From a virus, in IMG/VR virus record IMGVR_UViG_3300010885_058378, positions 1 to 64,000 of that record: a DNA stretch of 64,000 nt. One strand, 5' to 3'. The position numbers and the translations under genes were made by a program. Positions within the stretch are counted from its first letter, which is position 1. Every line of letters begins with the position of its first letter. Below the pieces are notes generated by a model. It saw only the letters and a list, made by a program, of their open reading frames with translations. It was not told the DNA's origin and searched no databases. This document shows positions 1 to 64,000 of this stretch, in pieces.

Positions 1-1
1 A

Positions 2-190
2 ACCAGTAAAAATCGGGACATGGCTAACCTTCTGGAAGAAGGTAAGTTTGAGAACACAAAATGGTATGTTAGTGGTCAAACAGTTGGTAATATTATGAAA
101 CGATTAGGATATGAAGGTAAGCGTGGACGTAAACCAACTCGACCTTATGTAATTAATAATACTGGACCAAGATGGTCTGAAAGAGTTTAG
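2..190 (+). CDS. C-terminal end of an unrecognised protein (5' truncated)
   Basis: The frame is open from the window edge to a TAG at 188-190, giving 62 visible residues; the start lies outside. A segment reading NIMKRLGYE followed by the basic run GKRGRK looks like a small helix-turn-helix or winged-helix tail, as seen at the ends of some phage primases and regulators, but this is only a resemblance. The next gene begins 7 bases later in the same direction, so this is the first visible member of the operon that ends with ruvB. Confidence 0.5.
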   Translation, partial: TSKNRDMANLLEEGKFENTKWYVSGQTVGNIMKRLGYEGKRGRKPTRPYVINNTGPRWSERV

Positions 191-197
191 TTAAATT

Positions 198-611
198 ATG
201 AACAATCCTGACAATCCAGAAGATAATGACCCTTACAAATTCTACTTTCAGATAGATACTGAATGGGTCAAGAAATATATGGATAGTCTGCTTAATAAGA
301 TAGAATATAAATGGATAAGTAAGGAGGCAATAGAAGATGCGTTGAAGAACCTATCTAACTATAATACTCCATTACTTCCAGATGGATTTTCTCCGATTGC
401 GTTACCTGTGAATAGTTCGTTCTCCAGTACAGCGGATGATAAAAAGTCCCTGTACTTGGGGAACAACTATTGGAACGAAGGAATATGGAAAATGAAATAC
501 TTTATCTATAATAAATTACAGAAAGAGTATGAATTACATTTACAGAGTCATGCTAGTCATGTGGTTAGTCAGCCACGATATTATGAATCTTTATTTGAAA
601 TACTTAATTAG
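198..611 (+). CDS. Hypothetical protein, 137 aa
   Basis: I do not recognise this protein. It has an acidic, Asn/Asp/Pro-rich start (NPDNPEDNDP) and is otherwise rich in Tyr, Trp and Asn, with no signal peptide or membrane segment, so it is probably a soluble cytoplasmic protein. It sits between the truncated first gene and another hypothetical gene, 8 bases from the latter, in the short operon leading to ruvB. A role near recombination would be guilt by association only. Confidence 0.6.
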   Translation: MNNPDNPEDNDPYKFYFQIDTEWVKKYMDSLLNKIEYKWISKEAIEDALKNLSNYNTPLLPDGFSPIALPVNSSFSSTADDKKSLYLGNNYWNEGIWKMKYFIYNKLQKEYELHLQSHASHVVSQPRYYESLFEILN

Positions 612-619
612 GAAGACTT

Positions 620-1054
620 ATGAAAGATAACTGGTATGTAATTCATGACATGGATGCGTTTACTAACCACGCCAGAGTATTAGTTTATAATGCTTTTGGT
701 AGTGGCTTATCAGAAGATAAAGAAGATCCAGAAATTGACGATCTAATATCTGTTAAACCAGAAGATAAGGATGAGTTAGATAAAATATTATCTTTTGAAG
801 AATCTTTGAATATAGCAACCCAAATCGTTAAAAAACAGAAAAACAAAAAGACAAATAGTATACGATATGTTGTAAACGATATTATATTTTCAGAAGTATT
901 AGAGTCTTTGAACGACAGAATGGTAAGTAATCTGTTGAATAACTTGGTAAATAAGGGAGTTCTTGAAACGGGATTTGATAATGAGACTAATGATTTCCTG
1001 TTTTGGATAAAAGACAATGATAACAAAAAATCTGAAAAGCCAGAAACCGATTGA
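620..1054 (+). CDS. Hypothetical acidic protein, 144 aa
   Basis: An unrecognised protein with a GGAAG ribosome-binding site a few bases upstream of the ATG. It is acidic in residues 30-60, has a Lys-rich stretch near residue 75 (KKQKNKKTN), then a segment that looks helical (FSEVLESLNDRMVSNLLNNLVNKGVLE cut here to its pattern: alternating Leu/Val with charged residues), compatible with a small winged-helix or MarR-like fold. Its 3' end overlaps the next gene by 38 bases, suggesting translational coupling with the zinc-ribbon/RuvA-tail gene. Confidence 0.6.
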   Translation: MKDNWYVIHDMDAFTNHARVLVYNAFGSGLSEDKEDPEIDDLISVKPEDKDELDKILSFEESLNIATQIVKKQKNKKTNSIRYVVNDIIFSEVLESLNDRMVSNLLNNLVNKGVLETGFDNETNDFLFWIKDNDNKKSEKPETD

Positions 1055-1427
1055 AATTGATGCTTCATTTAAATATAAATGTCCATCTGAGGATTGTGAA
1101 AATGAACATTGGCTCTTTCTAAGACAAGCACAGGTTAAGAACTTTAAGATAGTCTGCGAGTGCGGTTTGATTTTCAAACCTAAACAGGTCAAAAACATTA
1201 AAATAATTTACGAAAGACCCACAAAGAAACGAAAGATCGCAGAAGATATTGTGGATAGTATTCCTGTTGATCTATTGAACCAGTGTGCTAAGATTCTGTC
1301 TGGTTACGGATTTGATTTGGATGAGTCTAAAGAATTGATTAAACAATCATATAATTCTTGCAAGACTAACGATATTGGTTTATTAGTTAAAAACGCTTTA
1401 AAATCTTTTGGAGAAAAAAATGGCTAA
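1017..1427 (+). CDS. Zinc-ribbon protein with RuvA domain III-like C-terminus
   Basis: The 136-aa protein has two parts. Residues 20-50 carry four cysteines in CPSEDC and CECG, a plausible zinc ribbon. The last 45 residues (AKILSGYGFDLDESKELI, then LLVKNALKSFG) follow the pattern of the RuvA C-terminal domain III, which in bacteria binds RuvB and regulates its ATPase. The next gene, overlapping by 8 bases, is ruvB. I infer a RuvB adaptor that replaces the tetrameric DNA-binding part of RuvA with a zinc ribbon. The assignment rests on motif similarity and on the adjacent partner gene. No alternative in-frame ATG lies further inside. Confidence 0.6.
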   Translation: MITKNLKSQKPIEIDASFKYKCPSEDCENEHWLFLRQAQVKNFKIVCECGLIFKPKQVKNIKIIYERPTKKRKIAEDIVDSIPVDLLNQCAKILSGYGFDLDESKELIKQSYNSCKTNDIGLLVKNALKSFGEKNG

Positions 1428-2331
1428 AGGTATTCGACCATCAACTTTTGATAAAATCATTGGACAGGATAATGTTAAGGAGCGTCTGCGAGTGTCTGTG
1501 ATGGGTTGTAAAAACACAGGCACGGTGATGCCTCACGTTTTAATAGACGGCCCTCCTGGCCTTGGTAAGACCACCATAGCGAGTGCCATAGCGAACGAGT
1601 TGGGGGTGAACCTTTATACCACCAATGCTGCAAATATACGAAGCATAAAAAATATTATCCCATATATTATGGGGATTGAACCAAGATCAGTTTTGTTCAT
1701 TGATGAAATCCATAGATTACCTAAAATTGTAGAAGAATTTCTATATCCAATCATGGAAGATTTTGTACTCAATATAACTGTAAAAAATGATGAGGATAAG
1801 GATGTTCCAGAAACTATTGATCTTCCAATGTTTACTGTTGTTGGTGCTACAACCAGTGGTGGAAGTTTAAGTCAACCATTTTATGATCGCTTTTGTATTA
1901 AAGAACATCTATCTTTTTACAATACAGATGATCTAGCTAAACTAGCAAGGTTGAATTCGTCTAAATTAGGAGTAGTCATAGAGGACTCAGACCTCTTAGA
2001 GATTGCACGACGAAGTAAAGGTACTCCAAGAATTCTAAATGCTAGATTGCAATGGTATAAAAATTATATGTCTTGTAATCCAGATAAAACTATTTCTGTG
2101 GATGAGATATTTAATGTTCAGGGTATTGATAATAATGGTCTTGATGTTTATGATAGACTATATATTGATATCTTGAAAAAGAGCAAAGGATCTCCGCTTG
2201 GATTAAAAGCAATATCATCAATGACAGGAATTGCAATCGAAACTATTGAGAATAGTATTGAGCCATTTCTTGTTAGGAGAGGATATGTTATTAGAACTCA
2301 GAAGGGAAGAATTTTAGGATCACAACCCTAA
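1420..2331 (+). CDS. ruvB: RuvB-like Holliday-junction branch-migration ATPase
   Basis: RuvB is the hexameric AAA+ motor that drives branch migration of Holliday junctions. Visible motifs in order are Walker A GPPGLGKTT, Walker B LFIDEIHRL, sensor 1 VGATT, the arginine-finger region FYDRF, and a C-terminal winged helix ending in RRGYVIRTQKGR. At 303 aa it is slightly shorter than bacterial RuvB (about 335). I chose ATG 1420 over an upstream in-frame TTG at 1408 because a GGAG ribosome-binding site lies just before the ATG. It overlaps the zinc-ribbon/RuvA-tail gene by ATGGCTAA and is the last gene before a strong terminator. No RuvC was recognised in the window. Confidence 0.9.
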   Translation: MAKGIRPSTFDKIIGQDNVKERLRVSVMGCKNTGTVMPHVLIDGPPGLGKTTIASAIANELGVNLYTTNAANIRSIKNIIPYIMGIEPRSVLFIDEIHRLPKIVEEFLYPIMEDFVLNITVKNDEDKDVPETIDLPMFTVVGATTSGGSLSQPFYDRFCIKEHLSFYNTDDLAKLARLNSSKLGVVIEDSDLLEIARRSKGTPRILNARLQWYKNYMSCNPDKTISVDEIFNVQGIDNNGLDVYDRLYIDILKKSKGSPLGLKAISSMTGIAIETIENSIEPFLVRRGYVIRTQKGRILGSQP

Positions 2332-2364
2332 ATCTATCTGTTAATAATCTAATATCAAGATACT

Positions 2365-2390
2365 AAAGGGGCCTTTTTGGCCCCTTTTTT
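2365..2390 (+). terminator. Intrinsic terminator after ruvB
   Basis: A perfect 9-bp stem AAAGGGGCC / GGCCCCTTT with a TTTTT loop runs into six T residues. It lies 33 bases after the ruvB stop and directly before a promoter-like motif, so it separates two transcription units. Confidence 0.9.
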
Positions 2391-2401
2391 ATTGGTATGG
2401 T

Positions 2402-2412
2402 GGTGTAATCTA
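2402..2412 (+). promoter_or_regulatory. GGTGTA-type promoter-like motif
   Basis: GGTGTAATCTA lies 12 bases after the ruvB terminator and 25 bases before the ATG at 2427. It belongs to a set of GGTGTATTATA-like elements that recur ahead of transcription units across the window. The AGAGGA ribosome-binding site sits between it and the gene. Confidence 0.5.
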
Positions 2413-2426
2413 CCTTAGAGGAATCT

Positions 2427-2738
2427 ATGATAGATACTATATACATACTATTAATTATATTGATACTATTAAATATAGTATTTTTCTTTTTGGGATACTT
2501 CCTTGGTCGATTAAATAGTAGTCAGACCACTATTGGGAGTCAGCCAGTTTCATTTTTTGATAAGAGCAAATCAAATAATGATAATTCTATTAATAAAATT
2601 ACTATTGACGAGAGCAAGTATGTAACAGATATTAAGACATCTGGTATGGAGAAAAAATACGAAAATCTTGGCGAAACAAAAATATCTACAGAAAATATAG
2701 AGTCTTCAATTAATAAACTTAAGAATATAAAGAGGTAA
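2427..2738 (+). CDS. Single-pass membrane protein with charged cytoplasmic tail
   Basis: The 103-aa protein starts with a hydrophobic segment (residues 4-27, ending GYFLGRL) that should cross the membrane once, followed by a polar tail of about 75 residues rich in Ser, Asn, Lys and Glu. An AGAGGA ribosome-binding site precedes the ATG. It is followed after 5 bases by the actin-like ATPase, so it could be a membrane anchor for that filament, but nothing in its sequence proves this. The family is not recognised. Confidence 0.65.
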   Translation: MIDTIYILLIILILLNIVFFFLGYFLGRLNSSQTTIGSQPVSFFDKSKSNNDNSINKITIDESKYVTDIKTSGMEKKYENLGETKISTENIESSINKLKNIKR

Positions 2739-2743
2739 TATTT

Positions 2744-3745
2744 ATGGGAAAAGGCTTAGATGTTGGAACTAGTTATATTGTATTATCTCAAGACTCTTCT
2801 AGTGGCGTTGTATACAAAGATTTTAGAGATGCTTTTTATATTATCAAGCCAACCACCCCAGTTTCAACAAAAATGATTGAAAAAGGATTATCTGGAAAGA
2901 TTTTTATTAAAGATACTGATGGTTCATTCATTATCTTGGGGAAAGATGCTATTGAAAAGGCTATTGAACGTAATGACAACGCAAAGCGACCCATGAGCAA
3001 AGGCGTCGTATCCGCCAAGGAAAAGGATGCCAAGCGTGTTCTAGCCTTCATTTTAAAAGAAGTGGCCGGACAGGCATCAGAACAAAATGAGAAACTCGTA
3101 TTCTGCGTCCCAGCACAACCAGTTGACCAAGAAGATGAGGATTTTGATGTTGGATATCATGAGGATGTAGTCAAGGCTATTTTGGGTGAATGTGGATATG
3201 ATGCTAGAGCAATTAATGAAGCAGAGGCTTTATGCTATGCTGAATTAGGCGACGAAGATTACACTGGAATAGCAGTATCATGTGGGGCAGGAATGACTAA
3301 TGTGTGTGTGATGTTAAATGGCGAACCAACAGTTGTATTTAGCACAACAAAATCTGGAGATTGGGTTGATCGTATGAGTGCGGTAGCCACTGGCGAAAAA
3401 GATAGTGTTGTGCAAGCTGAAAAAGAAGGTGGTGGATTTGTGATTGGTGAACATAATGATAATCCAGTTTTATCAGCAGTATCCTCATACTATGAGAGAT
3501 TAATCGATTATACAACAAAGCAATTAACTGTTGCATTATCTGGTCATAAGGCTTTGCCAAAATTTAAAAACCCATTAACTATTGTGGTTGCTGGAGGAAC
3601 GTCTCAAGCAAACGGATATATTGAGATTTTTACTAAAAAATTATCAGAAAATAACTTTCCTTTATCAATTAAAGTAGTCAAGCATGCTTCAGACCCCTTA
3701 CATGCTGTATCAAAAGGATGTTTAATAGCAGCAAAGGTATTATGA
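2744..3745 (+). CDS. Actin-like ATPase (ParM/MreB/Hsp70 fold)
   Basis: The 333-aa protein has the three nucleotide-binding elements of the actin/Hsp70 superfamily in the right order: an N-terminal phosphate-1 loop GLDVGTSY (residues 4-11), a phosphate-2-like loop SCGAGMTN near residue 180, and an adenosine motif VVAGGTSQANGY near residue 283. Relatives form filaments that segregate plasmids or position phage DNA and capsids; other members are chaperone-like. The length fits a ParM-type filament protein. It lies between a single-pass membrane protein and two giant repeat proteins, so membrane-tethered positioning during virion assembly is possible. No second ParR-like gene was identified. The fold assignment is firm; the role is inference. 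Confidence 0.75.
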   Translation: MGKGLDVGTSYIVLSQDSSSGVVYKDFRDAFYIIKPTTPVSTKMIEKGLSGKIFIKDTDGSFIILGKDAIEKAIERNDNAKRPMSKGVVSAKEKDAKRVLAFILKEVAGQASEQNEKLVFCVPAQPVDQEDEDFDVGYHEDVVKAILGECGYDARAINEAEALCYAELGDEDYTGIAVSCGAGMTNVCVMLNGEPTVVFSTTKSGDWVDRMSAVATGEKDSVVQAEKEGGGFVIGEHNDNPVLSAVSSYYERLIDYTTKQLTVALSGHKALPKFKNPLTIVVAGGTSQANGYIEIFTKKLSENNFPLSIKVVKHASDPLHAVSKGCLIAAKVL

Positions 3746-3746
3746 G

Positions 3747-6700
3747 ATGGTTGACAATATCAAAATTATTGGATTAAATCCTAATCAAAGTCCAACGCCA
3801 ACAAAAAGTGTTACTCCAACACCTACAAAAACACCTACAAATACTCCAACAAATACTATAACTCCGACAAAAAGTCAAACACCAACAGCAACCCCGACAG
3901 TAACATCAACAGTAACTCCCACCAAAACAGCCACAAGAACACCTACAAAATCTTTATGTGTATGGAATGGATATGGCCAAGTATGGTTAGCTAACTGTAA
4001 TAATGAGAAAATTAATGTTCGTTGGATTAGAACTTCTCTTAATAATTGGACTGGAACATTCAATTATGGATCAAATAGTATCACATCAACAATAGCATAT
4101 AATGAAAATTTATTAAATGTAAAGAATACCAGTTGTAAGGATTTATGGACAGTAACTTTTAATTTTAGTTGTATTCCTTATGGTCAATCATTATCTTATG
4201 ATTTACCTCATTGTTCATGTAATAGTCCTGGAATTATTGTAATTAGTAGTTCAGCATCTAATTGTATGTGTACTACTCCAACACCAACTCCAACAATTAC
4301 AGCAACAAATACCCAAACACCAACTCTCACACCAACAACAACCCAAACAAAAACTCCAACACCAACAACAACCCAAACAAAAACTCCAACACCAAGCAAT
4401 ACGGTTACGCCAACTCCCACAATTACTGTAACACCAACAAGTAATCTGACAAAAACGCCAACACTAACACCAACAATAACTCCGACAACAACGCAGTGCT
4501 ATCCAGCTCCTCCAATAGGATTATTAGCAGAATGTAGTTCATGTGAGTCTGGCTCATTAATTAATTTAAGTTGGTATCCTCCAGAAACAGAATCATCTTG
4601 TTTAAATGGATTTGACGTACAAATGTTGGCAAATAATACTGTTGTCTCTAATAAATATGTTGGAGATGGGAACTATGGTATTCAAATAGTATTGCTTCAA
4701 GATAATAGAACTTACACATTTAGAATACGATCTTCTTCTGGCTTTGGAGGTAATAATTTTAGTCAATGGATAGAATTCCCTGGATCCTTTACTAATAATA
4801 TCTGTTGTCCAACCCCGACCCCAACCCCGACTCCAACAGAAACAATAACAAACACCCCTACTCCCACAATGACCGTTACTCCAACAGAAACAACAATAAA
4901 TACTCCCACACCAACCCAAACTCCAACTCCAACTCCAACAGATGCTTCGATGAAGATAAGTAATCTATCATTCTGTGAAGATAATGAATTTGTTGAAGGA
5001 CAGATGGCTATTAATATTAGCTGGGATATAGTCAATGACAATATGGATTCTAGTAAGATCTATTGTTTAGCTTACCAAAAATATTCTGGAGATGCTTGGA
5101 CATATTACCATTCATTAAGCAATAGTAATATAAAATATTATGCAATACCCAATATTGGTGATAATAAGATTAAAATAGATCAAAACTTTAATAATTTCGG
5201 TGGACCAGATATAATACCATATGGTATAAGATTAGTTTTAGTGCCAGATCAGTTAGCTGGTGGTTTTATTTCATTATATGAAACAGATACTACTGGGTGT
5301 ATTGTGGCTGAAGCTTTTAATAGTTCATTATTGTGTTTCACTCCAACTCCTACTAGAACACCCACACCTACCCAAACATTAACACCATCGCCAACAGTAA
5401 CTCCAACACCAACAAGTATGCCTCAGAGTTGCTATTCTGTAGCCGATGTTTGTTGTTGTATATATGATGGTCAGGGAAGTTCTGATCCGGTAAATGGTAT
5501 TATCACATGGACACCTATAGATTCTACTACTTGTACTTTGTTTGATGGTTATGAGATTGAGCAATATAATGGTACTTGGATTAATTTATTCACTTTGAAT
5601 GGCATCTCAACAAACCAATGTCCAATACAAATACCTTCTACTATAGAATATTCTAAGTTTAGAGTAAGACCAGTCTCGTTAGATTTGACATCTTATGGAA
5701 ATTGGACAGAATCTAAGAATATCGACTATGATGGACCCTTGTGCAACGGGAGTTTGTGCGATAATAAAATTTCTGTTTATAATGTATCTGCACAATGTAA
5801 CTGCGGAGTCATAGGCACAGAAGCATCAAACGGTAATCAATCTAGTATATTAGATAACTCAATTCTAGTAAATTTTAAATGTAATGATAATGATATTACA
5901 AGTTTCACAATTGACTATATAGCATCATCATCACAAAATTATAATTATTATCAACCAGAAACAAAATTTTCTTTTCCCATAGAATCAAAACTGCTAACTG
6001 ATACTATAAATTCTAATGTTTTAGAATTAGAATATAACAATCAATTTAAAAAGAGTATAATTACTAGTTACTCATATATTACTATTAATAATATTAAATA
6101 TGCTATTTTATCATCTAATACTATGATTGATAAAGTTGTAATCAATATATCACAAAGAGTTAACATATCTGCTGGATCAATAGTCTTTGTAGAGCAATGG
6201 GCAACAGCAGGATTAGTCAATCAATCTATGACTATAGAAAATTTAACTAGAAATTCTGATAATTCTATAAGTTTTAAAGCGCGTCCTGATACCAGTAATC
6301 AGTTTATTATTTTTGATCCTTGCTTAGCAACTATTAGAATTGGAGCCCTTGGTATAGACAGAAGTATTAATGGATTTCAACAACAACTTGATAGTCTAAA
6401 AACTATAGCAAATACAACACTATGTACTAATGACATGGCGGTAGCTGCTCCGATGGACTTAACTATACAATGTACTAGATTAAATAATAATTCTGATGAA
6501 AGATTTTTAGTATTTAACTGGACATATCCAGAAAATATAAACAATATAACCACATATCAATTAGATATTAAATTAGATACTATACTTAGCGGCATCGGAA
6601 GCAATGGGCCTTACACAATTGATAATCTTTGGTCCAGTGAAACATATGGATTTACATACAATCAATATAATTTATATAAAAATAGATATCCTATAAACTA

Positions 6701-7967
6701 TCCATATAATCAAAATTTTAACATTAGCGTAATAGGACGCAATAATATTCCTAATAAAATGGCTTTAAAAGTAAACAGTTCAAATAATTTACAAGAAGGA
6801 TATATTTATTCATTTAGAATAAGATCATTAAATGAATATACTGGACAATATAGTAGTTGGAGTAATGTGATAGCGGGTATAAATCCATTTACATGTTGGG
6901 ATCATGGAATACACATCTCAGAAATAGTGGTTGGAGACGAAGGTTTTTCTGATAAGTCTAGACAATTCACTATAACTTTTGATAAAAATGTTGGTTGTTG
7001 GAAAAATTTCCAATATAAAACATATAATCCTAACACCGTCAGTTCTGCACAATGGATTGATGTAAAAACACAAACATCAGCAACAACAGATTGTTCGCAA
7101 TTCATTACTAATGTAATTATACCAGATATAGATTCATCAATTTGCTTTAAGTTCTATTCTATAGACTCTAGCGGGAATACGGTCGAAACTAGTAATGAAT
7201 ATTGTTTAAGTGTTCCTCCTGTTATTCCTCCAATTGTTGATCCTCCTCCTCCAGTATGTCCAGATACAGTATTATCAAGCATAAGAGTAATGTATAGTGA
7301 TACAAAAAATAAAGGTCCGTGTGGAGGTGGGCATAATTGTAATAGAGCACAATTTATTTTATCTATTAATGATATTTTTATAGGAAATGTTAATCTTAAT
7401 AATGCTGGTGGAGGCACTGACCCTGGTACACCAACAAATCCTAGTGATTTTCCAAGTTTAATTCCAATAGGATCACGAGATAGAGGAAATAAATTTAATA
7501 TACCATTTGATAGTTTAGGTAATACGATGATTACTCCTATATTATTAAATAACGGATCATTGGGATATAAAATTAATTTGATTTGTGCAAATAATCAAAA
7601 TATAATAATGCCACTATGCGATTTAACTCAAGACACAGATTGGATTTATAATGGAAGTGGTCCTAAATGTAATCCTTTATTAAATAATAATAATTTATGG
7701 ATGTCTGACGGATCAACATTTAGCACTTTCAAGTGTTGTGCTGCTCATTCAGATAGTTATACGTATGTTGGCGGATCTAATGGTTGTCATACTGGAATAG
7801 CATGGATTGAACTATTAGACATTGATAATAATATAGTGTTAAGTTGCTGTGTTCCTGTTGATACAGTATCATACATATTAACAGATAATGCTAAGTGTTT
7901 AGATAAGAATGCTTCTTTACAAAATAATGCTTTTGGTCTGGAATTTTTAACTATTACAAATAATTAG
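3747..7967 (+). CDS. Giant Thr/Pro-repeat and fibronectin-III-like protein, probable virion surface protein
   Basis: The 1406-aa protein alternates low-complexity Thr/Pro tracts (four tracts, each built of TPT, NTPT or TKTPT units) with cysteine-containing beta-sandwich domains. The domains show fibronectin-III-like signatures such as NLSWYPP...YTFRIRSSS and VFNWTYP...YSFRIRSLN. The C-terminal half after residue 700 has no long tract but more Cys-rich beta domains, including a Pro-rich hinge ([13 protein letters not shown]). There is no signal peptide. The tracts resemble mucin-like stalks and would be natural sites for O-glycosylation, which fits the many sugar-transfer genes downstream. I infer a fibre or capsid-surface protein; the cell-binding role is not proven. 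It starts one base after the actin-like gene. Confidence 0.7.
3786..3953 (+). repeat. Thr/Pro-coding low-complexity tract 1
   Basis: About 56 codons of ACN-CCN alternation encode units such as TPTPTK and NTPT at the very start of the first giant protein. Confidence 0.9.
4272..4497 (+). repeat. Thr/Pro-coding tract 2 with a perfect 30-bp duplication
   Basis: A low-complexity tract coding for TPTPT-type units. Inside it, bases 4331-4360 and 4361-4390 are identical 30-bp copies, so ten residues are tandemly duplicated in frame. Confidence 0.9.
4808..4943 (+). repeat. Thr/Pro-coding tract 3
   Basis: About 45 codons of TPTPTET-like units separate two beta-sandwich domains of the first giant protein. 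Confidence 0.85.
5340..5417 (+). repeat. Thr/Pro-coding tract 4
   Basis: A short tract (about 26 codons, [11 protein letters not shown]-like) between the third and fourth globular segments of the first giant protein. Confidence 0.85.
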
Positions 7968-7977
7968 GAATGTAATT

Positions 7978-10900
7978 ATGTCAATTTATGATAATGTGTT
8001 TTTTGAAGGTTTCAGTATACGAGACGATCAAAATATTATTCGTTTAGATCCATACTATTGGACTACTAATACATTATATACTAATGATCAATTATATGGA
8101 CTAGACTCTGGCGATTTAGGATTTATATTCCAAGCTTATGATGAAAATTTACGAGGTCAAAATTATATAACATTACAAAATTTTAAACAAATACCAAATT
8201 ATTTTTCTTTGTATTTTTGGACTAGTGGATCACTAATGCCTAAAAAAGTATTAAGAACAGTTATTAATGGCTATCCTCAGTATGAATATCCTTCTTGGAA
8301 TATTTTAACATTATGGTCTAGTAGTGGTCCAGTTACACTTACTGTTGTTCCTGTTTATAGTTATGATCCTGCTGGTTGTTTAGAAAATTTATATTATAAT
8401 CTTGTTGTTAATTTTGGAGCATCCACTTTTACTTATAATTTAAATCTAAATAATGAGATTAATGATCTTGCAATAGGCGGATTGCACTTTATGTCTTATA
8501 TGAATGTATGGAATTGTCAAGATAATTTTAATGCTTCAATACTTATTTTAAATTATGATATAGTTATTGAAAATAATCAACTGCGTATTTACATATCAAA
8601 TCCATGGAGTAACAGAGATAAAAAACCATTAGTAGATAGTCAAGGAAATGATTATATCAATGTAGACTCTAATAATGAAATTTTTGGAATAACATTTTAT
8701 AATAATAAAGTTGCTGCTAATGAAATAGATACAGGATCACCACCTACTGTATTATATAATGTTATTGTTAATGCTCCTTTTTTAAGTAATACAATAAATA
8801 AATATCGTGTTAAAAATAATAAAGGAAATAAAGTAAAATCAAGTATTGATTCATGGCGATCTATAATAGATAAAAACAATACTAATAATGGTAGTATTAT
8901 AAATTCATTAATTAATAAGGATACTAATTTTATTTATCCGATTGTAAAACCAGCAATATTAAAATTTGAAGATGATACTGGCACACCTGGACTAGATGGT
9001 TTAGAACCTCCAGTAGTTGGGGATATAATTAAATCAACAAAAATTATTAATCTATTAAAGCTTAATACTCTTCCAGAAGATGAAACAACATGTTTTACTA
9101 ATATATTAGATGATGGAACTAAAATATATCCACTTGGAGATACTAAATATTTATCTCCATCTAATGATTATTCTACACTTACTAGTATAGTTCCGAATAA
9201 TCCGTCTACAAACCTTGAATGGTCAGTAGATGATTTAAATAATATGAAATTTGGATTTATTTATCCAAGTGGGGCTTTAAAATGCTCTCCCGCTACAAGA
9301 TATTCATTACTAAATATAGTACCACAAAAAAGTAAACTTAATTGGTTAGAGCCAGATTGTGTTTCTACTTTAGGGGTTAATAGTCAAGAATTTCAAGTAT
9401 CATATGATTGTGGAAGCACATGGAATACAGTAAATTATGGAGTAATAAATAAAGAACTATTAAATGTTCCATATGCAGATTGGCCAAAAGCATTATATGA
9501 ACTATCTACTTTAGCTGATTATAATCCTCCATCTCCTCAAACAAATTGTGGACAAAATCCAACTCGCTACCGAATGAGATATGCTGATCTAAGCAAAAAA
9601 TGTTCATATGGAGAATGGGTAGATTTCACTTTGTTCAATATTCCAACTCCCACTCCAACTAAAACACCAACTAAAACACCAACGCCAACACTAACTCCAT
9701 CATCAACAAAAGTATTAAATTGTTTTAATATAATAACACAGCCTACAGATCAATTTTTAAATCAATCAGATGGATCAACTGCAACTTTCCAAGCAACTTT
9801 AAGTTCAGAAGCGCTTAGTAAAATTGGACTTTTTCCTGATGGTTGGAACTATGGGAATAATCATATGGTATGGGAGTTCTGGTCCCCGCTAGATGGATAT
9901 TGGCTCCCTGTTAATCTTATATGTTCTGCTGTTGATGGATATTTTTCAGCAATTAATGAGGGTAATTATTATGATAACTGTAATGCTCCATATCCTCTTA
10001 ATGACACAGATTCTTTAACTATAACATATAAAGCAAGTGATATTCCTCCAGGGGGCACAGAACCTTTAGTATGGAGTAATGTTGCTATCCGTAGAGGAGG
10101 TTCGCAACTTGGAAGTATATATGATATAAGTTTTAGATTAGCAATAGCTTTTAATACTCCAGTATACTTTCCAGGGTATGGGAATCAGAATGTATGTTAT
10201 TCAAATGTTGTTAAGCTTTTAAGAAATCCCGCTACTCCAACACCAACACCAACAAGAACACAAACACAAACACCGACTAAATATTTAACAGCAACACCAA
10301 CAAAATCAACAACTCCAACAAATAGTATAACACCTAGCATAACAAACACAGCCACTATAACTTCAACACCAACAGTAACACCAACATCAACTCAACCAGG
10401 ATCTCTTCGTAATGCTATTATGATGCCGGATATTAATGGTATAAATGTAGAGTGGATTAGTCCATATAATGACAGCTCAACTATTGGTTTTAGAATAACT
10501 GCTATTTATGTTTACGAAAATGGACCATCTACAAATTATGCACAACATTCATATATTGATGTTTTAATTGGAGATGCTGGTCTTAACAACTATTGTACTA
10601 ATCTTATATTAGAAAAAGGATCAGATAATTGTTGGTCATATAATATTGGAGGAATTAATGATCAAAATGTTCTTTATTTAGTAACTGTAACTCCAATAAC
10701 AGCTAATGGACCAGCATATCTTAAAAGAGTTTATGCTCGTGTAACACAGAACTTTTGGGATACTCATCCATCATATCAAGAAAGAATACATAATATTAGT
10801 GATTTTATTTATAGCAATTACAATCATGATCTATATACAGTACCTGGAGATTTTTCATTTGTGGCCGTAGAACCAACGCCAACCCCAACAACTTCTAATA

Positions 10901-12942
10901 CTCCAACTAAAACATCAAGTACCACCCCAACAAGAACTCCAACCAACTCTGTTACTCCAACCAACTCTGTTACTCCAACCAATTCTGTTACTCCAACACC
11001 AGGATTAACAAAAACACCAACACCATCAATAACTAAAACTCAAACTCCAACTAATAGCGCAACACCAACAACGGGTTTAACTCGCACACCAACCCCAACT
11101 ACTAGTCCAACAACAACACCTACTAATAGCATAACACCAAGCATAACAAAAACAAAAACTCCAACACCATCATTTACAAGTACTCCAAGAATAATTATTA
11201 TTCCATTAACAACACCAACACCAACAAATACTCCAACAAATACAACAACTCCTACAACAACACCAACAAGTTCAGTAACACCAAGTAATACCGTTACAAG
11301 AACTCAAACACCGAGTGTTACACAGACTAGAACTCCAACAGGAACAAATTTAATACCAGGAGTATCATTAACTCCAACATCAAGTAAAACGCCAACACCA
11401 ACAGCAACACCCACTAAAACGGTAACACCCACTAAAACAGCAACTCAAACTAGAACACCAACAGTTACCCCTTCATCAACTAAAGCCCCATTGCCATCAA
11501 TAACGTGGGGAACATATAATATAAATATCACAGATGGTTCACTAAGTTCAACCGGAAATTCTGCAATTGGTGGATTCTATAGATATGATTGTGTTATGGA
11601 TGAATATGGTAATAAGTTTCATGTTATAGTAGGAAATGAAAAAGAAGTAAGAGGAGGATCAATAGTTGTAGGAAGAGTATATGATATTTTTGTTTCTAGA
11701 GATTTTATAACATGGAATAAATATCCTTCAATAAATGAATCGATATCATCAAATGCTGTATTAATTAGTAATCCAACCGTTTTTAGTGGTCCAGTTAATC
11801 CTGGCGTTAATTTTTCTACACCAGTTGTATATTTTGCATTAATTAATAAAATTGGTTCTACTGTAATAAAACTATGTAGATATGCGTATGGAGATTCTTC
11901 ATCAACATTTGAAGCGTCAGTGCCTCTTCAAAATAATGCTTTTCCACCCAATTTTTTTCTTGGTGGCGAACCTAGATATACCATATCAACAGCTTGGGGC
12001 ATGACTGATACCTACCCAAGTGGTAACAATAGAAAAAATTCTATAATAGTAAAATGGGGAATATATAATGGTCCTACTGGTAATGGAATATTCTCAACTA
12101 ATGCAGCGCAATTTGATGCTGGATACTCTACAACATCAAAAGCACACTTAAGATTTATATCAGAAATCGGAAATGAAAGCAATACTTATAGTACATTCTT
12201 TTTTAGAGATACTGCTAATGGATTATTGAAAACAATAAATTATGCAAATCCTTTGCCATCAATTCCATACCCTCCATACCCGGATTTCTATTCGTGCAGT
12301 TCATCTGGACCTCCATCTTATTATGATTATTGTATAATGGATGCTGGATTATCAATAACCTCAACATTTAAATATAATCCTAATGAATGTAAAACATACA
12401 CTAATCCACCACTGTACGCTGGTTTATATGATGGAAAAAGAAGATTAGGTTTATTGTCTTTTCTTGATTCATATTTTGATGATGATTCAGGTAAATTTTA
12501 CAATACTAGAGATTCTAGTTTTTTTAATGATACTATATATATTGTAAGCAATGAATATTATGATATAATCATAACTAAAAATCAAAAATATGTAGGTGAT
12601 ATACCTCTACCTCGTGTACATATTGCAGATAGTCTCGATCAATCAATAACTAAAGATAGAAATATAGAGTATGGATTTAGTCAAAATCCAAATAACGTTA
12701 TTACTTATACATTTAATACTAATGAATTTTGTGAACAAAATAATTGTTGCAATTGGCCGACATCACCAAATAAACCTGGTGCTTGTTATAATTTAGTTAG
12801 TAGAGATAGATGCTTTGTTCCAGCTGGATATATAATAAACTCTTATGTAGATCATATATTTTTACCACCAGTTTTAATAAATAATAATATTTATATGGTT
12901 TCAAAAAACTTTAATACTATTTTTATGGGCACTATACAATAA
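7978..12942 (+). CDS. Second giant Thr/Pro-repeat protein, probable virion surface protein
   Basis: The 1654-aa protein follows the first giant protein after 10 bases and shares its plan, but it starts with a long globular part (about 550 residues) before the first tract. Tracts lie near residues 555-578, 752-807 and 965-1170; the last has about 205 residues of TPT/NSVTPT units. A FnIII-like segment (NWLEPDC...YRMRYADLS) precedes the first tract. The C-terminal 480 residues form a separate globular region rich in Tyr, Asn and Ser with Cys clusters near the end ([10 protein letters not shown]); this has the look of a receptor-binding or beta-propeller-like head but I cannot name its family. 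No signal peptide is seen. Likely part of the same surface structure as its neighbour. Confidence 0.7.
9643..9711 (+). repeat. Thr/Pro-coding tract in second giant protein (short)
   Basis: About 23 codons of [13 protein letters not shown]-like sequence separate a FnIII-like domain from the next globular domain. Confidence 0.85.
10231..10397 (+). repeat. Thr/Pro-coding tract in second giant protein (middle)
   Basis: About 56 codons of [13 protein letters not shown]-like sequence that becomes Ser/Ile/Asn-richer toward its end. Confidence 0.85.
10869..11487 (+). repeat. Long Thr/Pro-coding tract with 18-bp tandem repeat
   Basis: The longest tract in the window, about 206 codons. It contains three tandem 18-bp units at 10936-10953, 10954-10971 and 10972-10989; the first two are identical and the third differs by one base. 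Such units can change copy number by slippage while staying in frame. Confidence 0.9.
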
Positions 12943-12944
12943 TT

Positions 12945-13313
12945 ATGTTTAATTTTAGTAATCGATCATCCAGATGGACAACAGTTAGAAAAGAACATCT
13001 TAAAAAAAATAATAGTTGTTGTGGATGTGATAAAAAAGATAAGTTAGAAGTTCATCATATTGAACCAGTTCATATTGATCCAAATAGAGAATTAGATCCT
13101 TCAAATTTAATAACATTATGTAAAAGCTGTCATTTTACTATTGGCCATTTAATGGATTGGAGCAGTTGGAATATTGATGTTATTAATGATAGTAGGGTGT
13201 ATTTAAATAAGGTAAAGAATCGACCTTATCAAATAAAGGTTCAAAGCAATGAAAGCTCTAATTATTTTCATCGTTGCTTGTGTTGGATACTCAATAGCAT
13301 TAGCAGGAACTAG
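12945..13313 (+). CDS. HNH endonuclease-like protein
   Basis: The 122-aa protein contains a compact HNH nuclease motif: a CCGC zinc pair near residue 25, LEVHHIEP near residue 37, then NLITLCKSCH near residue 60, which supply the metal-binding and catalytic His/Asn/His and the second zinc pair. Free-standing HNH proteins of this size are common in phages, as mobile endonucleases or packaging-associated nickases. It begins two bases after the second giant protein and overlaps the trypsin-like gene by 65 bases, which suggests insertion into, or coupling with, that operon. The biological role is not decided by the sequence. Confidence 0.8.
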   Translation: MFNFSNRSSRWTTVRKEHLKKNNSCCGCDKKDKLEVHHIEPVHIDPNRELDPSNLITLCKSCHFTIGHLMDWSSWNIDVINDSRVYLNKVKNRPYQIKVQSNESSNYFHRCLCWILNSISRN

Positions 13314-13995
13314 AGATCCAAATATTAGTGATGAACACTATCTAAATTATGGATCTAAATTTAAGTGTGTTGTTGCGATATGCGGAACAGAAGACGACGA
13401 TCAGTTGTATTGTGCGTCTGCTGTTGCTATAAAACCTCACTGGATATTAACGGCCGCTCATGTTATAAAAAGGGCCAAAACTTGTACAGTAACCGTGGAT
13501 GATAAAAAAATTAATGTTTCACTATTTATTCCTCATAAAGAATTTGAGAGTAATAATTTTGGATATTATGATATTGGATTAGGTTATTGTGATGAAGATA
13601 TAGGATTAGATTTTTATCCAGAATTTTATTCAGACTCTGACGAAGTTGGCAAAATTGCCGCATTAGCCGGTTATGGTATAACTGGAACATTTACTACTGG
13701 AGCTAATATAGGGGATCGTCAGAAAAGAGGTGGATCTAATCGAATTATGGGCATTGAGAGACATCTACTGACCTGTGATTTAAAAGATGGTAATACCCCA
13801 ATGGAGTTTTTAATAGCAAGCGGAGACAGTGGCGGAGGATTATTTATTGATAAAAAATTAGCAGGAATTAACTCCTGTGTTATGACAACAGATGGACATA
13901 CTAACTCAAACTATAATGATGAAAGTGGTCATACTAGAATTAGTCAACATATAAAATGGATAGAAAGTACTATAAATGAGAATGAAAAAAAATAA
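13249..13995 (+). CDS. Secreted trypsin-like (S1) serine protease
   Basis: The 248-aa protein has a clear signal peptide (residues 1-19, hydrophobic, ending ALA before Gly20) and a chymotrypsin-fold catalytic domain. The triad is visible: His71 in LTAAHV, Asp in one of two DIGL motifs (near residues 108 and 118), and Ser194 in GDSGGG. Several cysteines could form disulphides outside the cytoplasm. Phage-encoded secreted S1 proteases are unusual; this one may act on surface proteins of the host or mature the giant virion proteins encoded upstream. It overlaps the subtilisin gene by 20 bases, so the two proteases are made together. Confidence 0.85.
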   Translation: MKALIIFIVACVGYSIALAGTRDPNISDEHYLNYGSKFKCVVAICGTEDDDQLYCASAVAIKPHWILTAAHVIKRAKTCTVTVDDKKINVSLFIPHKEFESNNFGYYDIGLGYCDEDIGLDFYPEFYSDSDEVGKIAALAGYGITGTFTTGANIGDRQKRGGSNRIMGIERHLLTCDLKDGNTPMEFLIASGDSGGGLFIDKKLAGINSCVMTTDGHTNSNYNDESGHTRISQHIKWIESTINENEKK

Positions 13996-14902
13996 AATAG
14001 GTTTATTACCATACGTAACAGAAGAACTTCATGGACTATCATCTAGTAGTTCTCAGGAGTATGGGTGGGAACTATTGAAATTTAATATACCAGATTTATG
14101 GACTAAAACTGACGGAGATGGAGTTATTGTTGCTGTGGTCGATACAGGCTGCGATCTGGATCATCCAGACTTAAAAGATAATTTATTAGAAGGAAAAAAC
14201 TTTGTTGATATAAATCAACCGCCTCAAGATGATAATGGTCATGGAAGTCATGTATCTTCAACAATAGCGGCAATTAATAATAGTACAGGAATGGTTGGAA
14301 TAGCCCCAAGAACAAAAATAATACCAATAAAATCATTAGATGCAAATGGTACTGGGAGTATAGACAATATTGCTAAAGGAGTTATATGGGCGGCCGATCA
14401 AAATGTGAACTTTATTACAATGAGTTTAGGATCCCCCAGAGGAGTAAGTTCATTAGAGGATGCAATTAATTATGCTAATTCTAAAGGTTGCGTTGTATTC
14501 TGTGCTGCTGGCAATAGCGGAGAGAATTCAGACATAATGTATCCTGCTAAATATGAACAAACCATAAGCATCGGTGCAATAGATGAGAATCTTGATAGAA
14601 CTAGTTTTACTTGTAGTGGTGAATCATTAGACTTCTTAGCTCCTGGACATAATATTTTAGGATGTATTCCTGGAGGAAGATATGCTCTTATGAGCGGAAC
14701 TAGTATGAGCAACCCTTTTGCTGTAGGATGTGCATCGTTGCTATTAAGCTATAATAAAAAACATAAAAAGTATACTTTAAAAACTCATAATGATTACATA
14801 GAAGTTTTCAAAAGTAATTGTTTTGATCTGAAAAATCCAAGATACAAGGGTATTAAAAAATACCAAGGATATGGGGTCTTAAATCCATTACAACTATTTT
14901 AG
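13976..14902 (+). CDS. Subtilisin-family (S8) serine protease resembling intracellular subtilisins
   Basis: The 308-aa protein keeps the complete S8 triad: Asp56 in VVDTGCD, His89 in NGHGSH and Ser243 in SGTSMS, with the oxyanion Asn in AAGNSG. It has no signal peptide. Its N-terminus has LLPY at residues 10-13, matching the LIPY-type inhibitory propeptide motif known for Bacillus intracellular subtilisins, so it may be made as a zymogen that trims its own N-terminus. The start may be ATG 13976 or ATG 13982. The overlap with the S1 gene indicates co-expression. It converges with, and overlaps by 9 bases, a minus-strand gene. Confidence 0.85.
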   Translation: MRMKKNKIGLLPYVTEELHGLSSSSSQEYGWELLKFNIPDLWTKTDGDGVIVAVVDTGCDLDHPDLKDNLLEGKNFVDINQPPQDDNGHGSHVSSTIAAINNSTGMVGIAPRTKIIPIKSLDANGTGSIDNIAKGVIWAADQNVNFITMSLGSPRGVSSLEDAINYANSKGCVVFCAAGNSGENSDIMYPAKYEQTISIGAIDENLDRTSFTCSGESLDFLAPGHNILGCIPGGRYALMSGTSMSNPFAVGCASLLLSYNKKHKKYTLKTHNDYIEVFKSNCFDLKNPRYKGIKKYQGYGVLNPLQLF

Positions 14903-15250
14903 ATTTTGTCGATGTAAATAATGTAATTTATAATTTGAATTATAGTTATTATAAGATGGCTTATTAGGATTATATAGTCTGCGACGATTTTGAGGATTTT
15001 CCATCTGCATCCTTTGTCTATTCATTTCTAATTCATATTCTGATTGGTCATGATAATTATCAGATAATCTTGATCGTCTCTCGGTATCCATTAAGGATCT
15101 AGGATCAGAAAACGGAACACTAGTATTATTAGAGTAATAAAAAAAACTACTCATACTATCACTCAACATTTGATTTTCTGGATTATTCCAGTTTTGAGCA
15201 CTAATATCTGTTGAGAGTAAAATTAAAATAAAAATTGACCTATATAACAT
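14894..15250 (-). CDS. Small secreted protein, function unknown
   Basis: The 118-aa protein starts with a signal peptide-like segment (MLYRSIFILILLS, probable cleavage after ISA near residue 18). The mature part is polar, with many Asn, Arg, Tyr and Ser residues (ENPQNRRRLYNPNKPSYNN) and no recognisable domain. It is the only gene in its transcription unit and has its own sigma-70-like promoter at 15293-15321 on the same strand. No good ribosome-binding site is visible. It may be a periplasmic or surface-exposed factor; I cannot name a function. Confidence 0.6.
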   Translation of the reverse strand: MLYRSIFILILLSTDISAQNWNNPENQMLSDSMSSFFYYSNNTSVPFSDPRSLMDTERRSRLSDNYHDQSEYELEMNRQRMQMENPQNRRRLYNPNKPSYNNYNSNYKLHYLHRQNLK

Positions 15251-15292
15251 TGGAAATCCAAACTTGTAAAAGGAAAGTGATCAATACCATTT

Positions 15293-15321
15293 AGTATAAT
15301 ACAAAACACGTTTGAATGCAA
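15293..15321 (-). promoter_or_regulatory. Sigma-70-like promoter for the small secreted protein
   Basis: On the minus strand, TTGCAT (15321-15316) and TATACT (15298-15293) are separated by 17 bases. Transcription would start near 15286, giving a leader of about 35 bases to the ATG at 15250. The rest of 15251-15379 holds nothing else that I can identify. Confidence 0.6.
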
Positions 15322-15379
15322 GCTCTTTGATTTAAAGATTTTATAACTCACCAACCGGCTTATTATAGTATTTAGTTTT

Positions 15380-16321
15380 TTATATGATACCTGTTTTTTC
15401 TATAAAGCTATTTAATATTTTTAATTGATTTTCTAATTTTACATTATCAAAAAACCATTGTTGTGCATTGTGTGTGACGAATTGTATTTCTTCTATAGAG
15501 ATATTTTCAATTATATCTTTTATTTTATTTAAAATATAGCTTTCTTCTTTTTTATTATATATTTTATAATATATGTCATCATCAATTATTGTTTTATAGT
15601 GATAATTTTCAATTAATGGATTATGAGTTATAATATTTAATTTTTCTCTTAAACATAAATTTTTAACCCCAAAATACTCTAAGTCTCTATAACAGATTTG
15701 AGCGGCCCCATTGAGACTTAGTCCATATCTATATCCAGAGATATATTTATAGTATGTGTCTTTATCTTGATAATCATTTGAATTAGATTTATTAAGTATA
15801 TGAAAAAAATTATTTTTAGTTAGAACATTAGAATATTGTTGCCTAATTCCATATAGAAGTCCATTAAAACAACAATTATTTTTTTTATTAGTGATATCTT
15901 GATATTTTAATATTCTATTATAGTCATTATAGTTTTCTAAAATATAAAAAGAAGGATGTATAATAAAATTTTTATTTGCATGTAAATTAAATACATTTGC
16001 TGTTAAATTTGATGTAATTCCAAATGCTTTGATATTTAATTTATCTATTGCAGAGTCATGCTCTAGAATGGCTGGGGCATAGTCTGATAAATTATGTACA
16101 AAAGTTTTATTGTTATCAGTTATAATTAAACTGTATATGCTGAAAACAGAAGGCAGATTATTAATATATTCAAAAGATTCATTATGTTGTTTTGCTAAGT
16201 CTTTAATGTGAATATATGTTATATCAATTTTTTTATTGATTAAATATTCATGAAATGTTTTGTATAGTTCTCCAACATACCAATTAGACTGGTATGGGTC
16301 ATATGATATTGTTATAGTCAT
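15380..16321 (-). CDS. Glycosyltransferase-like protein (exostosin/GT90-like)
   Basis: The 313-aa protein is the last gene of the minus-strand sugar-transfer operon. Its second half has a segment around residues 194-222 (YRYGLSLNGAAQICYRDLEY, then NLCLREKL) that resembles the donor-binding region of exostosin and CAP10/GT90-type glycosyltransferases, where a short loop is followed by a conserved Glu or Arg. The first half reads like a Rossmann-type acceptor domain. Codon use is very AT-rich. The ATGA overlap with the preceding gene indicates coupled translation. The family call is tentative; a sugar-transfer role is supported by its neighbours. Confidence 0.5.
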   Translation of the reverse strand: MTITISYDPYQSNWYVGELYKTFHEYLINKKIDITYIHIKDLAKQHNESFEYINNLPSVFSIYSLIITDNNKTFVHNLSDYAPAILEHDSAIDKLNIKAFGITSNLTANVFNLHANKNFIIHPSFYILENYNDYNRILKYQDITNKKNNCCFNGLLYGIRQQYSNVLTKNNFFHILNKSNSNDYQDKDTYYKYISGYRYGLSLNGAAQICYRDLEYFGVKNLCLREKLNIITHNPLIENYHYKTIIDDDIYYKIYNKKEESYILNKIKDIIENISIEEIQFVTHNAQQWFFDNVKLENQLKILNSFIEKTGII

Positions 16322-17142
16322 ATATAAGATATCGGAATATTATTAATAGTAGAATAAAATAAAAAATTAGATATTCTATTCCACGACGTTGCAAAATATA
16401 CTCTATTAGAATTGGCTAAAATTAATATTTCTAGTAGAGACAACATTGCTCTTTCTTTTAAAATCTTTTGATCAGATATTCTTTGATTATGATATATGTG
16501 ATTTCCTTGTGTATCTTCCATTGGTATATTTATACTAAGAGTTTTAGGATTGTTTATTAATTTTTGTTTAAGAGTATAACTATTAGAGCAAATAAATACA
16601 TTATTGTTGTTATTATATATATTTATTATTTCATTTATTTTATTTTCATATAAATCAATATTATCATCACAATCATTAGGTCTTAAATAAATAGAACTAT
16701 AGTTAGAATAATTTAAGTTTTGATACATATTATGTATTTGTTTAGATAGCTTAATATTATTTTTTAGTGGTAAATTACCATATGTTAATCCTGACTGAGG
16801 GAAAATTTCAATTTGAAGATTATTAATATTATCTAAAAATAAATCCCACCAATGTAATCCTGGTTTCGATGCCCCATAGGATATATGTTTAATTTCAAAC
16901 CCATTTATATTTTCTATTGGTTTGTTTATGAATTCTATAGAATTGAATATTTTGAAATTGTCTTCATCAAAAAAATCAAAGAAATCAAAATTTTTATAGT
17001 ACATATTATTAGTAGTATTTATTTTTAAATCTACTTTATAGCCATTAGAAATAAGAATTTCTGCATTATGCAAATATTCGGATATTGCAACAATTGCATC
17101 TCCTAATCCAGAACTAAAAGAATGTTGAATAATAGCATTCAT
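16318..17142 (-). CDS. Putative GT-B glycosyltransferase-like protein
   Basis: The 274-aa protein opens with SFSSGLGDAIVAISEYL, a GLGD loop typical of GT-B enzymes such as heptosyltransferase-like and O-fucosyltransferase-like proteins. A second half with IYLRPNDCDDN and a C-terminal stretch LANSNRVYFATSWNRISNFL looks like a donor-site region. It overlaps the upstream gene by one base and the downstream gene by four. The exact sugar and acceptor are not visible. Confidence 0.5.
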   Translation of the reverse strand: MNAIIQHSFSSGLGDAIVAISEYLHNAEILISNGYKVDLKINTTNNMYYKNFDFFDFFDEDNFKIFNSIEFINKPIENINGFEIKHISYGASKPGLHWWDLFLDNINNLQIEIFPQSGLTYGNLPLKNNIKLSKQIHNMYQNLNYSNYSSIYLRPNDCDDNIDLYENKINEIINIYNNNNNVFICSNSYTLKQKLINNPKTLSINIPMEDTQGNHIYHNQRISDQKILKERAMLSLLEILILANSNRVYFATSWNRISNFLFYSTINNIPISYI

Positions 17143-18041
17143 TAGTCGATTAAATTCCTATCATCTTTAAAAAGTAAACAATTATTAAATGATCCTTTTA
17201 TCATTGGAATAATAGTTGTTAAGTTTCCAGGATATCCAACAAAGTATTCAGATTCAGCAGCTAAGGACACCATTGCTAAAATTTGTTGAAGATATTGACT
17301 TTTAGACATTTGATACTTATTTATAAACTCTTCGTTTGATATCGTATATAATCTTTCATGGAAGCCACTACTATTAGATGACATAGGTATAGTATTTAAG
17401 TATTTTATTCTATTGTCATTAATTTGTTGAAAGTCTGATACCACTGTTGGATCGTCTGTTTGTAGATAAATATGTTGTATATTTGAATAATTATTTATTT
17501 CAGATAAATATGTATCTGCAGATGGTAATTGTGTTTCATTAAATTTATCTGTTTTTCTTGCCCATATAAAAGCAGTATTGTTGGATTGCATATGATTTAC
17601 GTTTTTAATGAAATCTTTTATACCTATAATAGAATTATTGTTTTCAAAATAATGATAGTATAGTTTTTGTAGAATTGGCATTACTTTTTCTAAATCTTCT
17701 TTATGAAATGTGTTCCATCCTCGTGATAGTCCATGAGAAGTTGGATGAATAGTATTCATAAAAGACTCTGCTTCTGATACTGTTAATAATTCATTGCTAT
17801 AGGACGATATGTCTTTTTTGATAAATAAGTCATCATAAAAATTATAATTATTATCATATTCAGCTAAATAAAAATCAATATTTTGAACATTATAACCTAG
17901 GCTTTTAATTTTACAGACACCAAAAATTCCAACAGTAATATTAGAAAATAAACCATATTGTCTATTTAAAATAAAAGTAGATTTATCAATATTAAAAGAT
18001 AAATTGCCTCCCCAAAGATCTAATGGAATAATATTAGACAT
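17142..18041 (-). CDS. Putative fucosyltransferase-like glycosyltransferase
   Basis: The 299-aa protein has features of the GT23/GT11/O-FucT superfamily: a binding segment FIWARKTDKFNET (compare the HVRRTDK motif), a second segment IYLQTDDPTVVSDF, and a late EYFVGYPGNLT segment like the one that closes the GDP-fucose pocket in alpha-1,6-fucosyltransferases. These three motifs occur in the expected order near residues 157, 195 and 265. It lies one base downstream of the GlcNAc-transferase-like gene, in the middle of the five-gene operon. Confidence 0.6.
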   Translation of the reverse strand: MSNIIPLDLWGGNLSFNIDKSTFILNRQYGLFSNITVGIFGVCKIKSLGYNVQNIDFYLAEYDNNYNFYDDLFIKKDISSYSNELLTVSEAESFMNTIHPTSHGLSRGWNTFHKEDLEKVMPILQKLYYHYFENNNSIIGIKDFIKNVNHMQSNNTAFIWARKTDKFNETQLPSADTYLSEINNYSNIQHIYLQTDDPTVVSDFQQINDNRIKYLNTIPMSSNSSGFHERLYTISNEEFINKYQMSKSQYLQQILAMVSLAAESEYFVGYPGNLTTIIPMIKGSFNNCLLFKDDRNLID

Positions 18042-18042
18042 A

Positions 18043-19332
18043 TTATAAATTTCCAGTTATTGGATCGGCCCATTCTTTACTAAGACTGTGAGGCCAAACT
18101 ATCCAACTAGATGGTTTTTTTTCTGTTTGAAACTCTCTCCAAACTTTACAATATCCATCAGGATCATTTTTCATTCTTAAAATTTCGTCTTTATCAGCAT
18201 CTTGTCTATAAAGATCATTTCCATGTTCATCTTTGAAAGCTACTGCCCAAAAATCATAGTCTTTTTCAGGAACTTGATCGTATCCTATATCAATACAGTG
18301 TTTAAAAATACTCATCAAAGATTTATTAAAATCTTCATCAGAAGCATTTTGCATAATGTCTGGAGGAGGCTTGTGATCTTGAACTTGTTTTGTTATGGCT
18401 CTTTTACCAAAACATAGTCCACTATATTTTTCATAATCTTTTAATGATCTAACAGAGCCAAATCCATATTTTCCAAAATCAATATCCCTTTTTTCTCCAT
18501 CCATTTCGAAGAGTTTTCGGTTTTTTAGATGGCAGTAGTCATTGCGCTTTGCCCACTCTTTATCATCATCCCATTGTTTAGTTCGTCCTTTTCTGGTATA
18601 TTCATGCCAGCAAACTACTTTATGAGGATGAAATATATCATATCCATGAGTATATGCTCTTACAGCAATACTAATTTCTTCACCATGAAAATAATACTCA
18701 GGATCATGCTGAACTTCTGCTGCAAATTCTCCAACAGTAAATGCAAAATGAGCACTATAAAATCGTCCAGGAAGAGGTTTATCTTTTGGATCCCAAGAAT
18801 CAAATGATGCAGGAAGAAAAAATACAGCCCCTTCTGGTATAAAACGATCAAAATTCATTTTCCATGGTTCATTAATTCTGGAACCAGGATCATTATCAGG
18901 GTCAAAGCTAGGAATATATCCTGTTAATAATGGTTTTTTATGTCCCTCCTTTTGGAGTTCCTTAATCATATTAATAAGTTCAGTATCCCAATTCTTAACA
19001 AATCTATGATGACTATCTAATTGAAGAGTATATTTTTCTCCATCATATAATTGTTGAACTGAATTTCTTGCCCAACAAACCCCCTTGCTATTTAGATAGT
19101 TAATATCTAATATTCTAAATCTTGAATCATCTTTAAATTCATCTAGCTTGTCCCACTCGTCTTTATCACAATGTTGCCAGCATATACCAATCCTAAGATT
19201 CTCAGGATGTTCAGCTTTATCTATCATGTCTTTTAAAGTCGGCAATAATTGAGGATCTCTATAAGATGCTATCTGAATAAAGATTGTGTTTTTACGATTT
19301 TTTTTAATTTTCTCTTCTTTCGCTGGCTTCAT
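18043..19332 (-). CDS. GlcNAc-transferase-like protein (GT60/Skp1 GnT type)
   Basis: The 429-aa protein starts its domain with IFIQIASYRDPQLLPTLKDM, the signature of the GT-A family that includes the Skp1 hydroxyproline GlcNAc-transferase (Pfam GlcNAc). A DxD-like LQLDSHHRF near residue 103 would bind the metal and nucleotide sugar, and YFHGEEISIAVRAYTHGYD near residue 218 is the conserved late motif. Family members transfer GlcNAc from UDP-GlcNAc to protein hydroxyl groups. The Thr/Pro tracts of the giant proteins would be plausible acceptors, but this is inference. It overlaps the upstream gene by 29 bases. Confidence 0.75.
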   Translation of the reverse strand: MKPAKEEKIKKNRKNTIFIQIASYRDPQLLPTLKDMIDKAEHPENLRIGICWQHCDKDEWDKLDEFKDDSRFRILDINYLNSKGVCWARNSVQQLYDGEKYTLQLDSHHRFVKNWDTELINMIKELQKEGHKKPLLTGYIPSFDPDNDPGSRINEPWKMNFDRFIPEGAVFFLPASFDSWDPKDKPLPGRFYSAHFAFTVGEFAAEVQHDPEYYFHGEEISIAVRAYTHGYDIFHPHKVVCWHEYTRKGRTKQWDDDKEWAKRNDYCHLKNRKLFEMDGEKRDIDFGKYGFGSVRSLKDYEKYSGLCFGKRAITKQVQDHKPPPDIMQNASDEDFNKSLMSIFKHCIDIGYDQVPEKDYDFWAVAFKDEHGNDLYRQDADKDEILRMKNDPDGYCKVWREFQTEKKPSSWIVWPHSLSKEWADPITGNL

Positions 19333-20956
19333 AAAAATGAACTCTATTATGGGTTATGGGACTACGTAATAATATTGCTGGATTAATTTTTTTCTCTTTA
19401 GTTAATGTATAAATATGACTCATCCATGTTTGTTCAAACGGATTATCCCATTTTGTATCTAAAAACAGTTTTTGATTACCTTCTTGATCTATAATATGGG
19501 GCCAATTACAATAGTAAACCTCTCCTTCTGCATATGGTGTGCCATTATAGTTTTTTATACATGTGAAATTAGTTGGTGGTTTTTTATTTATATTACCAAA
19601 GTATTTGATTCTCTTTTCAGATGGAACATTATGCCAGCTCCATTGATCGCTATTATTTCCATAAAACTCACTAAAGCTAAATTTTAAAAAATCATAGTGT
19701 TCATTATCCATAATTTTTATACAGGTATTGAAGAGATTGCTAGCATTTTTTTGAAAACCAAATAAACAGTTACCTTCATAATCTAATAACATATCATCTT
19801 CAAAAAATATCATATATTTAGAACCAGAGTCGGCAAAATGCTCTGCTGAAATTTGTCTAGAGCGACATATTCCTTTATTCCCATGCCTTATCTCTTCAAA
19901 GCTATATTTTTTAGTGATTTCATCATATTTAGCAAATAGCTCTTCTTTAGTTGTGTTGTTTAATAATACTTTTCTGGTTTTGTTTAAAAAGTTTTGGTCA
20001 TATTTTTCAAAACTATTAAGAACCATCTGCAGTTGTTCTGGGGAATTAAAAGCATTTATATATAAAATAATATCATTATTTGTGTATTTTTTTCTTTGTG
20101 GTTTGCCAATATCTTGCACCAATGTTATGTTATTTTTAACTTTTTCAAAAAAAGTAGATATTAAACCATTATCCTCTATCATTTCATATTTAAATATATC
20201 TGGTTCGAGATAGGTCATAATGGTAAAAATACTCTCCTCAGTACCCATATTACCAGATCTAAGACTATCATTTAATATAGAATAGTAGAGTTCGTTTGCT
20301 TTTGATATGTAGTCTATATGTCCACCAAAGAAACCTCCACGAGCAACTCTATTTACAGTATTGCTATTAGAAAATTCTCTCATTTTTTGAATACTAAAGC
20401 CATGAACTTCTGAGGTTGTTTCGTATGGAAAGCAGACGAATAAGAATTTATCAGTAATATTTTGTATTTTTTCAATTACTTTATCATGACTAAAGTAGCC
20501 AGGATGAACAGTATTGGTTATTCCACCATCTAACCAAAACATATATTCTGTATTAAATGGATTGGAGCATTTAGCGTTATGCAAAAGGAACATTTTGCTC
20601 ATAACCATAGGATTATAGTATTCCATTGATCCTTGAGCACTATCCTTAAGCCATCCAACTTGATTATACCATTCTGGATTATTTCTTATCTTTTGAATTT
20701 CATCAAAGAATGGGAAGAAAGACCCTTTAAATTGATCTTTAGTATGATGATATACCTTTGTATTCTCTGGTTTCCTATGCTTCCACACTAAGTGTTCGTG
20801 CTTTGGGTCTATGAATACTATTAGTGGTATGTCTAATGTATTTTTTAACAGAAGAGTGAAATTCTCTATATAATGATCGAATGTTCTATTCCAACCATCA
20901 GATAGACTATCTCTACCAAGATCCCATATGCCTGTAACGATAGTAGAGTTTATCAT
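19304..20956 (-). CDS. WlaTC/HtrL-like glycosyltransferase fused to a second transferase domain
   Basis: The protein has about 550 residues in two parts. The N-terminal 290 residues fit the WlaTC/HtrL glycosyltransferase family: STIVTGIWDLGR at the start, IPLIVFIDPKHE, KMFLLHNA and EYMFWLDGGITNTVHPGYF. The C-terminal part begins near residue 310 (DIILYINAFNSPEQLQMVL) and has a GT-A-like DxD in MIFFEDDM. I chose the Met at 20956 (MINSTIV), 13 residues inside the longest frame, because the family starts there. It is the first gene of the minus-strand operon and shares a 96-base intergenic region with the divergent plus-strand operon. Confidence 0.75.
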   Translation of the reverse strand: MINSTIVTGIWDLGRDSLSDGWNRTFDHYIENFTLLLKNTLDIPLIVFIDPKHEHLVWKHRKPENTKVYHHTKDQFKGSFFPFFDEIQKIRNNPEWYNQVGWLKDSAQGSMEYYNPMVMSKMFLLHNAKCSNPFNTEYMFWLDGGITNTVHPGYFSHDKVIEKIQNITDKFLFVCFPYETTSEVHGFSIQKMREFSNSNTVNRVARGGFFGGHIDYISKANELYYSILNDSLRSGNMGTEESIFTIMTYLEPDIFKYEMIEDNGLISTFFEKVKNNITLVQDIGKPQRKKYTNNDIILYINAFNSPEQLQMVLNSFEKYDQNFLNKTRKVLLNNTTKEELFAKYDEITKKYSFEEIRHGNKGICRSRQISAEHFADSGSKYMIFFEDDMLLDYEGNCLFGFQKNASNLFNTCIKIMDNEHYDFLKFSFSEFYGNNSDQWSWHNVPSEKRIKYFGNINKKPPTNFTCIKNYNGTPYAEGEVYYCNWPHIIDQEGNQKLFLDTKWDNPFEQTWMSHIYTLTKEKKINPAILLRSPITHNRVHFYEASERREN

Positions 20957-20997
20957 AGTTAAGTATGTATTATAGTATATCCACCCGCTCTGCATAA

Positions 20998-21026
20998 TAT
21001 ATAATCATAAATCGTAGTATGGTCAA
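20998..21026 (-). promoter_or_regulatory. Possible promoter of the minus-strand glycosyltransferase operon
   Basis: On the minus strand TTGACC (21026-21021) is followed after 17 bases by TATATA (21003-20998). A second TATAAT on this strand lies at 20974-20969 but lacks a good -35. Either could serve the operon starting at 20956. Confidence 0.4.
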
Positions 21027-21051
21027 GGCCAAAAAATCTTATCATGGTCGG

Positions 21052-21079
21052 TTGACATTCATTCCACTCGACCTATAAT
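21052..21079 (+). promoter_or_regulatory. Consensus sigma-70 promoter of the plus-strand sugar/macro operon
   Basis: TTGACA (21052-21057) and TATAAT (21074-21079) match the host consensus exactly, with a 16-base spacer. The start point would be near 21086, leaving a 28-base leader to ATG 21114. No terminator is seen until after 31.3 kb, so it may drive a roughly 10-kb operon early in infection. Confidence 0.8.
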
Positions 21080-21113
21080 ACAATGGTATGGGTCAATTTA
21101 CTTGAGAGATGAA

Positions 21114-21305
21114 ATGAGAAATTTAGACGAGGATAGTGAAAAAAGGCCAGAGAGAAGGCAGAAAGTTAAGAAACAGCACATCAAAAGGAATATGCTGGAT
21201 GATGAGCTGATTAATAAAAACAATGCCAAAAAAGAAATAAAGAAACTCAAAGAGAGTTTCGATGATGAAGAATGGGAAAATTGGGATAGATTTTACAACC
21301 ATTAA
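21114..21305 (+). CDS. Small highly charged protein, 63 aa
   Basis: A very charged peptide full of Glu, Asp, Lys and Arg, probably a helical or coiled-coil protein with no recognised family. ATG 21114 is preceded by GAGAGA and is preferred to an in-frame TTG at 21102. It is the first gene after the consensus promoter, a typical position for an early host-takeover protein, but that is inference from position. Confidence 0.5.
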   Translation: MRNLDEDSEKRPERRQKVKKQHIKRNMLDDELINKNNAKKEIKKLKESFDDEEWENWDRFYNH

Positions 21306-21309
21306 TTAT

Positions 21310-21561
21310 ATGAAATATTTAGAGGAAATATCTATCGGTGAATGCTTTACTCTTTCTGGTAAGTATTTTATTTTAACAGCAGACTTTAAGAGAAATGGTG
21401 ATAAATTAGCGGTATGTTTATCTGATGGATTATCAAAATGGGTCAAATCTAATGATATGATTGATCCCATTGATGTATTCACGCTAGATAAAGATAATAA
21501 TATTATAGCAATGAAAGAAAGAATAAAAAATGTTGCTAATTCGACTACAGACATTTCTTAA
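21310..21561 (+). CDS. Small conserved phage-type protein, 83 aa
   Basis: Starts MKYLEEISIGECFTLSGKYF; a pattern of the form EL-IGD-F-(x)-NG-(x)-Y recurs in the 59-aa protein at 63439-63618 (HELAIGDRFTVNGVEYIK). Both look like one small beta-rich phage family of unknown function. A longer frame begins at 21262, but the family pattern starts at Met 21310. The 3' end overlaps the next gene by 32 bases. Confidence 0.5.
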   Translation: MKYLEEISIGECFTLSGKYFILTADFKRNGDKLAVCLSDGLSKWVKSNDMIDPIDVFTLDKDNNIIAMKERIKNVANSTTDIS

Positions 21562-21784
21562 GTCTTTATTTTTCCATGTATGGCATGGTTTTCCCAAGAC
21601 CACTCAATCTGAAATTTTAGACAGATACTCTATATGTATGGATTGTTCTGATTTTAATAAAGAAAGATCAGAATGTAACATATGTGGTTGTGCTATTAGC
21701 AAGAAAAGTAAGTTTTTAAATAAACTTGCTTGGGCAGATCAAGAATGTCCGGCTGGTAAGTGGCCAAAAATAACTAGAGGGTAA
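21530..21784 (+). CDS. Zinc-ribbon protein with C-terminal CPAGKW motif
   Basis: The 84-aa protein has CMDCSDFNKERSECNICGC (two zinc-binding cysteine pairs) followed by CPAGKW near the end. This arrangement is typical of a small zinc-binding family that is widespread in large phages and whose function is unknown. The start lies inside the preceding gene, and the next gene begins after 1 base, consistent with coupled expression. Confidence 0.65.
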   Translation: MLLIRLQTFLKSLFFHVWHGFPKTTQSEILDRYSICMDCSDFNKERSECNICGCAISKKSKFLNKLAWADQECPAGKWPKITRG

Positions 21785-21785
21785 A

Positions 21786-22358
21786 ATGGTAATTAAAACA
21801 ATAAATAAAAAAAATAGTCCTACTAATATAGTTTATTCCAATCATGATCTATTTGAAATGGTCAGAGACAGAGTAACAGCAGGAAACGAAGGAGCAACAA
21901 TATTTGTTCCCCATGTTTGTAATAATATTGATTTGTTTGGGGCGGGATTTGCTGCTCAGGTGGCTACAAAATATCCTATAGTTAAAGAAAATTATCATTT
22001 ACTTGGTAAAAGTTTTTTAAAAACTAATCTTGGATATTCCCAAATTGTTAAAGTATATGAGAATGATAAATTTAGACACAAACTATGTTTTGTTAATATG
22101 ATAGGCCAAAATGGAATTAAGAGTGGTACAAATATTAGACCATTAAATTATTTGGCGCTAGTAAAATCTATGAATTCTTTATCCCAACATATTAATACTA
22201 ATACAGGTTTCTTAAATAAGAGCGAGAAAATTGAGATCCATTGTCCTAAGTTCGGAAGCGGACTTGCTGGAGGAAATTGGGATTTCATAACAGACCTTAT
22301 AGAAGATATCTGGGGCAAGTTTTTTGTAACAGTATATAATTATCCTCCTAAAAAATAA
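21786..22358 (+). CDS. Macro-domain protein (ADP-ribose-processing type)
   Basis: The 190-aa protein has macro-domain signatures: VPHVCNNIDLFGAGFAAQV near residue 41, corresponding to the ADP-ribose-binding loop, and HCPKFGSGLAGGNWDFI near residue 152, the second loop around the distal ribose, followed by LIEDIW. This form resembles ADP-ribose-1''-phosphate phosphatases and O-acetyl-ADP-ribose deacetylases. In a phage it could remove ADP-ribose placed on DNA or protein by a host defence toxin, or process NAD breakdown products; both are inference. It lies early in the long operon driven from 21052. Confidence 0.85.
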   Translation: MVIKTINKKNSPTNIVYSNHDLFEMVRDRVTAGNEGATIFVPHVCNNIDLFGAGFAAQVATKYPIVKENYHLLGKSFLKTNLGYSQIVKVYENDKFRHKLCFVNMIGQNGIKSGTNIRPLNYLALVKSMNSLSQHINTNTGFLNKSEKIEIHCPKFGSGLAGGNWDFITDLIEDIWGKFFVTVYNYPPKK

Positions 22359-22362
22359 GTTT

Positions 22363-23010
22363 ATGAAAAAGATCATTAGCTTTAGTTTATGGGGAGACAA
22401 TAAAAAATATACGTTTGGAGCTATTCGTAATGCAGAATTATTGCATCAAATATATCCAGGATGGGAAGCGTATTTTTTTCTAGGATCATCTGTTCCAGAG
22501 ACTATTTGGAAAAATCTATTATTAATTCCAAATATAACAGTATTTTATAAAGACTCTCCTGGAGATTGGAGTTCCATGTTCTGGAGATTTGAAACGTCCT
22601 ATGATCCTATGGTTGATATTTCCATATTCAGAGATGCAGATTCTAGAATTTCTATGAGAGAAAAATATGCTGTTGATGAGTGGCTATCATCAGATAAAAC
22701 TTTTCATATAATGAGAGATCATCCTCACCATGGATTTCCTATTTTAGGAGGAATGTGGGGTTATAAGAAAAATGACAAATATGATATGAGAAAATTATTA
22801 ACCTCTTTTGATAAAACGAACAGATATGGGACAGACTATGAGTTTTTTGGCAAAATTTTATATCCAATGATTGGCGAAGATAAAATAGTTCATGATCCTT
22901 TTTTTGACCAAAAACCATTCTTAACAGAACGAATAGACAGAGAGTTTGTTGGAGATGTATTTGACGAAAATGATATTAGACATCCAGAATATTATAAATA
23001 CATACCATGA
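22363..23010 (+). CDS. GT-A-type glycosyltransferase-like protein
   Basis: The 215-aa protein contains IFRDADSRISMREKYAV near residue 87, a DxD metal-binding motif in a GT-A fold, then HIMRDHPHHG and ILGGMWG, which recur together in a virus- and metagenome-associated glycosyltransferase family. The protein is short for a full GT but complete at both ends. It starts 4 bases after the macro-domain gene and overlaps the next gene by 4 bases. Substrates are not evident. Confidence 0.65.
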   Translation: MKKIISFSLWGDNKKYTFGAIRNAELLHQIYPGWEAYFFLGSSVPETIWKNLLLIPNITVFYKDSPGDWSSMFWRFETSYDPMVDISIFRDADSRISMREKYAVDEWLSSDKTFHIMRDHPHHGFPILGGMWGYKKNDKYDMRKLLTSFDKTNRYGTDYEFFGKILYPMIGEDKIVHDPFFDQKPFLTERIDREFVGDVFDENDIRHPEYYKYIP

Positions 23011-23786
23011 TTAAAAACTACGGATTTAACACATTTGTAACCAAAAACTGGTTACCTTTGGCTGAAACCCTAGTGGACTCTATTGTTTCTTTTAGTAAAT
23101 ATCCAATAACTATTAATTGTATAAATTTTGAACATAATTTTAATAACAATAAAGTTACAAGCAAAACAATAAATATTGATAATCTTAATTTTTATTCAGT
23201 ATGTATGATTAAATGGTTATCATTATTAGATAGTCAATATGATATTTGTGCTATTCTTGATTCTGACATGGTTGTAACAAAAGAGGTAGACGAATTATTT
23301 GAAAGTAATGAAGTCAAAATAGAACAATCCAAGTTTCCACTCCTGGCAAAGCACCCTCATAATCCATTTGAAAACCCTATGCACAAAAGTAACTTGGAAC
23401 AATTATGCAAAATATTCTCAAATAATAAACCTAAAATGAAATGGGTATATGCCTGTGGATTAGTTGCCCATCATCATAAATGGTTCATTTCCGAATTAGT
23501 TGATAGTCTAAAAGCTTTCCATGAACAAGGGAAAAGTACGTATATTGAAGATGAAGGTATGTTAAATGCTTTATTAACAAAATATGAAGTTAATGAAGAT
23601 CTAGGATATAATCATATACCAAATTCTACGTTAATTCAAGCATATATAGATAATGATATAAATAATGTAGAATTATATGAATCATATTTAAAAAATGACT
23701 GTCCTGTTAGATTCTATATTTTGCATGGATGTAAAAATCCCAGATTAGCAAATAATATTCTTAAACAAATTAAAGATAAAAAATGA
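23007..23786 (+). CDS. GT8-like glycosyltransferase
   Basis: A 259-aa protein with the nucleotide-sugar fold: N-terminal NTFVTKNWLPLAETLVDS, a DxD motif in AILDSDMVV near residue 90, and a His-rich acceptor-side segment VAHHHKWF. These fit the broad GT8/nucleotide-diphospho-sugar transferase clan. ATGA overlaps connect it to both neighbours, so it is translated as part of the operon. Confidence 0.6.
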   Translation: MIKNYGFNTFVTKNWLPLAETLVDSIVSFSKYPITINCINFEHNFNNNKVTSKTINIDNLNFYSVCMIKWLSLLDSQYDICAILDSDMVVTKEVDELFESNEVKIEQSKFPLLAKHPHNPFENPMHKSNLEQLCKIFSNNKPKMKWVYACGLVAHHHKWFISELVDSLKAFHEQGKSTYIEDEGMLNALLTKYEVNEDLGYNHIPNSTLIQAYIDNDINNVELYESYLKNDCPVRFYILHGCKNPRLANNILKQIKDKK

Positions 23787-24445
23787 TCATACATCATCAT
23801 CTTGGACTAGGCGACCATTTTGTATGTAATGGTCTAGTAAATTTTATTGCTAAACAGAATACAGATAGCATAGATTTGATGTGCAAAAAACATAATTTAC
23901 CAACAGTAGAATGTTTATACTCTGAAAATAACAAAGTCAAAGTGATTCCAATTGAATATAATGGTAATGAACTAGAATCAGTTAATAAATATGCACTATC
24001 TCATAATAAAACAATTTTACGAATAGGATTTCAATATTGCGATCCAAACAATTGGGATAAATCTTTTTATAAACAAGCCGGAATAGATTTTATAGAAAGA
24101 TATCGATTTTTCAAATTGCCCAGATCTAAACCAAACCCTGTTCTGCAGCCTCCAAGTCACAAATATATTTTTGTTCATAATCAGAGTAGTGACGGAGTAT
24201 ACGATCTTCCTGTAAAAAGTGATCTTCCAAAAGTTTATGTTAAAAAAGAAGATACAGACAATCTATTGTCCTACATTGACTTAATACAAAATGCTGAAGA
24301 AATTCATTGTATTAATAGTTCATTATTTCATCTTATAGACTCGATGCCTTGCACCACCACCAAACTATACTACCATGATATTAGAAAGCACCCGTGTTCA
24401 TTTGAAGTTTCCTATAAATGGATTGTTGTGAACTATGACAATTAA
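23783..24445 (+). CDS. Putative GT-B (heptosyltransferase-like) protein
   Basis: The 220-aa protein opens with HHHLGLGDHFVCNGLVNFI, a GLGD loop of GT-B enzymes, and has a late segment IHCINSSLFHLIDSMPC, similar to the donor-site motif of heptosyltransferase-type proteins. It is short, as if reduced to the core. Same operon, overlapping the previous gene by 4 and the next by 11 bases. Confidence 0.5.
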   Translation: MIIHHHLGLGDHFVCNGLVNFIAKQNTDSIDLMCKKHNLPTVECLYSENNKVKVIPIEYNGNELESVNKYALSHNKTILRIGFQYCDPNNWDKSFYKQAGIDFIERYRFFKLPRSKPNPVLQPPSHKYIFVHNQSSDGVYDLPVKSDLPKVYVKKEDTDNLLSYIDLIQNAEEIHCINSSLFHLIDSMPCTTTKLYYHDIRKHPCSFEVSYKWIVVNYDN

Positions 24446-25064
24446 TGGACAAATATTAGAAGGATCATTATTTGCAGACAATATAGGTTTTATATTTAAA
24501 AAATATAGACCCACAACCATAGTAGAAATTGGAACATGGAAAGGTCTTGGTTCTACTAAAAGAATCATTGATAATATAATCAACAATAATCTAGATTGCT
24601 ATTTTCTAACTCTAGAAACAAACAGAGATTTCCACCTCATTGCTAAAAACAACTTACAAAATTACACTAAGTATGTAAATTTAATTTATGGTCGAATTAT
24701 AGAGCAGTCTGATATATTTAAATTTCTTGACTTAAGCCCTATGAGCGATGAATCATTTACCATAGAACAGCAAAAGTCTTGGCTTGAGGCAGATATTAAA
24801 AATATGGAGCAGTGCCCGAATGTTCTAGACCAGATTCCATCCAACATAGACTTTTTACTTTTAGATGGCGGAGAATTCTCCACATACTCAGAATGGATGC
24901 TACTCAAAGACAGATCCAAAGTCATAGCATTAGACGATACAAAAATGCAAAAATGCAAATATATAAAACTAGATATCCTAAATAATCAAAATAAATATAA
25001 TATTCTTATAGATTCTGATGATCGTAATGGATTTATGATAATAGAGAACAAAGACAACATATGA
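24435..25064 (+). CDS. Class I SAM-dependent methyltransferase
   Basis: The 209-aa protein has the glycine-rich SAM-binding motif I as VEIGTWKGLGSTK (residue 31), an acidic end of strand 2 in LTLETNRD, and FLLLDGGEFSTYSEW as the post-I/II region. This fits the Methyltransf_24-type fold found in sugar-modification clusters. It could methylate a sugar or a terminal hydroxyl of a glycan made by the neighbouring transferases; that is inference from position. Confidence 0.7.
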   Translation: MTINGQILEGSLFADNIGFIFKKYRPTTIVEIGTWKGLGSTKRIIDNIINNNLDCYFLTLETNRDFHLIAKNNLQNYTKYVNLIYGRIIEQSDIFKFLDLSPMSDESFTIEQQKSWLEADIKNMEQCPNVLDQIPSNIDFLLLDGGEFSTYSEWMLLKDRSKVIALDDTKMQKCKYIKLDILNNQNKYNILIDSDDRNGFMIIENKDNI

Positions 25065-25444
25065 ACTATAGTATATTGGTATCAAATGGAGAGATATTAG
25101 ATAAATTTTCTATATTAATCATAAAACAAGATCAAATTACTGATTTTAATAAACTAAATAATATTAAGACTGAAATTAATACTCTGTCTTCTATTGTTAA
25201 AGAGATAATAGAAAAATACTCTTTGCAAAAATTATATAATACATTGCAATCAGTGAATCAGAAACTGTGGAATATTGAGAACAAAATTCGTATGAAAGAA
25301 AAAAACCAAGAATTTGATAATGATTTCATACAATTGGCTAGGAATGTCTATAAAACAAATGATGAAAGAGCAGATGTAAAAAAACAAATAAACCATATAT
25401 CGTTTTCAGAGATTATAGAAGAAAAATCTTATGAAAAGTATTGA
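25061..25444 (+). CDS. DUF6165-like protein
   Basis: A 127-aa largely helical protein. The run EILDKFSILIIKQDQI, then VNQKLWNIENKIR, FIQLARNVYKTNDERAD and EEKSYEKY, matches a conserved family (DUF6165) often found in glycan or capsule clusters. The function is unknown. It overlaps both neighbours by a few bases. Confidence 0.6.
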   Translation: MNYSILVSNGEILDKFSILIIKQDQITDFNKLNNIKTEINTLSSIVKEIIEKYSLQKLYNTLQSVNQKLWNIENKIRMKEKNQEFDNDFIQLARNVYKTNDERADVKKQINHISFSEIIEEKSYEKY

Positions 25445-26216
25445 TAGAATAGAGATAAATAAATTTTCACACCTTCATGATGAAAAAAATATCTTTTTTT
25501 GCAAAACAGATTATATTCTGGAGGACTTTAAAAACATATCAAAATTAGACCATCCTGTTACACTAATTACTGGCAATTCAGATTATGCGATTACTGATGA
25601 ACTAGTATCTTTGGCTCCAAAAAATATTGTCTCTTGGTATGCCCAAAATGCTCTTTCTAATGCTGAAATTCTCCATCCTATTCCCCTAGGACTAGAGAAC
25701 AAACTCCCTTCTGTTAGAGATGGTCATGGGATAGGTTACTTTGATAGAGCTTCAAAAAAAGAAGAATTATTAAATTCTATAAATAATAATCCAACTAAAT
25801 TAATATATGCTAATTTTAATATTGATACCAACTATGATTATAGATCAGCAGTAAAAAAGAAATGTATAGACTCTTCTTTCATAGATTGGCAAGAGCCAAC
25901 TCTTGCTTTGTCTGAATTTTTTAATAAGATTACTGACTACAAAATGGTTGTTTGTCCGGCAGGAAATGGAGTTGATACTCATAGATTGTGGGAAACTCTT
26001 TACTGTGGACGAATACCGATAACAATAATTGTTGGAGAGTATAAAATATATGAACTATATAAAAAATTACCAATTATATTATTAAACAATACTCAAGATA
26101 TATCAAACTACAACCTGATTATGCAAAAATATGCGGAATGTCAATCTAAAAATTTTAATCAAAAACTATTAAATATGAATTATTGGATAACTAAAATCAA
26201 AAAAAATAATGAATAA
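25431..26216 (+). CDS. Exostosin-like (GT47-type) glycosyltransferase
   Basis: The 261-aa protein carries VVCPAGNGVDTHRLWETLYCGRIPI near residue 174, given here only by its key elements: CPAGNG, D-T-H-R and E-T-L-x-x-G-x-I-P-I, which is the donor-binding signature of exostosin-like proteins. The N-terminal half (LITGNSDYAIT, WYAQNAL) is a Rossmann-like domain. It sits in the coupled operon between the DUF6165-like gene and a GT8-like gene. Confidence 0.65.
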   Translation: MKSIDRIEINKFSHLHDEKNIFFCKTDYILEDFKNISKLDHPVTLITGNSDYAITDELVSLAPKNIVSWYAQNALSNAEILHPIPLGLENKLPSVRDGHGIGYFDRASKKEELLNSINNNPTKLIYANFNIDTNYDYRSAVKKKCIDSSFIDWQEPTLALSEFFNKITDYKMVVCPAGNGVDTHRLWETLYCGRIPITIIVGEYKIYELYKKLPIILLNNTQDISNYNLIMQKYAECQSKNFNQKLLNMNYWITKIKKNNE

Positions 26217-26964
26217 CTTAATTTATTTTACAATTGGCAATAATAGTGAATATATCAAATTAGCACAGCTATGTATTAATAGTTTACAAAAACAAAAATA
26301 TAATGAAGATATTTTATTTATAACAGATAATAATTATATAAATATTATAAAAGATTATATAAATTGGCCTAGTAATAAACTTCATTTATTGACTGTAGAT
26401 AATCAAACTAATCTTATTAGCTCGTCTGCTAATAAACTAAAGATATATAAATTTGCCAATATTAATAAATATATAAATATTATATATTGTGACATTGATA
26501 TATTATGGACAAAAAATCCAAATACTATTTTTAATTTAATTACTAATAATAAAATTTATATAAGCAGAGATAATAAAAACTATACTATGGCACATAAATA
26601 CTGGGGTGGAGATATATTAACCGAGGAAGAAAAATATCAAATAAATTCTTCTAATACAATTGGATTAAATGCTGGATTATTTGCATTTAATATTGATGCA
26701 ATAAATATTTTTATTGAAATAGATAAATTTTTTAATTCCAATATACATCTTGCTAATGTCTGTTTAGAACAACCGTTCATTAATACCTATCTATATAGAA
26801 ACCAGGTTTACAATCTGATACCAGAAGATATTATATCACATGATGGCTATCTTTATGAAAATAATCAGTTCGAAGGAACCGCATTACATTTTGCTGGAGG
26901 TCCAGGAAATTATTCGCATAAATTTAATAAAATGACTAACTATTATACACAATACTTTTCTTGA
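26209..26964 (+). CDS. GT8-like nucleotide-diphospho-sugar transferase
   Basis: The 251-aa protein has YCDIDILW as the DxD motif near residue 92, GLNAGLFAFN as the typical post-DxD acceptor loop near residue 152, and a late ALHFAGGPGNYSHK, where His and Gly help bind the diphosphate. This order is characteristic of the GT8 clan. Base composition is even more AT-rich than in its neighbours. ATGA overlap with the next gene. Confidence 0.7.
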   Translation: MNNLIYFTIGNNSEYIKLAQLCINSLQKQKYNEDILFITDNNYINIIKDYINWPSNKLHLLTVDNQTNLISSSANKLKIYKFANINKYINIIYCDIDILWTKNPNTIFNLITNNKIYISRDNKNYTMAHKYWGGDILTEEEKYQINSSNTIGLNAGLFAFNIDAINIFIEIDKFFNSNIHLANVCLEQPFINTYLYRNQVYNLIPEDIISHDGYLYENNQFEGTALHFAGGPGNYSHKFNKMTNYYTQYFS

Positions 26965-27524
26965 CTATGATACAAATGACACAACCATATATTTTAAACA
27001 CTAGATCAGATATTTTTAATCTAGTACCTCAACAACTAATTATTGGAGAAATTGGAGTTTTTAAAGGAGATTTTTCTAAAATAATTTTTGATATAGCTAA
27101 ACCTAAAGAATTACATTTAATAGACATATTTGATGGTATTACTATGTCTGGTAATAAAGATGGAAAAGATATTATATATACAAATTTATCAGATGAATAT
27201 ATTGCTTTATCTGAATATTTTCATATAAATCAAAATGTTATTTTACATAAAGGAAAAAGTTCTGATGTTCTAAAAACTTTTCCTAATAATTATTTTGATT
27301 TCTTGTATATTGATGGAGATCATTCATACGAGGGTGTATACTCAGATCTTGAACTTTCATTAATCAAAGTTAAATCGCAAGGAAATATTGCTGGACATGA
27401 TTATAATCAATATTCTTTTCCTGGCGTATATAATGCAGTAAATAATTTTTGTAATAAATATAATTTACGCATTAATTATCTTACTAAAGACTTATTACCT
27501 TCCTATGTTATTTCTATAATATGA
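26961..27524 (+). CDS. Class I SAM-dependent methyltransferase (Methyltransf_24-like)
   Basis: A 187-aa protein with GEIGVFKGDFSK (motif I, residue 28), LHLIDIFDG and FLYIDGDHSYEGVYSDL, the classic Methyltransf_24 arrangement in which an acidic residue and DGDHSY line the active site. It is the second methyltransferase in the operon. A glycan-methylating role is plausible from position. Confidence 0.75.
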   Translation: MTMIQMTQPYILNTRSDIFNLVPQQLIIGEIGVFKGDFSKIIFDIAKPKELHLIDIFDGITMSGNKDGKDIIYTNLSDEYIALSEYFHINQNVILHKGKSSDVLKTFPNNYFDFLYIDGDHSYEGVYSDLELSLIKVKSQGNIAGHDYNQYSFPGVYNAVNNFCNKYNLRINYLTKDLLPSYVISII

Positions 27525-28258
27525 AAACTTATAAATGCTCTTCTTTCTGTTCATTATACAAAGGAGAAAAATTCATTCAAGGATATATAGAAGATATGCT
27601 CAAGCAATCTATCTTCAATGATATAGAATTTATTTTTTTAGATTGTGCTTCTCCAGAAAATGAAAAAGAGTTTATATCACCATTAACTGAACAATATTCA
27701 AATATAAAATATCTTAGATTAGATAGTGATCCTGGTTTATATGCAGCATGGAACATTGCTGTTAAAATGTGCTCATCAGACATAATCGGCAATTGGAATA
27801 TTGACGATAGAAAAAATATAAATAGTTTTGAAATACTACTTAAGTGTTTTGATAGAGATCCAAATTTAGATGTAGCATACGGACTAACATACGTATCAAC
27901 AATTGCTAATGAAAAATATGAAAATAATGATTACTCTAATTTTTATCCGTGCTTACCTCATTCGTTAAAAAACTTATTAATGAATAATAGCCCCCATTGT
28001 ATGCCGTTATGGAAAAAGAATTTACACGATAGATTTGGATACTTTGACGAATCATATAAGACGGCTTCTGATGGAGATATGTGGTTGCGTTCCTGCGTCG
28101 GAGGTGCTAAGATACAGTTGGTCAATCATCCTGTTGGCTTGTACTACCACAACCCAAAGGGTAGATCGACTGATCAAAAAACGTTGTTGGAGATGGTTGC
28201 TGAAGTTCAGCAAATGAGAAAAAAATACATACCATATTTGGAGAATGACAATGGATAG
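27521..28258 (+). CDS. GT2-family glycosyltransferase
   Basis: The 245-aa protein follows the GT2 (GT-A) plan: CSFCSLYKGEKFIQG at the start, FIFLDCASPEN, LDSDPGLYAAWNIAV and NWNIDDRKN as the DxD-type motif near residue 92, and TASDGDMWLRSCVGGAK with the catalytic-base Asp near residue 187. All expected elements are present, so it is likely active. Confidence 0.8.
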   Translation: MKTYKCSSFCSLYKGEKFIQGYIEDMLKQSIFNDIEFIFLDCASPENEKEFISPLTEQYSNIKYLRLDSDPGLYAAWNIAVKMCSSDIIGNWNIDDRKNINSFEILLKCFDRDPNLDVAYGLTYVSTIANEKYENNDYSNFYPCLPHSLKNLLMNNSPHCMPLWKKNLHDRFGYFDESYKTASDGDMWLRSCVGGAKIQLVNHPVGLYYHNPKGRSTDQKTLLEMVAEVQQMRKKYIPYLENDNG

Positions 28259-28394
28259 TTTTATTATTTTGTGTTTGGCAATATCCCTAATTGGCGGAAT
28301 AATTTCTGGAATCAAAGAAATGACAGATAGATCAGGTTATTCTGTTAAATCATCAAAAAATATATTTACATTTCTGTTTTGGGATAAATATTAA
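28251..28394 (+). CDS. Small membrane protein, 47 aa
   Basis: A short frame starting 8 bases inside the end of the GT2 gene (ATG 28251). Residues 3-20 (SFIILCLAISLIGGIISG) form one membrane segment followed by a polar tail. Its stop shares one base with the next start (TAATG), the same coupling used elsewhere in this operon, which supports it being real. Function unknown. Confidence 0.5.
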   Translation: MDSFIILCLAISLIGGIISGIKEMTDRSGYSVKSSKNIFTFLFWDKY

Positions 28395-28924
28395 TGGAAA
28401 GACTAAAAAATCAAAGAGTTTATCTGGCTGGAGCAATGGATAGAGTTCCAGATAGAGGTTCAACATGGAGAGATAATATTACTCCATTTCTTAATGAGCT
28501 TGGTATAGTAGTGTTTAATCCTATTAGTAAACCAACAGATATAGGATTAGAAGATAAAGACACTCATGCTATAAAAACCAAGCTCAAAGAAAAAGCACGA
28601 TACGACGAATTAACTGCCATGATGAAAACTATTCGTTCTGTTGATCTGAGGCTTGTAGACATTAGTGATTTTCTCATAGTTAATTTGGACCTTAATACTC
28701 ATCCATGCGGAACTCTTGAAGAAATTTTCTGGGCCAATCGTCAAAAGAAACCAATAATTATTCATATGGTTCAAGGAAAGAATCATACTCCAGATTGGCT
28801 ATTTGGAACAATACCTCACCAGATGATATTCTCTACATGGGATGAAATCAAGAGTTATTTACAACATATTAATACCTCTGAAAATATAGATTCTCATAAA
28901 AGATGGTATTTCTTCTCGGTGTAA
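28394..28924 (+). CDS. Nucleoside 2-deoxyribosyltransferase-like protein
   Basis: The 176-aa protein begins RVYLAGAMDRVPDRGSTWR and has NPISKPTD, then SDFLIVNLDLN and GTLEEIFWANRQKKP. This is the signature of the nucleoside 2-deoxyribosyltransferase-like superfamily, in which the Glu of GTLEEI is the catalytic nucleophile equivalent. Members salvage deoxynucleosides or hydrolyse nucleotide N-glycosidic bonds. It may remodel nucleotide pools together with the GMP reductase two genes downstream. Confidence 0.75.
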   Translation: MERLKNQRVYLAGAMDRVPDRGSTWRDNITPFLNELGIVVFNPISKPTDIGLEDKDTHAIKTKLKEKARYDELTAMMKTIRSVDLRLVDISDFLIVNLDLNTHPCGTLEEIFWANRQKKPIIIHMVQGKNHTPDWLFGTIPHQMIFSTWDEIKSYLQHINTSENIDSHKRWYFFSV

Positions 28925-28925
28925 A

Positions 28926-29129
28926 ATGCCTAAATACTATGTTAAATCAGGTCAAATAAAATTTATTGTAGATTGTACCGATTATATATGCGCTATATTA
29001 GCTGCTTTGTCTCACTATAAAGGAAAAGGTGTTGTTACCGGGCCAAAAATTTGTGTTAGTGAACAAGGATTTGAAGATTTTAAAAAATGGAAATGTTACG
29101 ACACAGATAAGTACCTAAAAGGAATATAA
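28926..29129 (+). CDS. Small hypothetical protein, 67 aa
   Basis: A short soluble protein (MPKYYVKSGQIKFIVDCTD start) beginning 1 base after the previous stop and sharing one base with the GMP reductase start. The pattern of a beta-strand-rich N-terminus and a helical end recurs in many phage genomes, but I cannot assign a function. Confidence 0.55.
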   Translation: MPKYYVKSGQIKFIVDCTDYICAILAALSHYKGKGVVTGPKICVSEQGFEDFKKWKCYDTDKYLKGI

Positions 29130-30256
29130 TGCAAAAAATTATAAACGAAATTAAATTAGACTTTGATGATGTTCTAATTAGGCCCAAAAGATCAACTCTC
29201 AATAGTCGATCAGAAGTTTGTATCCAAAGAGAATTTAAATTTAAATATTCTCCACGAAAATTACTAGCAGTTCCAATAATGGTTGCCAATATGGATACTG
29301 TTGGAACTTTTGAGATGGCGAAATCATTAGGAAAAAATCAAGCTATAGTATGTTTACATAAGCATTATAAGATTAATGAATATGTTGCTTTTTATACTGA
29401 TCCTAGTATTGTAAATAAAAATCTTGCATTTTATTCTATCGGCACAAGCCAGACAGATCTAGAAAAATTAACTGAAGTATTCAACCAAATTAAAAAATTC
29501 AACTATCCTACGCCTAATATATGCTTAGATGTTGCAAACGGATATACAGAACAATTTGTTAAAATTGCTCGTAAAATAAGAAATTTATATCCAGAGTCTG
29601 TTATCATGGCTGGCAATGTGGTAACCCCAGAAATGACAGAAGAACTAATTATTCATGGTCAGGTCGATATAGTTAAAGTCGGCATAGGATCTGGCAGTGT
29701 TTGTACCACTCGTTTAAAAACTGGCGTAGGATACCCTCAGTTGAGTGCTGTGATGGAATGTACGGACGCTGCTCATGGCCTTGGTGGGCACGTTTGTTCA
29801 GACGGAGGATGCAAAGTAATTGGAGATGTGTGTAAAGCATTTGGTGCAAATGGTGATTTCGTTATGCTAGGAAGCATATTTGCTGGCACAGACGAGTGTG
29901 AAGGAGAATGGAAATATGAATATTTAGTTGAAGCAGGATCATCTGCTCCCGGATTTTGGCAACCAATAGACCCAGGTAATGACACTATAAAAAAGAAAAT
30001 ATCTTTACAATATTATGGAATGAGCAGTTCAAAAGCCATGGAAAAACACCATAATGGCGTTGCAGACTATAGAACAGCAGAAGGTAAGTGCGTTACTGTT
30101 CCATATAAAGGAATGGCAGAAGAAGTACTTCAAGACATTTATGGAGGAATACGAAGTGCTTGCACTTATATAGGCGCTAGTAAAATAAAAGACTTTGGTA
30201 AGAAAACAACATTTATACAAGTCAACAATACTCACAATAAGATATACGAAAAATGA
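29129..30256 (+). CDS. guaC: GMP reductase (IMPDH/GuaC family)
   Basis: The 375-aa TIM-barrel enzyme would convert GMP to IMP with NADPH. The active-site loop GIGSGSVCTTR holds the catalytic Cys near residue 191; SDGGCKVIGDVCKAFGANG and YYGMSSSKAMEKH are the phosphate-binding and flap motifs. There is no CBS domain, as expected for GuaC rather than most IMPDH. It begins LDFDDVLIRPKRS, typical for the family. In the phage it could rebalance purine pools; its place among sugar genes may also relate to GDP-sugar use, which is inference. Confidence 0.88.
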   Translation: MQKIINEIKLDFDDVLIRPKRSTLNSRSEVCIQREFKFKYSPRKLLAVPIMVANMDTVGTFEMAKSLGKNQAIVCLHKHYKINEYVAFYTDPSIVNKNLAFYSIGTSQTDLEKLTEVFNQIKKFNYPTPNICLDVANGYTEQFVKIARKIRNLYPESVIMAGNVVTPEMTEELIIHGQVDIVKVGIGSGSVCTTRLKTGVGYPQLSAVMECTDAAHGLGGHVCSDGGCKVIGDVCKAFGANGDFVMLGSIFAGTDECEGEWKYEYLVEAGSSAPGFWQPIDPGNDTIKKKISLQYYGMSSSKAMEKHHNGVADYRTAEGKCVTVPYKGMAEEVLQDIYGGIRSACTYIGASKIKDFGKKTTFIQVNNTHNKIYEK

Positions 30257-31317
30257 AAATAAATTATTCAAGTCCAGTTAATAACACCGGCTACGGATTA
30301 GCATCAATTAATATATTGCGAGAACTATCAAAGATAGTAGACGTAACTTACTACCCCATAGGCCAGCCATCAGTTAATAATCAAGATGATCATGACTTTA
30401 TACTTTCTTTATTAAAGAAGAGGATGAGTCCTGATATTAATGCTGTTAATTTTAAGATCTGGCATCAATTTGATTTATTAGAGCATATAGGTAGAGGAAA
30501 ATATATTGCTTATCCTTTTTTTGAGTTGGATACATTTAATGAATATGAAAAAATTAATCTAAAAGTTCCAGACAGCATATGCGTTAGTAGCAAATGGGGT
30601 CAGGAAGTTCTGCTTAAGAATGGAATAGATTCTGAATCATTCGTAGTGCCATTAGGTGTTAATAGAAACATTTTTAATGATACCATAAAAAGAACTAGAT
30701 CAGATGATAAATATATTTTTCTAAATATAGGCAAATGGGAAGTTCGTAAAGGACACGATATTTTATTCTCTTTATTTAATGAGGCTTTTCCAGATCAAAA
30801 AGATGTTGAACTATGGATATTAGCATCAGAAAAAACCAATTCGTATTCATCTGCTGATGAACTAAAACAATGGAAAAATATGTATGGTTCAGATAGAGTA
30901 AAATTATTTGATGGATTTGAAACTCAAGAAGAAATAGCTCAATTAATAGCAGATGCTGATTGTGGATTATATCCATCAAGAGCAGAAGGATGGAATCTTG
31001 AACTATTAGAAACCATGAGTATGGGAAAACCAACCATAGCGACCAACTATTCTGCACACACAGAGTTTTGCACACCAGAAAATTGTTATTTGGTCAATAT
31101 TGAGGAGACAGAAAAAGCTTTTGATGGAAAAGCATTTCAAGGTCAGGGGAATTGGGCTAAATTAGGAAATAATCAGATAGAAAATATTATTGAGCATATG
31201 AGATATGTTTATAATAATAGAATAAATACTAATGATAATGGAATAGAAACAGCTAAAAAATACTCATGGGACAATTCTGCTCAACAAGTTTTAAGGTGTA
31301 TTAATACATACTCTTAA
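30253..31317 (+). CDS. GT4-family (GT-B) glycosyltransferase
   Basis: The 354-aa protein has a GT-B plan: an N-terminal acceptor domain with NNTGYGLASINIL, then LNIGKWEVRKGHDILF near residue 158 at the start of the donor domain, and a C-terminal SRAEGWNLELLETMSMGKP (E-x7-E motif) near residue 242 that binds the nucleotide sugar. It overlaps guaC by 4 bases and closes the 10-kb operon. Confidence 0.85.
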   Translation: MKINYSSPVNNTGYGLASINILRELSKIVDVTYYPIGQPSVNNQDDHDFILSLLKKRMSPDINAVNFKIWHQFDLLEHIGRGKYIAYPFFELDTFNEYEKINLKVPDSICVSSKWGQEVLLKNGIDSESFVVPLGVNRNIFNDTIKRTRSDDKYIFLNIGKWEVRKGHDILFSLFNEAFPDQKDVELWILASEKTNSYSSADELKQWKNMYGSDRVKLFDGFETQEEIAQLIADADCGLYPSRAEGWNLELLETMSMGKPTIATNYSAHTEFCTPENCYLVNIEETEKAFDGKAFQGQGNWAKLGNNQIENIIEHMRYVYNNRINTNDNGIETAKKYSWDNSAQQVLRCINTYS

Positions 31318-31339
31318 AAATTATCAATAAGGACCTATT

Positions 31340-31939
31340 ATGCCAATTCCATCACCAAGAGATGACGAAGATAATCAAAAGTTTGTGGGTCGTTGTATGG
31401 GCGACGAAACCATGAAAAAAGATTATCCAGATTCTAAGCAAAGAGTTGCAATATGTTTAGGACAAACTAAACAAAAAAATAAAAGTAGTATTTTTGATAA
31501 AGTATTTGATATACTTAATTATGCTTTGTCTTATGATAGTTGTGATAGTTGTGGATCAGTAGAAGAATTATCATTATCCAACTTAGTATTTCCAACAGAA
31601 TACGAACAAACTGACGAGATAACAGAAGAGTATGATGTTAGCTATTTATATAATACTCCAACATCAGTTGCTTCAGAATACCAGGGTCGTAAAGTAACAC
31701 TTAATAAACCATTCAGAACACCAGGTGGACCTAAAAAATTTGCAGTATATGTAAAAAATAATAAAGGTAAAGTAATTATTGTAAGATTTGGATCTAAAGA
31801 AATGAGCATCAAAAGAGATAACCCCAAAAGACGTAAAAGCTTTAGAGCAAGACATAAATGCGATCAACAAAAAGATAAAACAACACCGGCGTACTGGTCA
31901 TGCTATCAATGGAGGGCGAATAGTCCGGTTCAGGATTAA
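31340..31939 (+). CDS. Conserved phage protein with lysine/arginine-rich C-terminal domain
   Basis: The 199-aa protein has two conserved parts. The N-terminal 45 residues (FVGRCMGDETMKKDYPDSKQ, then ICLG) and the C-terminal 85 residues (KPFRTPGGPKKFAVYV, VIIVRFGSKEMSIKRDNP, KSFRARHKCD, YWSCYQW) both occur widely in large tailed phages, usually among virion or head-maturation genes. The middle part is variable. AAGGAC is a good ribosome-binding site. Molecular function is unknown. Confidence 0.6.
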   Translation: MPIPSPRDDEDNQKFVGRCMGDETMKKDYPDSKQRVAICLGQTKQKNKSSIFDKVFDILNYALSYDSCDSCGSVEELSLSNLVFPTEYEQTDEITEEYDVSYLYNTPTSVASEYQGRKVTLNKPFRTPGGPKKFAVYVKNNKGKVIIVRFGSKEMSIKRDNPKRRKSFRARHKCDQQKDKTTPAYWSCYQWRANSPVQD

Positions 31940-31950
31940 AAAATAATTTT

Positions 31951-31994
31951 TGGAGATCCTAGTTGTTGGTGTATTCTCTTTTAAAGGATCTCCA
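31951..31994. repeat. Inverted repeat around a promoter-like motif
   Basis: TGGAGATCCT (31951-31960) and AGGATCTCCA (31985-31994) are perfect 10-bp inverted copies separated by 24 bases that contain GGTGTATTC. The right arm lies directly before the ATG of the GIY-YIG gene and could hide its ribosome-binding site (AGGA) in a hairpin, or be an operator for the protein. Confidence 0.7.
31968..31979 (+). promoter_or_regulatory. GGTGTATT promoter-like motif before the GIY-YIG gene
   Basis: GGTGTATTCTCT lies 29 bases before ATG 31997, inside the loop of an inverted repeat, and matches the recurring intergenic motif of this genome. Confidence 0.45.
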
Positions 31995-31996
31995 TT

Positions 31997-32734
31997 ATGT
32001 ACTATGTCTATGGTTTATACAAGAAAAATATAAAGTATAAAACTAATGTTTTAGATGAACATTTATTTTATGTTGGAATTTCATCATCAGATAAAAATTT
32101 CTATTTTAGAATGAAAAATCACAAAACAGATAAGTGCAATCCCTATAAATTAAATATAATAGCAAAATATGATTTTATTATTAGAGTTTTTTGGAATACT
32201 AATACACAAAAAGAAGCTGAAGAAAGAGAAGAATTTCTAATTCATTGGTTTGGTAGGAGAATTCATAAAACTGGAATTTTAACTAATATTTTATCTGGAG
32301 CTAATGATAATATTTTTATAGGAAAAAAACATACAAAAACTACTAGAAAAAAAATATCAAAAGCACTAAAAAAAATTAATACTAATTTTAATATTAGGAT
32401 TGCTAATAGAGATAGAAATTTAACTAAACCGTATAATGAAATTATACAACTAATCGAGGAATGGGCTAGAAATCCCTTAGAAACACAACAAGATTTTGCA
32501 AATAAATATAATATTTCTAGATCCAAATTTAAAGATTGGATTAGATTATACAAGCCAGAGTATATAGGTTTAACTAAAAAAATACAAAAAAAATTATTTG
32601 ATCAAATTATACAAAAAAATAAAACAAATAAAGCAATTATTCAAGAATATATGACTATTACAGGATATAGTTTTTCAAAAGCCAAAGGGGTGTATTATAG
32701 GTTAACAACCAATAAGGGTAAAATCAATGAATAA
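31997..32734 (+). CDS. GIY-YIG homing-type endonuclease
   Basis: The 245-aa protein begins YYVYGLYKK...FYVGISSS, the GIY-YIG catalytic strand pair, followed by an Arg-containing helix and EAEEREEFLIHWFG with the metal-binding Glu. After residue 110 comes a NUMOD3-like DNA-binding segment (IGKKHTKTTRKKISKALKK), then two helix-turn-helix-like stretches that would give sequence specificity. This is the architecture of free-standing phage homing endonucleases such as the Seg proteins. It has its own promoter-like motif and stands apart from its neighbours, consistent with a mobile insertion. Confidence 0.85.
   Translation: MYYVYGLYKKNIKYKTNVLDEHLFYVGISSSDKNFYFRMKNHKTDKCNPYKLNIIAKYDFIIRVFWNTNTQKEAEEREEFLIHWFGRRIHKTGILTNILSGANDNIFIGKKHTKTTRKKISKALKKINTNFNIRIANRDRNLTKPYNEIIQLIEEWARNPLETQQDFANKYNISRSKFKDWIRLYKPEYIGLTKKIQKKLFDQIIQKNKTNKAIIQEYMTITGYSFSKAKGVYYRLTTNKGKINE
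32689..32700 (+). promoter_or_regulatory. GGTGTATTATA promoter-like motif before the ferritin-like gene
   Basis: GGTGTATTATAG lies within the 3' end of the GIY-YIG gene, 38 bases before ATG 32727, and is one of the best matches to the genome's recurring motif. Confidence 0.45.
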
Positions 32735-33335
32735 ATCAATCTCAGAACTATTGCAAGAACACGAGGACTTAATAATGGATACGGATACAAAAAAACAAAT
32801 ACAGAAAGAATATATAACCCCAGAAACCGAAACCCCAGAAATCGAAATACAAGCACAAGAAGTGCCAGGATATTCATCGAATACTGTAATTGAACTAATA
32901 AAAAAATCATTAAACATACACTGGCAACAAACAACAGTATTAACCGCTCAAGCTGAACATCTTCAAAGGTGGGGATATAAAAAACTAGCAGCAATTATTA
33001 AGGAAGATGCTATTCAAGAGCAGACTCATGCTGCAATTAATATTAAAAGATTAGAATTTTTTGATGCTGATTATCAACCATTAATATTAAATCCACCAGT
33101 TTGGAAAAGACACGATATGGTTGCAATGATACAATACAATTTAGACTCTGTAAGAGAAGCATCAGCAGCAGAAAGAGCAACAATAGTTGCTGCTAGATCA
33201 GTTGGAGATGAAATTACTGCTAATATGTTTATTGAACTATTACAAGGAAGTGAAGATGGTATCGAACTTTATGAAGGTTTTCTAAAACTAATTGAAGAAA
33301 TGGGTATTGATAATTTCTTGACACTACAAGTGTGA
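32727..33335 (+). CDS. Ferritin/bacterioferritin-like protein
   Basis: The 202-aa protein has a charged N-terminal extension of about 50 residues and then a four-helix ferritin-like domain. The helix AEHLQRWGYKKLAAIIKEDA followed by EQTHAAINIKRLEFF matches the Bfr pattern, with the metal-ligand Glu and His (E-x-x-H) in place. By alignment to bacterioferritin the first-helix Glu ligand appears to be His and the fourth-helix Glu/His pair is not fully kept, so ferroxidase activity is uncertain. It may store iron, protect DNA, or be a structural protein built on the fold. It overlaps the GIY-YIG gene by 8 bases. Confidence 0.65.
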   Translation: MNKSISELLQEHEDLIMDTDTKKQIQKEYITPETETPEIEIQAQEVPGYSSNTVIELIKKSLNIHWQQTTVLTAQAEHLQRWGYKKLAAIIKEDAIQEQTHAAINIKRLEFFDADYQPLILNPPVWKRHDMVAMIQYNLDSVREASAAERATIVAARSVGDEITANMFIELLQGSEDGIELYEGFLKLIEEMGIDNFLTLQV

Positions 33336-33336
33336 A

Positions 33337-33996
33337 TTGATGAGAAGAAATAAATTATTATCTGAATTTAACTCAGTAGTACCTTCTATCAATATAGACA
33401 ATATAAAATATACTACCAAGACCATAGAAGATCAAAAGGTTTCAAAACTGATTGATTTTGACTACAAATCTATTCTTGATAATCCTCCTATAAATAGCAG
33501 TGGTTCTACACTAAAAGAATTAATTTATATATCTAAAATCACAAACAATAGAGACGATAAAGATATTGAACTGATCCATAAAATAGACAAAAATGCAGCA
33601 TCTTTAGTTATAGACTTTTGTGATAGTAATAATATTATTTTTCCACAAAATGATTTTGATAATCTATACAATATCATTAAACCTCTTATACTTAATACTA
33701 AATACTATTTTAATAGAGCAAGACCTTATCAATTGGCCAAATTCTATGCATTAACAATTAATGTTATTGAAACAGATACTCATCAAACTCCGTCGTACCC
33801 TTCTGGACATACGGTGTATGCTAGATTAGCTGGAAATCTCGTAGCGAATTCTCATCCAGAGTTTAAATACGAATTGGATCAAATTGTAAATAAAAGTGGT
33901 TATGCCAGAGTTTTACAGGGTGTTCATTATCCATCAGATAATCAAGCCTCAATAATTTTTACTGATTTTATTTTTCACAAACTATATAAGAGATAA
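33337..33996 (+). CDS. PAP2-superfamily phosphatase-like protein
   Basis: The 219-aa protein contains the three PAP2 motifs: K-x6-RP in KYYFNRARPY near residue 117, PSGH near residue 151, and ARVLQGVHYPSD near residue 190, whose His acts as nucleophile. No clear membrane segments are visible, unlike typical PAP2 lipid phosphatases, so this looks like the soluble acid-phosphatase type. The substrate is unknown. It begins one base after the ferritin-like stop. Confidence 0.8.
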   Translation: MMRRNKLLSEFNSVVPSINIDNIKYTTKTIEDQKVSKLIDFDYKSILDNPPINSSGSTLKELIYISKITNNRDDKDIELIHKIDKNAASLVIDFCDSNNIIFPQNDFDNLYNIIKPLILNTKYYFNRARPYQLAKFYALTINVIETDTHQTPSYPSGHTVYARLAGNLVANSHPEFKYELDQIVNKSGYARVLQGVHYPSDNQASIIFTDFIFHKLYKR

Positions 33997-34001
33997 TAAT
34001 T

Positions 34002-35090
34002 ATGGACAGAATTTATGATTTATTAAATAATGTAGAAAAACTAATTAAAAAAACTGAAGCAACAATGCTCCCTGTCCCGACTGTAGAAGTTGGTCCAGCC
34101 GTTGATCCAAATGCTAAACCGCCATTAAAACCAGAATTAGTTGACAAAAAAACTAATGATGATTCTCTTAATTCTCAAAAAGAAAAAATAAATCAACTTA
34201 AAACTAAAAACCCAAATGAGCAAGTTTCCAGACCAACTGGAGATAGTTCAGTTGCTGTTTCTAAATTACAAACCGGCGACAATGTTAAAAATATAAATAC
34301 TGCATGTATGCATTATGGTAGCGAAGGTATTGTTGAAAGTATAGAAGAGATGCCAGAAAATATAGGATACATAGTTGGCTATAGAACAACAAATGCCGGA
34401 GCTTCATGGACAGTAGATCAATATTTAAGGAAAACTGAAGATCAGTTAGCCTTAGTAGATTCTAGAGATGATTATGGTTTAGCCGATATGAATATGTTAA
34501 ATCCATCAACAACAATTATGGACTATAATATAGAAGATGCTGACGATATTGAAGAAGACGAAGATGAAGATGAGATGGAAGAACAGTTTGAAAACTATAA
34601 AAATGAATTTATTGAAATGAATATCGTTGCTTTGAAATCCATAGTTGCACATGCTAATAGGATTTTAGATTCTCTTGACGATCCAAAAGTTAAAGAAAAC
34701 TTGACAGAGAGCTGGTTGCAGGGTAAAATCGCCATTGTGGCCGACTACATGAGCACAATCAGAGATTTTGTGATCTTGTCTCCAGAAAGTGACGATAATA
34801 GTACAGAAGCGGCAGAGATAAAAAAAAAATTGAAAAAGAAATTTATTCCGGTTAGTATTATAAAGAATATGCCCAATATTCCAACAAATAATACCAATGA
34901 AGTAGATAACGATAATCATAATGAAGTTGAACCTACAGAACCCTCAATAGAGGATTCGGCAGATTCAAAAAAACAAGGTCTTTGGGACAATATAAGAAAA
35001 AAGAAAGAGAGAGAAGGAAAGAATTATAGACCAGCAAAGCCTGGAGATAAAGACAGGCCAGACCCAAAGCAATGGAAAAAGTTGACATAG
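34002..35090 (+). CDS. Acidic low-complexity phage protein, 362 aa
   Basis: The protein has a Pro/Asp/Lys-rich linker (residues 22-80), a middle globular part (HYGSEGIVESIEEMPENIGYIV), a very acidic block near residue 180 (DDIEEDEDEDEMEEQ), a helical segment and a charged C-terminus ending LWDNIRKKKEREGK and RPDPKQWKKL. That C-terminal tail is common in phage structural and scaffold-type proteins. The acidic block fits a scaffold or DNA-mimic part. It is followed by the sigma factor gene. Function is not assigned. Confidence 0.6.
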   Translation: MDRIYDLLNNVEKLIKKTEATMLPVPTVEVGPAVDPNAKPPLKPELVDKKTNDDSLNSQKEKINQLKTKNPNEQVSRPTGDSSVAVSKLQTGDNVKNINTACMHYGSEGIVESIEEMPENIGYIVGYRTTNAGASWTVDQYLRKTEDQLALVDSRDDYGLADMNMLNPSTTIMDYNIEDADDIEEDEDEDEMEEQFENYKNEFIEMNIVALKSIVAHANRILDSLDDPKVKENLTESWLQGKIAIVADYMSTIRDFVILSPESDDNSTEAAEIKKKLKKKFIPVSIIKNMPNIPTNNTNEVDNDNHNEVEPTEPSIEDSADSKKQGLWDNIRKKKEREGKNYRPAKPGDKDRPDPKQWKKLT

Positions 35091-35148
35091 TACAAAGTTA
35101 ATAGGACTAACTGTTTAATTTATAAACTCAATAAAGGATATCTTGATT

Positions 35149-35745
35149 ATGGACAGACAATACGACAGTCTAGATACGTATATTAATCTAGCAAAAAAAA
35201 CAATATCAAAATTCTGCCCTAAATTCTATAATGGATTATCAGCAGAAATGTTAAAGAATAATGATGCAATATCTGATGTTGCAACAGCCATAATGTATGC
35301 TGATTGGAGATTTGATCCAACCAGAACAGGCAAAAATGGTCAAGCTAAAACCTTGTATTCTTATAGAAATCAATGTGCTATTTGGGCCATTAAAACTTAT
35401 GTAACAAATAAATATAAGAAAAATACAGATTCTATAAGTCTTGACGCTAACTCTAAAATATCAGACTTGTCGATGCACTCTACAATATCTGATGCAAAGG
35501 CGCCTGAACCAATAGAGATTCTTATAGAGGAAGAACAGACCACTAATTTAAAAAATACAATTGGAGATCTGTTATCAAACAGTAATCTATCAGAAAAACA
35601 AAGAGAACAGATTAGAATGTATTATTTAGAGAACCATACCCTATCTCATATTGGTAAGAAGTTTGGAGTATCACGAGAAGCAGTTAGACAGAATATTAAA
35701 AGAGCCCTAGATATTATTAGATCATATGATAAATGCCAAGTTTAA
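35149..35745 (+). CDS. Phage RNA polymerase sigma factor (sigma-70 family)
   Basis: The 198-aa protein looks like a minimal sigma factor. Residues 35-85 (ISDVATAIMYADWRFDP, then LYSYRNQCAIWAIKTYV) correspond to region 2, which binds core polymerase and the -10 element. Residues 150-195 (EKQREQIRMYYLENHT, then IGKKFGVSREAVRQNIKRAL) are region 4 with a clear helix-turn-helix. The ATG at 35149 follows AAAGGA; an in-frame TTG six bases upstream is less likely. It probably redirects host polymerase to phage promoters; the GGTGTATTATA-type motifs in this window are the obvious candidates. No anti-sigma or T4 gp33-like partner was recognised. Confidence 0.85.
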   Translation: MDRQYDSLDTYINLAKKTISKFCPKFYNGLSAEMLKNNDAISDVATAIMYADWRFDPTRTGKNGQAKTLYSYRNQCAIWAIKTYVTNKYKKNTDSISLDANSKISDLSMHSTISDAKAPEPIEILIEEEQTTNLKNTIGDLLSNSNLSEKQREQIRMYYLENHTLSHIGKKFGVSREAVRQNIKRALDIIRSYDKCQV

Positions 35746-36073
35746 TCTAGCTATACTGGTTTTAGATCCTTCTATTAATAGATACAAAATAGTATCATCT
35801 AAACCAGATGACTTGGAACTTCCATATCTTGACATTGAAAGTAATCTTGATATTGATGCTTGCTTAGATCATTTGGTATCTACAAAAATAGATAAAAATG
35901 ATTCATATCTTAATTTTAAATTAACAGATATAGAATTGTCAGAAATGCTAGAAATTTATTATCTTGTTTTCATAACCTATGAATCTGTTGTAAAAGACGG
36001 ATTTTTATTAGATATACAACCTTCTCTTATAAGACTTCCAAATAATGCTAAAAAAATTCTTACACTACTTTAA
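35726..36073 (+). CDS. Hypothetical protein, 115 aa (possible degenerate Nudix-like fold)
   Basis: It overlaps the sigma factor gene by 20 bases and the following gene by 29. The opening NLAILVLDPSINRYKIVSS resembles the first strands of Nudix proteins, but no Nudix box is present, so catalysis is unlikely. The rest is unrecognised. Transcription-linked function would be by position only. Confidence 0.5.
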   Translation: MINAKFNLAILVLDPSINRYKIVSSKPDDLELPYLDIESNLDIDACLDHLVSTKIDKNDSYLNFKLTDIELSEMLEIYYLVFITYESVVKDGFLLDIQPSLIRLPNNAKKILTLL

Positions 36074-36428
36074 ATCATTAAAAATAAAAAAAGAATCATT
36101 GGAGACATTAAGTATTGTAATTTCCTTAAAAAGTAATTATGATGTTGATATACAACTTAAATATCCAAATCTTGATAATGAACATATAAATAATATACCA
36201 AATATTGCAGAAAAATATGCGGAATTATTGATCTATATAAATAGCAATGCTCTGAAATATAGACTATTAGATACTATAAAAGATAAATCATACAGATCAG
36301 AAGATATTAAAGAAAAATTATTTTTTGATAATGTTATTTCTTTTTATGATTTAATTAGGCAAGAAATTAAAAAAGCCAATAATACCGGCCCACTTATTAG
36401 TCCAATGTCCGCCTTTGCAACAAAGTGA
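36045..36428 (+). CDS. Hypothetical protein, 127 aa
   Basis: A Lys/Asn/Ile-rich, mostly helical soluble protein that starts inside the previous gene and ends with a loop (NNTGPLISPMSAFATK). Similar proteins recur in large phages next to sigma factor and ClpP genes, but no function is known. It is followed by a 75-base gap with a possible TATAAT (36465-36470). Confidence 0.5.
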   Translation: MLKKFLHYFKSLKIKKESLETLSIVISLKSNYDVDIQLKYPNLDNEHINNIPNIAEKYAELLIYINSNALKYRLLDTIKDKSYRSEDIKEKLFFDNVISFYDLIRQEIKKANNTGPLISPMSAFATK

Positions 36429-36503
36429 TATTGGAAATCTGGACTTTTGATTTACTATAAGGGGTATAATATCTTGTTCCCTCTCCGTTTAAGGGGTTGC
36501 ATA

Positions 36504-36938
36504 ATGGATAAAAATAATCTAATCATATGGCAAAAATGGCTCGATCCATTTGGATCAGATGATCCTGATGTTGATGAGTTTGATCCATATACTGGTAATT
36601 ATACTGATAGTGATGCAGAGACTGATGAAGAGGAGGATAGTCATGAGGAAATTACTAAGAAAAAAATTAAAGCAGTTAGAGTAATTGCTACTCCTATGGG
36701 AATAATACCAATGAACGAGAATACTGCTAGTGGAAAACTTTTTAATTTTTGGATGGGACATACTAATTTTGATATATCAAAAAAAATAGCACAGACTATA
36801 GAAAGAACAGATGGAGTTGAAACTCTGGACATTTTTACAAGATACCGATTTAGAATATCAATAGGTAAAGCTTTTGATGATTCAGAAACTATGAGAAATA
36901 TCAATAAAACAATATATAGTGAGTTAAATAATGGCTAG
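36504..36938 (+). CDS. Conserved phage protein with acidic N-terminus, 144 aa
   Basis: I chose ATG 36504, preceded by AAGGGG, over a longer frame from 36447. Residues 12-55 are highly acidic (Asp/Glu/Thr), then a compact domain begins with VRVIATPMGIIPMNENT, SGKLFNFWMGHTNFD and ends FTRYRFRISIGKAF. This domain is recurrent in large phages, usually beside ClpP-like genes, with unknown function. It overlaps the ClpP-like gene by 8 bases. Confidence 0.55.
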   Translation: MDKNNLIIWQKWLDPFGSDDPDVDEFDPYTGNYTDSDAETDEEEDSHEEITKKKIKAVRVIATPMGIIPMNENTASGKLFNFWMGHTNFDISKKIAQTIERTDGVETLDIFTRYRFRISIGKAFDDSETMRNINKTIYSELNNG

Positions 36939-37593
36939 AACTAATACCAGCGATATAGAATTACAGTCCTTACACTCAAATAATATTGATATAAAAAACA
37001 GAGAAATATTTTTACATTCTCATTTTGGATATGATGAAGACGAGGCTGGCGTTGATTATAGATCATCTGTTACTTTTGAAAAAAATCTACGCTTTTTGAA
37101 TCAACAGTCCGCTGACTCTATATTGATACATATGCATTTGCCTGGAGGAGATTGGGAAGACTGCTTAAGCCTATATGATACTATAAAATACAGTCGTTCT
37201 AAAACAACCATATTAGCATATGCCAAAGTTCAATCTGCTAGTAGTATTATTTTCCAGTCTGCTAATCTCAGAATATTAATGCCAAACGTCAATATGCTAA
37301 TTCATTATGGTTCAATAAGTATAGATGATGAACACAAAGCGGCAATTAGCAGCTTACAATGGAGCGAAAGAGAGTCTGCAAAAATGCTTGATATCTTTGT
37401 TGATAAATGGATTACAAGTCCAATGTCAAAAGACAAGAACTGGAAAAAACCAATAGCAAGAAAACACATTCAAAGTCAACTAGCAACAAAAAGTGATTGG
37501 ATACTAACGGCAGAAGAAGCGGTGTATTATGGTTTTGCGGATGGTATACTCGGAGATAAGAAATACCCAACCATAGAATCATTAAAAAAGTAA
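36931..37593 (+). CDS. clpP: ClpP-like serine protease
   Basis: The 220-aa protein follows the ClpP/crotonase fold: ILIHMHLPGGDWEDCLSLYD (the GG loop), ILAYAKVQSASSIIFQSA with the nucleophile Ser in SASS near residue 108, and NMLIHYGS with the catalytic His near residue 127. The exact motif differs from bacterial ClpP (usually GQAASMG and MIHQP), as in other phage members, some of which are prohead proteases. It may process head proteins or serve as a proteolytic core with host Clp ATPases. Confidence 0.75.
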   Translation: MARTNTSDIELQSLHSNNIDIKNREIFLHSHFGYDEDEAGVDYRSSVTFEKNLRFLNQQSADSILIHMHLPGGDWEDCLSLYDTIKYSRSKTTILAYAKVQSASSIIFQSANLRILMPNVNMLIHYGSISIDDEHKAAISSLQWSERESAKMLDIFVDKWITSPMSKDKNWKKPIARKHIQSQLATKSDWILTAEEAVYYGFADGILGDKKYPTIESLKK

Positions 37594-37597
37594 CACT

Positions 37598-38260
37598 ATG
37601 CATTTAGAATACTGCTATTATGATATAACTCTCAAAGATTCAGAATTAATAGACATTATAAATAAAGTTATTAAATTTGATCCTAAGACTATATCTGTTC
37701 TACCTTCATATCTTAAACCACTCAAATCAATATTATCGACCACGGATATATCAGCTTCTGCCCCAATAGATTTTCCTCTTGGCACAATGGATCTAAAGTC
37801 AAGACTATCTGTTGCTGAAAACTGTATTAAAAATGGAGCAACCATACTTGATATTGTATGTCCAACATATTTATTGTGCAATAGAAAGTATGATAAATTC
37901 CGTGAAGATATAAAAGAAATGCAAATTTTGTGTTCTGATTCAAAACTAGAAATTAGATATGTTCTTGAATATCGTCAATTTAGCTATGAGCTATTATATA
38001 AAGTAGCACAAATATTATATGATTTTAATATTACAACAATATATCCATCAACCGGATACTTAATTGATGATATTTCTGACAATATTACCGCCTCTGCACT
38101 CATAAATAAAAAAGTGCCTAATATCAATATAATTTGCAATGGTAATATTTGGAATGATAATCAGATAAAAATGGCCAAAAAGAGTAAAATTTATGGTTTA
38201 CGGGTCAATTCTTTGAATGCTTTAGAATTGATAACAAAAGAAAACATAATAGAAAATTAA
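37598..38260 (+). CDS. DeoC-like aldolase-fold protein lacking the Schiff-base lysines
   Basis: The 220-aa protein follows the layout of deoxyribose-phosphate aldolase: SVLPSYL, ASAPIDFPLGTMDLKSRL, GATILDIVCPTYLL, RYVLEYRQFSYELL, YPSTGYLIDD and IICNGNIW. In DeoC the nucleophilic Lys lies in a KTSTG motif; here the same place reads YPSTGY, and the second conserved Lys of the KASGG motif is also missing. It should therefore not work as a classical aldolase. It may bind deoxyribose-phosphate compounds in a regulatory way, or have a changed chemistry. Confidence 0.65.
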   Translation: MHLEYCYYDITLKDSELIDIINKVIKFDPKTISVLPSYLKPLKSILSTTDISASAPIDFPLGTMDLKSRLSVAENCIKNGATILDIVCPTYLLCNRKYDKFREDIKEMQILCSDSKLEIRYVLEYRQFSYELLYKVAQILYDFNITTIYPSTGYLIDDISDNITASALINKKVPNINIICNGNIWNDNQIKMAKKSKIYGLRVNSLNALELITKENIIEN

Positions 38261-38267
38261 CCTTTTA

Positions 38268-38280
38268 GGTGTACTAGATT
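38268..38280 (+). promoter_or_regulatory. GGTGTA-type promoter-like motif before the virion protein gene
   Basis: GGTGTACTAGATT lies 56 bases upstream of ATG 38324 in an intergenic region of 63 bases that holds no other recognisable element besides a CGGAG ribosome-binding site. Confidence 0.45.
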
Positions 38281-38323
38281 ATAGATTTTAAACAATCTTC
38301 ACAGAATAAAACGGAGATATACA

Positions 38324-39070
38324 ATGGCTACAGCTACATCAGCAGCAGTTGACTATACAACACAACCAAATTTAAATGGCAGTGGATCAAAAAATAATGG
38401 CGGATCCGCTACCAGAGTCGGAACATCAACAAAACTAAATTCAGTAGCAATCAGCAAAGATACCACAGGTGTCGTTGGTTCGGTTGTTATTGACGGAGAC
38501 TATACAGACAAAGCTATCAGTGGAGGAACCATTCCTCATAATCACACCAAACCAATAACATTTAAGGTAACAAATGAAATTGCTGGTGTTGCTAGTTCTG
38601 TTTTTTCAACTAGTGCTAATGATCCAACCCAAGTAAGAGGAATTAATAAGAGAGAAAACTATAGAGTTGCTAAAGTTTCAACAGCCTATAGAAATGGTCA
38701 ATGGGATCCCTACTATGGTGAATTTAGAGCATATGGAACATACTCAAGAACAGGCTATACCGTAACAGCAACCGTTGCTCGTCACGGACTAAGTACTGGC
38801 GACGTGGTAAAGCTAGATTTTTCAAGCGGTACTGCTACTGATGGTATTTTTACTGTTACTTATGTTGATGTGAATACTTTCACCTTTACCCATACTGCTA
38901 CTGGTAGCACAAGTGGTAATCTTAGTCTTGAAGGCCCAGCTTATGGAACTTCTACTCCGGGCACAGACAACGCAGCAACAGTTTCCAGAAGTGCTCCTGG
39001 TGATCTTGTTTTCAGAACTGGATCTAAGCTTCCTGTTCGCAGTCAAGATTACAAGCCAAAGACTGGCTGA
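38324..39070 (+). CDS. Probable abundant virion protein, 248 aa
   Basis: A Thr/Ser/Gly-rich beta-protein with no signal or membrane segment. Residues 150-205 (ARHGLSTGDVVKLDFSSGTA, then FTVTYVDVNTFTFTHTATG) match a beta-domain common in tail and baseplate proteins of phages. It is a single-gene unit: a promoter-like motif upstream, a strong CGGAG ribosome-binding site, and a terminator immediately downstream. Its base composition is less AT-rich than its neighbours. These features suggest high expression, as for a major tail or decoration protein, though the exact virion part is not known. Confidence 0.6.
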   Translation: MATATSAAVDYTTQPNLNGSGSKNNGGSATRVGTSTKLNSVAISKDTTGVVGSVVIDGDYTDKAISGGTIPHNHTKPITFKVTNEIAGVASSVFSTSANDPTQVRGINKRENYRVAKVSTAYRNGQWDPYYGEFRAYGTYSRTGYTVTATVARHGLSTGDVVKLDFSSGTATDGIFTVTYVDVNTFTFTHTATGSTSGNLSLEGPAYGTSTPGTDNAATVSRSAPGDLVFRTGSKLPVRSQDYKPKTG

Positions 39071-39098
39071 TATAATTAGTTTATTATTAATCTAGCTT

Positions 39099-39130
39099 AA
39101 AGCCAGCAATTTTATATTGTTGGCTTTTTG
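39099..39130 (+). terminator. Intrinsic terminator after the virion protein gene
   Basis: AAAGCCAGCAAT pairs with ATTGTTGGCTTT (one G-U pair) across a five-base loop and runs into a T-rich stretch. It lies about 30 bases after the stop and just before the next promoter-like motif. Confidence 0.8.
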
Positions 39131-39136
39131 CTTTTT

Positions 39137-39147
39137 AGTGTATTTGG
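39137..39147 (+). promoter_or_regulatory. AGTGTATTTGG promoter-like motif
   Basis: A one-base variant of the recurring motif directly behind the terminator, 41 bases before ATG 39178, at the start of the fibre/protease operon. Confidence 0.4.
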
Positions 39148-39177
39148 TAATACCACCACAAGAAAAGGGTTTTAATT

Positions 39178-39498
39178 ATGAGTGATACCATAGTTCACTT
39201 TTGGGAAAGTATAGCAACTACTAGTATTGGTATCATTATTACTATGATTGGTTTTTGGGTGGCAATAGGCAAAAATATGGCCACAAAGTCAGAAGTTGCC
39301 GAAATGATAGAAACAAAATCTCCATATTTACATGATAGACAGTTTATTATGGAAAGGCTTGCTGTGAACAAAGAAACACAGGCAGCATTAACAAATATGT
39401 TGCAACGCAATACAGAAGTTATGAATGAACTTAAAATTCAAATAGCAACACTTGGTAAAACATTAGAAGCACTAGAAGAAAGAATAGAAAGAACTTGA
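39178..39498 (+). CDS. Membrane-anchored coiled-coil protein, 106 aa
   Basis: One hydrophobic segment (residues 13-31, SIATTSIGIIITMIGFWVA) is followed by a long charged helix with heptad-like Leu/Met spacing (LTNMLQRN, MNELKIQIATLGKTLEALEE). The topology resembles some phage spanins, holin-associated or tail-adaptor proteins but is not diagnostic. First gene after the terminator. Confidence 0.6.
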   Translation: MSDTIVHFWESIATTSIGIIITMIGFWVAIGKNMATKSEVAEMIETKSPYLHDRQFIMERLAVNKETQAALTNMLQRNTEVMNELKIQIATLGKTLEALEERIERT

Positions 39499-39506
39499 GG
39501 TAAAAT

Positions 39507-39698
39507 ATGGCAACTGATATTGAACTAATAAATACTAATAATCCAATTAAAAATGGAACAACAGTAACAACTTGTTCGTTCTCTGGTAAATATAATACTA
39601 TAAATACATATGTTAATAACAAACCACCTATTGCAGATATAGAATCCAAATATGATGAATTATTTGATGATATCACCTACTATATACTAGGTAGCTGA
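39507..39698 (+). CDS. Small hypothetical protein, 63 aa
   Basis: A short polar protein rich in Asn, Thr, Tyr and Asp, with AGGTAAA 8 bases upstream. Not recognised. It sits two bases before the fibre-like gene and may be an accessory tail protein by position. Confidence 0.5.
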   Translation: MATDIELINTNNPIKNGTTVTTCSFSGKYNTINTYVNNKPPIADIESKYDELFDDITYYILGS

Positions 39699-39700
39699 TT

Positions 39701-41005
39701 ATGACCACTAATCGTTTTTCTTTATCGTCTGATATAAACGAACTGCCATCTTCTATTTCTGTAAGTGGTAGCGATCTATTTGCCTTCTCTGATGACCCAG
39801 CCTCAGCAGTAGTAACAAAAAAAATCACTTTCAATAATTTTAGAAGCTCTATACTAAATCAAGCTGCAACTTTACAATTAAGGCAGGGTCTTGATTCAGA
39901 AAGGCTGCTGGTAACTCCATCAGTAGCAGAACCTTTATGGACAACCGATAGTAAAAAACTATATGTTGGTGACGGATCTACAGTTGGCGGAATAGTAATC
40001 TCATCTCCAATAGTTGAAATCTCTGGTAATAATATTACAAAATTTAACAATATATTAGGAAGCGGAAATCTATGCTTGGGATCAGGAAACTCAATAATCT
40101 CAAACTATAATAGTATTTATAATGCTTATACTTGTACCGCAAGCGGTATAGGTATCGCAATTTTAGCTGGGGCTAACTGTGTTGCTAGTGGTACTTATAC
40201 ATCTATTTTTAATGGAGTTAGCAATACTGCTGGATCATTAAGCTCTAATCATGCTACCATAATTAATGGTCTAAGAAATACTATACCATCTTCTAATAAT
40301 TATGGGTTGATATGCAATGGAACTTTTAATACTAGTACAGGTCTTCATGCGTCTATTATAAATGGATTTGGTAATTCTACTATTTCATCATATACTTTTG
40401 TTGGAAATGGATATCAAAATACAACAACCGCTAATTATTCTAGCATTATTAATGGTCAAAACAACATTGCTAGCGGTATAAATTCATGTATTTTAGGGGG
40501 CCAATCCGCAAAAACTACTTTACACGGAGAAGTAGCACAAGCTGCTGGTAGCTTCACTTCTGCTGGAGATGCACAGCGATCAACCATAGTGCTAAGAGCC
40601 GAAACCTCAAGTAATACATCAAATGTAATTTTAACTACAGATGGATCTGCATCTCTTATAACATCGCCAAGCAACACCACTTCAAGAAATTTTATATTTT
40701 TACCAGATAAAACTACGTTAAATTTTAATATACAAATTAGTGCTTACAATGACACAGATACTGCTTCGGCTGTATGGAATTTTGCTGGAGGTATTAAAAG
40801 AGGAGTTGGTGCTGGTACTACCTCTTTGATTCAAACACCAACTGAAACAAGCTGGAAAGATACTGGTATGAATTCGGCTTTAGCAAGCGTAGCAGCAGAC
40901 ACCACCAATGGAGGATTGTCTATTAGAGTTACTGGATTAGCAACTAAAAATATTAGATGGGTTGCAGCAGTAGATTATTGTACAGTTAATTATGGAACAC
41001 CATAA
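39701..41005 (+). CDS. Tail-fibre-like protein with YadA-like head repeats
   Basis: The 434-aa protein starts with a domain carrying RQGLDSERLLVTPSVAEPLW and LYVGDGSTVGG, as at the N-terminus of phage tail proteins of the major-tropism-determinant/hyaluronidase-related type. Residues 120-270 form a run of repeats of the form SxIxNGxxNxxSG, like the trimeric head repeats of YadA-type adhesins. The C-terminal part (TTLHGEVAQAAGSFTSAGDAQ) is a beta domain common in phage fibre proteins. No signal peptide. This is most likely a trimeric fibre that contacts the cell surface. Confidence 0.75.
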   Translation: MTTNRFSLSSDINELPSSISVSGSDLFAFSDDPASAVVTKKITFNNFRSSILNQAATLQLRQGLDSERLLVTPSVAEPLWTTDSKKLYVGDGSTVGGIVISSPIVEISGNNITKFNNILGSGNLCLGSGNSIISNYNSIYNAYTCTASGIGIAILAGANCVASGTYTSIFNGVSNTAGSLSSNHATIINGLRNTIPSSNNYGLICNGTFNTSTGLHASIINGFGNSTISSYTFVGNGYQNTTTANYSSIINGQNNIASGINSCILGGQSAKTTLHGEVAQAAGSFTSAGDAQRSTIVLRAETSSNTSNVILTTDGSASLITSPSNTTSRNFIFLPDKTTLNFNIQISAYNDTDTASAVWNFAGGIKRGVGAGTTSLIQTPTETSWKDTGMNSALASVAADTTNGGLSIRVTGLATKNIRWVAAVDYCTVNYGTP

Positions 41006-42300
41006 TGATAGAAGCTCAAAATATACCTCTGAATTGTGGTGTTATATCCCAGAGCTCATCCTATCTGTTTAAAAAACCAGATATTGGTGGAGATAGAATA
41101 AAAATTACAGCACAACCCCAAGTTAGAATAATTAATTCTACTGGTTCTGGTTATACTACAAATTATGATGCTACAATATTTAGATATACTAATTCATCTA
41201 ATATAACTGATTTTAATATAAATCTATATCAATTAAATAATATACCAGTAACAGTATACAGTACAGATAATTCTATTTTATTAAACTTAAATTCTAATAA
41301 TTCAGTTTGTTCAGGTGTTCCTACAGCAAGTACTTCCACAAGAAATGTAAATATTATAGCCAGTGGAACAAATACATCAACAGATTTTAATATAGCAGAA
41401 GTAACAGTACTATGTAATGTGGGAACACAAACAGATGCTTTTTGTGAGTTTATACCTGGAAGCTTGGCAAAAAATTGTTCTGATAATGTCGATAATAGAC
41501 TATTAAATAAAAACTCAGCTATAGCAAAAGATATTTATAGTACTCAAAACCATTCAACTTCTACATACGTTAGAAATACTAATTGTTGGGCTTATGATTT
41601 AGATTTAACTTGCATGAGTCCTTGGAATACAACCGGAGCAAATACTAGGGCTGGAACTCTTATTAGTCCAAGTCACTTAGTTTTTGCGACCCATTATCAA
41701 ATAGATATAGGGGCTAAAGTTAGATTTATCACTAGCAATAATGTTGTTATAGAAAGAACATTAATAGATAAAATTTTTATCTCTGGAGATGCTTTTTTGG
41801 GACTTTTAGACTCGGACGTACCAAATTCTATTAGTTTTGCTAAATTGCTCCCTTCTAATTGGTCTATATATTTGCCTACAATTTATAGAAACAGGAATGG
41901 TAATACCATCTATAGACTTCCAATGCTATCTTTAGATCAAGAAGAAAAAGCTTTAGTAAAAGAATTTCTATACGTGGACTCAACAGGCAATTCTGCATAT
42001 ACACAGCAACCAACACAAAATTATCTTGATCCCAATAATAGTTATTACAATACATACCCAAATAGAATATTATTTCATGAATCAATAATAGGTGGAGATA
42101 GTGGCAATCCATCATTTTTAATCATCAATAATCAATTAGTTTTGGTAATGACATGGCTTGGACCTGACGCTGGACCATTCTATAGTAATTTCATAAGTTT
42201 ATTAAATACTAATATGAATCTACTTTGGACAAGAAATAATAGATCAGGAGCCTCTTACTCTGTCACAACAGTAGATTTAACGGGATTCACATCATTTTAA
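41005..42300 (+). CDS. Virion-associated chymotrypsin-fold (S1-like) protease
   Basis: The 431-aa protein has a beta-rich N-terminal half and a C-terminal domain with the chymotrypsin triad: GTLISPSHLVFATHY with His230, GLLDSD with the Asp near residue 270, and IIGGDSGNPSF with Ser366. The His context (FATHY) departs from the usual TAAHC but the spacing is right. There is no signal peptide, and the gene shares one base with the upstream fibre gene, so it probably enters the virion and acts on a cell-surface or capsid protein. Confidence 0.75.
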   Translation: MIEAQNIPLNCGVISQSSSYLFKKPDIGGDRIKITAQPQVRIINSTGSGYTTNYDATIFRYTNSSNITDFNINLYQLNNIPVTVYSTDNSILLNLNSNNSVCSGVPTASTSTRNVNIIASGTNTSTDFNIAEVTVLCNVGTQTDAFCEFIPGSLAKNCSDNVDNRLLNKNSAIAKDIYSTQNHSTSTYVRNTNCWAYDLDLTCMSPWNTTGANTRAGTLISPSHLVFATHYQIDIGAKVRFITSNNVVIERTLIDKIFISGDAFLGLLDSDVPNSISFAKLLPSNWSIYLPTIYRNRNGNTIYRLPMLSLDQEEKALVKEFLYVDSTGNSAYTQQPTQNYLDPNNSYYNTYPNRILFHESIIGGDSGNPSFLIINNQLVLVMTWLGPDAGPFYSNFISLLNTNMNLLWTRNNRSGASYSVTTVDLTGFTSF

Positions 42301-42315
42301 TGCAAATAACACTAT

Positions 42316-42330
42316 GGTGTATATTAAATA
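42316..42330 (+). promoter_or_regulatory. GGTGTATATTAAATA promoter-like motif
   Basis: Lies 33 bases before ATG 42349, with ATGGAG as ribosome-binding site in between. Part of the recurring set. Confidence 0.5.
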
Positions 42331-42348
42331 TAACATGGAGAAATTATA

Positions 42349-42672
42349 ATGATTAAACCTGGTTATAGAACAAGCGAATTTTGGTTCACACTAGTAAGTT
42401 TTATTTTTAGTGGAGCTTATTTATTTGGGGTATTAGATGACTTTACTCAAAAAGAAGATCTAATACAAGAAACAAGCAAAGGATTAGAAGCTGCTATATT
42501 AATCATAGGCCAATTAACATTATTATTTAAATATATCAAAGGAAGAACAGATCTTAAAAAGACTTGGTGGAGCACAGCAACACCAGAAGAGAGAAAAACT
42601 GCCAATAGAAGAAATAATAAATCTAAAATTAAAAAGAAAATTAAAAAACCAATTCAGCCCAAAGTAGAGTAG
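42349..42672 (+). CDS. Candidate holin (two membrane segments)
   Basis: The 107-aa protein has two hydrophobic helices (residues 11-29 and 44-61, FWFTLVSFIFSGAYLFGVL and EAAILIIGQLTLLFKYI) joined by a polar loop, and a strongly basic C-terminal tail (KSKIKKKIKKPIQPK). This size, topology and tail fit phage holins, which make the pores that release lysis enzymes. It opens the lysis-like block that includes a papain-like protease. Assignment is by topology and position. Confidence 0.6.
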   Translation: MIKPGYRTSEFWFTLVSFIFSGAYLFGVLDDFTQKEDLIQETSKGLEAAILIIGQLTLLFKYIKGRTDLKKTWWSTATPEERKTANRRNNKSKIKKKIKKPIQPKVE

Positions 42673-42684
42673 ACAAGGTTTCTG

Positions 42685-42698
42685 GGTGTATTATAATA
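42685..42698 (+). promoter_or_regulatory. GGTGTATTATAATA promoter-like motif
   Basis: An excellent motif copy that also contains an extended -10 (TGTATTATAAT). It lies 44 bases before ATG 42729 with AAAAGGA as ribosome-binding site. Confidence 0.55.
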
Positions 42699-42728
42699 TA
42701 TAGGGCGTTTTCAAAAAGGACATTTTAT

Positions 42729-43172
42729 ATGCCAGAAGCAGCTTCAATATACTCAATAAAAATAAAATTAGATGAATTCATGACTCAGGTTAAAACTTCT
42801 TTAGGAGAGGTTAAATCTGTTGCAATATCTCAAGCCTGGAAAATTCTACAACTTGCTGTTGCTCAAACGGTACAAGTGTTAGAACAGAATACTAGTAATT
42901 TGTCTGGACCAGATAAAAAAGCTATGGCTATGGACTATTTGTCAAAATTTTATGATAGTGTTTTTACTATTATTGACGTTCCTATGATCCCAAATTTCAT
43001 TCAACCAATTATTCGTCAATATGTAAAAGTATTTTTAATGGCGTTAGTAAGCTCAAGTATTGATGCTATGGTCACAACCTTCAGACAAGTTGGAGTCTTT
43101 AAAACACAACCAGTAGTTTCACAATCTATTAAGTCTAACCCCAAAGTCAAAAGAGCGAGGAAAAAGAAATGA
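42729..43172 (+). CDS. Conserved phage protein, 147 aa
   Basis: An amphipathic, mainly helical protein with a conserved core (SQAWKILQLAVAQTVQVLEQ, then DPK-like SGPDKKAMAMDYLSKFYDS) and a hydrophobic stretch IIRQYVKVFLMALVSSSIDA that could insert in a membrane. The C-terminus is very basic (KVKRARKKK). Similar proteins accompany holins in large phages, but the function is not known. It shares 4 bases with the next gene. Confidence 0.55.
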   Translation: MPEAASIYSIKIKLDEFMTQVKTSLGEVKSVAISQAWKILQLAVAQTVQVLEQNTSNLSGPDKKAMAMDYLSKFYDSVFTIIDVPMIPNFIQPIIRQYVKVFLMALVSSSIDAMVTTFRQVGVFKTQPVVSQSIKSNPKVKRARKKK

Positions 43173-43552
43173 ATTATACAGAAAGTTTTGAGCAGTTTGC
43201 TAGCAGAGTAACACCAACTGATTTAGCCCTATATGCTGGAGCAGGAATTATCCTATGGATTCTATTCAAAGATAAACTAAGTCCAGTACAAAAATTCTTA
43301 GGAGACTTCATTGGTGGATTAAAGTCAAAACTTAATAATGGATCATCAGTTGTTCCTGTTGTTGTTCCAGATGTTGCTCCTGTTGTAGTATCTAAAGAAA
43401 CCAAAGAAGATACTTTTTTCAAATTAGTAGTTTCTTGGAAACAAACTAGGGATTTAGCAGTTAAGAGCGGATGCGATGAGGCTGTTAAAGTTGCTGATCA
43501 AATGTTTCCATTTTTAAGTCCAACCGTTTGCTCAAAGGAAAAAAGTGTATGA
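43169..43552 (+). CDS. Membrane protein with one transmembrane segment, 127 aa
   Basis: Residues 18-34 (LALYAGAGIILWILFKD) form a membrane segment; a Val/Pro-rich linker (VVPVVVPDVAPVVVS) leads to a soluble C-terminal domain. This looks like a member of a lysis or envelope-spanning module, perhaps a holin partner. No family recognised. Confidence 0.55.
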   Translation: MNYTESFEQFASRVTPTDLALYAGAGIILWILFKDKLSPVQKFLGDFIGGLKSKLNNGSSVVPVVVPDVAPVVVSKETKEDTFFKLVVSWKQTRDLAVKSGCDEAVKVADQMFPFLSPTVCSKEKSV

Positions 43553-44049
43553 ATCCCAAACTTAAAACAGGCCTTTTAATACTTGCTCTTGCATTATTAG
43601 GAATCGGCATACTAAAACCAGATCTGGGTTCTTTCAATAATCCAGTATCTCCTTCGGCTGTTGTTGAATTGGATGTTAAGGAGCCAGAATCAGTAGAACT
43701 CAAAGAAAAAGCAGATGCTGTGATTAAAGCATTATCTGTTGACTCTGATCGTAAAACTGATGGTTTGCGATTAGCCTATTTATATAATGATATGGCAACT
43801 TTAGTGGGTCTTGATGGAGATGATGAAGTTATTAAGAATACTGAAGAAATTAGACAGGCCAATAGACTAGCCGGTTTAATGTTAAGACTAGATATTAAGG
43901 GTAAGTACGAAGACCTACCAGAAGCTGCTCAAGCTTTAGTATTAACAGCAATTGGTGATGATAATGTTCTATTAAATAAAAACCTTAGAGCTAAAGCTGT
44001 TGAGGGTTTCAAAGCTTTATCTTGGGCCTGTTTACAAGGAAGCAAATAA
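43549..44049 (+). CDS. Membrane-anchored protein, 166 aa
   Basis: Starts at ATG 43549 in an ATGA overlap with the previous gene; a longer frame from 43528 is less likely. A hydrophobic N-terminus (residues 6-22, TGLLILALALLGIGILK) could be a signal anchor, followed by an acidic helical domain that should lie outside the inner membrane. Unknown family. It shares one base with the papain-like gene, so it may accompany that enzyme. Confidence 0.55.
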   Translation: MNPKLKTGLLILALALLGIGILKPDLGSFNNPVSPSAVVELDVKEPESVELKEKADAVIKALSVDSDRKTDGLRLAYLYNDMATLVGLDGDDEVIKNTEEIRQANRLAGLMLRLDIKGKYEDLPEAAQALVLTAIGDDNVLLNKNLRAKAVEGFKALSWACLQGSK

Positions 44050-44975
44050 TGCCAAGATTTTCACCACAAGAGTTATATGATAATTATCGCAAAGGTTTTA
44101 GTGGATGCTTGTGGGAGCAGCATGTATTTGACGGACTGATGCAAAATAGCAAGTATCCATTATTTGGCGATGCTAGCAAAAAAATTAAAAGTAGTGGTAA
44201 GGGCAAATTATCAACACCATACAAGAGTGTTCTAAAATTTGAGAAAAGTCCTTACAATGAAAGACAAACTACTGGAGATTGTGTTAGTCATGGAACACGA
44301 AATGCTTGTGATGTTAGTCGGGCTGTCGAAATAGATGTAAATGGAGAAAAAGAAGCTTGGGTGGCTAAAGGAGCAACAGAAGCTATTTATGGAGCAAGAG
44401 GTCATGGTGGAGAAGGAATGAGTTGCTCTAGGGCTGCTGAATTTGTTAGTAAAAATGGCGGCATAATACTAAGACAAAATTATAAGGGAGTAGCCGACTT
44501 TACTAAGTATAATGGTAATCTAGGGGCTGGTTGGGGAGGACGAGGATTACCAGATAAGGTTATTGACTTAGCTAATGACCATCAAATTAAAACAACAAGT
44601 TTAATAAAAACAGTAGAAGAAGCAAGAGATGCTTTAGCTAATGGTTATGGTTTAGCAGTATGTTCTAATTATGGATTTAGTAATAAACGAGACAAGAAGG
44701 GAATAGCTAATACTAGCGGAAACTGGGGCCATTGTATGGCTTGGATAGCGTGTGATGATACCGGCAGTGAACCACTATTCTTAGTTCAAAATAGTTGGGG
44801 AAAATGGAATGATGGTGGCCATCCAGAATGGGGCCCCATACCAGACGGCAGTTTTTTAATACGAGCCGACGTAGCAGCAGGGATGCTTTCACAAAATGGA
44901 AGTTATGCGTTTAGTAATTTTGACGGATTCCCTGTACAAAAGCTACCATCTTACGGTTTTGAAGACTATCTATAA
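44049..44975 (+). CDS. Papain-like (C1A) cysteine protease in the lysis-like block
   Basis: The 308-aa protein has the C1A catalytic set: Cys78 in QTTGDCVSHGTRNAC, His228 in GNWGHCMAWIACDD, and Asn248 in VQNSWGKWN, with the oxyanion Gln ahead of the Cys. The start at ATG 44049 (MPRFSPQELY) shares one base with the preceding stop (TAATG). There is no signal peptide. Its position after holin-like genes suggests a role in host lysis or envelope degradation. No peptidoglycan hydrolase was recognised in this window. Another possibility is a virion or internal protease. Confidence 0.75.
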   Translation: MPRFSPQELYDNYRKGFSGCLWEQHVFDGLMQNSKYPLFGDASKKIKSSGKGKLSTPYKSVLKFEKSPYNERQTTGDCVSHGTRNACDVSRAVEIDVNGEKEAWVAKGATEAIYGARGHGGEGMSCSRAAEFVSKNGGIILRQNYKGVADFTKYNGNLGAGWGGRGLPDKVIDLANDHQIKTTSLIKTVEEARDALANGYGLAVCSNYGFSNKRDKKGIANTSGNWGHCMAWIACDDTGSEPLFLVQNSWGKWNDGGHPEWGPIPDGSFLIRADVAAGMLSQNGSYAFSNFDGFPVQKLPSYGFEDYL

Positions 44976-45005
44976 TATAGTGGCCTAAAAGCTAACCTTA
45001 AGTTT

Positions 45006-45020
45006 GGTGTATTATATTTA
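45006..45020 (+). promoter_or_regulatory. GGTGTATTATATTTA promoter-like motif
   Basis: Lies 33 bases before ATG 45039; flanking bases AACCTTAAG and CTTTAGGGTT form an imperfect inverted repeat around it, similar in plan to the one at 31951-31994. Confidence 0.5.
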
Positions 45021-45038
45021 TACCTTTAGGGTTATATT

Positions 45039-45233
45039 ATGAAACTTTTAGATAGAATTGCTTTAAATAATCTATTACGAATAATAAGAGATCTTATTAT
45101 ACGAATGGTTGACTTTTTTGAAAAACAACAAAAACCAGTTAAGCCAGTACCAAAACCAAGTCCGAATAGACCTCGTCCTTTGAAAAATATTATCGACTTG
45201 ATACCTGTTCCATGGAGAACAAAAGATGAATAA
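45039..45233 (+). CDS. Small basic proline-rich protein, 64 aa
   Basis: An amphipathic helical start (LNNLLRIIRDLIIRMVDFFE) followed by a Lys/Pro-rich tail (KPVKPVPKPSPNRPRP). It might associate with membranes. Preceded by a GGTGTATTATA-type motif and overlapping the next gene by 8 bases. Function unknown. Confidence 0.5.
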   Translation: MKLLDRIALNNLLRIIRDLIIRMVDFFEKQQKPVKPVPKPSPNRPRPLKNIIDLIPVPWRTKDE

Positions 45234-45573
45234 AATACTATTACCAATTTTAGCAGTTGCTATGATATTTGGCTCATATGGATATCACGGATCAACAACT
45301 TCCGCAGTAACTCTTGTGGGCGGCATTGTTAAAGCACAACATACTGAGAGTGTAAAAAAATATAGACGCAAAGATTGTCCAGTATGTAAGGGTACTGGCT
45401 ATTATATTAGTGGAGATAAAATTACAAAAGTAAATTGTGGATATTGTATTCCTGACAAGAGCGATGCTCCAAAAAATCAAGTACAAAAAGAATATCCAAA
45501 AGTTATTGTTCATCCTCCAGCAACTATTCAACAAAATTGCCCAGATGGTGTTTGTCCAATTCCTAAAAAATAA
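45226..45573 (+). CDS. Secreted or lipoprotein-like protein with DnaJ-type zinc-finger motif
   Basis: The 115-aa protein has a hydrophobic signal sequence (residues 4-17) and, near residues 50-75, CPVCKGTGYY...CGYC, which is like one half of the DnaJ zinc finger (CxxCxGxG). Two more Cys occur near the C-terminus (CPDGVCPIP). Zinc fingers of this kind are usually cytoplasmic, so a secreted form is odd; disulphides outside the cytoplasm are an alternative. Function unknown; same operon as the membrane proteins. Confidence 0.55.
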   Translation: MNKILLPILAVAMIFGSYGYHGSTTSAVTLVGGIVKAQHTESVKKYRRKDCPVCKGTGYYISGDKITKVNCGYCIPDKSDAPKNQVQKEYPKVIVHPPATIQQNCPDGVCPIPKK

Positions 45574-45583
45574 AGGCATAACA

Positions 45584-45982
45584 ATGGACGATAATCTCAG
45601 AGAAAAATTAAAAGCTATTGCAGAAAAAGTGTTAAAACAAGCCAATGTGCCAAATGATGAAAAGTTTGGTAGTGTTATTGCTATACTAATGATGATTAGT
45701 ATTATACTAACTGTAATTAGGGTGCTACAAGAGTGTAACAAAAATAAAACACAAGATATGACATCAGAGAACAAACAGGCCCTCTATGCTGAAAATATCA
45801 GATCTTATAGCAAAAGGCGTGGTTGGTTCACCAGACTAAGGATAAAAAGAATTATTAAAAGAGAATTGACCTCAGAAGAATATAATAAATATGGAATTAA
45901 GTTAACAGAAGCATTGTTAGATATAGGAGAAACTCTCAAGGATGATGAAGTATCAACTCTAATGGAGGCAGCAAATGTTTAG
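45584..45982 (+). CDS. Membrane protein with one transmembrane segment, 132 aa
   Basis: Starts at ATG 45584 rather than at the beginning of a longer frame that runs through the previous gene. A charged N-terminal helix precedes a membrane segment (SVIAILMMISIILTVIRVL, residues 25-43), followed by a soluble helical tail. Related small proteins occur near lysis or tail genes in large phages; role unknown. Confidence 0.55.
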   Translation: MDDNLREKLKAIAEKVLKQANVPNDEKFGSVIAILMMISIILTVIRVLQECNKNKTQDMTSENKQALYAENIRSYSKRRGWFTRLRIKRIIKRELTSEEYNKYGIKLTEALLDIGETLKDDEVSTLMEAANV

Positions 45983-46229
45983 TTTATTAATATGGTGTGT
46001 TTATGGTATATTTACCGGCAGTATTGCCAAAGCCCTAGTTCCTGGGGAAGAAAATTTTGGTTTTGTAAAAACAGTAGCGCTAGGAGTTGCTGGATCTTAT
46101 ATGGGAGGAGCCATATTATATATGTTAGGAAAATATGAGTCGTTATCTCCAACTGGTTTATTTATGGGAGTAGCAGGATCAGTTCTAACTCTGGTGCTGT
46201 ATAACAAACTCGCCACAAAACCATCTTGA
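45975..46229 (+). CDS. GlsB/YeaQ/YmgE-family membrane protein
   Basis: The 84-aa protein has three hydrophobic segments and the family pattern GIFTGSIAKALVPGEEN followed by a Gly-rich second helix (LGVAGSYMGGAILYML). This family, once called transglycosylase-associated, is made of small inner-membrane stress proteins of unclear function. It overlaps the preceding gene by 8 bases and ends the membrane-protein series. Confidence 0.7.
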   Translation: MFSLLIWCVYGIFTGSIAKALVPGEENFGFVKTVALGVAGSYMGGAILYMLGKYESLSPTGLFMGVAGSVLTLVLYNKLATKPS

Positions 46230-46253
46230 CTTATTGCACGGATCGCATATAAT
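46226..46253 (+). promoter_or_regulatory. Near-consensus sigma-70 promoter for dCMP deaminase and nrdJ
   Basis: TTGACT (46226-46231) and TATAAT (46248-46253) are spaced by 16 bases, the same spacing as the promoter at 21052. The predicted start point (about 46260) coincides with the ATG of the deaminase gene. Confidence 0.75.
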
Positions 46254-46259
46254 ACTGTC

Positions 46260-46727
46260 ATGCGACCATCATGGACAGATTACTTTTTAGGCTTGGCAAA
46301 AGTTGTTTCTCAACGAAGCCATGACATCCAAACTCAACATGGTTGTGTGATTACAGATAACCATAATAGGATATTAGGTGTTGGTTATAATGGATTTGCT
46401 CGTGGTCTTGATGATACTAAATTGCCAAATATTAGGCCAGACAAATATCCATGGATGATTCACGCAGAAAGAAATGCTTTGTCAAATTGTATTGTTAGGC
46501 CAGATAGTGGAATAGCATATGTTACTGGCCAATGTTGCAATGACTGCATTATGGCATTATGGCAGGAAGGTGTGACAAAAGTATTTATGATCGATGATCA
46601 TGGAACAAAATTATTTGATAGCGAAGCAAAAAATAGATTTGATACATTTATAAATATGAGCCGTATAGAAATTTTTTATCTTAAACCAGATCTGTCATGG
46701 CTCAAAGATTTGTGTGGTGTATTATGA
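46260..46727 (+). CDS. dCMP deaminase
   Basis: The 155-aa zinc enzyme converts dCMP to dUMP, feeding dTTP synthesis. HAERNAL provides the zinc His and catalytic Glu near residues 70-72; CCNDC supplies the two zinc cysteines near residue 98 (the usual Pro before the first Cys is Cys here). The N-terminus MRPSWTDYFLGLAKVVSQRS is typical, so ATG 46260 is the correct start. Since the -10 element ends only six bases earlier, the mRNA is likely leaderless. ATGA overlap with a small downstream frame. Confidence 0.88.
   Translation: MRPSWTDYFLGLAKVVSQRSHDIQTQHGCVITDNHNRILGVGYNGFARGLDDTKLPNIRPDKYPWMIHAERNALSNCIVRPDSGIAYVTGQCCNDCIMALWQEGVTKVFMIDDHGTKLFDSEAKNRFDTFINMSRIEIFYLKPDLSWLKDLCGVL
46716..46725 (+). 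promoter_or_regulatory. GGTGTATTAT motif at the end of the deaminase gene
   Basis: A match to the recurring motif that overlaps the last codons of the deaminase gene and lies 147 bases before nrdJ. Because it is coding here it could be accidental. Confidence 0.3.
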
Positions 46728-46861
46728 ATGCATTAGTATATTATATATCATGTGGAATATATTTCTACAACAGGTGGTTTAATGGTAGCTCAGAAACTAC
46801 AGATCTTTCTTTTCAAGCCACTGTCTTAATAGGCATAATTGTAATTTTAAATAGGAGATAG
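46724..46861 (+). CDS. Small membrane protein, 45 aa
   Basis: A short frame in ATGA overlap with the deaminase stop and ending one base before the nrdJ ATG. It has a hydrophobic start (LVYYISCGIYFY) and a second hydrophobic segment (ATVLIGIIVIL). The exact fit between its neighbours supports it being translated. The last codons contain AGGAGA, the nrdJ ribosome-binding site. Function unknown. Confidence 0.5.
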   Translation: MNALVYYISCGIYFYNRWFNGSSETTDLSFQATVLIGIIVILNRR

Positions 46862-46862
46862 T

Positions 46863-49052
46863 ATGTCGGCACTTCAAGAACTTCAGAATTATACATTTGT
46901 TAGTAAGTATGCTCGTTGGATAGAAGATAAGAATCGCAGAGAAACATGGAAGGAAGCTGTTGATCGCGTCAAAAATATGATGCATACCCAGTATCCTGAA
47001 GTAAAAGAAGATATTGATTGGGCATATGATATGATGTATAAGAAGAAGGTTCTAGGTTCACAAAGAGCATTACAGTTTGGCGGAGATCCTATTTTAAAAC
47101 GCCATAGCAAAATTTATAATTGCACGGCCTCTTATTGTGATAGGCTAAGATTCTTTCAAGAGTGTTTTTGGTTACTATTATGTGGCAGTGGCACAGGATT
47201 CAGCGTACAAAAACATCATGTATCAAAACTGCCAACTATAGAACATGATATTCCAGACAATAATGAGGGAATAAAATATATTATAGAAGATAGTATCGAA
47301 GGCTGGGCTGATGCTCTTGGAGTTCTTCTTAGTAGTTACTTTAGTAAGCCAATAGATGAATTTAAGATGTACAAAAATAGTTATGTTGTTTTTGATTATT
47401 CTCAAATTCGTCAGAAAGGTACATCATTAAGTTCTGGTGTTGGCAAAGCACCAGGATTTGAGCCTTTGCAAAACGGTCTAGAAAAAATAAGATTATTGCT
47501 TGATCGTTGTATCTCAAATGGACAGAAAAAACTTAGACCTATTGATGCTTATGATATAGTTATGCATAGTAGCGATGCTGTGTTAAGTGGTGGAGTTAGA
47601 AGGTCTGCTAGTCTGGCCTTATTTAGTCCAGATGACGAAGAAATGACTAAAGCAAAAACCGGTAACTGGTATATCGACAACCCACAGAGAGCAAGAAGCA
47701 ATAATTCTGCACTATTATTAAAAGATGAAACAACACTTGAACAATTCCAAAACTTAATGGAAAGTGTCAAGGAGTTTGGAGAACCAGGATTTATTTGGAG
47801 TGATTCTACAGAGATGGTATTCAATCCTTGTGTCGAAATTTCACTTTGGCCAGTAAATGAGAAAACAGGAGAGTCAGGATGGCAAGGGTGCAATCTATCT
47901 ACAATCAATTGTTCATCCATAGAAGATGAAGAAGATTTTTATGAAAGATGTAAGGCGGCTGCTATTATAGGAACTTTACAAGCCGGTTTTACAAAGTTAG
48001 AGTATCTTGGCACAAATAGCGAAGAGATCTTTGAAAGAGAAGCTTTGTTAGGAGTATCAATGACAGGTATCATGGAGAAACATGATCTGGTATTAACCGA
48101 ACAGGTTTTGAAAAAAGGATCAAAGATAGCCGTTGAAACCAACAAAGAAATGGCTAAAAAAATCAACATTAGACAGGCGGCTAGAGTAACTTGCTTAAAA
48201 CCAGAAGGAACAAGTTCTAGTATGCTTGGAACAAGCTCTGGCATCCATCCACATCACGCTAAAAGATACATAAGACACGTACAGGCCAATATTTTAGAAG
48301 CCCCATACCAACACTTCAAAAAACATAACCCGCAAGCCTGCTATAAATCAGCTTGGTCAGCAAATAATACCGATGAAATAATAAAGTTTCCTATTGAGGT
48401 TCCTGATGGGTCAAAACTTAAAAACCAATTACCAGCAGTAGACATGTTGGAAATAGTTAAGCAAACTCAAAAAAATTGGGTTCAAAATGGCAAGAATAAA
48501 GCTTTATGTACAAAAGATTATTTATGTCATAATGTTAGTAACACAGTTACTGTTAAGCCAGACGAATGGGATGATGTTACAAGATATATCTATAATAATA
48601 GAAAATATTTTGCTGGTATCAGTCTAATCCCACAAAGCGGAGACAAAGACTATCAACAAGCTCCATTCACAACAGTTTACACTAGTCGTGAAATAGTTAA
48701 AGAATATGGAGACGCTGCATTATGGTGTTCTGGATTAATTGAGTTAGGATTGAATGCTTTCAATAATAATCTATGGGCAGCATGTGATTATGTTAGTATG
48801 AATCAGGCAAAAGATAATGATAGTCAAGATAAACTTTTGTTTGTTACTAAAATGAAGAACTTTGCTGGTAAATATTTTGATGAAGACACCAAGCGTCTAA
48901 CATACTGCATGAAGGACGTATATAATTGGAAAATATATTGTGATCTCTATAATGGATTTAAGAAAGTAGATTATACACAACTTTTGGAAAATGAAGATAA
49001 TACTGTTGGTATAGAAGAAATAAGTTGTGCTGGTGGGGCCTGTTTACTATAG
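46863..49052 (+). CDS. nrdJ: Class II (adenosylcobalamin-dependent) ribonucleoside-triphosphate reductase
   Basis: The 729-aa protein matches the monomeric class II enzyme (L. leichmannii type, 739 aa), which makes dNTPs with a B12-generated thiyl radical. Visible elements: LLCGSGTGFS with the first redox Cys near residue 107, NPCVEISL with the thiyl-radical Cys near residue 322, GCNLST with the second redox Cys, the loop TCLKPEGTSSSMLG, and the C-terminal relay pair in CAGGAC. All key cysteines are present. There is no intein. It has an AGGAGA ribosome-binding site. The requirement for B12 implies that the host can make or import it. Confidence 0.9.
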   Translation: MSALQELQNYTFVSKYARWIEDKNRRETWKEAVDRVKNMMHTQYPEVKEDIDWAYDMMYKKKVLGSQRALQFGGDPILKRHSKIYNCTASYCDRLRFFQECFWLLLCGSGTGFSVQKHHVSKLPTIEHDIPDNNEGIKYIIEDSIEGWADALGVLLSSYFSKPIDEFKMYKNSYVVFDYSQIRQKGTSLSSGVGKAPGFEPLQNGLEKIRLLLDRCISNGQKKLRPIDAYDIVMHSSDAVLSGGVRRSASLALFSPDDEEMTKAKTGNWYIDNPQRARSNNSALLLKDETTLEQFQNLMESVKEFGEPGFIWSDSTEMVFNPCVEISLWPVNEKTGESGWQGCNLSTINCSSIEDEEDFYERCKAAAIIGTLQAGFTKLEYLGTNSEEIFEREALLGVSMTGIMEKHDLVLTEQVLKKGSKIAVETNKEMAKKINIRQAARVTCLKPEGTSSSMLGTSSGIHPHHAKRYIRHVQANILEAPYQHFKKHNPQACYKSAWSANNTDEIIKFPIEVPDGSKLKNQLPAVDMLEIVKQTQKNWVQNGKNKALCTKDYLCHNVSNTVTVKPDEWDDVTRYIYNNRKYFAGISLIPQSGDKDYQQAPFTTVYTSREIVKEYGDAALWCSGLIELGLNAFNNNLWAACDYVSMNQAKDNDSQDKLLFVTKMKNFAGKYFDEDTKRLTYCMKDVYNWKIYCDLYNGFKKVDYTQLLENEDNTVGIEEISCAGGACLL

Positions 49053-49078
49053 AACAATTTATAACTTATACTTATAAA

Positions 49079-49090
49079 GGTGTATTATAA
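49079..49090 (+). promoter_or_regulatory. GGTGTATTATAA promoter-like motif before phoH
   Basis: A near-perfect copy of the recurring motif, 53 bases before the phoH start. Just downstream AGTATTTTAATACT (49094-49107) is a 14-base palindrome that could form a small hairpin or operator. Confidence 0.55.
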
Positions 49091-49131
49091 AGTAGTATTT
49101 TAATACTCCTTATATAAGAAAAGGGCACACA

Positions 49132-49863
49132 TTGAGAAAAACTAATAAAAACTCAAAGAAAAAAGCTAGGGTTATTGATGCAACAAATAGTTTGGAGCCC
49201 AAAGGAGCCGCTTATAGGAATCGATTAAAACCAAGAACAGAAAACCAAAAAGAATACATAAGGACTATTGCAGAAAATACTATCACATTTTGTCAGGGTT
49301 TAGCAGGTAGTGGTAAAACACATATTGCTATAGGAATGGCTCTTGAATATCTTTTAGATGAAAAAGTAAAAAAAATTATTATTACAAGACCAATATTAGA
49401 GGCTGGAGAAAAAATGGGATACCTCCCAGGATCAGCAGAAGAAAAACTTCATCCTTATCTATTGCCGATATTAGACGAAATTGTACATTTTATAAGCTCA
49501 GCACATTATGCTTCACTGAGATTGAATAATAAAGTTGAAGTAGTTCCGCTTGGACTAATGAGAGGTCGTAATTTTCATAATGCTTTTATTGTTGCTGATG
49601 AATGTCAAAATGCTTCATATGAACAATTAAAAATGTTAATAACACGAACAGGACAATCTAGTAAAATGGTTTTAACTGGTGACGTTGCTCAGTCTGATTT
49701 AAGCAGACATTTACAAGGTGGTTTTAGCGATATGATATCGGCCCTTAATGGAGTTGAAGGTATAGGCTATTCTAAATTAGAAGCCTCAGATATTGTAAGA
49801 AATCCAATTATCTCTAAAATCTTATATAGACTTGATGACTATGAGCAGCAAAGCCGAAAATAG
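49132..49863 (+). CDS. phoH: PhoH-like ATPase
   Basis: The 243-aa P-loop protein has Walker A GLAGSGKTH (residues 56-64), ITRPILEAGEKMGYLPG, and Walker B AFIVADECQN near residue 152, followed by LTGDVAQSDL. This matches PhoH, very common in phages; its exact role is unclear, with RNA-related activities suggested. The start is TTG 49132, preceded by AAGAAAAGGG, because no ATG precedes the Walker A motif. Overlaps the HNH gene by 29 bases. Confidence 0.88.
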   Translation: MRKTNKNSKKKARVIDATNSLEPKGAAYRNRLKPRTENQKEYIRTIAENTITFCQGLAGSGKTHIAIGMALEYLLDEKVKKIIITRPILEAGEKMGYLPGSAEEKLHPYLLPILDEIVHFISSAHYASLRLNNKVEVVPLGLMRGRNFHNAFIVADECQNASYEQLKMLITRTGQSSKMVLTGDVAQSDLSRHLQGGFSDMISALNGVEGIGYSKLEASDIVRNPIISKILYRLDDYEQQSRK

Positions 49864-50431
49864 TAAATGCTTATTATTAAACGCAGACTATGCCCCTCTG
49901 AGAATAATATCTTGGCAGAGGGCTATAGTTTGGTCTATGAGATACGAACATAATAAAAATTACGGTATTGAGATATTATCATATTATAAAGATAAGCATA
50001 TTCAAGGATCTGCCGGAAAACAGTATCCAGTTCCAGCAGTAGCTAAAACCATTAGATTTTTTAATATGTATGATAGAAAGATTAGTTTTTCAAGACATAA
50101 TTTATTTATCAGAGATAATCATACGTGTCAATATTGTGGAATTCAATTATGTTCTTCACAATTAACATATGATCATATAGTTCCAAAATGTAGATTTAAT
50201 GAGAACAAAAGATTATCAACAAATTGGAAGAATATAGTGACTGCTTGTAGACCTTGTAATCACAAGAAGGGTAATAGGACACCAAAAGAAGCAGGAATGA
50301 AACTAATAAATTCACCAATAGAGCCCAATTACTCATTAGAGTACTTGCCTTGGTTTCAGGAAGTCTCTACTATAAGGGGCGGACCTTCGTATGAATTGTG
50401 GAAACCTTTTATAAATATACAATATGCATGA
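49835..50431 (+). CDS. HNH endonuclease family protein
   Basis: The protein of about 198 aa has the arrangement CQYCG (zinc), LTYDHIVPKCR (catalytic His), NWKNIVTACRPCNHKKGNRTP (Asn, zinc pair and second His) and GMKLINSP, common to a large HNH family found in bacteria and phages. The N-terminal 60 residues (LLLNADYAPLRIISWQRAI) are part of the same family. Three candidate starts lie within 9 bases inside phoH (TTG 49832, ATG 49835, ATG 49841). It may be a free-standing mobile endonuclease or have a phage-internal role. Confidence 0.8.
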   Translation: MTMSSKAENSKCLLLNADYAPLRIISWQRAIVWSMRYEHNKNYGIEILSYYKDKHIQGSAGKQYPVPAVAKTIRFFNMYDRKISFSRHNLFIRDNHTCQYCGIQLCSSQLTYDHIVPKCRFNENKRLSTNWKNIVTACRPCNHKKGNRTPKEAGMKLINSPIEPNYSLEYLPWFQEVSTIRGGPSYELWKPFINIQYA

Positions 50432-50831
50432 TTTTATTTTTAATTCCAAACCATCAGACATATCAGAGATGTTTTATTGTTTGAAGGGCAAAGAAGACTT
50501 TATTGATACCGATGGAAATCCAAGAGTATCAGATAAAGACTCTGACATCATAGCTGCTAAATGCGTACAGAATAAAAAATCAAAAAGTTTTCAAGCAGCA
50601 TCAAATAATTATAGTTACTATATTAGAACAACCCCAAATGCTGCACTATTTAATCCAATAGAGAAACTATCTCCAATTAAAGATAAACGACAATTTGATT
50701 TTATAGATTCTACCTGTAAGGACAAGTGGATGTTTGTTGAGGTGGGAAAAACAACATTTGATAAGTATATAAAATTTCTAGTCACAAAAAACATTTCTTG
50801 GCTAAAGGAAGCCAATAGAGACTTGAAGTAA
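50424..50831 (+). CDS. Conserved phage protein, paralogue of the gene at 51520
   Basis: The 135-aa protein starts MHDFIFNSKPSDI and ends FVTKNISWLKEANRD-like (ITKNISWL core). The same frame pattern (MDDFIF; CxxGxExxxDxDGxPR; LFNP; TKNISWL) is present in the protein at 51520-51897, so the two are diverged copies of one family. No catalytic motif is seen. Overlaps the HNH gene by 8 bases. Confidence 0.6.
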   Translation: MHDFIFNSKPSDISEMFYCLKGKEDFIDTDGNPRVSDKDSDIIAAKCVQNKKSKSFQAASNNYSYYIRTTPNAALFNPIEKLSPIKDKRQFDFIDSTCKDKWMFVEVGKTTFDKYIKFLVTKNISWLKEANRDLK

Positions 50832-50833
50832 TT

Positions 50834-51178
50834 ATGCCAACTTATTCATACAGTTGTGAAAAATGTGGTGCTGAATTTGAGCTATTCTTTTATATTAAAG
50901 ATTATCAAAGCAGCCCCAAATGTTCTGGTTGTGGATCTAAACAGACATACAGATGCTATATTAAGGATGTAGCAACACAGAACACATCTGTTAAAAAGTC
51001 AGATACAGAACTAAAAACTATTGGAGATTTAGCCAATAGGAATAGAGATAAAATGAGTGAAGACGAAAAGATCTCATTACATAATAAACATAATTCCTAT
51101 AAAGAAGAACAGCCAGTTAACGAACTGCCAAAAGGAATGAAAAGACTAAAGAAACAACCAAAGATTAAGTGGACATAA
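50834..51178 (+). CDS. FmdB-family zinc-ribbon protein
   Basis: The 114-aa protein begins MPTYSYSCEKCGAEFELFF and continues CSGCGSKQ, the FmdB regulatory-protein signature with two CxxC pairs. The rest is charged and Lys-rich. FmdB-like proteins are putative regulators; here it lies between two paralogous genes in the replication half. Role unknown. Confidence 0.75.
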   Translation: MPTYSYSCEKCGAEFELFFYIKDYQSSPKCSGCGSKQTYRCYIKDVATQNTSVKKSDTELKTIGDLANRNRDKMSEDEKISLHNKHNSYKEEQPVNELPKGMKRLKKQPKIKWT

Positions 51179-51179
51179 T

Positions 51180-51527
51180 ATGAAAGAAATAACACCAGAA
51201 GAAAAAGATAGTATTATTAATGCTCTTGACAGTATTAGAAAGCAGATGAGTGGTCAAGATTTATCAGACTATATTTCTAAAGACAATACTAAGCTCATAG
51301 AGTGTAAGCACGAAATAGTGATTAGTGTTGTTGCTAGTATTTTTGAAGAAGACGATACTGGTAATCTCATTGGAGCTAAAGAAATATCTAAAAAGAACTA
51401 TCATATTCCAGTTCCGTCAAATAAAAAATATGAAGACTATCTACATGGATTTTTTAATTTTTTAGAAAATTGTATGTCATCATCATTAGAAAAAGTAGAA
51501 GAACAAGAGGAAACAAAAAATGGATGA
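51180..51527 (+). CDS. Hypothetical protein, 115 aa
   Basis: A soluble acidic protein with a predicted helical N-terminus (EEKDSIINALDSIRKQM), a beta segment (HEIVISVVASIF) and a coiled Glu-rich end (LEKVEEQEETKNG). Not recognised. It starts 1 base after fmdB-like and overlaps the next paralogue by 8 bases. Confidence 0.5.
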   Translation: MKEITPEEKDSIINALDSIRKQMSGQDLSDYISKDNTKLIECKHEIVISVVASIFEEDDTGNLIGAKEISKKNYHIPVPSNKKYEDYLHGFFNFLENCMSSSLEKVEEQEETKNG

Positions 51528-51897
51528 TTTTATTTTTAGTCCAAAACAAAAAACAGATTCGACAGACACCAACTATTATTGTATGGCCGGATCAGAAAAC
51601 TATACTGATGGAGATGGATTTCCAAGATCAGAAAAAGATGGAAAGAATGTTCTTGCTAAAAGAATATTTAAAACAAATTCTCAGCCGCAATATTTTATTA
51701 AGATATCCAATAGCAATAAATTATTCAACCCCCTTGGAAGCGGATTAGATGAAAAGTCATACAGTATTGTTGATAATGTCTGTAGACCATCAGACAAGTT
51801 CAGATCTGTTAATGAAAAAGTCTTTAATTTATATCTTAATTTTTTATCCACAAAGAACATATCATGGTTAACTAGAGCAGAAAGAGAGATCATATAA
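51520..51897 (+). CDS. Conserved phage protein, paralogue of the gene at 50424
   Basis: The 125-aa protein shares the start (MDDFIFSPK), a GxENYTDGDGFPRSEKD segment, LFNPLGS and TKNISWLTRAERE with the protein at 50424-50831. The tandem but interrupted arrangement suggests duplication followed by insertion of two genes. It shares one base with the next start. Function unknown. Confidence 0.6.
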   Translation: MDDFIFSPKQKTDSTDTNYYCMAGSENYTDGDGFPRSEKDGKNVLAKRIFKTNSQPQYFIKISNSNKLFNPLGSGLDEKSYSIVDNVCRPSDKFRSVNEKVFNLYLNFLSTKNISWLTRAEREII

Positions 51898-52220
51898 TGC
51901 CTAAACTGAATAAAACACAAAAATATGCAATACAATGGTTACACTCAACAGGATTAAGTTCTGACGCTATAGCAAAAGAACTGAATGTAACCACAGAACA
52001 GGTTGTTTCATTAGTGCCAAAAGTAGAAATAGTAGCAAGTCCAACAACAGCGACTATTCCTTCGGCAAAAGATTTGATGATAACCCACACATCTGGTAAA
52101 AAGATTAACTCTATTGCCATAATGACAAAAGAGGCATCACAGATTGGAGACGAATCTAAAAAGTCTGCTCCACCACAGATTAATGAAGATAAAAAAGGAA
52201 TCTTTAGACCAAAGAAATAA
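51897..52220 (+). CDS. Small protein with N-terminal helix-turn-helix, 107 aa
   Basis: Residues 4-37 (KTQKYAIQWLHSTG, then SSDAIAKELNVTTEQVVSL) form a convincing helix-turn-helix. A conserved stretch near residue 60 (LMITHTSGKKINSIAIMTKE) and an ending GIFRPKK recur in related phage proteins. Could be a regulator or an adaptor of replication. Function not known. Confidence 0.6.
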   Translation: MPKLNKTQKYAIQWLHSTGLSSDAIAKELNVTTEQVVSLVPKVEIVASPTTATIPSAKDLMITHTSGKKINSIAIMTKEASQIGDESKKSAPPQINEDKKGIFRPKK

Positions 52221-52221
52221 T

Positions 52222-52644
52222 ATGTATCCATCAAGATACTCAAATGGGAAAACTGTCTCTGCTGCTCAATATATAACAGAGTTGATATGTGAGCATAAGG
52301 CGACAATGGAAAAATTGGATCTTCATTATAGATTTTGGACCAATAAAGAATGGTCTAAGTACTATAGAGATCAGATAGCAACAGCAAATAAGTTATTAAA
52401 AAAATATAGTGCCAAAGCTATTATCAGAGCCTTAAATGATAAAAAAGCAGAGAGAATCTATTCTTTGCGAGCACCTCATCTGTTGGCTATAATAGACCAT
52501 CATGAAACTCTGCTAGGATCAGAAAACACAGAGCTAACAGAGAATATTGACAGATCAGAGAAAAAAACTTTTAGACATAAAACAAATACAAAACAAGGCA
52601 TACTTTCTAAGTTAAAGGAATTAGATGATGGCAACAACTCTTAA
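52222..52644 (+). CDS. Conserved phage protein, 140 aa
   Basis: Start taken at ATG 52222 (MYPSRYSNGK), not at an earlier in-frame ATG inside the previous gene, because a conserved pattern begins there: NGKTVSAAQYITELICE, LHYRFWTNKEWSKYYR and KAIIRALNDKKAERIYSLRAPHL. This family accompanies UvsX/RecA genes in many large phages; possible mediator of recombination, but unproven. It overlaps the RecA-like gene by 20 bases. Confidence 0.6.
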   Translation: MYPSRYSNGKTVSAAQYITELICEHKATMEKLDLHYRFWTNKEWSKYYRDQIATANKLLKKYSAKAIIRALNDKKAERIYSLRAPHLLAIIDHHETLLGSENTELTENIDRSEKKTFRHKTNTKQGILSKLKELDDGNNS

Positions 52645-54679
52645 AGAAGATGTAATTAAAAACTTTGGTGATGAGATTATATTGTCTGGCAATGCTATGG
52701 TAGACAAGAAAGTATTAACCATTCCTGTTAGTCCATCATTAGATATTGCTTTAAATGGTGGCATACCAGAAGGTAGTTTTGTTGTTTTAACGGGACAACC
52801 CAAATGTGGTAAGCTACAACGATTGACCGATTTAATTTATACTCCAAATGGTCGAGTAACTATTGGATCAATAAAATCAGAAGATATAATATGTAATCCT
52901 AATGGATCTACATCTAAAGTAATTGGTATTTATCCTCAAGGTAAAAAAGATATTTATCAGGTTAGTTTTAATGATGGTTCCAAAACCTATTGTGGACTAG
53001 AACATAATTGGTTGGTAGCAAAAAATAATCGAACAAATGACTACAAAGTTTTAACTTTACAAGAAATTATATCGGAAGGATTAAGACTAAATGATCGTTG
53101 GAAATGGAAAATTCCACTAACAAAACCAGTTTATTTTAAGCAAACAAAAAAGCTTTCAATTGATCCGTATATTCTTGGATGTTTGATCGGTGACGGAGGA
53201 TTAACACAAAAAACTCCAAAAATCACCACATCAGATCAGTTTATTCTAAGAAAATTCAAAATCTTTGTTAAAAAACGTGGCTTATCTATCAAGCAAGTGT
53301 CTCAATATGATTATAATATAAGTGGAAAAATAGATTCAAACGTTTTAATTAGAAATACTATTACAAAAGATCTTAAAGAATTAAAACTTTATGGTTGCTC
53401 TTCGCATGATAAGTTTATTCCACAACACTACAGATACTCCTCTATATCAAATAGATGGAAACTTATACGCGGCCTAATGGACACAGACGGATCAAATGAC
53501 AATGGACTTAGAGCAGAATATTCCACTGTTTCTGAAACATTGGCAAAAGATGTTCAAGAAGTTTTAGAAAGCTTAGGATACACCTGTCAAATAAAACACA
53601 GATTTACAGGATATGAAGGTAAAGAGGGTAAGCAATTTCCATCTTATAGATTATATATTCATGGTAACGATATTGATAAACTCTTTAGTTTACCAAGAAA
53701 GAAAAGTGGACATATTAGAAGTAAGCCAGACCTTCATAGAACAATAGTTGATGTAGAAAAGGTTTCTCAAGAAGAAGCTATTTGTATTGAAGTAGATAGT
53801 CCTGATGGATTATATCTAACAAATAATTTCATTGTTACTCATAATACGACAACATCATTAGCATTTTCAGCAACAGCACAAAAAAAAGAATATGCTCATG
53901 GCTCATTTAAAGATGGTCGCCAAGTGTACTACCTTAACATTGAGGGTAGATTGAAGAAAAGAGATTTAGAAGGAATACCGGGACTAGACCTGAGCAGATT
54001 CCATATAATAGGAAGTCAACAAGGTAAGATTTTACATGGTGAAGAATATTTGCAAATTGGTGAAAGAATTATTAATGAAATACCTGGATGTGTTCTGATT
54101 ATAGACTCATACTCTGCTCTGTGTACCGAAGCAGAAATCACCAGTGATATGGATAAAATGCAAAGAGCAGACGGCGCTAAACTACTAGCAAAATTTTGTC
54201 GTAAAGTTGCTAATGTTATTCCTGTTAATCGTAATATTGTTATAGGTATTACTCACTTAATGGGTAATCCAACAGGTTATGGAGCAGAGTTTAAAGAAAA
54301 AAGCGGTCAAGCTATTGCTTATCAGACCGACATTAAGCTCAGGGCGAAGACATTTAAACCGTGGATCGTTGGAACCGACAATACTCAAATAGGGCAGGAG
54401 ATCGAATGGCAAGTGGTCTGCTCGGCACTTGGGCCTCCTGGGGCTGTGACAACCAGCTATGTTAGATATGGCCAAGGAATTGATAAGTATACAGAATTGA
54501 TCAATTTAGCATCTGATGTTGGTATTATTAATAAGGGCGGCGCTTGGTATACAATAACCGCACTTGATGATAAGCCAAAATTTCAAGGTACAGAAAAAGT
54601 TAGAAATTTTCTATTAGAAAATAAAGAAGCATACGATCTAGTTGAAAAGTCTGTTAAAGAGGTTTTAGGAATTAAATGA
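52625..54679 (+). CDS. RecA/UvsX-like recombinase precursor with an intein in Walker A
   Basis: After removal of the intein the extein is 340 residues: an N-terminal part to TGQPKCGK, then TTTSLAFSAT, giving Walker A GxxxxGKT; Walker B-like VLIIDSYSAL; the NVIPVNRNIVIGITHLMGN loop; and a C-terminal part. It would form filaments on single-stranded DNA and catalyse strand exchange in phage recombination and repair. AAAGGA gives the ribosome-binding site; ATG 52625 and ATG 52628 are both possible. The protein is inactive until the intein leaves, because the P-loop is split. Confidence 0.85.
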   Translation: MMATTLKEDVIKNFGDEIILSGNAMVDKKVLTIPVSPSLDIALNGGIPEGSFVVLTGQPKCGKLQRLTDLIYTPNGRVTIGSIKSEDIICNPNGSTSKVIGIYPQGKKDIYQVSFNDGSKTYCGLEHNWLVAKNNRTNDYKVLTLQEIISEGLRLNDRWKWKIPLTKPVYFKQTKKLSIDPYILGCLIGDGGLTQKTPKITTSDQFILRKFKIFVKKRGLSIKQVSQYDYNISGKIDSNVLIRNTITKDLKELKLYGCSSHDKFIPQHYRYSSISNRWKLIRGLMDTDGSNDNGLRAEYSTVSETLAKDVQEVLESLGYTCQIKHRFTGYEGKEGKQFPSYRLYIHGNDIDKLFSLPRKKSGHIRSKPDLHRTIVDVEKVSQEEAICIEVDSPDGLYLTNNFIVTHNTTTSLAFSATAQKKEYAHGSFKDGRQVYYLNIEGRLKKRDLEGIPGLDLSRFHIIGSQQGKILHGEEYLQIGERIINEIPGCVLIIDSYSALCTEAEITSDMDKMQRADGAKLLAKFCRKVANVIPVNRNIVIGITHLMGNPTGYGAEFKEKSGQAIAYQTDIKLRAKTFKPWIVGTDNTQIGQEIEWQVVCSALGPPGAVTTSYVRYGQGIDKYTELINLASDVGIINKGGAWYTITALDDKPKFQGTEKVRNFLLENKEAYDLVEKSVKEVLGIK
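52814..53845 (+). mobile_element. Intein with LAGLIDADG endonuclease, class 3 features
   Basis: The 344-residue intein runs from Leu64 to the Asn of VTHN, directly before Thr of the C-extein. It starts with Leu, so it lacks the usual Cys/Ser nucleophile; instead it shows the class 3 set: Trp in EHNWLV (block B), Cys in ICIEVD (block F) and Thr in IVTHN (block G). The central part holds two LAGLIDADG-type motifs, LGCLIGDGGL near intein residue 120 and IRGLMDTDGS near residue 221, so it is likely an active homing element. Confidence 0.8.
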
Positions 54680-55095
54680 ATATTATTGATTTAGATGGAA
54701 ATCAGATTAACTGGAGCCTAACTGGTCATATTTCTAAAGGAAGAATTCATGATAAGTCTTCTTTCCATTTAGCAGCCAGGAAATTACTAATAGATAGTTT
54801 TCCAACACTGCAAATACTAGAAGAAGTTCCTATTCCATTAAGAAGATCAGAAACACTATATCTTGATTTTTATTTACCGCTAATAAAAAGAGTAATAGAG
54901 GTTCATGGAGAACAACACTATAAGTTTATTCCATTCTATCATAGTTCTAAAATGAATTTTTTAAAAGCACAAAAAAGAGATAATGAAAAAAAAGAATGGT
55001 GTGAAAAAAATGGTATAACTCATACCGTATTGCCATATAATGAGCCAATAGAAACATGGAGAAAGATACTGTCTTATGAGCACACGAACAGCTAA
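54676..55095 (+). CDS. PD-(D/E)XK nuclease-like protein
   Basis: The 139-aa protein has LYLDFYLPLIKRVIEVHGEQHYKF near residue 74, seen as key elements D-x-Y-L-P, then E-V-H-G-E-Q-H, the PD-(D/E)XK nuclease core related to Vsr-type proteins, and RDNEKKEWCEKNG further on. Similar proteins follow uvsX/recA in large phages. It probably cuts DNA in recombination or repair, or derives from a mobile endonuclease. It overlaps the recA-like stop by 4 bases. Confidence 0.65.
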   Translation: MNIIDLDGNQINWSLTGHISKGRIHDKSSFHLAARKLLIDSFPTLQILEEVPIPLRRSETLYLDFYLPLIKRVIEVHGEQHYKFIPFYHSSKMNFLKAQKRDNEKKEWCEKNGITHTVLPYNEPIETWRKILSYEHTNS

Positions 55096-55573
55096 AGAAG
55101 ATTTACAGCACTGGGATAATATTCTAGACGAATACGAATCCTCAATAGCTCTGCCCAAATACTCTGCTCAATACGGAGTATCAGAGAGTGAGATTAATCA
55201 GTATTTAACAATGACAAGAGATGAACTTGAAAAGATATCGCCAGAAGATTGTGCTCAAATATCTTATAGATTAGCCCAATTCTCGTTCCATGTTCAAAGA
55301 ACAATAAATAGAGAAATTGCCAGATGTAATTGGTCAGAAGAATCTATAAAAGAAACAATAGCTGATGAGATCAATAATTATAAAGGATATGGTTTTATAG
55401 AAAAATCTTTACAAGCGATTAAACATAATGACAAAGCCTCAGCATTAAATAGTATAAAGAAGTATGCAAAACAAAGAATTGACAGACTATCATATATTGC
55501 CAATAGTATAAAAAATCTATCTGATATTATGATGGCTATACAAAGAACAAAGGTGCAACATGGACCCAAATGA
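55076..55573 (+). CDS. Hypothetical helical protein, 165 aa
   Basis: An acidic helical protein beginning in the 3' end of the nuclease gene. A conserved-looking region LDEYESSIALPKYSAQYGVS and LAQFSFHVQRTINREIARCNW occurs in related phage proteins next to helicase genes. No enzymatic motif. A role at the replication fork is suggested only by position. Confidence 0.5.
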   Translation: MSTRTAKEDLQHWDNILDEYESSIALPKYSAQYGVSESEINQYLTMTRDELEKISPEDCAQISYRLAQFSFHVQRTINREIARCNWSEESIKETIADEINNYKGYGFIEKSLQAIKHNDKASALNSIKKYAKQRIDRLSYIANSIKNLSDIMMAIQRTKVQHGPK

Positions 55574-56003
55574 GATTTTAAAAAACCCAGAACAAATTAA
55601 GGCACTAATCTCTCTTTTACAGGGATTGGTCGATCAGGTAACTCCAGAACAAGAGCCAGAAGAAGAAACCAAAAATAAGAGGGTGGCACCGTCCAAACCG
55701 GGGTCTACTATAAAAACGAAAGGTGGTCAAAAAGTAGGAAACAACAAATCGATCAAATCCAAAAAAACACAGCCAACAAATATTAATGCATTTGAAAAAA
55801 TGGCTGAGTTTAGAATGCACAAGGATGATTGTGCTATAGATAAAAAACTATGCTCAAATGAGCCTGTAGCAAGAATGAGGGAATTTGAATTTGTCGATGT
55901 TGTTTGTCGTGTTTGCGGCAAAAAGGAATCTATTGCTCCATCACTACTATTTGATGCTCCTTCTCGATACAAGTGTAATAATTGCTCAACCCAATCTGGC
56001 TAA
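55560..56003 (+). CDS. Zinc-ribbon protein, 147 aa
   Basis: An N-terminal acidic helix, a basic low-complexity linker (KTKGGQKVGNNKSIKSKK) and a C-terminal domain with CRVCGKKES and CNNCSTQSG, a four-Cys zinc ribbon. It lies just before dnaB with a 3-base gap and overlaps the previous gene by 14 bases. It may bind DNA or connect replication proteins; no function is known. Confidence 0.6.
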   Translation: MDPNEILKNPEQIKALISLLQGLVDQVTPEQEPEEETKNKRVAPSKPGSTIKTKGGQKVGNNKSIKSKKTQPTNINAFEKMAEFRMHKDDCAIDKKLCSNEPVARMREFEFVDVVCRVCGKKESIAPSLLFDAPSRYKCNNCSTQSG

Positions 56004-56006
56004 AAT

Positions 56007-57476
56007 ATGATTTTGTGTGATCCGTCGGCAGAGAGAGCCATTCTTAGTGGTATCTTAAAGTATGGTGAGGATGCCTATTTGGATATCGCTGATATCTTAC
56101 AGGAGTCTTCATTCACCATAGATAGTAATCAGATAATATTCAAATGTCTGAAAAATATTTGTGAAAATGAACCAAAGACTAAAATTGATTTAGCATCTGT
56201 ATACTCGTCAGCACAAGAACTGGGTTTATCTGAAGTTCTATCAAAAAAGGACGAGGCTCAGCATTTAAAGGCTATATTTGATTTTCCAGTTAATTTGGAA
56301 AATATTAGAAAATTCGCCTCTAAAATTAAGAAGCTAGAAATAGCAAGACTTCTTCACAAGGAAATGGATCAGGTCCAGGAAAGACTTCTTGATGTAACAG
56401 GAAGCGAATCTATATCTAATATTATAGGAATAGCAGAAGAATCCATATTTAGCTTTTCCTCTTCGTTATCTAACGAGAGTGATGCTGCTCCAGCCTTTAT
56501 TGCTGGAGATATTGATAATTATATAGAATTTCTACAAACAAATAAGGTGGATCAAATTGGAATATCCACTGGATTTCCTGTTTATGATCAGGCTATTGGC
56601 GGAGGACTAAGAAAAGGAACGGTTAATGTTATTGCTGCCAGACCAAAGGTTGGTAAAACATTGTTATCCGATAATATTGGTTATTACATAGCAAGTAAAT
56701 TAAAGATTCCAGTTTTGAATATGGATACGGAAATGACAAGAGAAGACCATATTCATAGAATTCTTGCCATGTCCTCTGAAATTGAGATCAATAAGATTGA
56801 GACTGGTAAATTTTCTGATACTCCAAGCACTTTCTCTAAGATACAAGAGGCTATCAAAGAGTTAAAAGAAAGTCGCTTATATCATAAGAGTATTGCTGGT
56901 AAGCCATTTGAAGAACAACTATCTATAATGCGAAGATGGTTAGTCAAAGAAGTTGGACTTAATGACGATGGAACAGCAAAAGATTGCGTTATAATATATG
57001 ACTATCTAAAATTAATGGATAGTGCCGGAATAAACCAAGATATGAAAGAATATCAGGTTCTTGGTTTTATGATGACGGCACTTCATAACTTTGCTATACA
57101 GTATAAAGTTCCCATACTATCATTCATTCAGTTGAATAGAGATGGAATCACAAAAGAAAGTACCGACACGGCCAGCGGATCTGACCGTATTATATGGTTG
57201 TGTAGCAACTTTACTATTTTCAAAAGAAAGAGTGACGAAGAAATCGCTGAAGATGGACAAGACGCTGGTAATAGAAAATTAGTACCCTTAATTAGTCGCC
57301 ACGGAGGAGGACTAGATGACAACGATTATATTAATTGTCATATGAAGGGGTGGTGTGCTAAGATAACAGAGGGTAAAACCAGACTAGAATTAATGAGCGG
57401 GTCGAACAAACAAAAGGACGGTTTCATAGTCGATGAAAACAATAATGAAGAAAAAAACGAAATACCATTCGTATGA
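56007..57476 (+). CDS. dnaB: Replicative DNA helicase (DnaB family)
   Basis: The 489-aa protein has an N-terminal DnaB domain (SAERAILSGILKYGED start), a linker, and a RecA-type motor with Walker A AARPKVGKT (residues 211-219), VLNMDTEMTREDH (motif 1a) and Walker B CVIIYDYLKL near residue 328; FIQLNRD and SDRIIWLC are later helicase motifs. It is the 5'-3' fork helicase. No intein is present here, although this family is a frequent intein host. It overlaps the primase gene by 44 bases, so the two are made together. Confidence 0.9.
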   Translation: MILCDPSAERAILSGILKYGEDAYLDIADILQESSFTIDSNQIIFKCLKNICENEPKTKIDLASVYSSAQELGLSEVLSKKDEAQHLKAIFDFPVNLENIRKFASKIKKLEIARLLHKEMDQVQERLLDVTGSESISNIIGIAEESIFSFSSSLSNESDAAPAFIAGDIDNYIEFLQTNKVDQIGISTGFPVYDQAIGGGLRKGTVNVIAARPKVGKTLLSDNIGYYIASKLKIPVLNMDTEMTREDHIHRILAMSSEIEINKIETGKFSDTPSTFSKIQEAIKELKESRLYHKSIAGKPFEEQLSIMRRWLVKEVGLNDDGTAKDCVIIYDYLKLMDSAGINQDMKEYQVLGFMMTALHNFAIQYKVPILSFIQLNRDGITKESTDTASGSDRIIWLCSNFTIFKRKSDEEIAEDGQDAGNRKLVPLISRHGGGLDDNDYINCHMKGWCAKITEGKTRLELMSGSNKQKDGFIVDENNNEEKNEIPFV

Positions 57477-58602
57477 TCAATATCAGTTAAAGCATTTATC
57501 TGATAAAGTATGCGACGATATTGAAAATCTATTATTGTCTTTGGGAATAGATTCCTATAAGATGCTAGATAAGATGGTCACCATGAGTTGTCCTATTCAT
57601 GGTGGAGATAATGACTCAGCATTCAATCTGTATCATCAAGGAGATACATATCGAGGCAACTGGAAATGTCGAACACACCAATGCGAAAATGTTTTTAAAT
57701 CATCAATAATAGGATTTATTAGAGGGTGCTTATCTCATCAAGAAGGATGGTCTAAGTCTGGTGATGATATGGTCTCTTTTAATGATGCCTTACAGTTTGC
57801 TATAAGCTTTAGTAAGCACGATCCGTCTGACCATAAACAAACAAGAAAAGCTAAAGAAAAAAATAACTTTGTTAATGCAGTTAAGAATATAACTCCAGAT
57901 AGTCAAAATAAACCACAACTAGTTCCTAGGTCTTTGGTCACTAAGGCACTAAACATACCATCAAAGTATTTTATAGATAGGGGTTTCTCCAAAAACATTC
58001 TTATTAAATATGATGTTGGAGACTGTATAGGACAAGGAAAAGAAATGAGCAGCAGGGCTGTGGTTCCTGTTTATGATAATGATATGATAGGAATGGCAGG
58101 ATGCACTGGTCGTAGCATATTTGACAAATGCAACGAATGCTCATGCTTTCATGATTCTCAACAATCATGCCCCGAAGATAAAGAAAAATGGCTAAGTTCT
58201 AAATGGAAACATAGTAAAAATTTTAAGACACAGGAATATCTGTATAATTACTGGTTTGCTAAAGACATTATTTTGAAGAATAAAACTGTTGTCATTGTTG
58301 AAAGTCCTGGAAATGTGTGGAGACTAGAAGAATCTGGTATACATAATTCTGTAGCTATTTTTGGATCTTCTCTGAGCCATAAACAAAAAATGCTTTTAGA
58401 CATATCCGGAGCAATGAATATAGTTACTATAATGGATAATGATGTTGCTGGCCAAGAAGCGTCAAAACAAATAGAATTAAAATGCGGAAGAACATACAAC
58501 ATCAAGCATATCAAATTATCCTCTAATGATGTTGCAGAAATGTCTCCCGATCAGATTAAGCAAGAAATTTTACCGCAAATACAGGACTATCAATTATGCT
58601 AA
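57433..58602 (+). CDS. DNA primase with Toprim domain
   Basis: The 389-aa protein begins with a zinc-binding part: CPIHGG near residue 52 and CRTHQCE near residue 78. A Toprim domain follows: VVIVESPGNVWRL near residue 287 (catalytic Glu) and IMDNDVAGQEA near residue 334 (DxD-like acid pair). It makes RNA primers for lagging-strand synthesis and is coupled to DnaB. ATG 57445 is a possible alternative start. It overlaps the next gene by ATGCTAA. Confidence 0.85.
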   Translation: MKTIMKKKTKYHSYDQYQLKHLSDKVCDDIENLLLSLGIDSYKMLDKMVTMSCPIHGGDNDSAFNLYHQGDTYRGNWKCRTHQCENVFKSSIIGFIRGCLSHQEGWSKSGDDMVSFNDALQFAISFSKHDPSDHKQTRKAKEKNNFVNAVKNITPDSQNKPQLVPRSLVTKALNIPSKYFIDRGFSKNILIKYDVGDCIGQGKEMSSRAVVPVYDNDMIGMAGCTGRSIFDKCNECSCFHDSQQSCPEDKEKWLSSKWKHSKNFKTQEYLYNYWFAKDIILKNKTVVIVESPGNVWRLEESGIHNSVAIFGSSLSHKQKMLLDISGAMNIVTIMDNDVAGQEASKQIELKCGRTYNIKHIKLSSNDVAEMSPDQIKQEILPQIQDYQLC

Positions 58603-59327
58603 TATTAGGAATCTCTGGAAGGAAGCAGTCCGGAAAAAGCACAATAGGCAATTTTATACTATCTCTATATCTTGCTAAGCTAGGATATTGTGAAAAAATT
58701 TATATGGATGAAGATGGTCAATTATTGATTTCTGATATTCTGGGAGACACTAGGTATGAAGGTATTTTTGATATTAGAAAATTAGTGGATACATACAATG
58801 ATCCAAGATTTATACAAGCTATTAATAAGCTTAATTCAAAGGTAAAAATATACAATTTTGCTGATATTTTAAAAACAGACATCTGTATTAATATGCTAGG
58901 ATTAACATATGATCAGTGCTACGGAACAGATGATAATAAAAACGAAATGACAAACATAGTATGGAACGATAAGAAACTATCTGCTAGAGATGTTATGCAA
59001 GTTGTAGGCACTGATATTTTTAGAAAATTAGATACTAATGTGTGGGTTAGATCCACTATTAATAAGATTATTAGAGATAAACCAGACCTTGCTGTTATTA
59101 CTGATTGTCGATTTCCTAACGAAGTAGATTCTATTAAGCAAAGTGGTGGAAAGGTTATAAGATTAACTAGAAATCCATTTCAATCAGATCATCTAAGTGA
59201 AACAGTATTAGATAAAGACAACTATGATTGGTCTAATTTTGATTATGTAGTAGAAAATTCTGATGTTACTCTTCTTGATCAATTTACTCAGATTAAAAAA
59301 CTATTAGAGGAGATATTACCATTATAA
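58596..59327 (+). CDS. Deoxynucleoside monophosphate kinase
   Basis: The 243-aa protein has GISGRKQSGKST (P-loop, residues 5-16), SARDVMQVVGTDIFR, WVRSTINKI and VITDCRFPNEVDSI; these motifs match phage dNMP kinases (T4 gene 1 type), which phosphorylate dNMPs to dNDPs. It complements the ribonucleotide reductase and dCMP deaminase. The GAGGAG near its 3' end probably serves the following nuclease gene. Confidence 0.85.
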   Translation: MLILGISGRKQSGKSTIGNFILSLYLAKLGYCEKIYMDEDGQLLISDILGDTRYEGIFDIRKLVDTYNDPRFIQAINKLNSKVKIYNFADILKTDICINMLGLTYDQCYGTDDNKNEMTNIVWNDKKLSARDVMQVVGTDIFRKLDTNVWVRSTINKIIRDKPDLAVITDCRFPNEVDSIKQSGGKVIRLTRNPFQSDHLSETVLDKDNYDWSNFDYVVENSDVTLLDQFTQIKKLLEEILPL

Positions 59328-60361
59328 TAACATACTTTAGAAGTTCATCTTATAACACACACTCTCTTTGCGAACAGCAATATTTTGGTGAGTACGTACT
59401 AGGGTGGAGAGGATTGTCTGGCCAAAAAGCAGATAAAGGAACTATTACTCATAAAGTTCTTGAAATTTTAGCGGTTATGAAAAAAGCCGAGCAAGATGGA
59501 CAAACTACTATTGATGACGATCTTATCGGATTAGTTGATATTAATAATTATGATTTAAATAATTTAATAGAGAAAGTATATACCTATTATACTAATAATG
59601 CTCAGCATCATAAGTGGTCGGCTAAAGATCATAGAGACTGTAAAGACTGGGTTTATAAGGCTATAGAATTTAATGGCGGAATGTTTGATCCTAGAAAAAG
59701 AAATATTCTTTGTCCAGAACAACACTTTGATTTTGAGATTAAAAAACCCTGGGCTAAATACTCTTATGATATTGGCGGAGAAAAACTTGAGGGCAATCTA
59801 GCACTAAAGGGCACAATTGACTTAATAACATTGGTTAATGATTCTACAATAGAAGTAATAGACTGGAAAACTGGAAAAAGATTAGATTGGGCTACTGGAG
59901 AAGAAAAAACCCAAGAGAAGCTAGAAAAAGATCCACAGTTAAAGATCTATCACTATGCAATAAAACATCTTTATCCTCATATTAAGAATATAATATTTTC
60001 AATATATTTTATTAATGATGGTGGACCATTCTCCATTTGTTTTCATGATTCTGATCTAGCATCAACAGAAGATATGCTAAGACAAAAATTTGAAGCAATT
60101 AAAAGCACTAAAAAGCCAAGACTACATAAAAGCTGGATGTGCAGTAAGTTGTGTCATTTTGGCAAAACAACATTTGATGGAACTCATATTCAGCCAATAG
60201 AGGAATACAGAGATGGACAAGTATGCAAATCTGGTCAAACCATGACAAAGTGCGAACAGATAAAACACGACCTTGATCTTTATGGAATCGACACTACAAT
60301 TGGATTGTACAAGAACAAGAATCACTCATTTGGAAGTTACAAAGCACCCGGATCAATATGA
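59327..60361 (+). CDS. Cas4/AddB-type PD-(D/E)XK nuclease with non-canonical start
   Basis: The conserved N-terminus, TYFRSSSYNTHSLCEQQYF, begins before the first ordinary start codon (TTG 59414): the frame is open from ATT 59321, ATA 59324 and ATA 59327, behind GAGGAG (59307-59312). I set the start at ATA 59327, which would mimic the TAATG overlaps used elsewhere. Motifs: GTIDLI and VIDWKTGKR (catalytic D and E-x-K), and four cysteines near the end (CSKLC, QVC, TKC). The Cys in THSLCEQQ supports the longer start because Cas4-type nucleases need one N-terminal Cys for their Fe-S cluster. A role in recombination or end resection is likely. Confidence 0.75.
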   Translation: MTYFRSSSYNTHSLCEQQYFGEYVLGWRGLSGQKADKGTITHKVLEILAVMKKAEQDGQTTIDDDLIGLVDINNYDLNNLIEKVYTYYTNNAQHHKWSAKDHRDCKDWVYKAIEFNGGMFDPRKRNILCPEQHFDFEIKKPWAKYSYDIGGEKLEGNLALKGTIDLITLVNDSTIEVIDWKTGKRLDWATGEEKTQEKLEKDPQLKIYHYAIKHLYPHIKNIIFSIYFINDGGPFSICFHDSDLASTEDMLRQKFEAIKSTKKPRLHKSWMCSKLCHFGKTTFDGTHIQPIEEYRDGQVCKSGQTMTKCEQIKHDLDLYGIDTTIGLYKNKNHSFGSYKAPGSI

Positions 60362-61773
60362 CAAAAACATATTCAGTTCTTCATGCTCATTCTCACTATA
60401 GTCTTTTAGATGGAATTAGTAAACCTAGTCAAATAGCGGAAAGATGCGTTAATGCCGGAATTAAAACCTGTGCAATAACTGATCATGGAACTATTTCTGG
60501 ATGTGTGCAGTTCTATCAGGCAATGAAAGCCAAAAAGATTAAACCAATATTAGGTTGTGAACTTTATATATCTAAAAATGATTCTCTTATTAAAGAGAAA
60601 GAGAATAAAGATTTAAGTCATTTCCTCGTTCTTGCTAAAAATCTAGCAGGATGGAGAACTCTTGTAAAGATCATATCTGAAACTAACAGAATAGATAATT
60701 TCTATCATAAGCCTAGGATTAGTTTTGATAGATTAGCACCCATTCTAGACGGAAATATTATAGGGTTTTGTGGTCATTTAGGATCAAGCATATCAGATTT
60801 GGTTGAGGAAAATCCTGATAACTATACTGATAAGGCAATATCTTTTATAGACCATATGAAAGAAATATTTGGCAAAGATAATTTCTTTTTAGAAGCCCAA
60901 CTCATGGATCAGGAACTAAATCCTAAACAAAAAGAAATGACAGATATAATGAGACAATTATCTGTTAAAACTAAAACTAAAATAATAGCTACTCCAGATG
61001 CTCATTATTGTGAAAGAAAAGACGCTATTGATCAAAGGATTTTATTATGTAATAATCTTAAGACAACTTTAATAGATATAAATAAGAAACTCTTGGCTAA
61101 TGAGGAAGTGCCAATGGGTTGTTTTTTTAAATCGGACAACTATCATATTCCAGATCCAGAAGAAATGACGGAGTGGCATACTAGCGAAGAAATTGAAAAT
61201 ACTCTATATGTTGATTCAATGTGCGAAGAGTATTCTATTCTTAGTAAGCCAGCCCTTCCTGCCTTTGAATGTCCAAACAACTCTAATCCAGAAGAATATC
61301 TGAGACAATTATGTAGAGATGGTTGGCGAGAGAAGATAATGAATGATATTCCAGAGTCTGAGCATACCAAATATGCAGACAGAGTAAAATTAGAATTAGA
61401 TATTTTACAAAAAGCTGGATTATCTAGTTACTTTCTTATAGTACAAGATATTGTAAACTATGTTAAAAAGAGTGGATGGCTTCCAGGACCAGGAAGAGGA
61501 TGTTTTGTTCCTGATACGAACGTTAAAATGCACGACGGAACAACAAAAAAGATCTATCAAATCAATATAGGAGACATTATAATAGATGCCTATGGAAATC
61601 CCCAGGAAGTTTATGATACTTTGCAGTATGATATTAATGAAGATATTATTGAATTAATATTTGAAAATGAAAAAACTATTAGATGCACTAAAGATCATAA
61701 ATTTTTAACAAAAAATAGAGGGTGGGTAGAGGCCCAATATCTCTCAGATATAGATGATATTGTAGAAGTTTAA
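60358..61773 (+). CDS. dnaE: DNA polymerase III alpha, N-terminal piece with N-intein
   Basis: The 471-aa protein has 381 residues of N-extein and 90 residues of N-intein. The extein carries the PHP domain (HAHSHYSLLDG, ITDHGTISG) and the first part of the palm, up to LPGPGRG. The intein then begins with Cys1 at 61501 and includes the block B motif CTKDHKFL before the stop at 61771-61773. The active polymerase must be rebuilt by protein trans-splicing with the product of the gene at 62604. It shares 4 bases with the nuclease gene. Confidence 0.88.
   Translation: MTKTYSVLHAHSHYSLLDGISKPSQIAERCVNAGIKTCAITDHGTISGCVQFYQAMKAKKIKPILGCELYISKNDSLIKEKENKDLSHFLVLAKNLAGWRTLVKIISETNRIDNFYHKPRISFDRLAPILDGNIIGFCGHLGSSISDLVEENPDNYTDKAISFIDHMKEIFGKDNFFLEAQLMDQELNPKQKEMTDIMRQLSVKTKTKIIATPDAHYCERKDAIDQRILLCNNLKTTLIDINKKLLANEEVPMGCFFKSDNYHIPDPEEMTEWHTSEEIENTLYVDSMCEEYSILSKPALPAFECPNNSNPEEYLRQLCRDGWREKIMNDIPESEHTKYADRVKLELDILQKAGLSSYFLIVQDIVNYVKKSGWLPGPGRGCFVPDTNVKMHDGTTKKIYQINIGDIIIDAYGNPQEVYDTLQYDINEDIIELIFENEKTIRCTKDHKFLTKNRGWVEAQYLSDIDDIVEV
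61501..61770 (+). mobile_element. Split intein, N-terminal half (90 aa)
   Basis: Starts with Cys1 (CFVPDTNVKM) after the GPGRG of the polymerase; contains TxxH in RCTKDHKFL and ends at a stop. A class 1 (Cys-type) split intein by these residues. Confidence 0.88.
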
Positions 61774-61796
61774 AAAGAACCCCTTCCTAGACTTTT

Positions 61797-61812
61797 GGTG
61801 TATGTTTATATA
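61797..61812 (+). promoter_or_regulatory. GGTGTATG promoter-like motif in front of the inserted endonuclease
   Basis: GGTGTATGTTTATATA lies 26 bases before ATG 61823, in the short gap after the split-intein stop. It suggests that the endonuclease and the C-terminal polymerase piece have their own transcript. Confidence 0.45.
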
Positions 61813-61822
61813 GAGAAATATT

Positions 61823-62632
61823 ATGAAAAATATAACATTCAAATTTTTAGAAAATAATAACTTTAAATTTAAGGGATTCAGTAATACTCCCATAAAAGAT
61901 CAATGTATAACATGTCAAAAAATATTTGAATATAAAAAACTTAAAAAATTTCTAAGAAATAGACTATCTTTGCCCACTTCTAAGTGGTGTCAATGTCATA
62001 AATGTTTTTTAAAATTTAGAACTATTAATAATCCAGAATGGATGGAAAGTAATCGAAAAGCACAGCTTATAGCACAAAATAAACCAGAGCAAAAAAAGAA
62101 AAATGCTCTAGGAGTGTCAAGAAGCTGGGATAATAAGAGGAAAAAGAAAGCTTCAATCTATCTAAAAAATAGATGGAAAACAGATCCAAAATTTGCCGAA
62201 AAAGCCAGATCAAATTTAAAAATTAATGATACTCAACATATAAAAAATACATTTGGAATTGGTGGACTAAAAGGATTTTATAATGAAATATACTATGATA
62301 GCGCATTAGAGTTATCGTATTTATTATGGTGTGAACAACTTAGTATTCCAATTAAAAGATATGATCTAGATCCAATACAATATGAAATATCAAATAAACA
62401 AAAGTTATATTTTCCAGATTTCATTATCCATGAGGACATAGTGGTAGAGATAAAAGGTAAGGGCTTGTATTTTGCTAAAAATAAAGAACAAAATTTAGCG
62501 AAAACTGCAGAAGCCAAGAAAAAACTAAAAAATAAATTTATAATAATATTTGATCAAGACAAAGAAGTTAAAACCTACTATAAAAAAGCCAGAAAATTAC
62601 ATCATGAAATTAAAAAGCAAAAAGATAATTAA
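61823..62632 (+). CDS. Free-standing endonuclease (PD-(D/E)XK type) between split-intein halves
   Basis: The 269-aa protein has an N-terminal zinc-finger-like part (CITCQK, CQCHKC), a basic helical linker (QKKKNALGVSRSWDNKRKKK), and a nuclease core: YYDSALELSYLL, then LYFPDFIIHEDIVVEIKGKG, where P-D and E-I-K form the PD-(D/E)XK site. Endonucleases in breaks of split inteins are known from metagenomic phage data (fractured genes of Dassa et al.); this is such a case. It presumably cuts the unbroken allele and copies itself. It overlaps the following gene by 29 bases. Confidence 0.85.
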   Translation: MKNITFKFLENNNFKFKGFSNTPIKDQCITCQKIFEYKKLKKFLRNRLSLPTSKWCQCHKCFLKFRTINNPEWMESNRKAQLIAQNKPEQKKKNALGVSRSWDNKRKKKASIYLKNRWKTDPKFAEKARSNLKINDTQHIKNTFGIGGLKGFYNEIYYDSALELSYLLWCEQLSIPIKRYDLDPIQYEISNKQKLYFPDFIIHEDIVVEIKGKGLYFAKNKEQNLAKTAEAKKKLKNKFIIIFDQDKEVKTYYKKARKLHHEIKKQKDN

Positions 62633-62711
62633 GAATTACACAGGAAAAGTCCATGATATCTCTGTTAAAAATTCTGCATCCTATAATGTAGAGGGGTTGG
62701 GAGTACATAAT
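62604..62711 (+). mobile_element. Split intein, C-terminal half (36 aa)
   Basis: Carries block F (GKVHDISVKNSASYNVE) and block G ending GLGVHN, followed by Ser as +1 residue at the polymerase junction SAAG. The 36-residue length is typical for the C-half of natural split inteins. Confidence 0.88.
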
Positions 62712-63437
62712 TCTGCTGCAGGATGTTTGGTATCATATCTTATTGGTATTACTCAAATTGATCCTATCAAATATGATTTACTCTTTGAGAGATTTTATAA
62801 TGAGGGCCGTAATACTGCGGATCATATTTCCATGCCAGATATTGATGTTGATGTTCCAATTAATAAAAGAGAACAGATCATCGAATATATTAAAAATAAG
62901 TATGGTTCAGACAAGGTTTCTCAAATGATTACATTTAATACTATGAAAGGCAGGGGTGCCTTAAAAGAAGTATTAAGAGTGTATGACAATATCTCTTTTG
63001 AAGAAATGAATCGAATAACAAAGTTCATTCCTGACGAAGCAAAAATTGCTGACGAATTACAGGAAATGAAAGAAGATACCGGAGAGGCATCTATTATCAG
63101 GTGGGCACTAGAAAACAATGTTGACAAACTGAAGGAGTGGTGCTATATTAGTGATGATGGTTCTCTTGCCGGACCTTTGGCCAAAAGGTTTGAACAAGCC
63201 ATCCGACTTGAAGGAACTAAATCTAATCAATCCAAACATGCCGCCGGTGTAGTTATTAGTAGTCAAAGTCTCAGTGCTGTTTGTCCCATGGTTTATGATT
63301 CTAAAAATAAACAAGCAATAGCAGGGATGGAGATGCAAGATTTGGAAAATTTAGGTTTAATCAAATTTGATATTCTAGGCGTTGCTATGTTAGACAAAAT
63401 TATGACCATATCAGAAATTTTATGCAAAGGAGAATAA
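62604..63437 (+). CDS. dnaE: DNA polymerase III alpha, C-intein and palm/thumb piece
   Basis: From ATG 62604 the protein has 36 residues of C-intein (MKLKSKKI to VEGLGVHN) and then 241 residues of polymerase, starting SAAGCLVSYLIGIT. It contains PDIDVDVP with two catalytic Asp and FDILGV with the third. The protein ends 20 residues after that, so the fingers, HhH and OB parts of a bacterial alpha (about 1160 aa) are absent here; together with the first piece only about 620 residues of extein are encoded. The rest may be a further gene outside the window, or this is a reduced polymerase. A longer frame starting 62550 is less likely. Confidence 0.85.
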   Translation: MKLKSKKIIKNYTGKVHDISVKNSASYNVEGLGVHNSAAGCLVSYLIGITQIDPIKYDLLFERFYNEGRNTADHISMPDIDVDVPINKREQIIEYIKNKYGSDKVSQMITFNTMKGRGALKEVLRVYDNISFEEMNRITKFIPDEAKIADELQEMKEDTGEASIIRWALENNVDKLKEWCYISDDGSLAGPLAKRFEQAIRLEGTKSNQSKHAAGVVISSQSLSAVCPMVYDSKNKQAIAGMEMQDLENLGLIKFDILGVAMLDKIMTISEILCKGE

Positions 63438-63438
63438 A

Positions 63439-63618
63439 ATGCAAAAACAATTTCATGAACTAGCGATTGGTGATAGATTCACAGTTAATGGCGTTGAATA
63501 TATTAAAACTGAAGAAGTTAGAGTTAGCTGTTGCAGAAGTATCAATTGTTATGCTTCTTCTGACGCTAATCAAAAAGGACATTTTCCCGGAAATACAGAA
63601 GTTACAATAAATGGCTAA
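63439..63618 (+). CDS. Small conserved phage-type protein, 59 aa
   Basis: A short frame starting one base after the polymerase piece. HELAIGDRFTVNGVEYIKT resembles the start of the protein at 21310-21561, with IG(D/E)xF and a following (N)G-x-x-Y. AAAGGAGAA gives a strong ribosome-binding site. It overlaps the exonuclease start by 8 bases. Function unknown. Confidence 0.6.
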   Translation: MQKQFHELAIGDRFTVNGVEYIKTEEVRVSCCRSINCYASSDANQKGHFPGNTEVTING

Positions 63619-64000
63619 TCTACAAAAAATTTGTGTCTTTGATTTGGAAACAGACGGAGTTAATCCTGATCTTTGCAGTCCAGTTCAAATTGCTGCGGTT
63701 ATGGTTGATCCACTAAAATTAGAAATAGTTAAAGATTCGGAGTTTAATATTACCGTTAAGCCATTGATACTAGAAGAAAAACCAGAGTATGTTTATTCTG
63801 ATTCCGATGTTCTGGACTTTCATGCCAAGGTAAAAGGAAGTACAAAAGATCAGATTTTAGAATCTTGGAAAGCATACCAGAAGCAAGAGCACGGATGGAA
63901 TATGTTCATATCCTACTTGGAAATGTATCATATTAGATCCAGCGGTAAGAAGTCTTGTTTCACGGCACCTATTGCTGCTGGTTATAATATTAATAGGTTT
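63611..64000 (+). CDS. DEDD-family 3'-5' exonuclease (3' truncated)
   Basis: 130 residues are visible to the window edge. ICVFDLETDGVNPDL has the first two acids (D-x-E) of the DEDD exonuclease active site near residue 11, and IAAGYNINRF near the end is the second acidic motif region (the Asp would follow). Such DnaQ-like exonucleases supply proofreading or degradation next to replication genes. ATG 63611 overlaps the preceding gene. Confidence 0.8.
   Translation, partial: MANLQKICVFDLETDGVNPDLCSPVQIAAVMVDPLKLEIVKDSEFNITVKPLILEEKPEYVYSDSDVLDFHAKVKGSTKDQILESWKAYQKQEHGWNMFISYLEMYHIRSSGKKSCFTAPIAAGYNINRF

Follow-up and report, generated by a model that had tools for sequence, protein, structure and literature searches.

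A viral RecA with a probable mobile class 3 intein in its ATP-binding loop

The recA gene is interrupted within its Walker A motif

The DNA analysed here (the window, 64,000 nucleotides) belongs to a metagenome-derived record, 131,481 bases long, of an uncultivated bacterial virus. Positions 52625-54679 (+) form one open frame of 684 codons made up of a RecA N-extein, an intein and a RecA C-extein (Table 1): precursor residues 1-63 and 408-684 are RecA, and residues 64-407 are the insert. The initial annotation had read the host gene as RecA-like, and this is borne out by the extein parts, which match PF00154 (RecA; E 3.6e-13), RecA_C (E 6.9e-10) and PHROG 97 'UvsX-like recombinase' (E 1.9e-32). 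Pfam matches to the insert were LAGLIDADG_3 (E 7.7e-10) and Hom_end (E 1e-6). The insertion point lies between the Walker A lysine and threonine (GQPKCGK/TTTSLAF, the slash marking the junction), and the motif joined after removal of the intein is GQPKCGKT, a complete Walker A as encoded by empty alleles.

Table 1. Features of the interrupted recA gene (window coordinates)
Feature	Position	Strand	Basis or remark
RecA/UvsX-like recombinase gene with in-frame intein, 684-aa precursor	52625..54679	+	PF00154, RecA_C, PHROG 97
N-extein, ends ...VLTGQPKCGK (Walker A through lysine)	52625..52813	+	Empty alleles end on same codon
Intein, 344 aa, LQRLTDL...NNFIVTHN	52814..53845	+	Exact 1032-bp insertion relative to empty sister L105
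Residue 1 = Leu, no class 1 nucleophile	52814..52816	+	Relatives: Leu, Met, Asp, Glu or Ala
Block B His64 (B:10) and Trp66 (B:12, W of WCT); B:7 = Gly61	53003..53011	+	Direct reading, alignments, solved inteins
LAGLIDADG homing endonuclease domain, intein residues about 105-303	53126..53722	+	Pfam, model, PI-SceI fold match; limits approximate
LAGLIDADG motif 1, YILGCLIGDG, Asp127	53168..53197	+	Asp127, Gly128 invariant
LAGLIDADG motif 2, LIRGLMDTDG, Asp225	53462..53491	+	Asp225, Gly226 invariant
Block F Cys324 (F:4, C of WCT), proposed first nucleophile	53783..53785	+	Invariant in all aligned rows
Block F position 13 = Gly332 instead of usual His	53807..53809	+	Common to the close intein relatives
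Block G Thr342 (G:5, T of WCT), His343, Asn344, Thr+1 (first C-extein residue = Walker A Thr)	53837..53848	+	Reading and alignments
C-extein TTTSLAFSAT..., remainder of RecA	53846..54676 (stop to 54679)	+	Profile matches, comparison with empty alleles

Empty alleles fix the boundaries of the insertion

In 78 of the 80 viral recA homologues closest to the window gene, the two junction codons are directly adjacent, without a single additional base; of the other two, one carries the intein (L037) and one is truncated. The nearest homologue (L001), whose junction was compared with that of the window by BLAST and by ungapped comparison, is without the insert, and its extein parts are 98% and 99% identical to those of the window. 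The sister genome region that carries this allele (L105) and the window are collinear, with 90.6% identity over 46248-52812 and 93.2% over 53843-62158; it is the RecA C-extein of this sister that accounts for the 99% figure, and the alignment jumps exactly the insert, 1032 bp or 344 codons. With the insert taken out, an intact RecA remains. Because empty alleles run through the same two codons, the boundaries are fixed independently of the intein itself, and the proposed interruption of Walker A at 52814-53845 proved exact. The occurrence of near-identical viruses without the insert indicates that the element is real, exactly placed and probably still spreading. A co-conversion tract was considered, as the only differences in L002 within about 30 bp of the junction are four synonymous ones, all of them no more than 10 bp away from it; L001 does not show this pattern, and we therefore make no claim of co-conversion.

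The intein carries the class 3 splicing signature

Class 3 is one of the rarer splicing chemistries. When the intein was set against the published defining features of this class (PMC5050341, PMC6195587, PMC7891396), we found a residue 1 that is neither Cys nor Ser, Trp at B:12, Cys at F:4, Thr at G:5, His at B:10, a terminal Asn and Thr at +1. The blocks read GLEHNW (B), AICIEVD (F) and VTHN (G), with the Trp66 codon at 53009-53011 and the Thr342 codon at 53837-53839 by direct reading. Class 1 inteins have Cys, Ser or Thr at residue 1, where this intein has Leu1. The initial annotation had named the Leu start and the Trp, Cys and Thr residues, and had proposed aligning blocks B, F and G with class 3 inteins. 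In that alignment, with 12 other inteins, the class 3 positions are occupied by W66, C324 and T342, in agreement with the direct reading. Across 76 aligned inteins (that of the window and 75 others) Cys324 and Thr342 are invariant and Trp66 nearly so. The top four PDB matches of a family profile were the class 3 DnaB inteins 6rix, 6riy and 6bs8 and the WCT-engineered gp41-1 intein 6riz; the W, C and T of the window intein are in register with those of 6bs8, 6rix and 6riy, and Cys324 lies over the catalytic Cys of 6bs8.

Two residues, Gly at B:7 and Gly332, deviate from the usual patterns. Position 13 of block F is usually His, a residue linked to Asn cyclisation, and with Gly332 in its place splicing efficiency could be low. 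The AceL NrdHF class 3 intein lacks the block F His and yet splices, and Gly at B:7 occurs in functional class 3 inteins (PMC7891396).

The endonuclease domain appears intact

An AlphaFold model of the intein based on 65 aligned inteins (mean pLDDT 92.4, pTM 0.91) comprises a Hint splicing domain and a two-motif LAGLIDADG domain, with the catalytic residues Asp127 and Asp225 both kept. The whole model matched the precursor of PI-SceI, another LAGLIDADG-bearing intein (1jva; Z 28, 3.2 A, 329 residues), and the splicing part matched class 3 6bs8 (Z 18.9, 1.6 A, 123 residues). Fold matches were also obtained to I-DmoI and, for the Hint fold, to the mycobacterial RecA intein structure 2imz (Z 15.5). 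These data agree with the two LAGLIDADG motifs noted at the outset. A model of the whole precursor (pLDDT 50) was too poor to place the intein within RecA.

The intein family is scattered among viral recA alleles

When viral contigs were scanned with intein queries and RecA queries, 41 intein-bearing and 183 empty recA loci were obtained; these counts carry no information on prevalence because the intein was the query in some scans. Collapsing identical sequences left 116 empty alleles and, besides the window, 16 carriers. The intein family occurs in at least 17 distinct viral recA alleles, scattered among alleles that are mostly empty. On a tree of RecA C-exteins the 17 carriers imply 11 changes of state, at least 8 of them forced by well-supported branches, and in a quick tree of 79 class 3 inteins the RecA-hosted ones form one clade (SH-aLRT 94). 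A single intein clade whose carriers are dispersed over the RecA tree indicates that, most likely, one lineage entered recA and later spread between alleles. No bacterial or archaeal carrier in recA was found; the only two relatives there were weak ones, in helicase-like genes of Bacteroidaceae contigs.

Individual pairs tell the same story. Two inteins (L121 and L125) are 85% identical while their RecA proteins are 42% identical, from which it follows that the intein moves between recA genes. For L085 and L086 intein dN is 0.05-0.07 against a RecA dN of 0.18; conversely, the RecA proteins of L082 and L083 are almost alike (dN 0.03), and their inteins differ considerably (dN 0.18-0.32). Since most pairs are close to saturation at synonymous sites, transfer can be dated from the closest pairs only. 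At the level of sequence comparison, these data demonstrate transfer of the intein between recA alleles. Homing, which the first reading had suggested from the LAGLIDADG motifs, is thereby supported by the empty-site alleles as well as by the scatter of carriers. Both parts of the intein are constrained, with a median pN/pS of 0.29 for the splicing part and 0.38 for the endonuclease part. A recent jump from the neighbouring dnaB was rejected as a source: the dnaB intein of a related virus (L069), 40% identical, has a different insertion point and Cys as its first residue, and in the intein tree it does not group as sister to the RecA inteins.

Related class 3 inteins occupy Lys/Thr and Lys/Ser junctions in other genes

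In a sample of 60 relatives, drawn with RecA inteins as query and hence not unbiased, 58 have a K/T or K/S junction, and most of these sites are P-loops. Two class 3 inteins (L152 and L190) sit at K/T in a motif of family A DNA polymerase, a site with no P-loop; the assignment was made by eye from the motif and its surroundings. Another (L179) sits at K/T in an apparent terminase nuclease domain, with a seeming second intein-like segment downstream. Two further cases lie outside the 60-junction sample. One, on the same record as L037 (L104, 1483-2424), directly follows the lysine of a DWK motif in a PD-(D/E)XK nuclease gene; the window homologue of that gene (59414-60358) matches PDDEXK_1 and is intein-free. 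The other is the class 3-like dnaB intein of the related virus mentioned above (L103/L069, 1498-2523), which has the full WCT triplet, Cys1 and Lys for the penultimate His; it is inserted at GARPK/TGKT and not after the second Walker A lysine. A tentative idea, which we think somewhat doubtful, is that this class 3 lineage may need little beyond a Lys codon followed by a Thr or Ser codon in a conserved catalytic site and may hop between unrelated enzymes, viral recA being one stop that was then widely colonised.

Neighbouring genes include a split DnaE and nuclease-like genes

A further Hint match at 61525-61776 was considered as a second class 3 intein of the window virus and rejected, as it corresponds to the N-half of a putative split class 1 intein in dnaE. 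DNA polymerase III alpha (60358-63437) is encoded there in two parts, N-terminal (60358-61773) and C-terminal (62550-63437), apparently divided by a naturally split class 1 intein (CFVPDTN... and ...VEGLGVHN/SAAGC). A PD-(D/E)XK endonuclease-like gene (61823-62632) lies between the halves, a fractured-gene arrangement. The rest of DnaE is in a further separate ORF (window 63437-64000, continuing into L108 315-1940; start at about 64315 in the virus record), so that DnaE is apparently encoded in three parts. At the second DnaE break a relative (L106, 1279-2874) has an HNH-like gene (1313-1996), which the window is without.

Closer to recA, a small nuclease-like gene (54676-55095) overlaps the recA stop codon and matches the homing endonuclease PHROG 9084 (E 5.5e-16); since the intein-free sister also has it (L105 12518-12937), we do not tie it to the intein. 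An HNH endonuclease gene upstream of recA (49832-50431; HNH_5 E 4.5e-10, PHROG 16726) is likewise present in the sister.

A model for splicing and homing

Taken as a whole, the evidence makes it very probable that a mobile class 3 intein occupies the ATP-binding loop of this viral RecA, splices via Cys324 and homes into empty P-loops. By analogy with characterised class 3 inteins, whose splicing steps have been described (PMC4031507, PMC6195587, PMC7664689), we infer the following course. The recA gene would be translated as a single 684-residue precursor with a broken Walker A motif, in which normal ATP binding is not expected and which is presumably inactive. The intein would form a Hint domain, and Cys324, helped by His64 and Thr342, would attack the bond between Lys-1 and Leu1. 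The N-extein would be taken onto Cys324 as a branched thioester and handed to Thr+1, Asn344 would cyclise, and an O-N shift would yield an uninterrupted GQPKCGKTTT P-loop, the predicted spliced junction peptide being GQPKCGKTTTSLAF. During co-infection the LAGLIDADG domain may cut intein-free recA at the P-loop codons, and repair of the cut gene would copy the intein in.

One alternative is that the intein acts as a regulated switch, the precursor staying unspliced until a signal such as single-stranded DNA or the redox state of Cys324 frees active RecA. Signals of this kind do act on two other P-loop inteins, those in P. horikoshii RadA and M. smegmatis DnaB (PMC5790916, PMC6195587). The present sequence, however, gives no hint of such control, most of the nearest relatives are without the intein, and the distribution and intact endonuclease suit a selfish element; we consider a switch unlikely. 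A class 2-like route, in which Thr+1 would attack the N-terminal splice bond directly and Cys324 would only assist, shares with class 2 a non-nucleophilic residue 1. However, class 2 consists of KlbA orthologues, in which G:6 is Ser and F:4 is Asp (PMC4031507); the window intein has His343 and Cys324 at these positions. The full WCT triplet is present and the best matches are to class 3, which leaves this route very improbable. Equally slight are the chances that splicing has been lost, with cleavage only and a virus left with broken RecA fragments. Gly332 in place of the block F His would fit such a loss, but the frame is intact in the window and in all carriers, the other catalytic residues are all kept, the splicing part is under purifying selection (the pN/pS of 0.29 given above) and RecA 3' of the intein is intact, whereas a splicing-dead intein in a Walker A motif would be expected to decay or disappear. 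Although the window comes from a metagenome-derived record, an assembly chimera or chance open frame is refuted by at least 10 further contigs with the same arrangement at the same codon, by flanks collinear with the sister genome and by the conservation of the catalytic residues, and deserves practically no credence.

Comparison with known inteins

The RecA/UvsX P-loop had initially been described as a less usual site for a class 3 intein. As regards the position this does not hold, Lys/Thr in the P-loop being the classic site for such inteins (PMC5050341); as regards RecA as a class 3 host it does, although this host is recurrent in uncultivated viruses. By 2020, nr held 1701 class 3 inteins, of which 82.5% had LAGLIDADG motifs (PMC7891396), and mycobacterial RecA is a known intein host (PMC5050341). 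The full-text literature searched, which did not extend to subscription papers or recent nr entries, yielded no class 3 intein in RecA/UvsX. Among 50,697 annotated phage records there were no RecA-hosted relatives when the full protein, the C-extein and a downstream-junction query were used (no record covering 80% of the last), an absence at that sensitivity only. As neither this literature nor these annotated phage genomes contained one, RecA appears to be a new host gene for class 3 inteins.

The closest characterised systems are the DnaB class 3 inteins of M. smegmatis and M. chimaera (6bs8, 6rix, 6riy; the Bethlehem DnaB intein being the prototype), with which the window intein shares the WCT triplet, the missing residue 1 nucleophile, the HN end, the Hint fold and insertion after the Walker A lysine. 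The mycobacterial DnaB inteins are mini-inteins without an endonuclease in a replicative helicase, with Ser+1 and Asp at B:7, whereas the window intein has a RecA host, a LAGLIDADG domain, Thr+1 and Gly at B:7. Class 3 inteins of phage terminase, PhoH, UvrD-like, SNF2-like, DnaB and AAA proteins belong to the same family (30-42% identical to the window intein); they too have a LAGLIDADG domain and sit mostly at GK/T or GK/S, but they fall outside the RecA intein clade. The mycobacterial RecA inteins (M. tuberculosis, M. leprae) share the RecA host and the Hint fold; they are class 1 inteins with Cys1, inserted elsewhere in RecA than at the Walker A lysine. The archaeal RadA P-loop inteins of Pyrococcus horikoshii and Thermococcus sibiricus are also of class 1, and differ further in being endonuclease-free mini-inteins of archaeal hosts. 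Both resemble the window intein in their RecA superfamily host and P-loop insertion (PMC5790916).

The chemistry and the type of site (class 3 at GK/T) are therefore already known, and this is no new kind of system. What the window contributes is a recombinase among the host genes of class 3 inteins, with one lineage moving between recA genes about 42% identical, and matched pairs of near-identical carrier and empty viruses that make homing range and any splicing control of viral RecA directly testable.

What the first reader, a model, noticed from the sequence alone, without database searches (positions are those of the whole stretch)
60358..63437. Polymerase III alpha gene fractured inside an intein with an endonuclease gene in the gap
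The first piece ends with an intein N-half (Cys1 at 61501, stop at 61771). The second starts with a 36-residue C-half ending in HN before Ser. Between them is a complete 269-aa PD-(D/E)XK endonuclease with a promoter-like motif. The junction GPGRG/SAAG is the polymerase active-site loop, so trans-splicing must precede activity. The fractured-gene architecture is known from metagenomes; this insertion site with this endonuclease may be a new example.
Basis: partly seen in the sequence, partly recalled or inferred. Interest (0 to 1): 0.85.

Follow-up and report, generated by a model that had tools for sequence, protein, structure and literature searches.

The report
Phage polymerase broken by split intein
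An uncultured phage's DNA polymerase gene is cut in two by a mobile element that carries its own DNA-cutting enzyme and is predicted to stitch the two protein halves back together; near-identical phages with and without it show that it is spreading, and that its cutter is lost again and again while the split remains.

Summary
The dnaE gene is broken at E. coli-numbered Gly363|Ser364 by a 1211-bp insert (61501-62711): a 90-aa intein N-half, a free-standing 269-aa PD-(D/E)XK nuclease gene, and a 36-aa intein C-half. It is not an assembly chimera. IMG/VR holds about 40 contigs with an intein at the same residue and over 70 with an empty site. L014, about 93% identical, lacks the insert exactly. 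The insert spreads: between the window and L012, synonymous divergence is 0.05-0.08 inside it and 0.34-0.41 in the flanking polymerase, and intein and polymerase trees conflict. The series at this one site includes empty, contiguous, nuclease-fused, split with nuclease, split with decayed or deleted nuclease, and split with passenger genes. In L109 a clean 1015-bp deletion removed the nuclease and left the split. The arrangement is the known 'fractured gene' kind; the nuclease is not the Vsr/EDxHD type described for it but a distinct PD-(D/E)XK family. Trans-splicing and DNA cleavage are inferred, not shown.

The parts
60358..61500 (+). dnaE-N extein: PHP domain and start of palm, 381 aa, ends ...LPGPGRG
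   Evidence: ORF; PHP E=1e-35, DNA_pol3_alpha model 1-66; 98% identical in empty-site relative L014
61501..62711 (+). whole mobile insert, 1211 bp
   Evidence: absent from the empty-site relatives (L013-L019, L021, L023-L025 and most of L029-L106) with the same flanks, present in L012 at 98.4% identity
61501..61773 (+). intein N-half, 90 aa plus stop; Cys1, TxxH block B (TKDH)
   Evidence: TIGR01445 25.9 bits over cut-off 24.5; profile matches NrdJ-1 split intein 8ubs E=1e-7; Cys1 and CTKDH invariant in 6 alleles
61774..61822 (+). non-coding spacer with conserved AAAAAGAACCCC..GGACTTTT..GTATA element
   Evidence: alignment of 18 alleles; occurs once in the window; function untested
61823..62632 (+). 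free-standing PD-(D/E)XK nuclease, predicted homing endonuclease: zinc-ribbon-like CxxC..CxxC, helical NxxxQxxxQNKPE region, E163..PD199..E209xK211
   Evidence: 18-member alignment with invariant C28 C31 C58 E163 P198 D199 E209 K211; model pLDDT 87; dN/dS 0.08-0.16
62604..62711 (+). intein C-half, 36 aa, blocks F and G ending VHN; overlaps nuclease gene by 29 nt
   Evidence: conserved start and VHDxSV...VHN in 6 alleles
62712..63437 (+). dnaE-M extein: rest of palm with the three catalytic Asp, 241 aa, starts SAAG
   Evidence: DNA_pol3_alpha model 66-260 E=5e-55; Ser aligns with E. coli DnaE S364
63611..64000 (+). start of DnaQ-like exonuclease gene (continues to record 64306); separate dnaE fingers gene follows at record 64315-65940
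   Evidence: RNase_T E=2e-11; DNA_pol3_finger E=2e-41; order conserved across the clade

Best explanation
This is a mobile split-intein element in the dNTP-binding GS motif of a phage replicative polymerase. SHOWN: the dnaE reading frame is interrupted by intN, nuclease gene and intC; close relatives lack exactly this insert; the insert is much less diverged than its flanks between two phages that share it; and it is distributed patchily. INFERRED: (1) dnaE-N-intN and intC-dnaE-M are made separately, the halves associate, and Cys1/Asn36/Ser+1 chemistry joins Gly363 to Ser364, giving a scarless PHP-palm subunit. (2) That subunit works with the separately encoded fingers/OB subunit. (3) The nuclease in the gap cuts the uninterrupted GPGRG|SAAG site of co-infecting phages; repair from the occupied copy inserts all three parts together with a few flanking bases. 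(4) When sites are filled, selection on the nuclease lapses and it decays or is deleted, leaving a split, nuclease-free intein.
For: Junctions and domains. Empty allele: the extein of the window is identical over the 320 tree columns to empty L014; aligned DNA on the two sides 93.8/92.7% identical, insert absent. Recent transfer: window vs L012 dS extN 0.41, extC 0.34, against intN 0.083, HEN 0.057, intC 0.048; synonymous differences 109/365 vs 13/217, Fisher p=4e-13; insert 98.4% identical, best of 9058 other same-size stretches 96.4%. Possible co-conversion: Ser+1 codon is TCT in both occupied alleles, AGT in the near empty ones L013-L018. Patchiness: 6 occupancy changes on the extein tree, at least 2 forced by starred branches. 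Conflict: intein and extein data reject each other's tree; L042 and L120 share 86% of the intein but 55% of the extein. Nuclease: constraint (dN/dS 0.08-0.16) and invariant catalytic residues. Nuclease loss with intact halves: TAG in L042, broken frames in L115, 3' remnant in L038, clean 1015-bp deletion in L109 relative to 97.5%-identical L111.
Against: No splicing, cleavage or expression data. The nuclease has no PDB match at E<=0.001 by fold and only weak sequence links to T7 endonuclease I (E=0.013-0.036), so 'homing endonuclease' rests on position, motif and population pattern. Shine-Dalgarno sites before the nuclease and intC are weak. Opposite charges of the halves (-9/+5) also occur in contiguous alleles, so they do not prove that splitting is adaptive. 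Empty and occupied phages come from different metagenomes; no single population with both was seen.
Confidence: 0.86

Rival explanations
1. The two halves fold and work together without splicing; the intein pieces are vestiges.
For: In this clade the palm and fingers parts of the same enzyme are already separate chains with no intein (114 of 114 loci of the clade that hold the second part), so the enzyme tolerates breaks.
Against: Splicing residues Cys1, TxxH, penultimate His, Asn and Ser+1 are kept over alleles only 60-75% identical; the break lies inside the GS motif next to the active site, where unspliced ends would sit in the dNTP site.
Confidence: 0.06
2. The polymerase is a dying pseudogene.
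For: It is in three ORFs, and some alleles have broken nucleases.
Against: Strong purifying selection on both exteins (dN/dS 0.03-0.04) and few amino-acid changes in the intein halves; no second copy of the N-piece in the record; the same arrangement in about 30 alleles.
Confidence: 0.02
3. The gap is removed at RNA level (group I or II intron) or is an assembly chimera.
For: Phage polymerase genes do carry group I introns; phage G has an annotated homing endonuclease gene further on in the same gene.
Against: No intron family among Rfam matches in 59000-64000; both ends of the insert encode intein blocks up to the very junction; independent contigs agree at 98.4%.
Confidence: 0.02
4. The nuclease is not a homing enzyme but a passenger with another role (for example interference with rival phages), carried by a split intein that moves by general recombination.
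For: Distant relatives occur in viral loci without an intein (L198-L208); other alleles carry clear passengers such as an MT-A70 methyltransferase (L147).
Against: Within the loci fetched for related inteins, the family occurs only at this dnaE site; its loss is common while the intein stays; the element moves with sharp boundaries.
Confidence: 0.12

Closest known systems
Fractured genes (Dassa et al. 2009, NAR 37:2560; paper not held, cited from memory and from its citations in PMC3653736, PMC12350094)
   Same: conserved phage DNA-metabolism enzyme broken in two by a split intein with a free-standing endonuclease ORF in the gap
   Different: here the nuclease is a PD-(D/E)XK family with Zn-ribbon-like and helical parts, not Vsr/EDxHD; the target is the GS motif of DnaE; intermediates of gain and loss are present at one residue
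Contiguous inteins at the same DnaE residue: Lactococcus phage 949 ORF116, Bacillus phage G gp329
   Same: identical insertion point GRG|C...HN|S
   Different: one ORF, about 245 aa in phage G and a larger one in 949; distant sequence (34% over the N-half alignment)
NrdJ-1 natural split intein (PDB 8ubs)
   Same: nearest solved relative of the N-half by sequence (E=1e-7)
   Different: different host protein
Cyanobacterial split DnaE intein (Ssp/Npu)
   Same: split intein in DnaE
   Different: from general knowledge: different insertion site, unlinked genes, no endonuclease; sequence match weak (E about 3e-4)
T7 endonuclease I / TnsA / I-Bth0305I nuclease folds
   Same: PD-(D/E)XK core
   Different: weak similarity only; no PDB fold match at E<=0.001

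Membership tests
Fractured gene (split intein + free-standing endonuclease) | conserved enzyme gene broken into two ORFs at an intein insertion point | tested here: met
Fractured gene (split intein + free-standing endonuclease) | intein N-half ends ORF 1, C-half starts ORF 2 | tested here: met
Fractured gene (split intein + free-standing endonuclease) | separate endonuclease ORF in the gap | tested here: met
   different frame from both halves
Fractured gene (split intein + free-standing endonuclease) | protein trans-splicing | not testable with these tools
   splicing residues present; no experiment
Vsr-like / EDxHD homing endonuclease | E-x-D-G-x-x-H type catalytic motif and sequence relation | tested here: not met
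   motif is E..PD..ExK; no relation to the EDxHD-like ORF of the same phage by BLASTP or hhalign (prob 0.4%)
PD-(D/E)XK nuclease superfamily | E..PD..ExK in an alpha-beta-beta-beta-alpha-beta core | tested here: met
   invariant residues, model order of elements, weak Pfam/PDB/BFVD links
Homing endonuclease | cuts the empty allele, not the occupied one | not testable with these tools
   only population evidence of mobility
Group I intron | conserved ribozyme core | tested here: not met
   no intron family matched in Rfam search

The most novel reading that the evidence does not exclude
Splitting at this site is reversible. Contiguous mini-inteins L137 and L145 nest with strong support among split alleles that have the nuclease (L125, L127), so some contiguous inteins may be re-joined split inteins, closing a cycle: empty, fractured with nuclease, fractured without nuclease, re-joined. 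All split alleles as one clade is rejected only weakly (p-AU 0.036) and the root is unknown, so repeated splitting of contiguous inteins fits as well.
Probability: 0.3. Interest if true: 0.8.

Novelty: new variant of a known kind. Interest (0 to 1): 0.66.

Why it matters
How naturally split inteins arise, and why some have no endonuclease, is an open question. Here one residue of one protein carries empty, contiguous, nuclease-fused, fractured, decayed and nuclease-deleted states, including a 97.5%-identical pair that differs by a clean nuclease deletion (L109/L111), so the steps can be tested in E. coli. The family also offers about 30 predicted split inteins, mostly of about 90+36 residues, for protein ligation, and a nuclease family not matched by curated libraries above cut-off.

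Tried and rejected
Group I/II intron: no intron family in Rfam search. Sigma-70 promoter before the nuclease: at chance. Vsr/EDxHD nuclease: rejected. Charge complementarity as proof of natural splitting: not diagnostic. Consistent terminator hairpin in the spacer: single-sequence folds differ between alleles; left unexplained. Cellular copies: a pattern-based scan of 84,980 species genomes found no intein at this site. Cultured phages: no close relative of the split form or of the nuclease. The Dassa 2009 paper is not held, so I could not check whether DnaE at this site was among its eight enzymes.

Full report
WHAT IS THERE. The window is bases 1-64000 of a 131,481-base IMG/VR virus record. 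Its replication genes (DnaB-like helicase, Toprim primase, dNMP kinase, PD-(D/E)XK exonuclease) lead into dnaE. The first dnaE ORF (60358-61773) encodes 381 polymerase residues ending GPGRG and then a 90-aa intein N-half; the stop is at 61771-61773. After a 49-nt spacer comes a 269-aa nuclease ORF (61823-62632). Its last 29 nt overlap the start (ATG 62604) of a third ORF: a 36-aa intein C-half ending VHN, then SAAG and 237 further polymerase residues to 63437. The three ORFs use three frames. Pfam's DNA_pol3_alpha model is cut at position 66 by the insert.

The junction aligns with Gly363|Ser364 of E. coli DnaE (2hnh). From general knowledge this is the GS motif of the pol-beta-like palm, which holds the dNTP triphosphate. 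Ser364 would thus be both an active-site residue and the +1 splicing nucleophile. The catalytic aspartates (401, 403, 555, numbering from general knowledge) are all on the second piece.

A SECOND BREAK, NOT AN INTEIN. Fingers, HHH and OB domains are encoded by a separate 541-aa ORF at record 64315-65940, after a DnaQ-like exonuclease. Of the loci that hold this part, 114 (some from the same contig) have it separate, empty-site phages included; 11 loci from more distant relatives have it fused. So this clade has a two-chain polymerase by descent, and the intein splits one of those chains again.

NOT AN ARTEFACT, AND MOBILE. The scan with the N-piece found 14 relatives, of which only L012 carries the insert; two of the 14 (L020, L022) end before the site. 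The scan with the C-piece gave over 70 contigs with an empty site and 8 occupied loci. The intein N-half profile gave about 40 contigs (about 30 distinct alleles) with an intein at exactly this residue. Window and L014 (empty) have identical exteins over the 320 tree columns.

Between the window and L012, both occupied, synonymous divergence is 0.41 and 0.34 in the exteins and 0.16-0.69 in neighbouring genes, but 0.083 in intN, 0.057 in the nuclease and 0.048 in intC (Fisher p=4e-13 on counts). The insert is 98.4% identical; the best of 9058 other same-size stretches is 96.4%. The insert therefore entered at least one of these lineages after they separated. Both occupied alleles use TCT for Ser+1 where the nearest empty alleles use AGT, as short co-conversion would give. 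Occupancy needs 6 changes on the extein tree, at least 2 forced. For 14 alleles, intein and extein data each reject the other's tree; the log-likelihood gaps are large for so few columns, so I lean more on the plain example L042/L120, 86% identical in the intein and 55% in the extein.

THE NUCLEASE. Eighteen family members from these loci align with invariant C28, C31, C58, E163, P198, D199, E209 and K211: a zinc-ribbon-like start, a helical NxxxQxxxQNKPE region and a PD-(D/E)XK core. The AlphaFold model has mean pLDDT 87 but pTM 0.48, so domain placement is unsure. Foldseek against the PDB gives nothing at E<=0.001; the top rows include nucleases of this superfamily such as Cas4-like SSO0001, I-Bth0305I and TnsA. 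Among viral models it finds Endonuclease I, NUMOD3 and TnsA-like phage proteins. Pfam matches for the window's protein are below the curated cut-off; across the family Phage_endo_I is hit by 14 of 18 and TnsA-like by 12 of 18. It is not of the Vsr/EDxHD type. It is under purifying selection (dN/dS 0.08-0.16). Among the loci fetched for related inteins it occurs only at the dnaE site; more distant relatives occur in loci without an intein.

THE SERIES AT ONE RESIDUE. Empty: over 70 contigs. Contiguous: L137, L142, L145, phage G, Lactococcus 949. intN fused in frame to the nuclease with a separate intC: L144. Split with nuclease: window and many others. Split with decayed nuclease: L042 (in-frame TAG), L115 (broken). 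Split with no intact nuclease: L038, L109, L110, L118, L120, L126, L138, L146. Split with passengers: L147 (MT-A70 methyltransferase) and L129 (421-aa ORF). L109 and L111 are 97.5% identical and differ by a clean 1015-bp deletion of the nuclease that leaves both halves as separate ORFs. This is direct sequence evidence that a nuclease-free natural split intein can arise from a fractured gene. On the intein tree, presence of the nuclease changes 6 times among split alleles, and contiguous alleles L137/L145 nest with split ones L125/L127.

MECHANISM. Shown: mobility, constraint and repeated nuclease loss. Inferred: trans-splicing, cleavage of the empty site and the need for splicing before polymerase activity. 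Rivals (unspliced assembly, pseudogene, RNA splicing or chimera, passenger nuclease) are weighed in their sections.

NOVELTY. The arrangement belongs to the fractured-gene kind. What I did not find recorded is the DnaE GS-motif site with this nuclease family and the complete series; the defining paper is not held, so prior listing of the site cannot be excluded, and PHROGs 13169/21652 already contain unlabelled halves. A recent preprint on Jug phages mentions DNA polymerase genes split by intervening endonuclease sequences (PMC12363816).

Noticed in passing
record 62712-65940 (window 62712-64000 and L002:8316-9941): DnaE of this phage clade is encoded as separate palm and fingers chains with a DnaQ-like exonuclease gene between; the split has no intein and is conserved in 114 loci.
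   Followed up: partly
L012:9114-9797: The sister phage has a 227-aa ORF, HNH-like by eye (no Pfam match), inserted at the end of dnaE-M; the dnaE-M C-terminus differs and the ORF itself ends in the LCKGE that ends dnaE-M in the window.
   Followed up: partly
L002:16975-17772 (record about 72974-73771): 265-aa ORF with an EVDGPSH motif, looks like an EDxHD/Vsr-type homing endonuclease; no Pfam match.
   Followed up: partly
window 61774-61822: Spacer element AAAAAGAACCCC..GGACTTTT..GTATA is conserved between alleles whose nucleases share 52% identity; function unknown.
   Followed up: partly
L147:4319-4891 and L129:4296-5561: Passenger genes (MT-A70 methyltransferase; 421-aa ORF of unknown family) sit between the intein N-half and the nuclease.
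   Followed up: partly
L145, L150, L173: Further inteins at other DnaE sites: after PDID/C next to catalytic Asp (L145) and in the GIFQ region of the fingers (L150, L173).
   Followed up: no
Campylobacter phage nrdA (H83-H92), T4-like uvsW (H93-H102): Annotated phages with intein N-halves at the edge of split nrdA and uvsW genes, often unlabelled.
   Followed up: no
L027:3946-7918 (Bacillus phage G gp329-gp331): Phage G dnaE has a contiguous intein at the same residue and, further on, gp330 (annotated homing endonuclease) between gp329 and gp331.
   Followed up: partly
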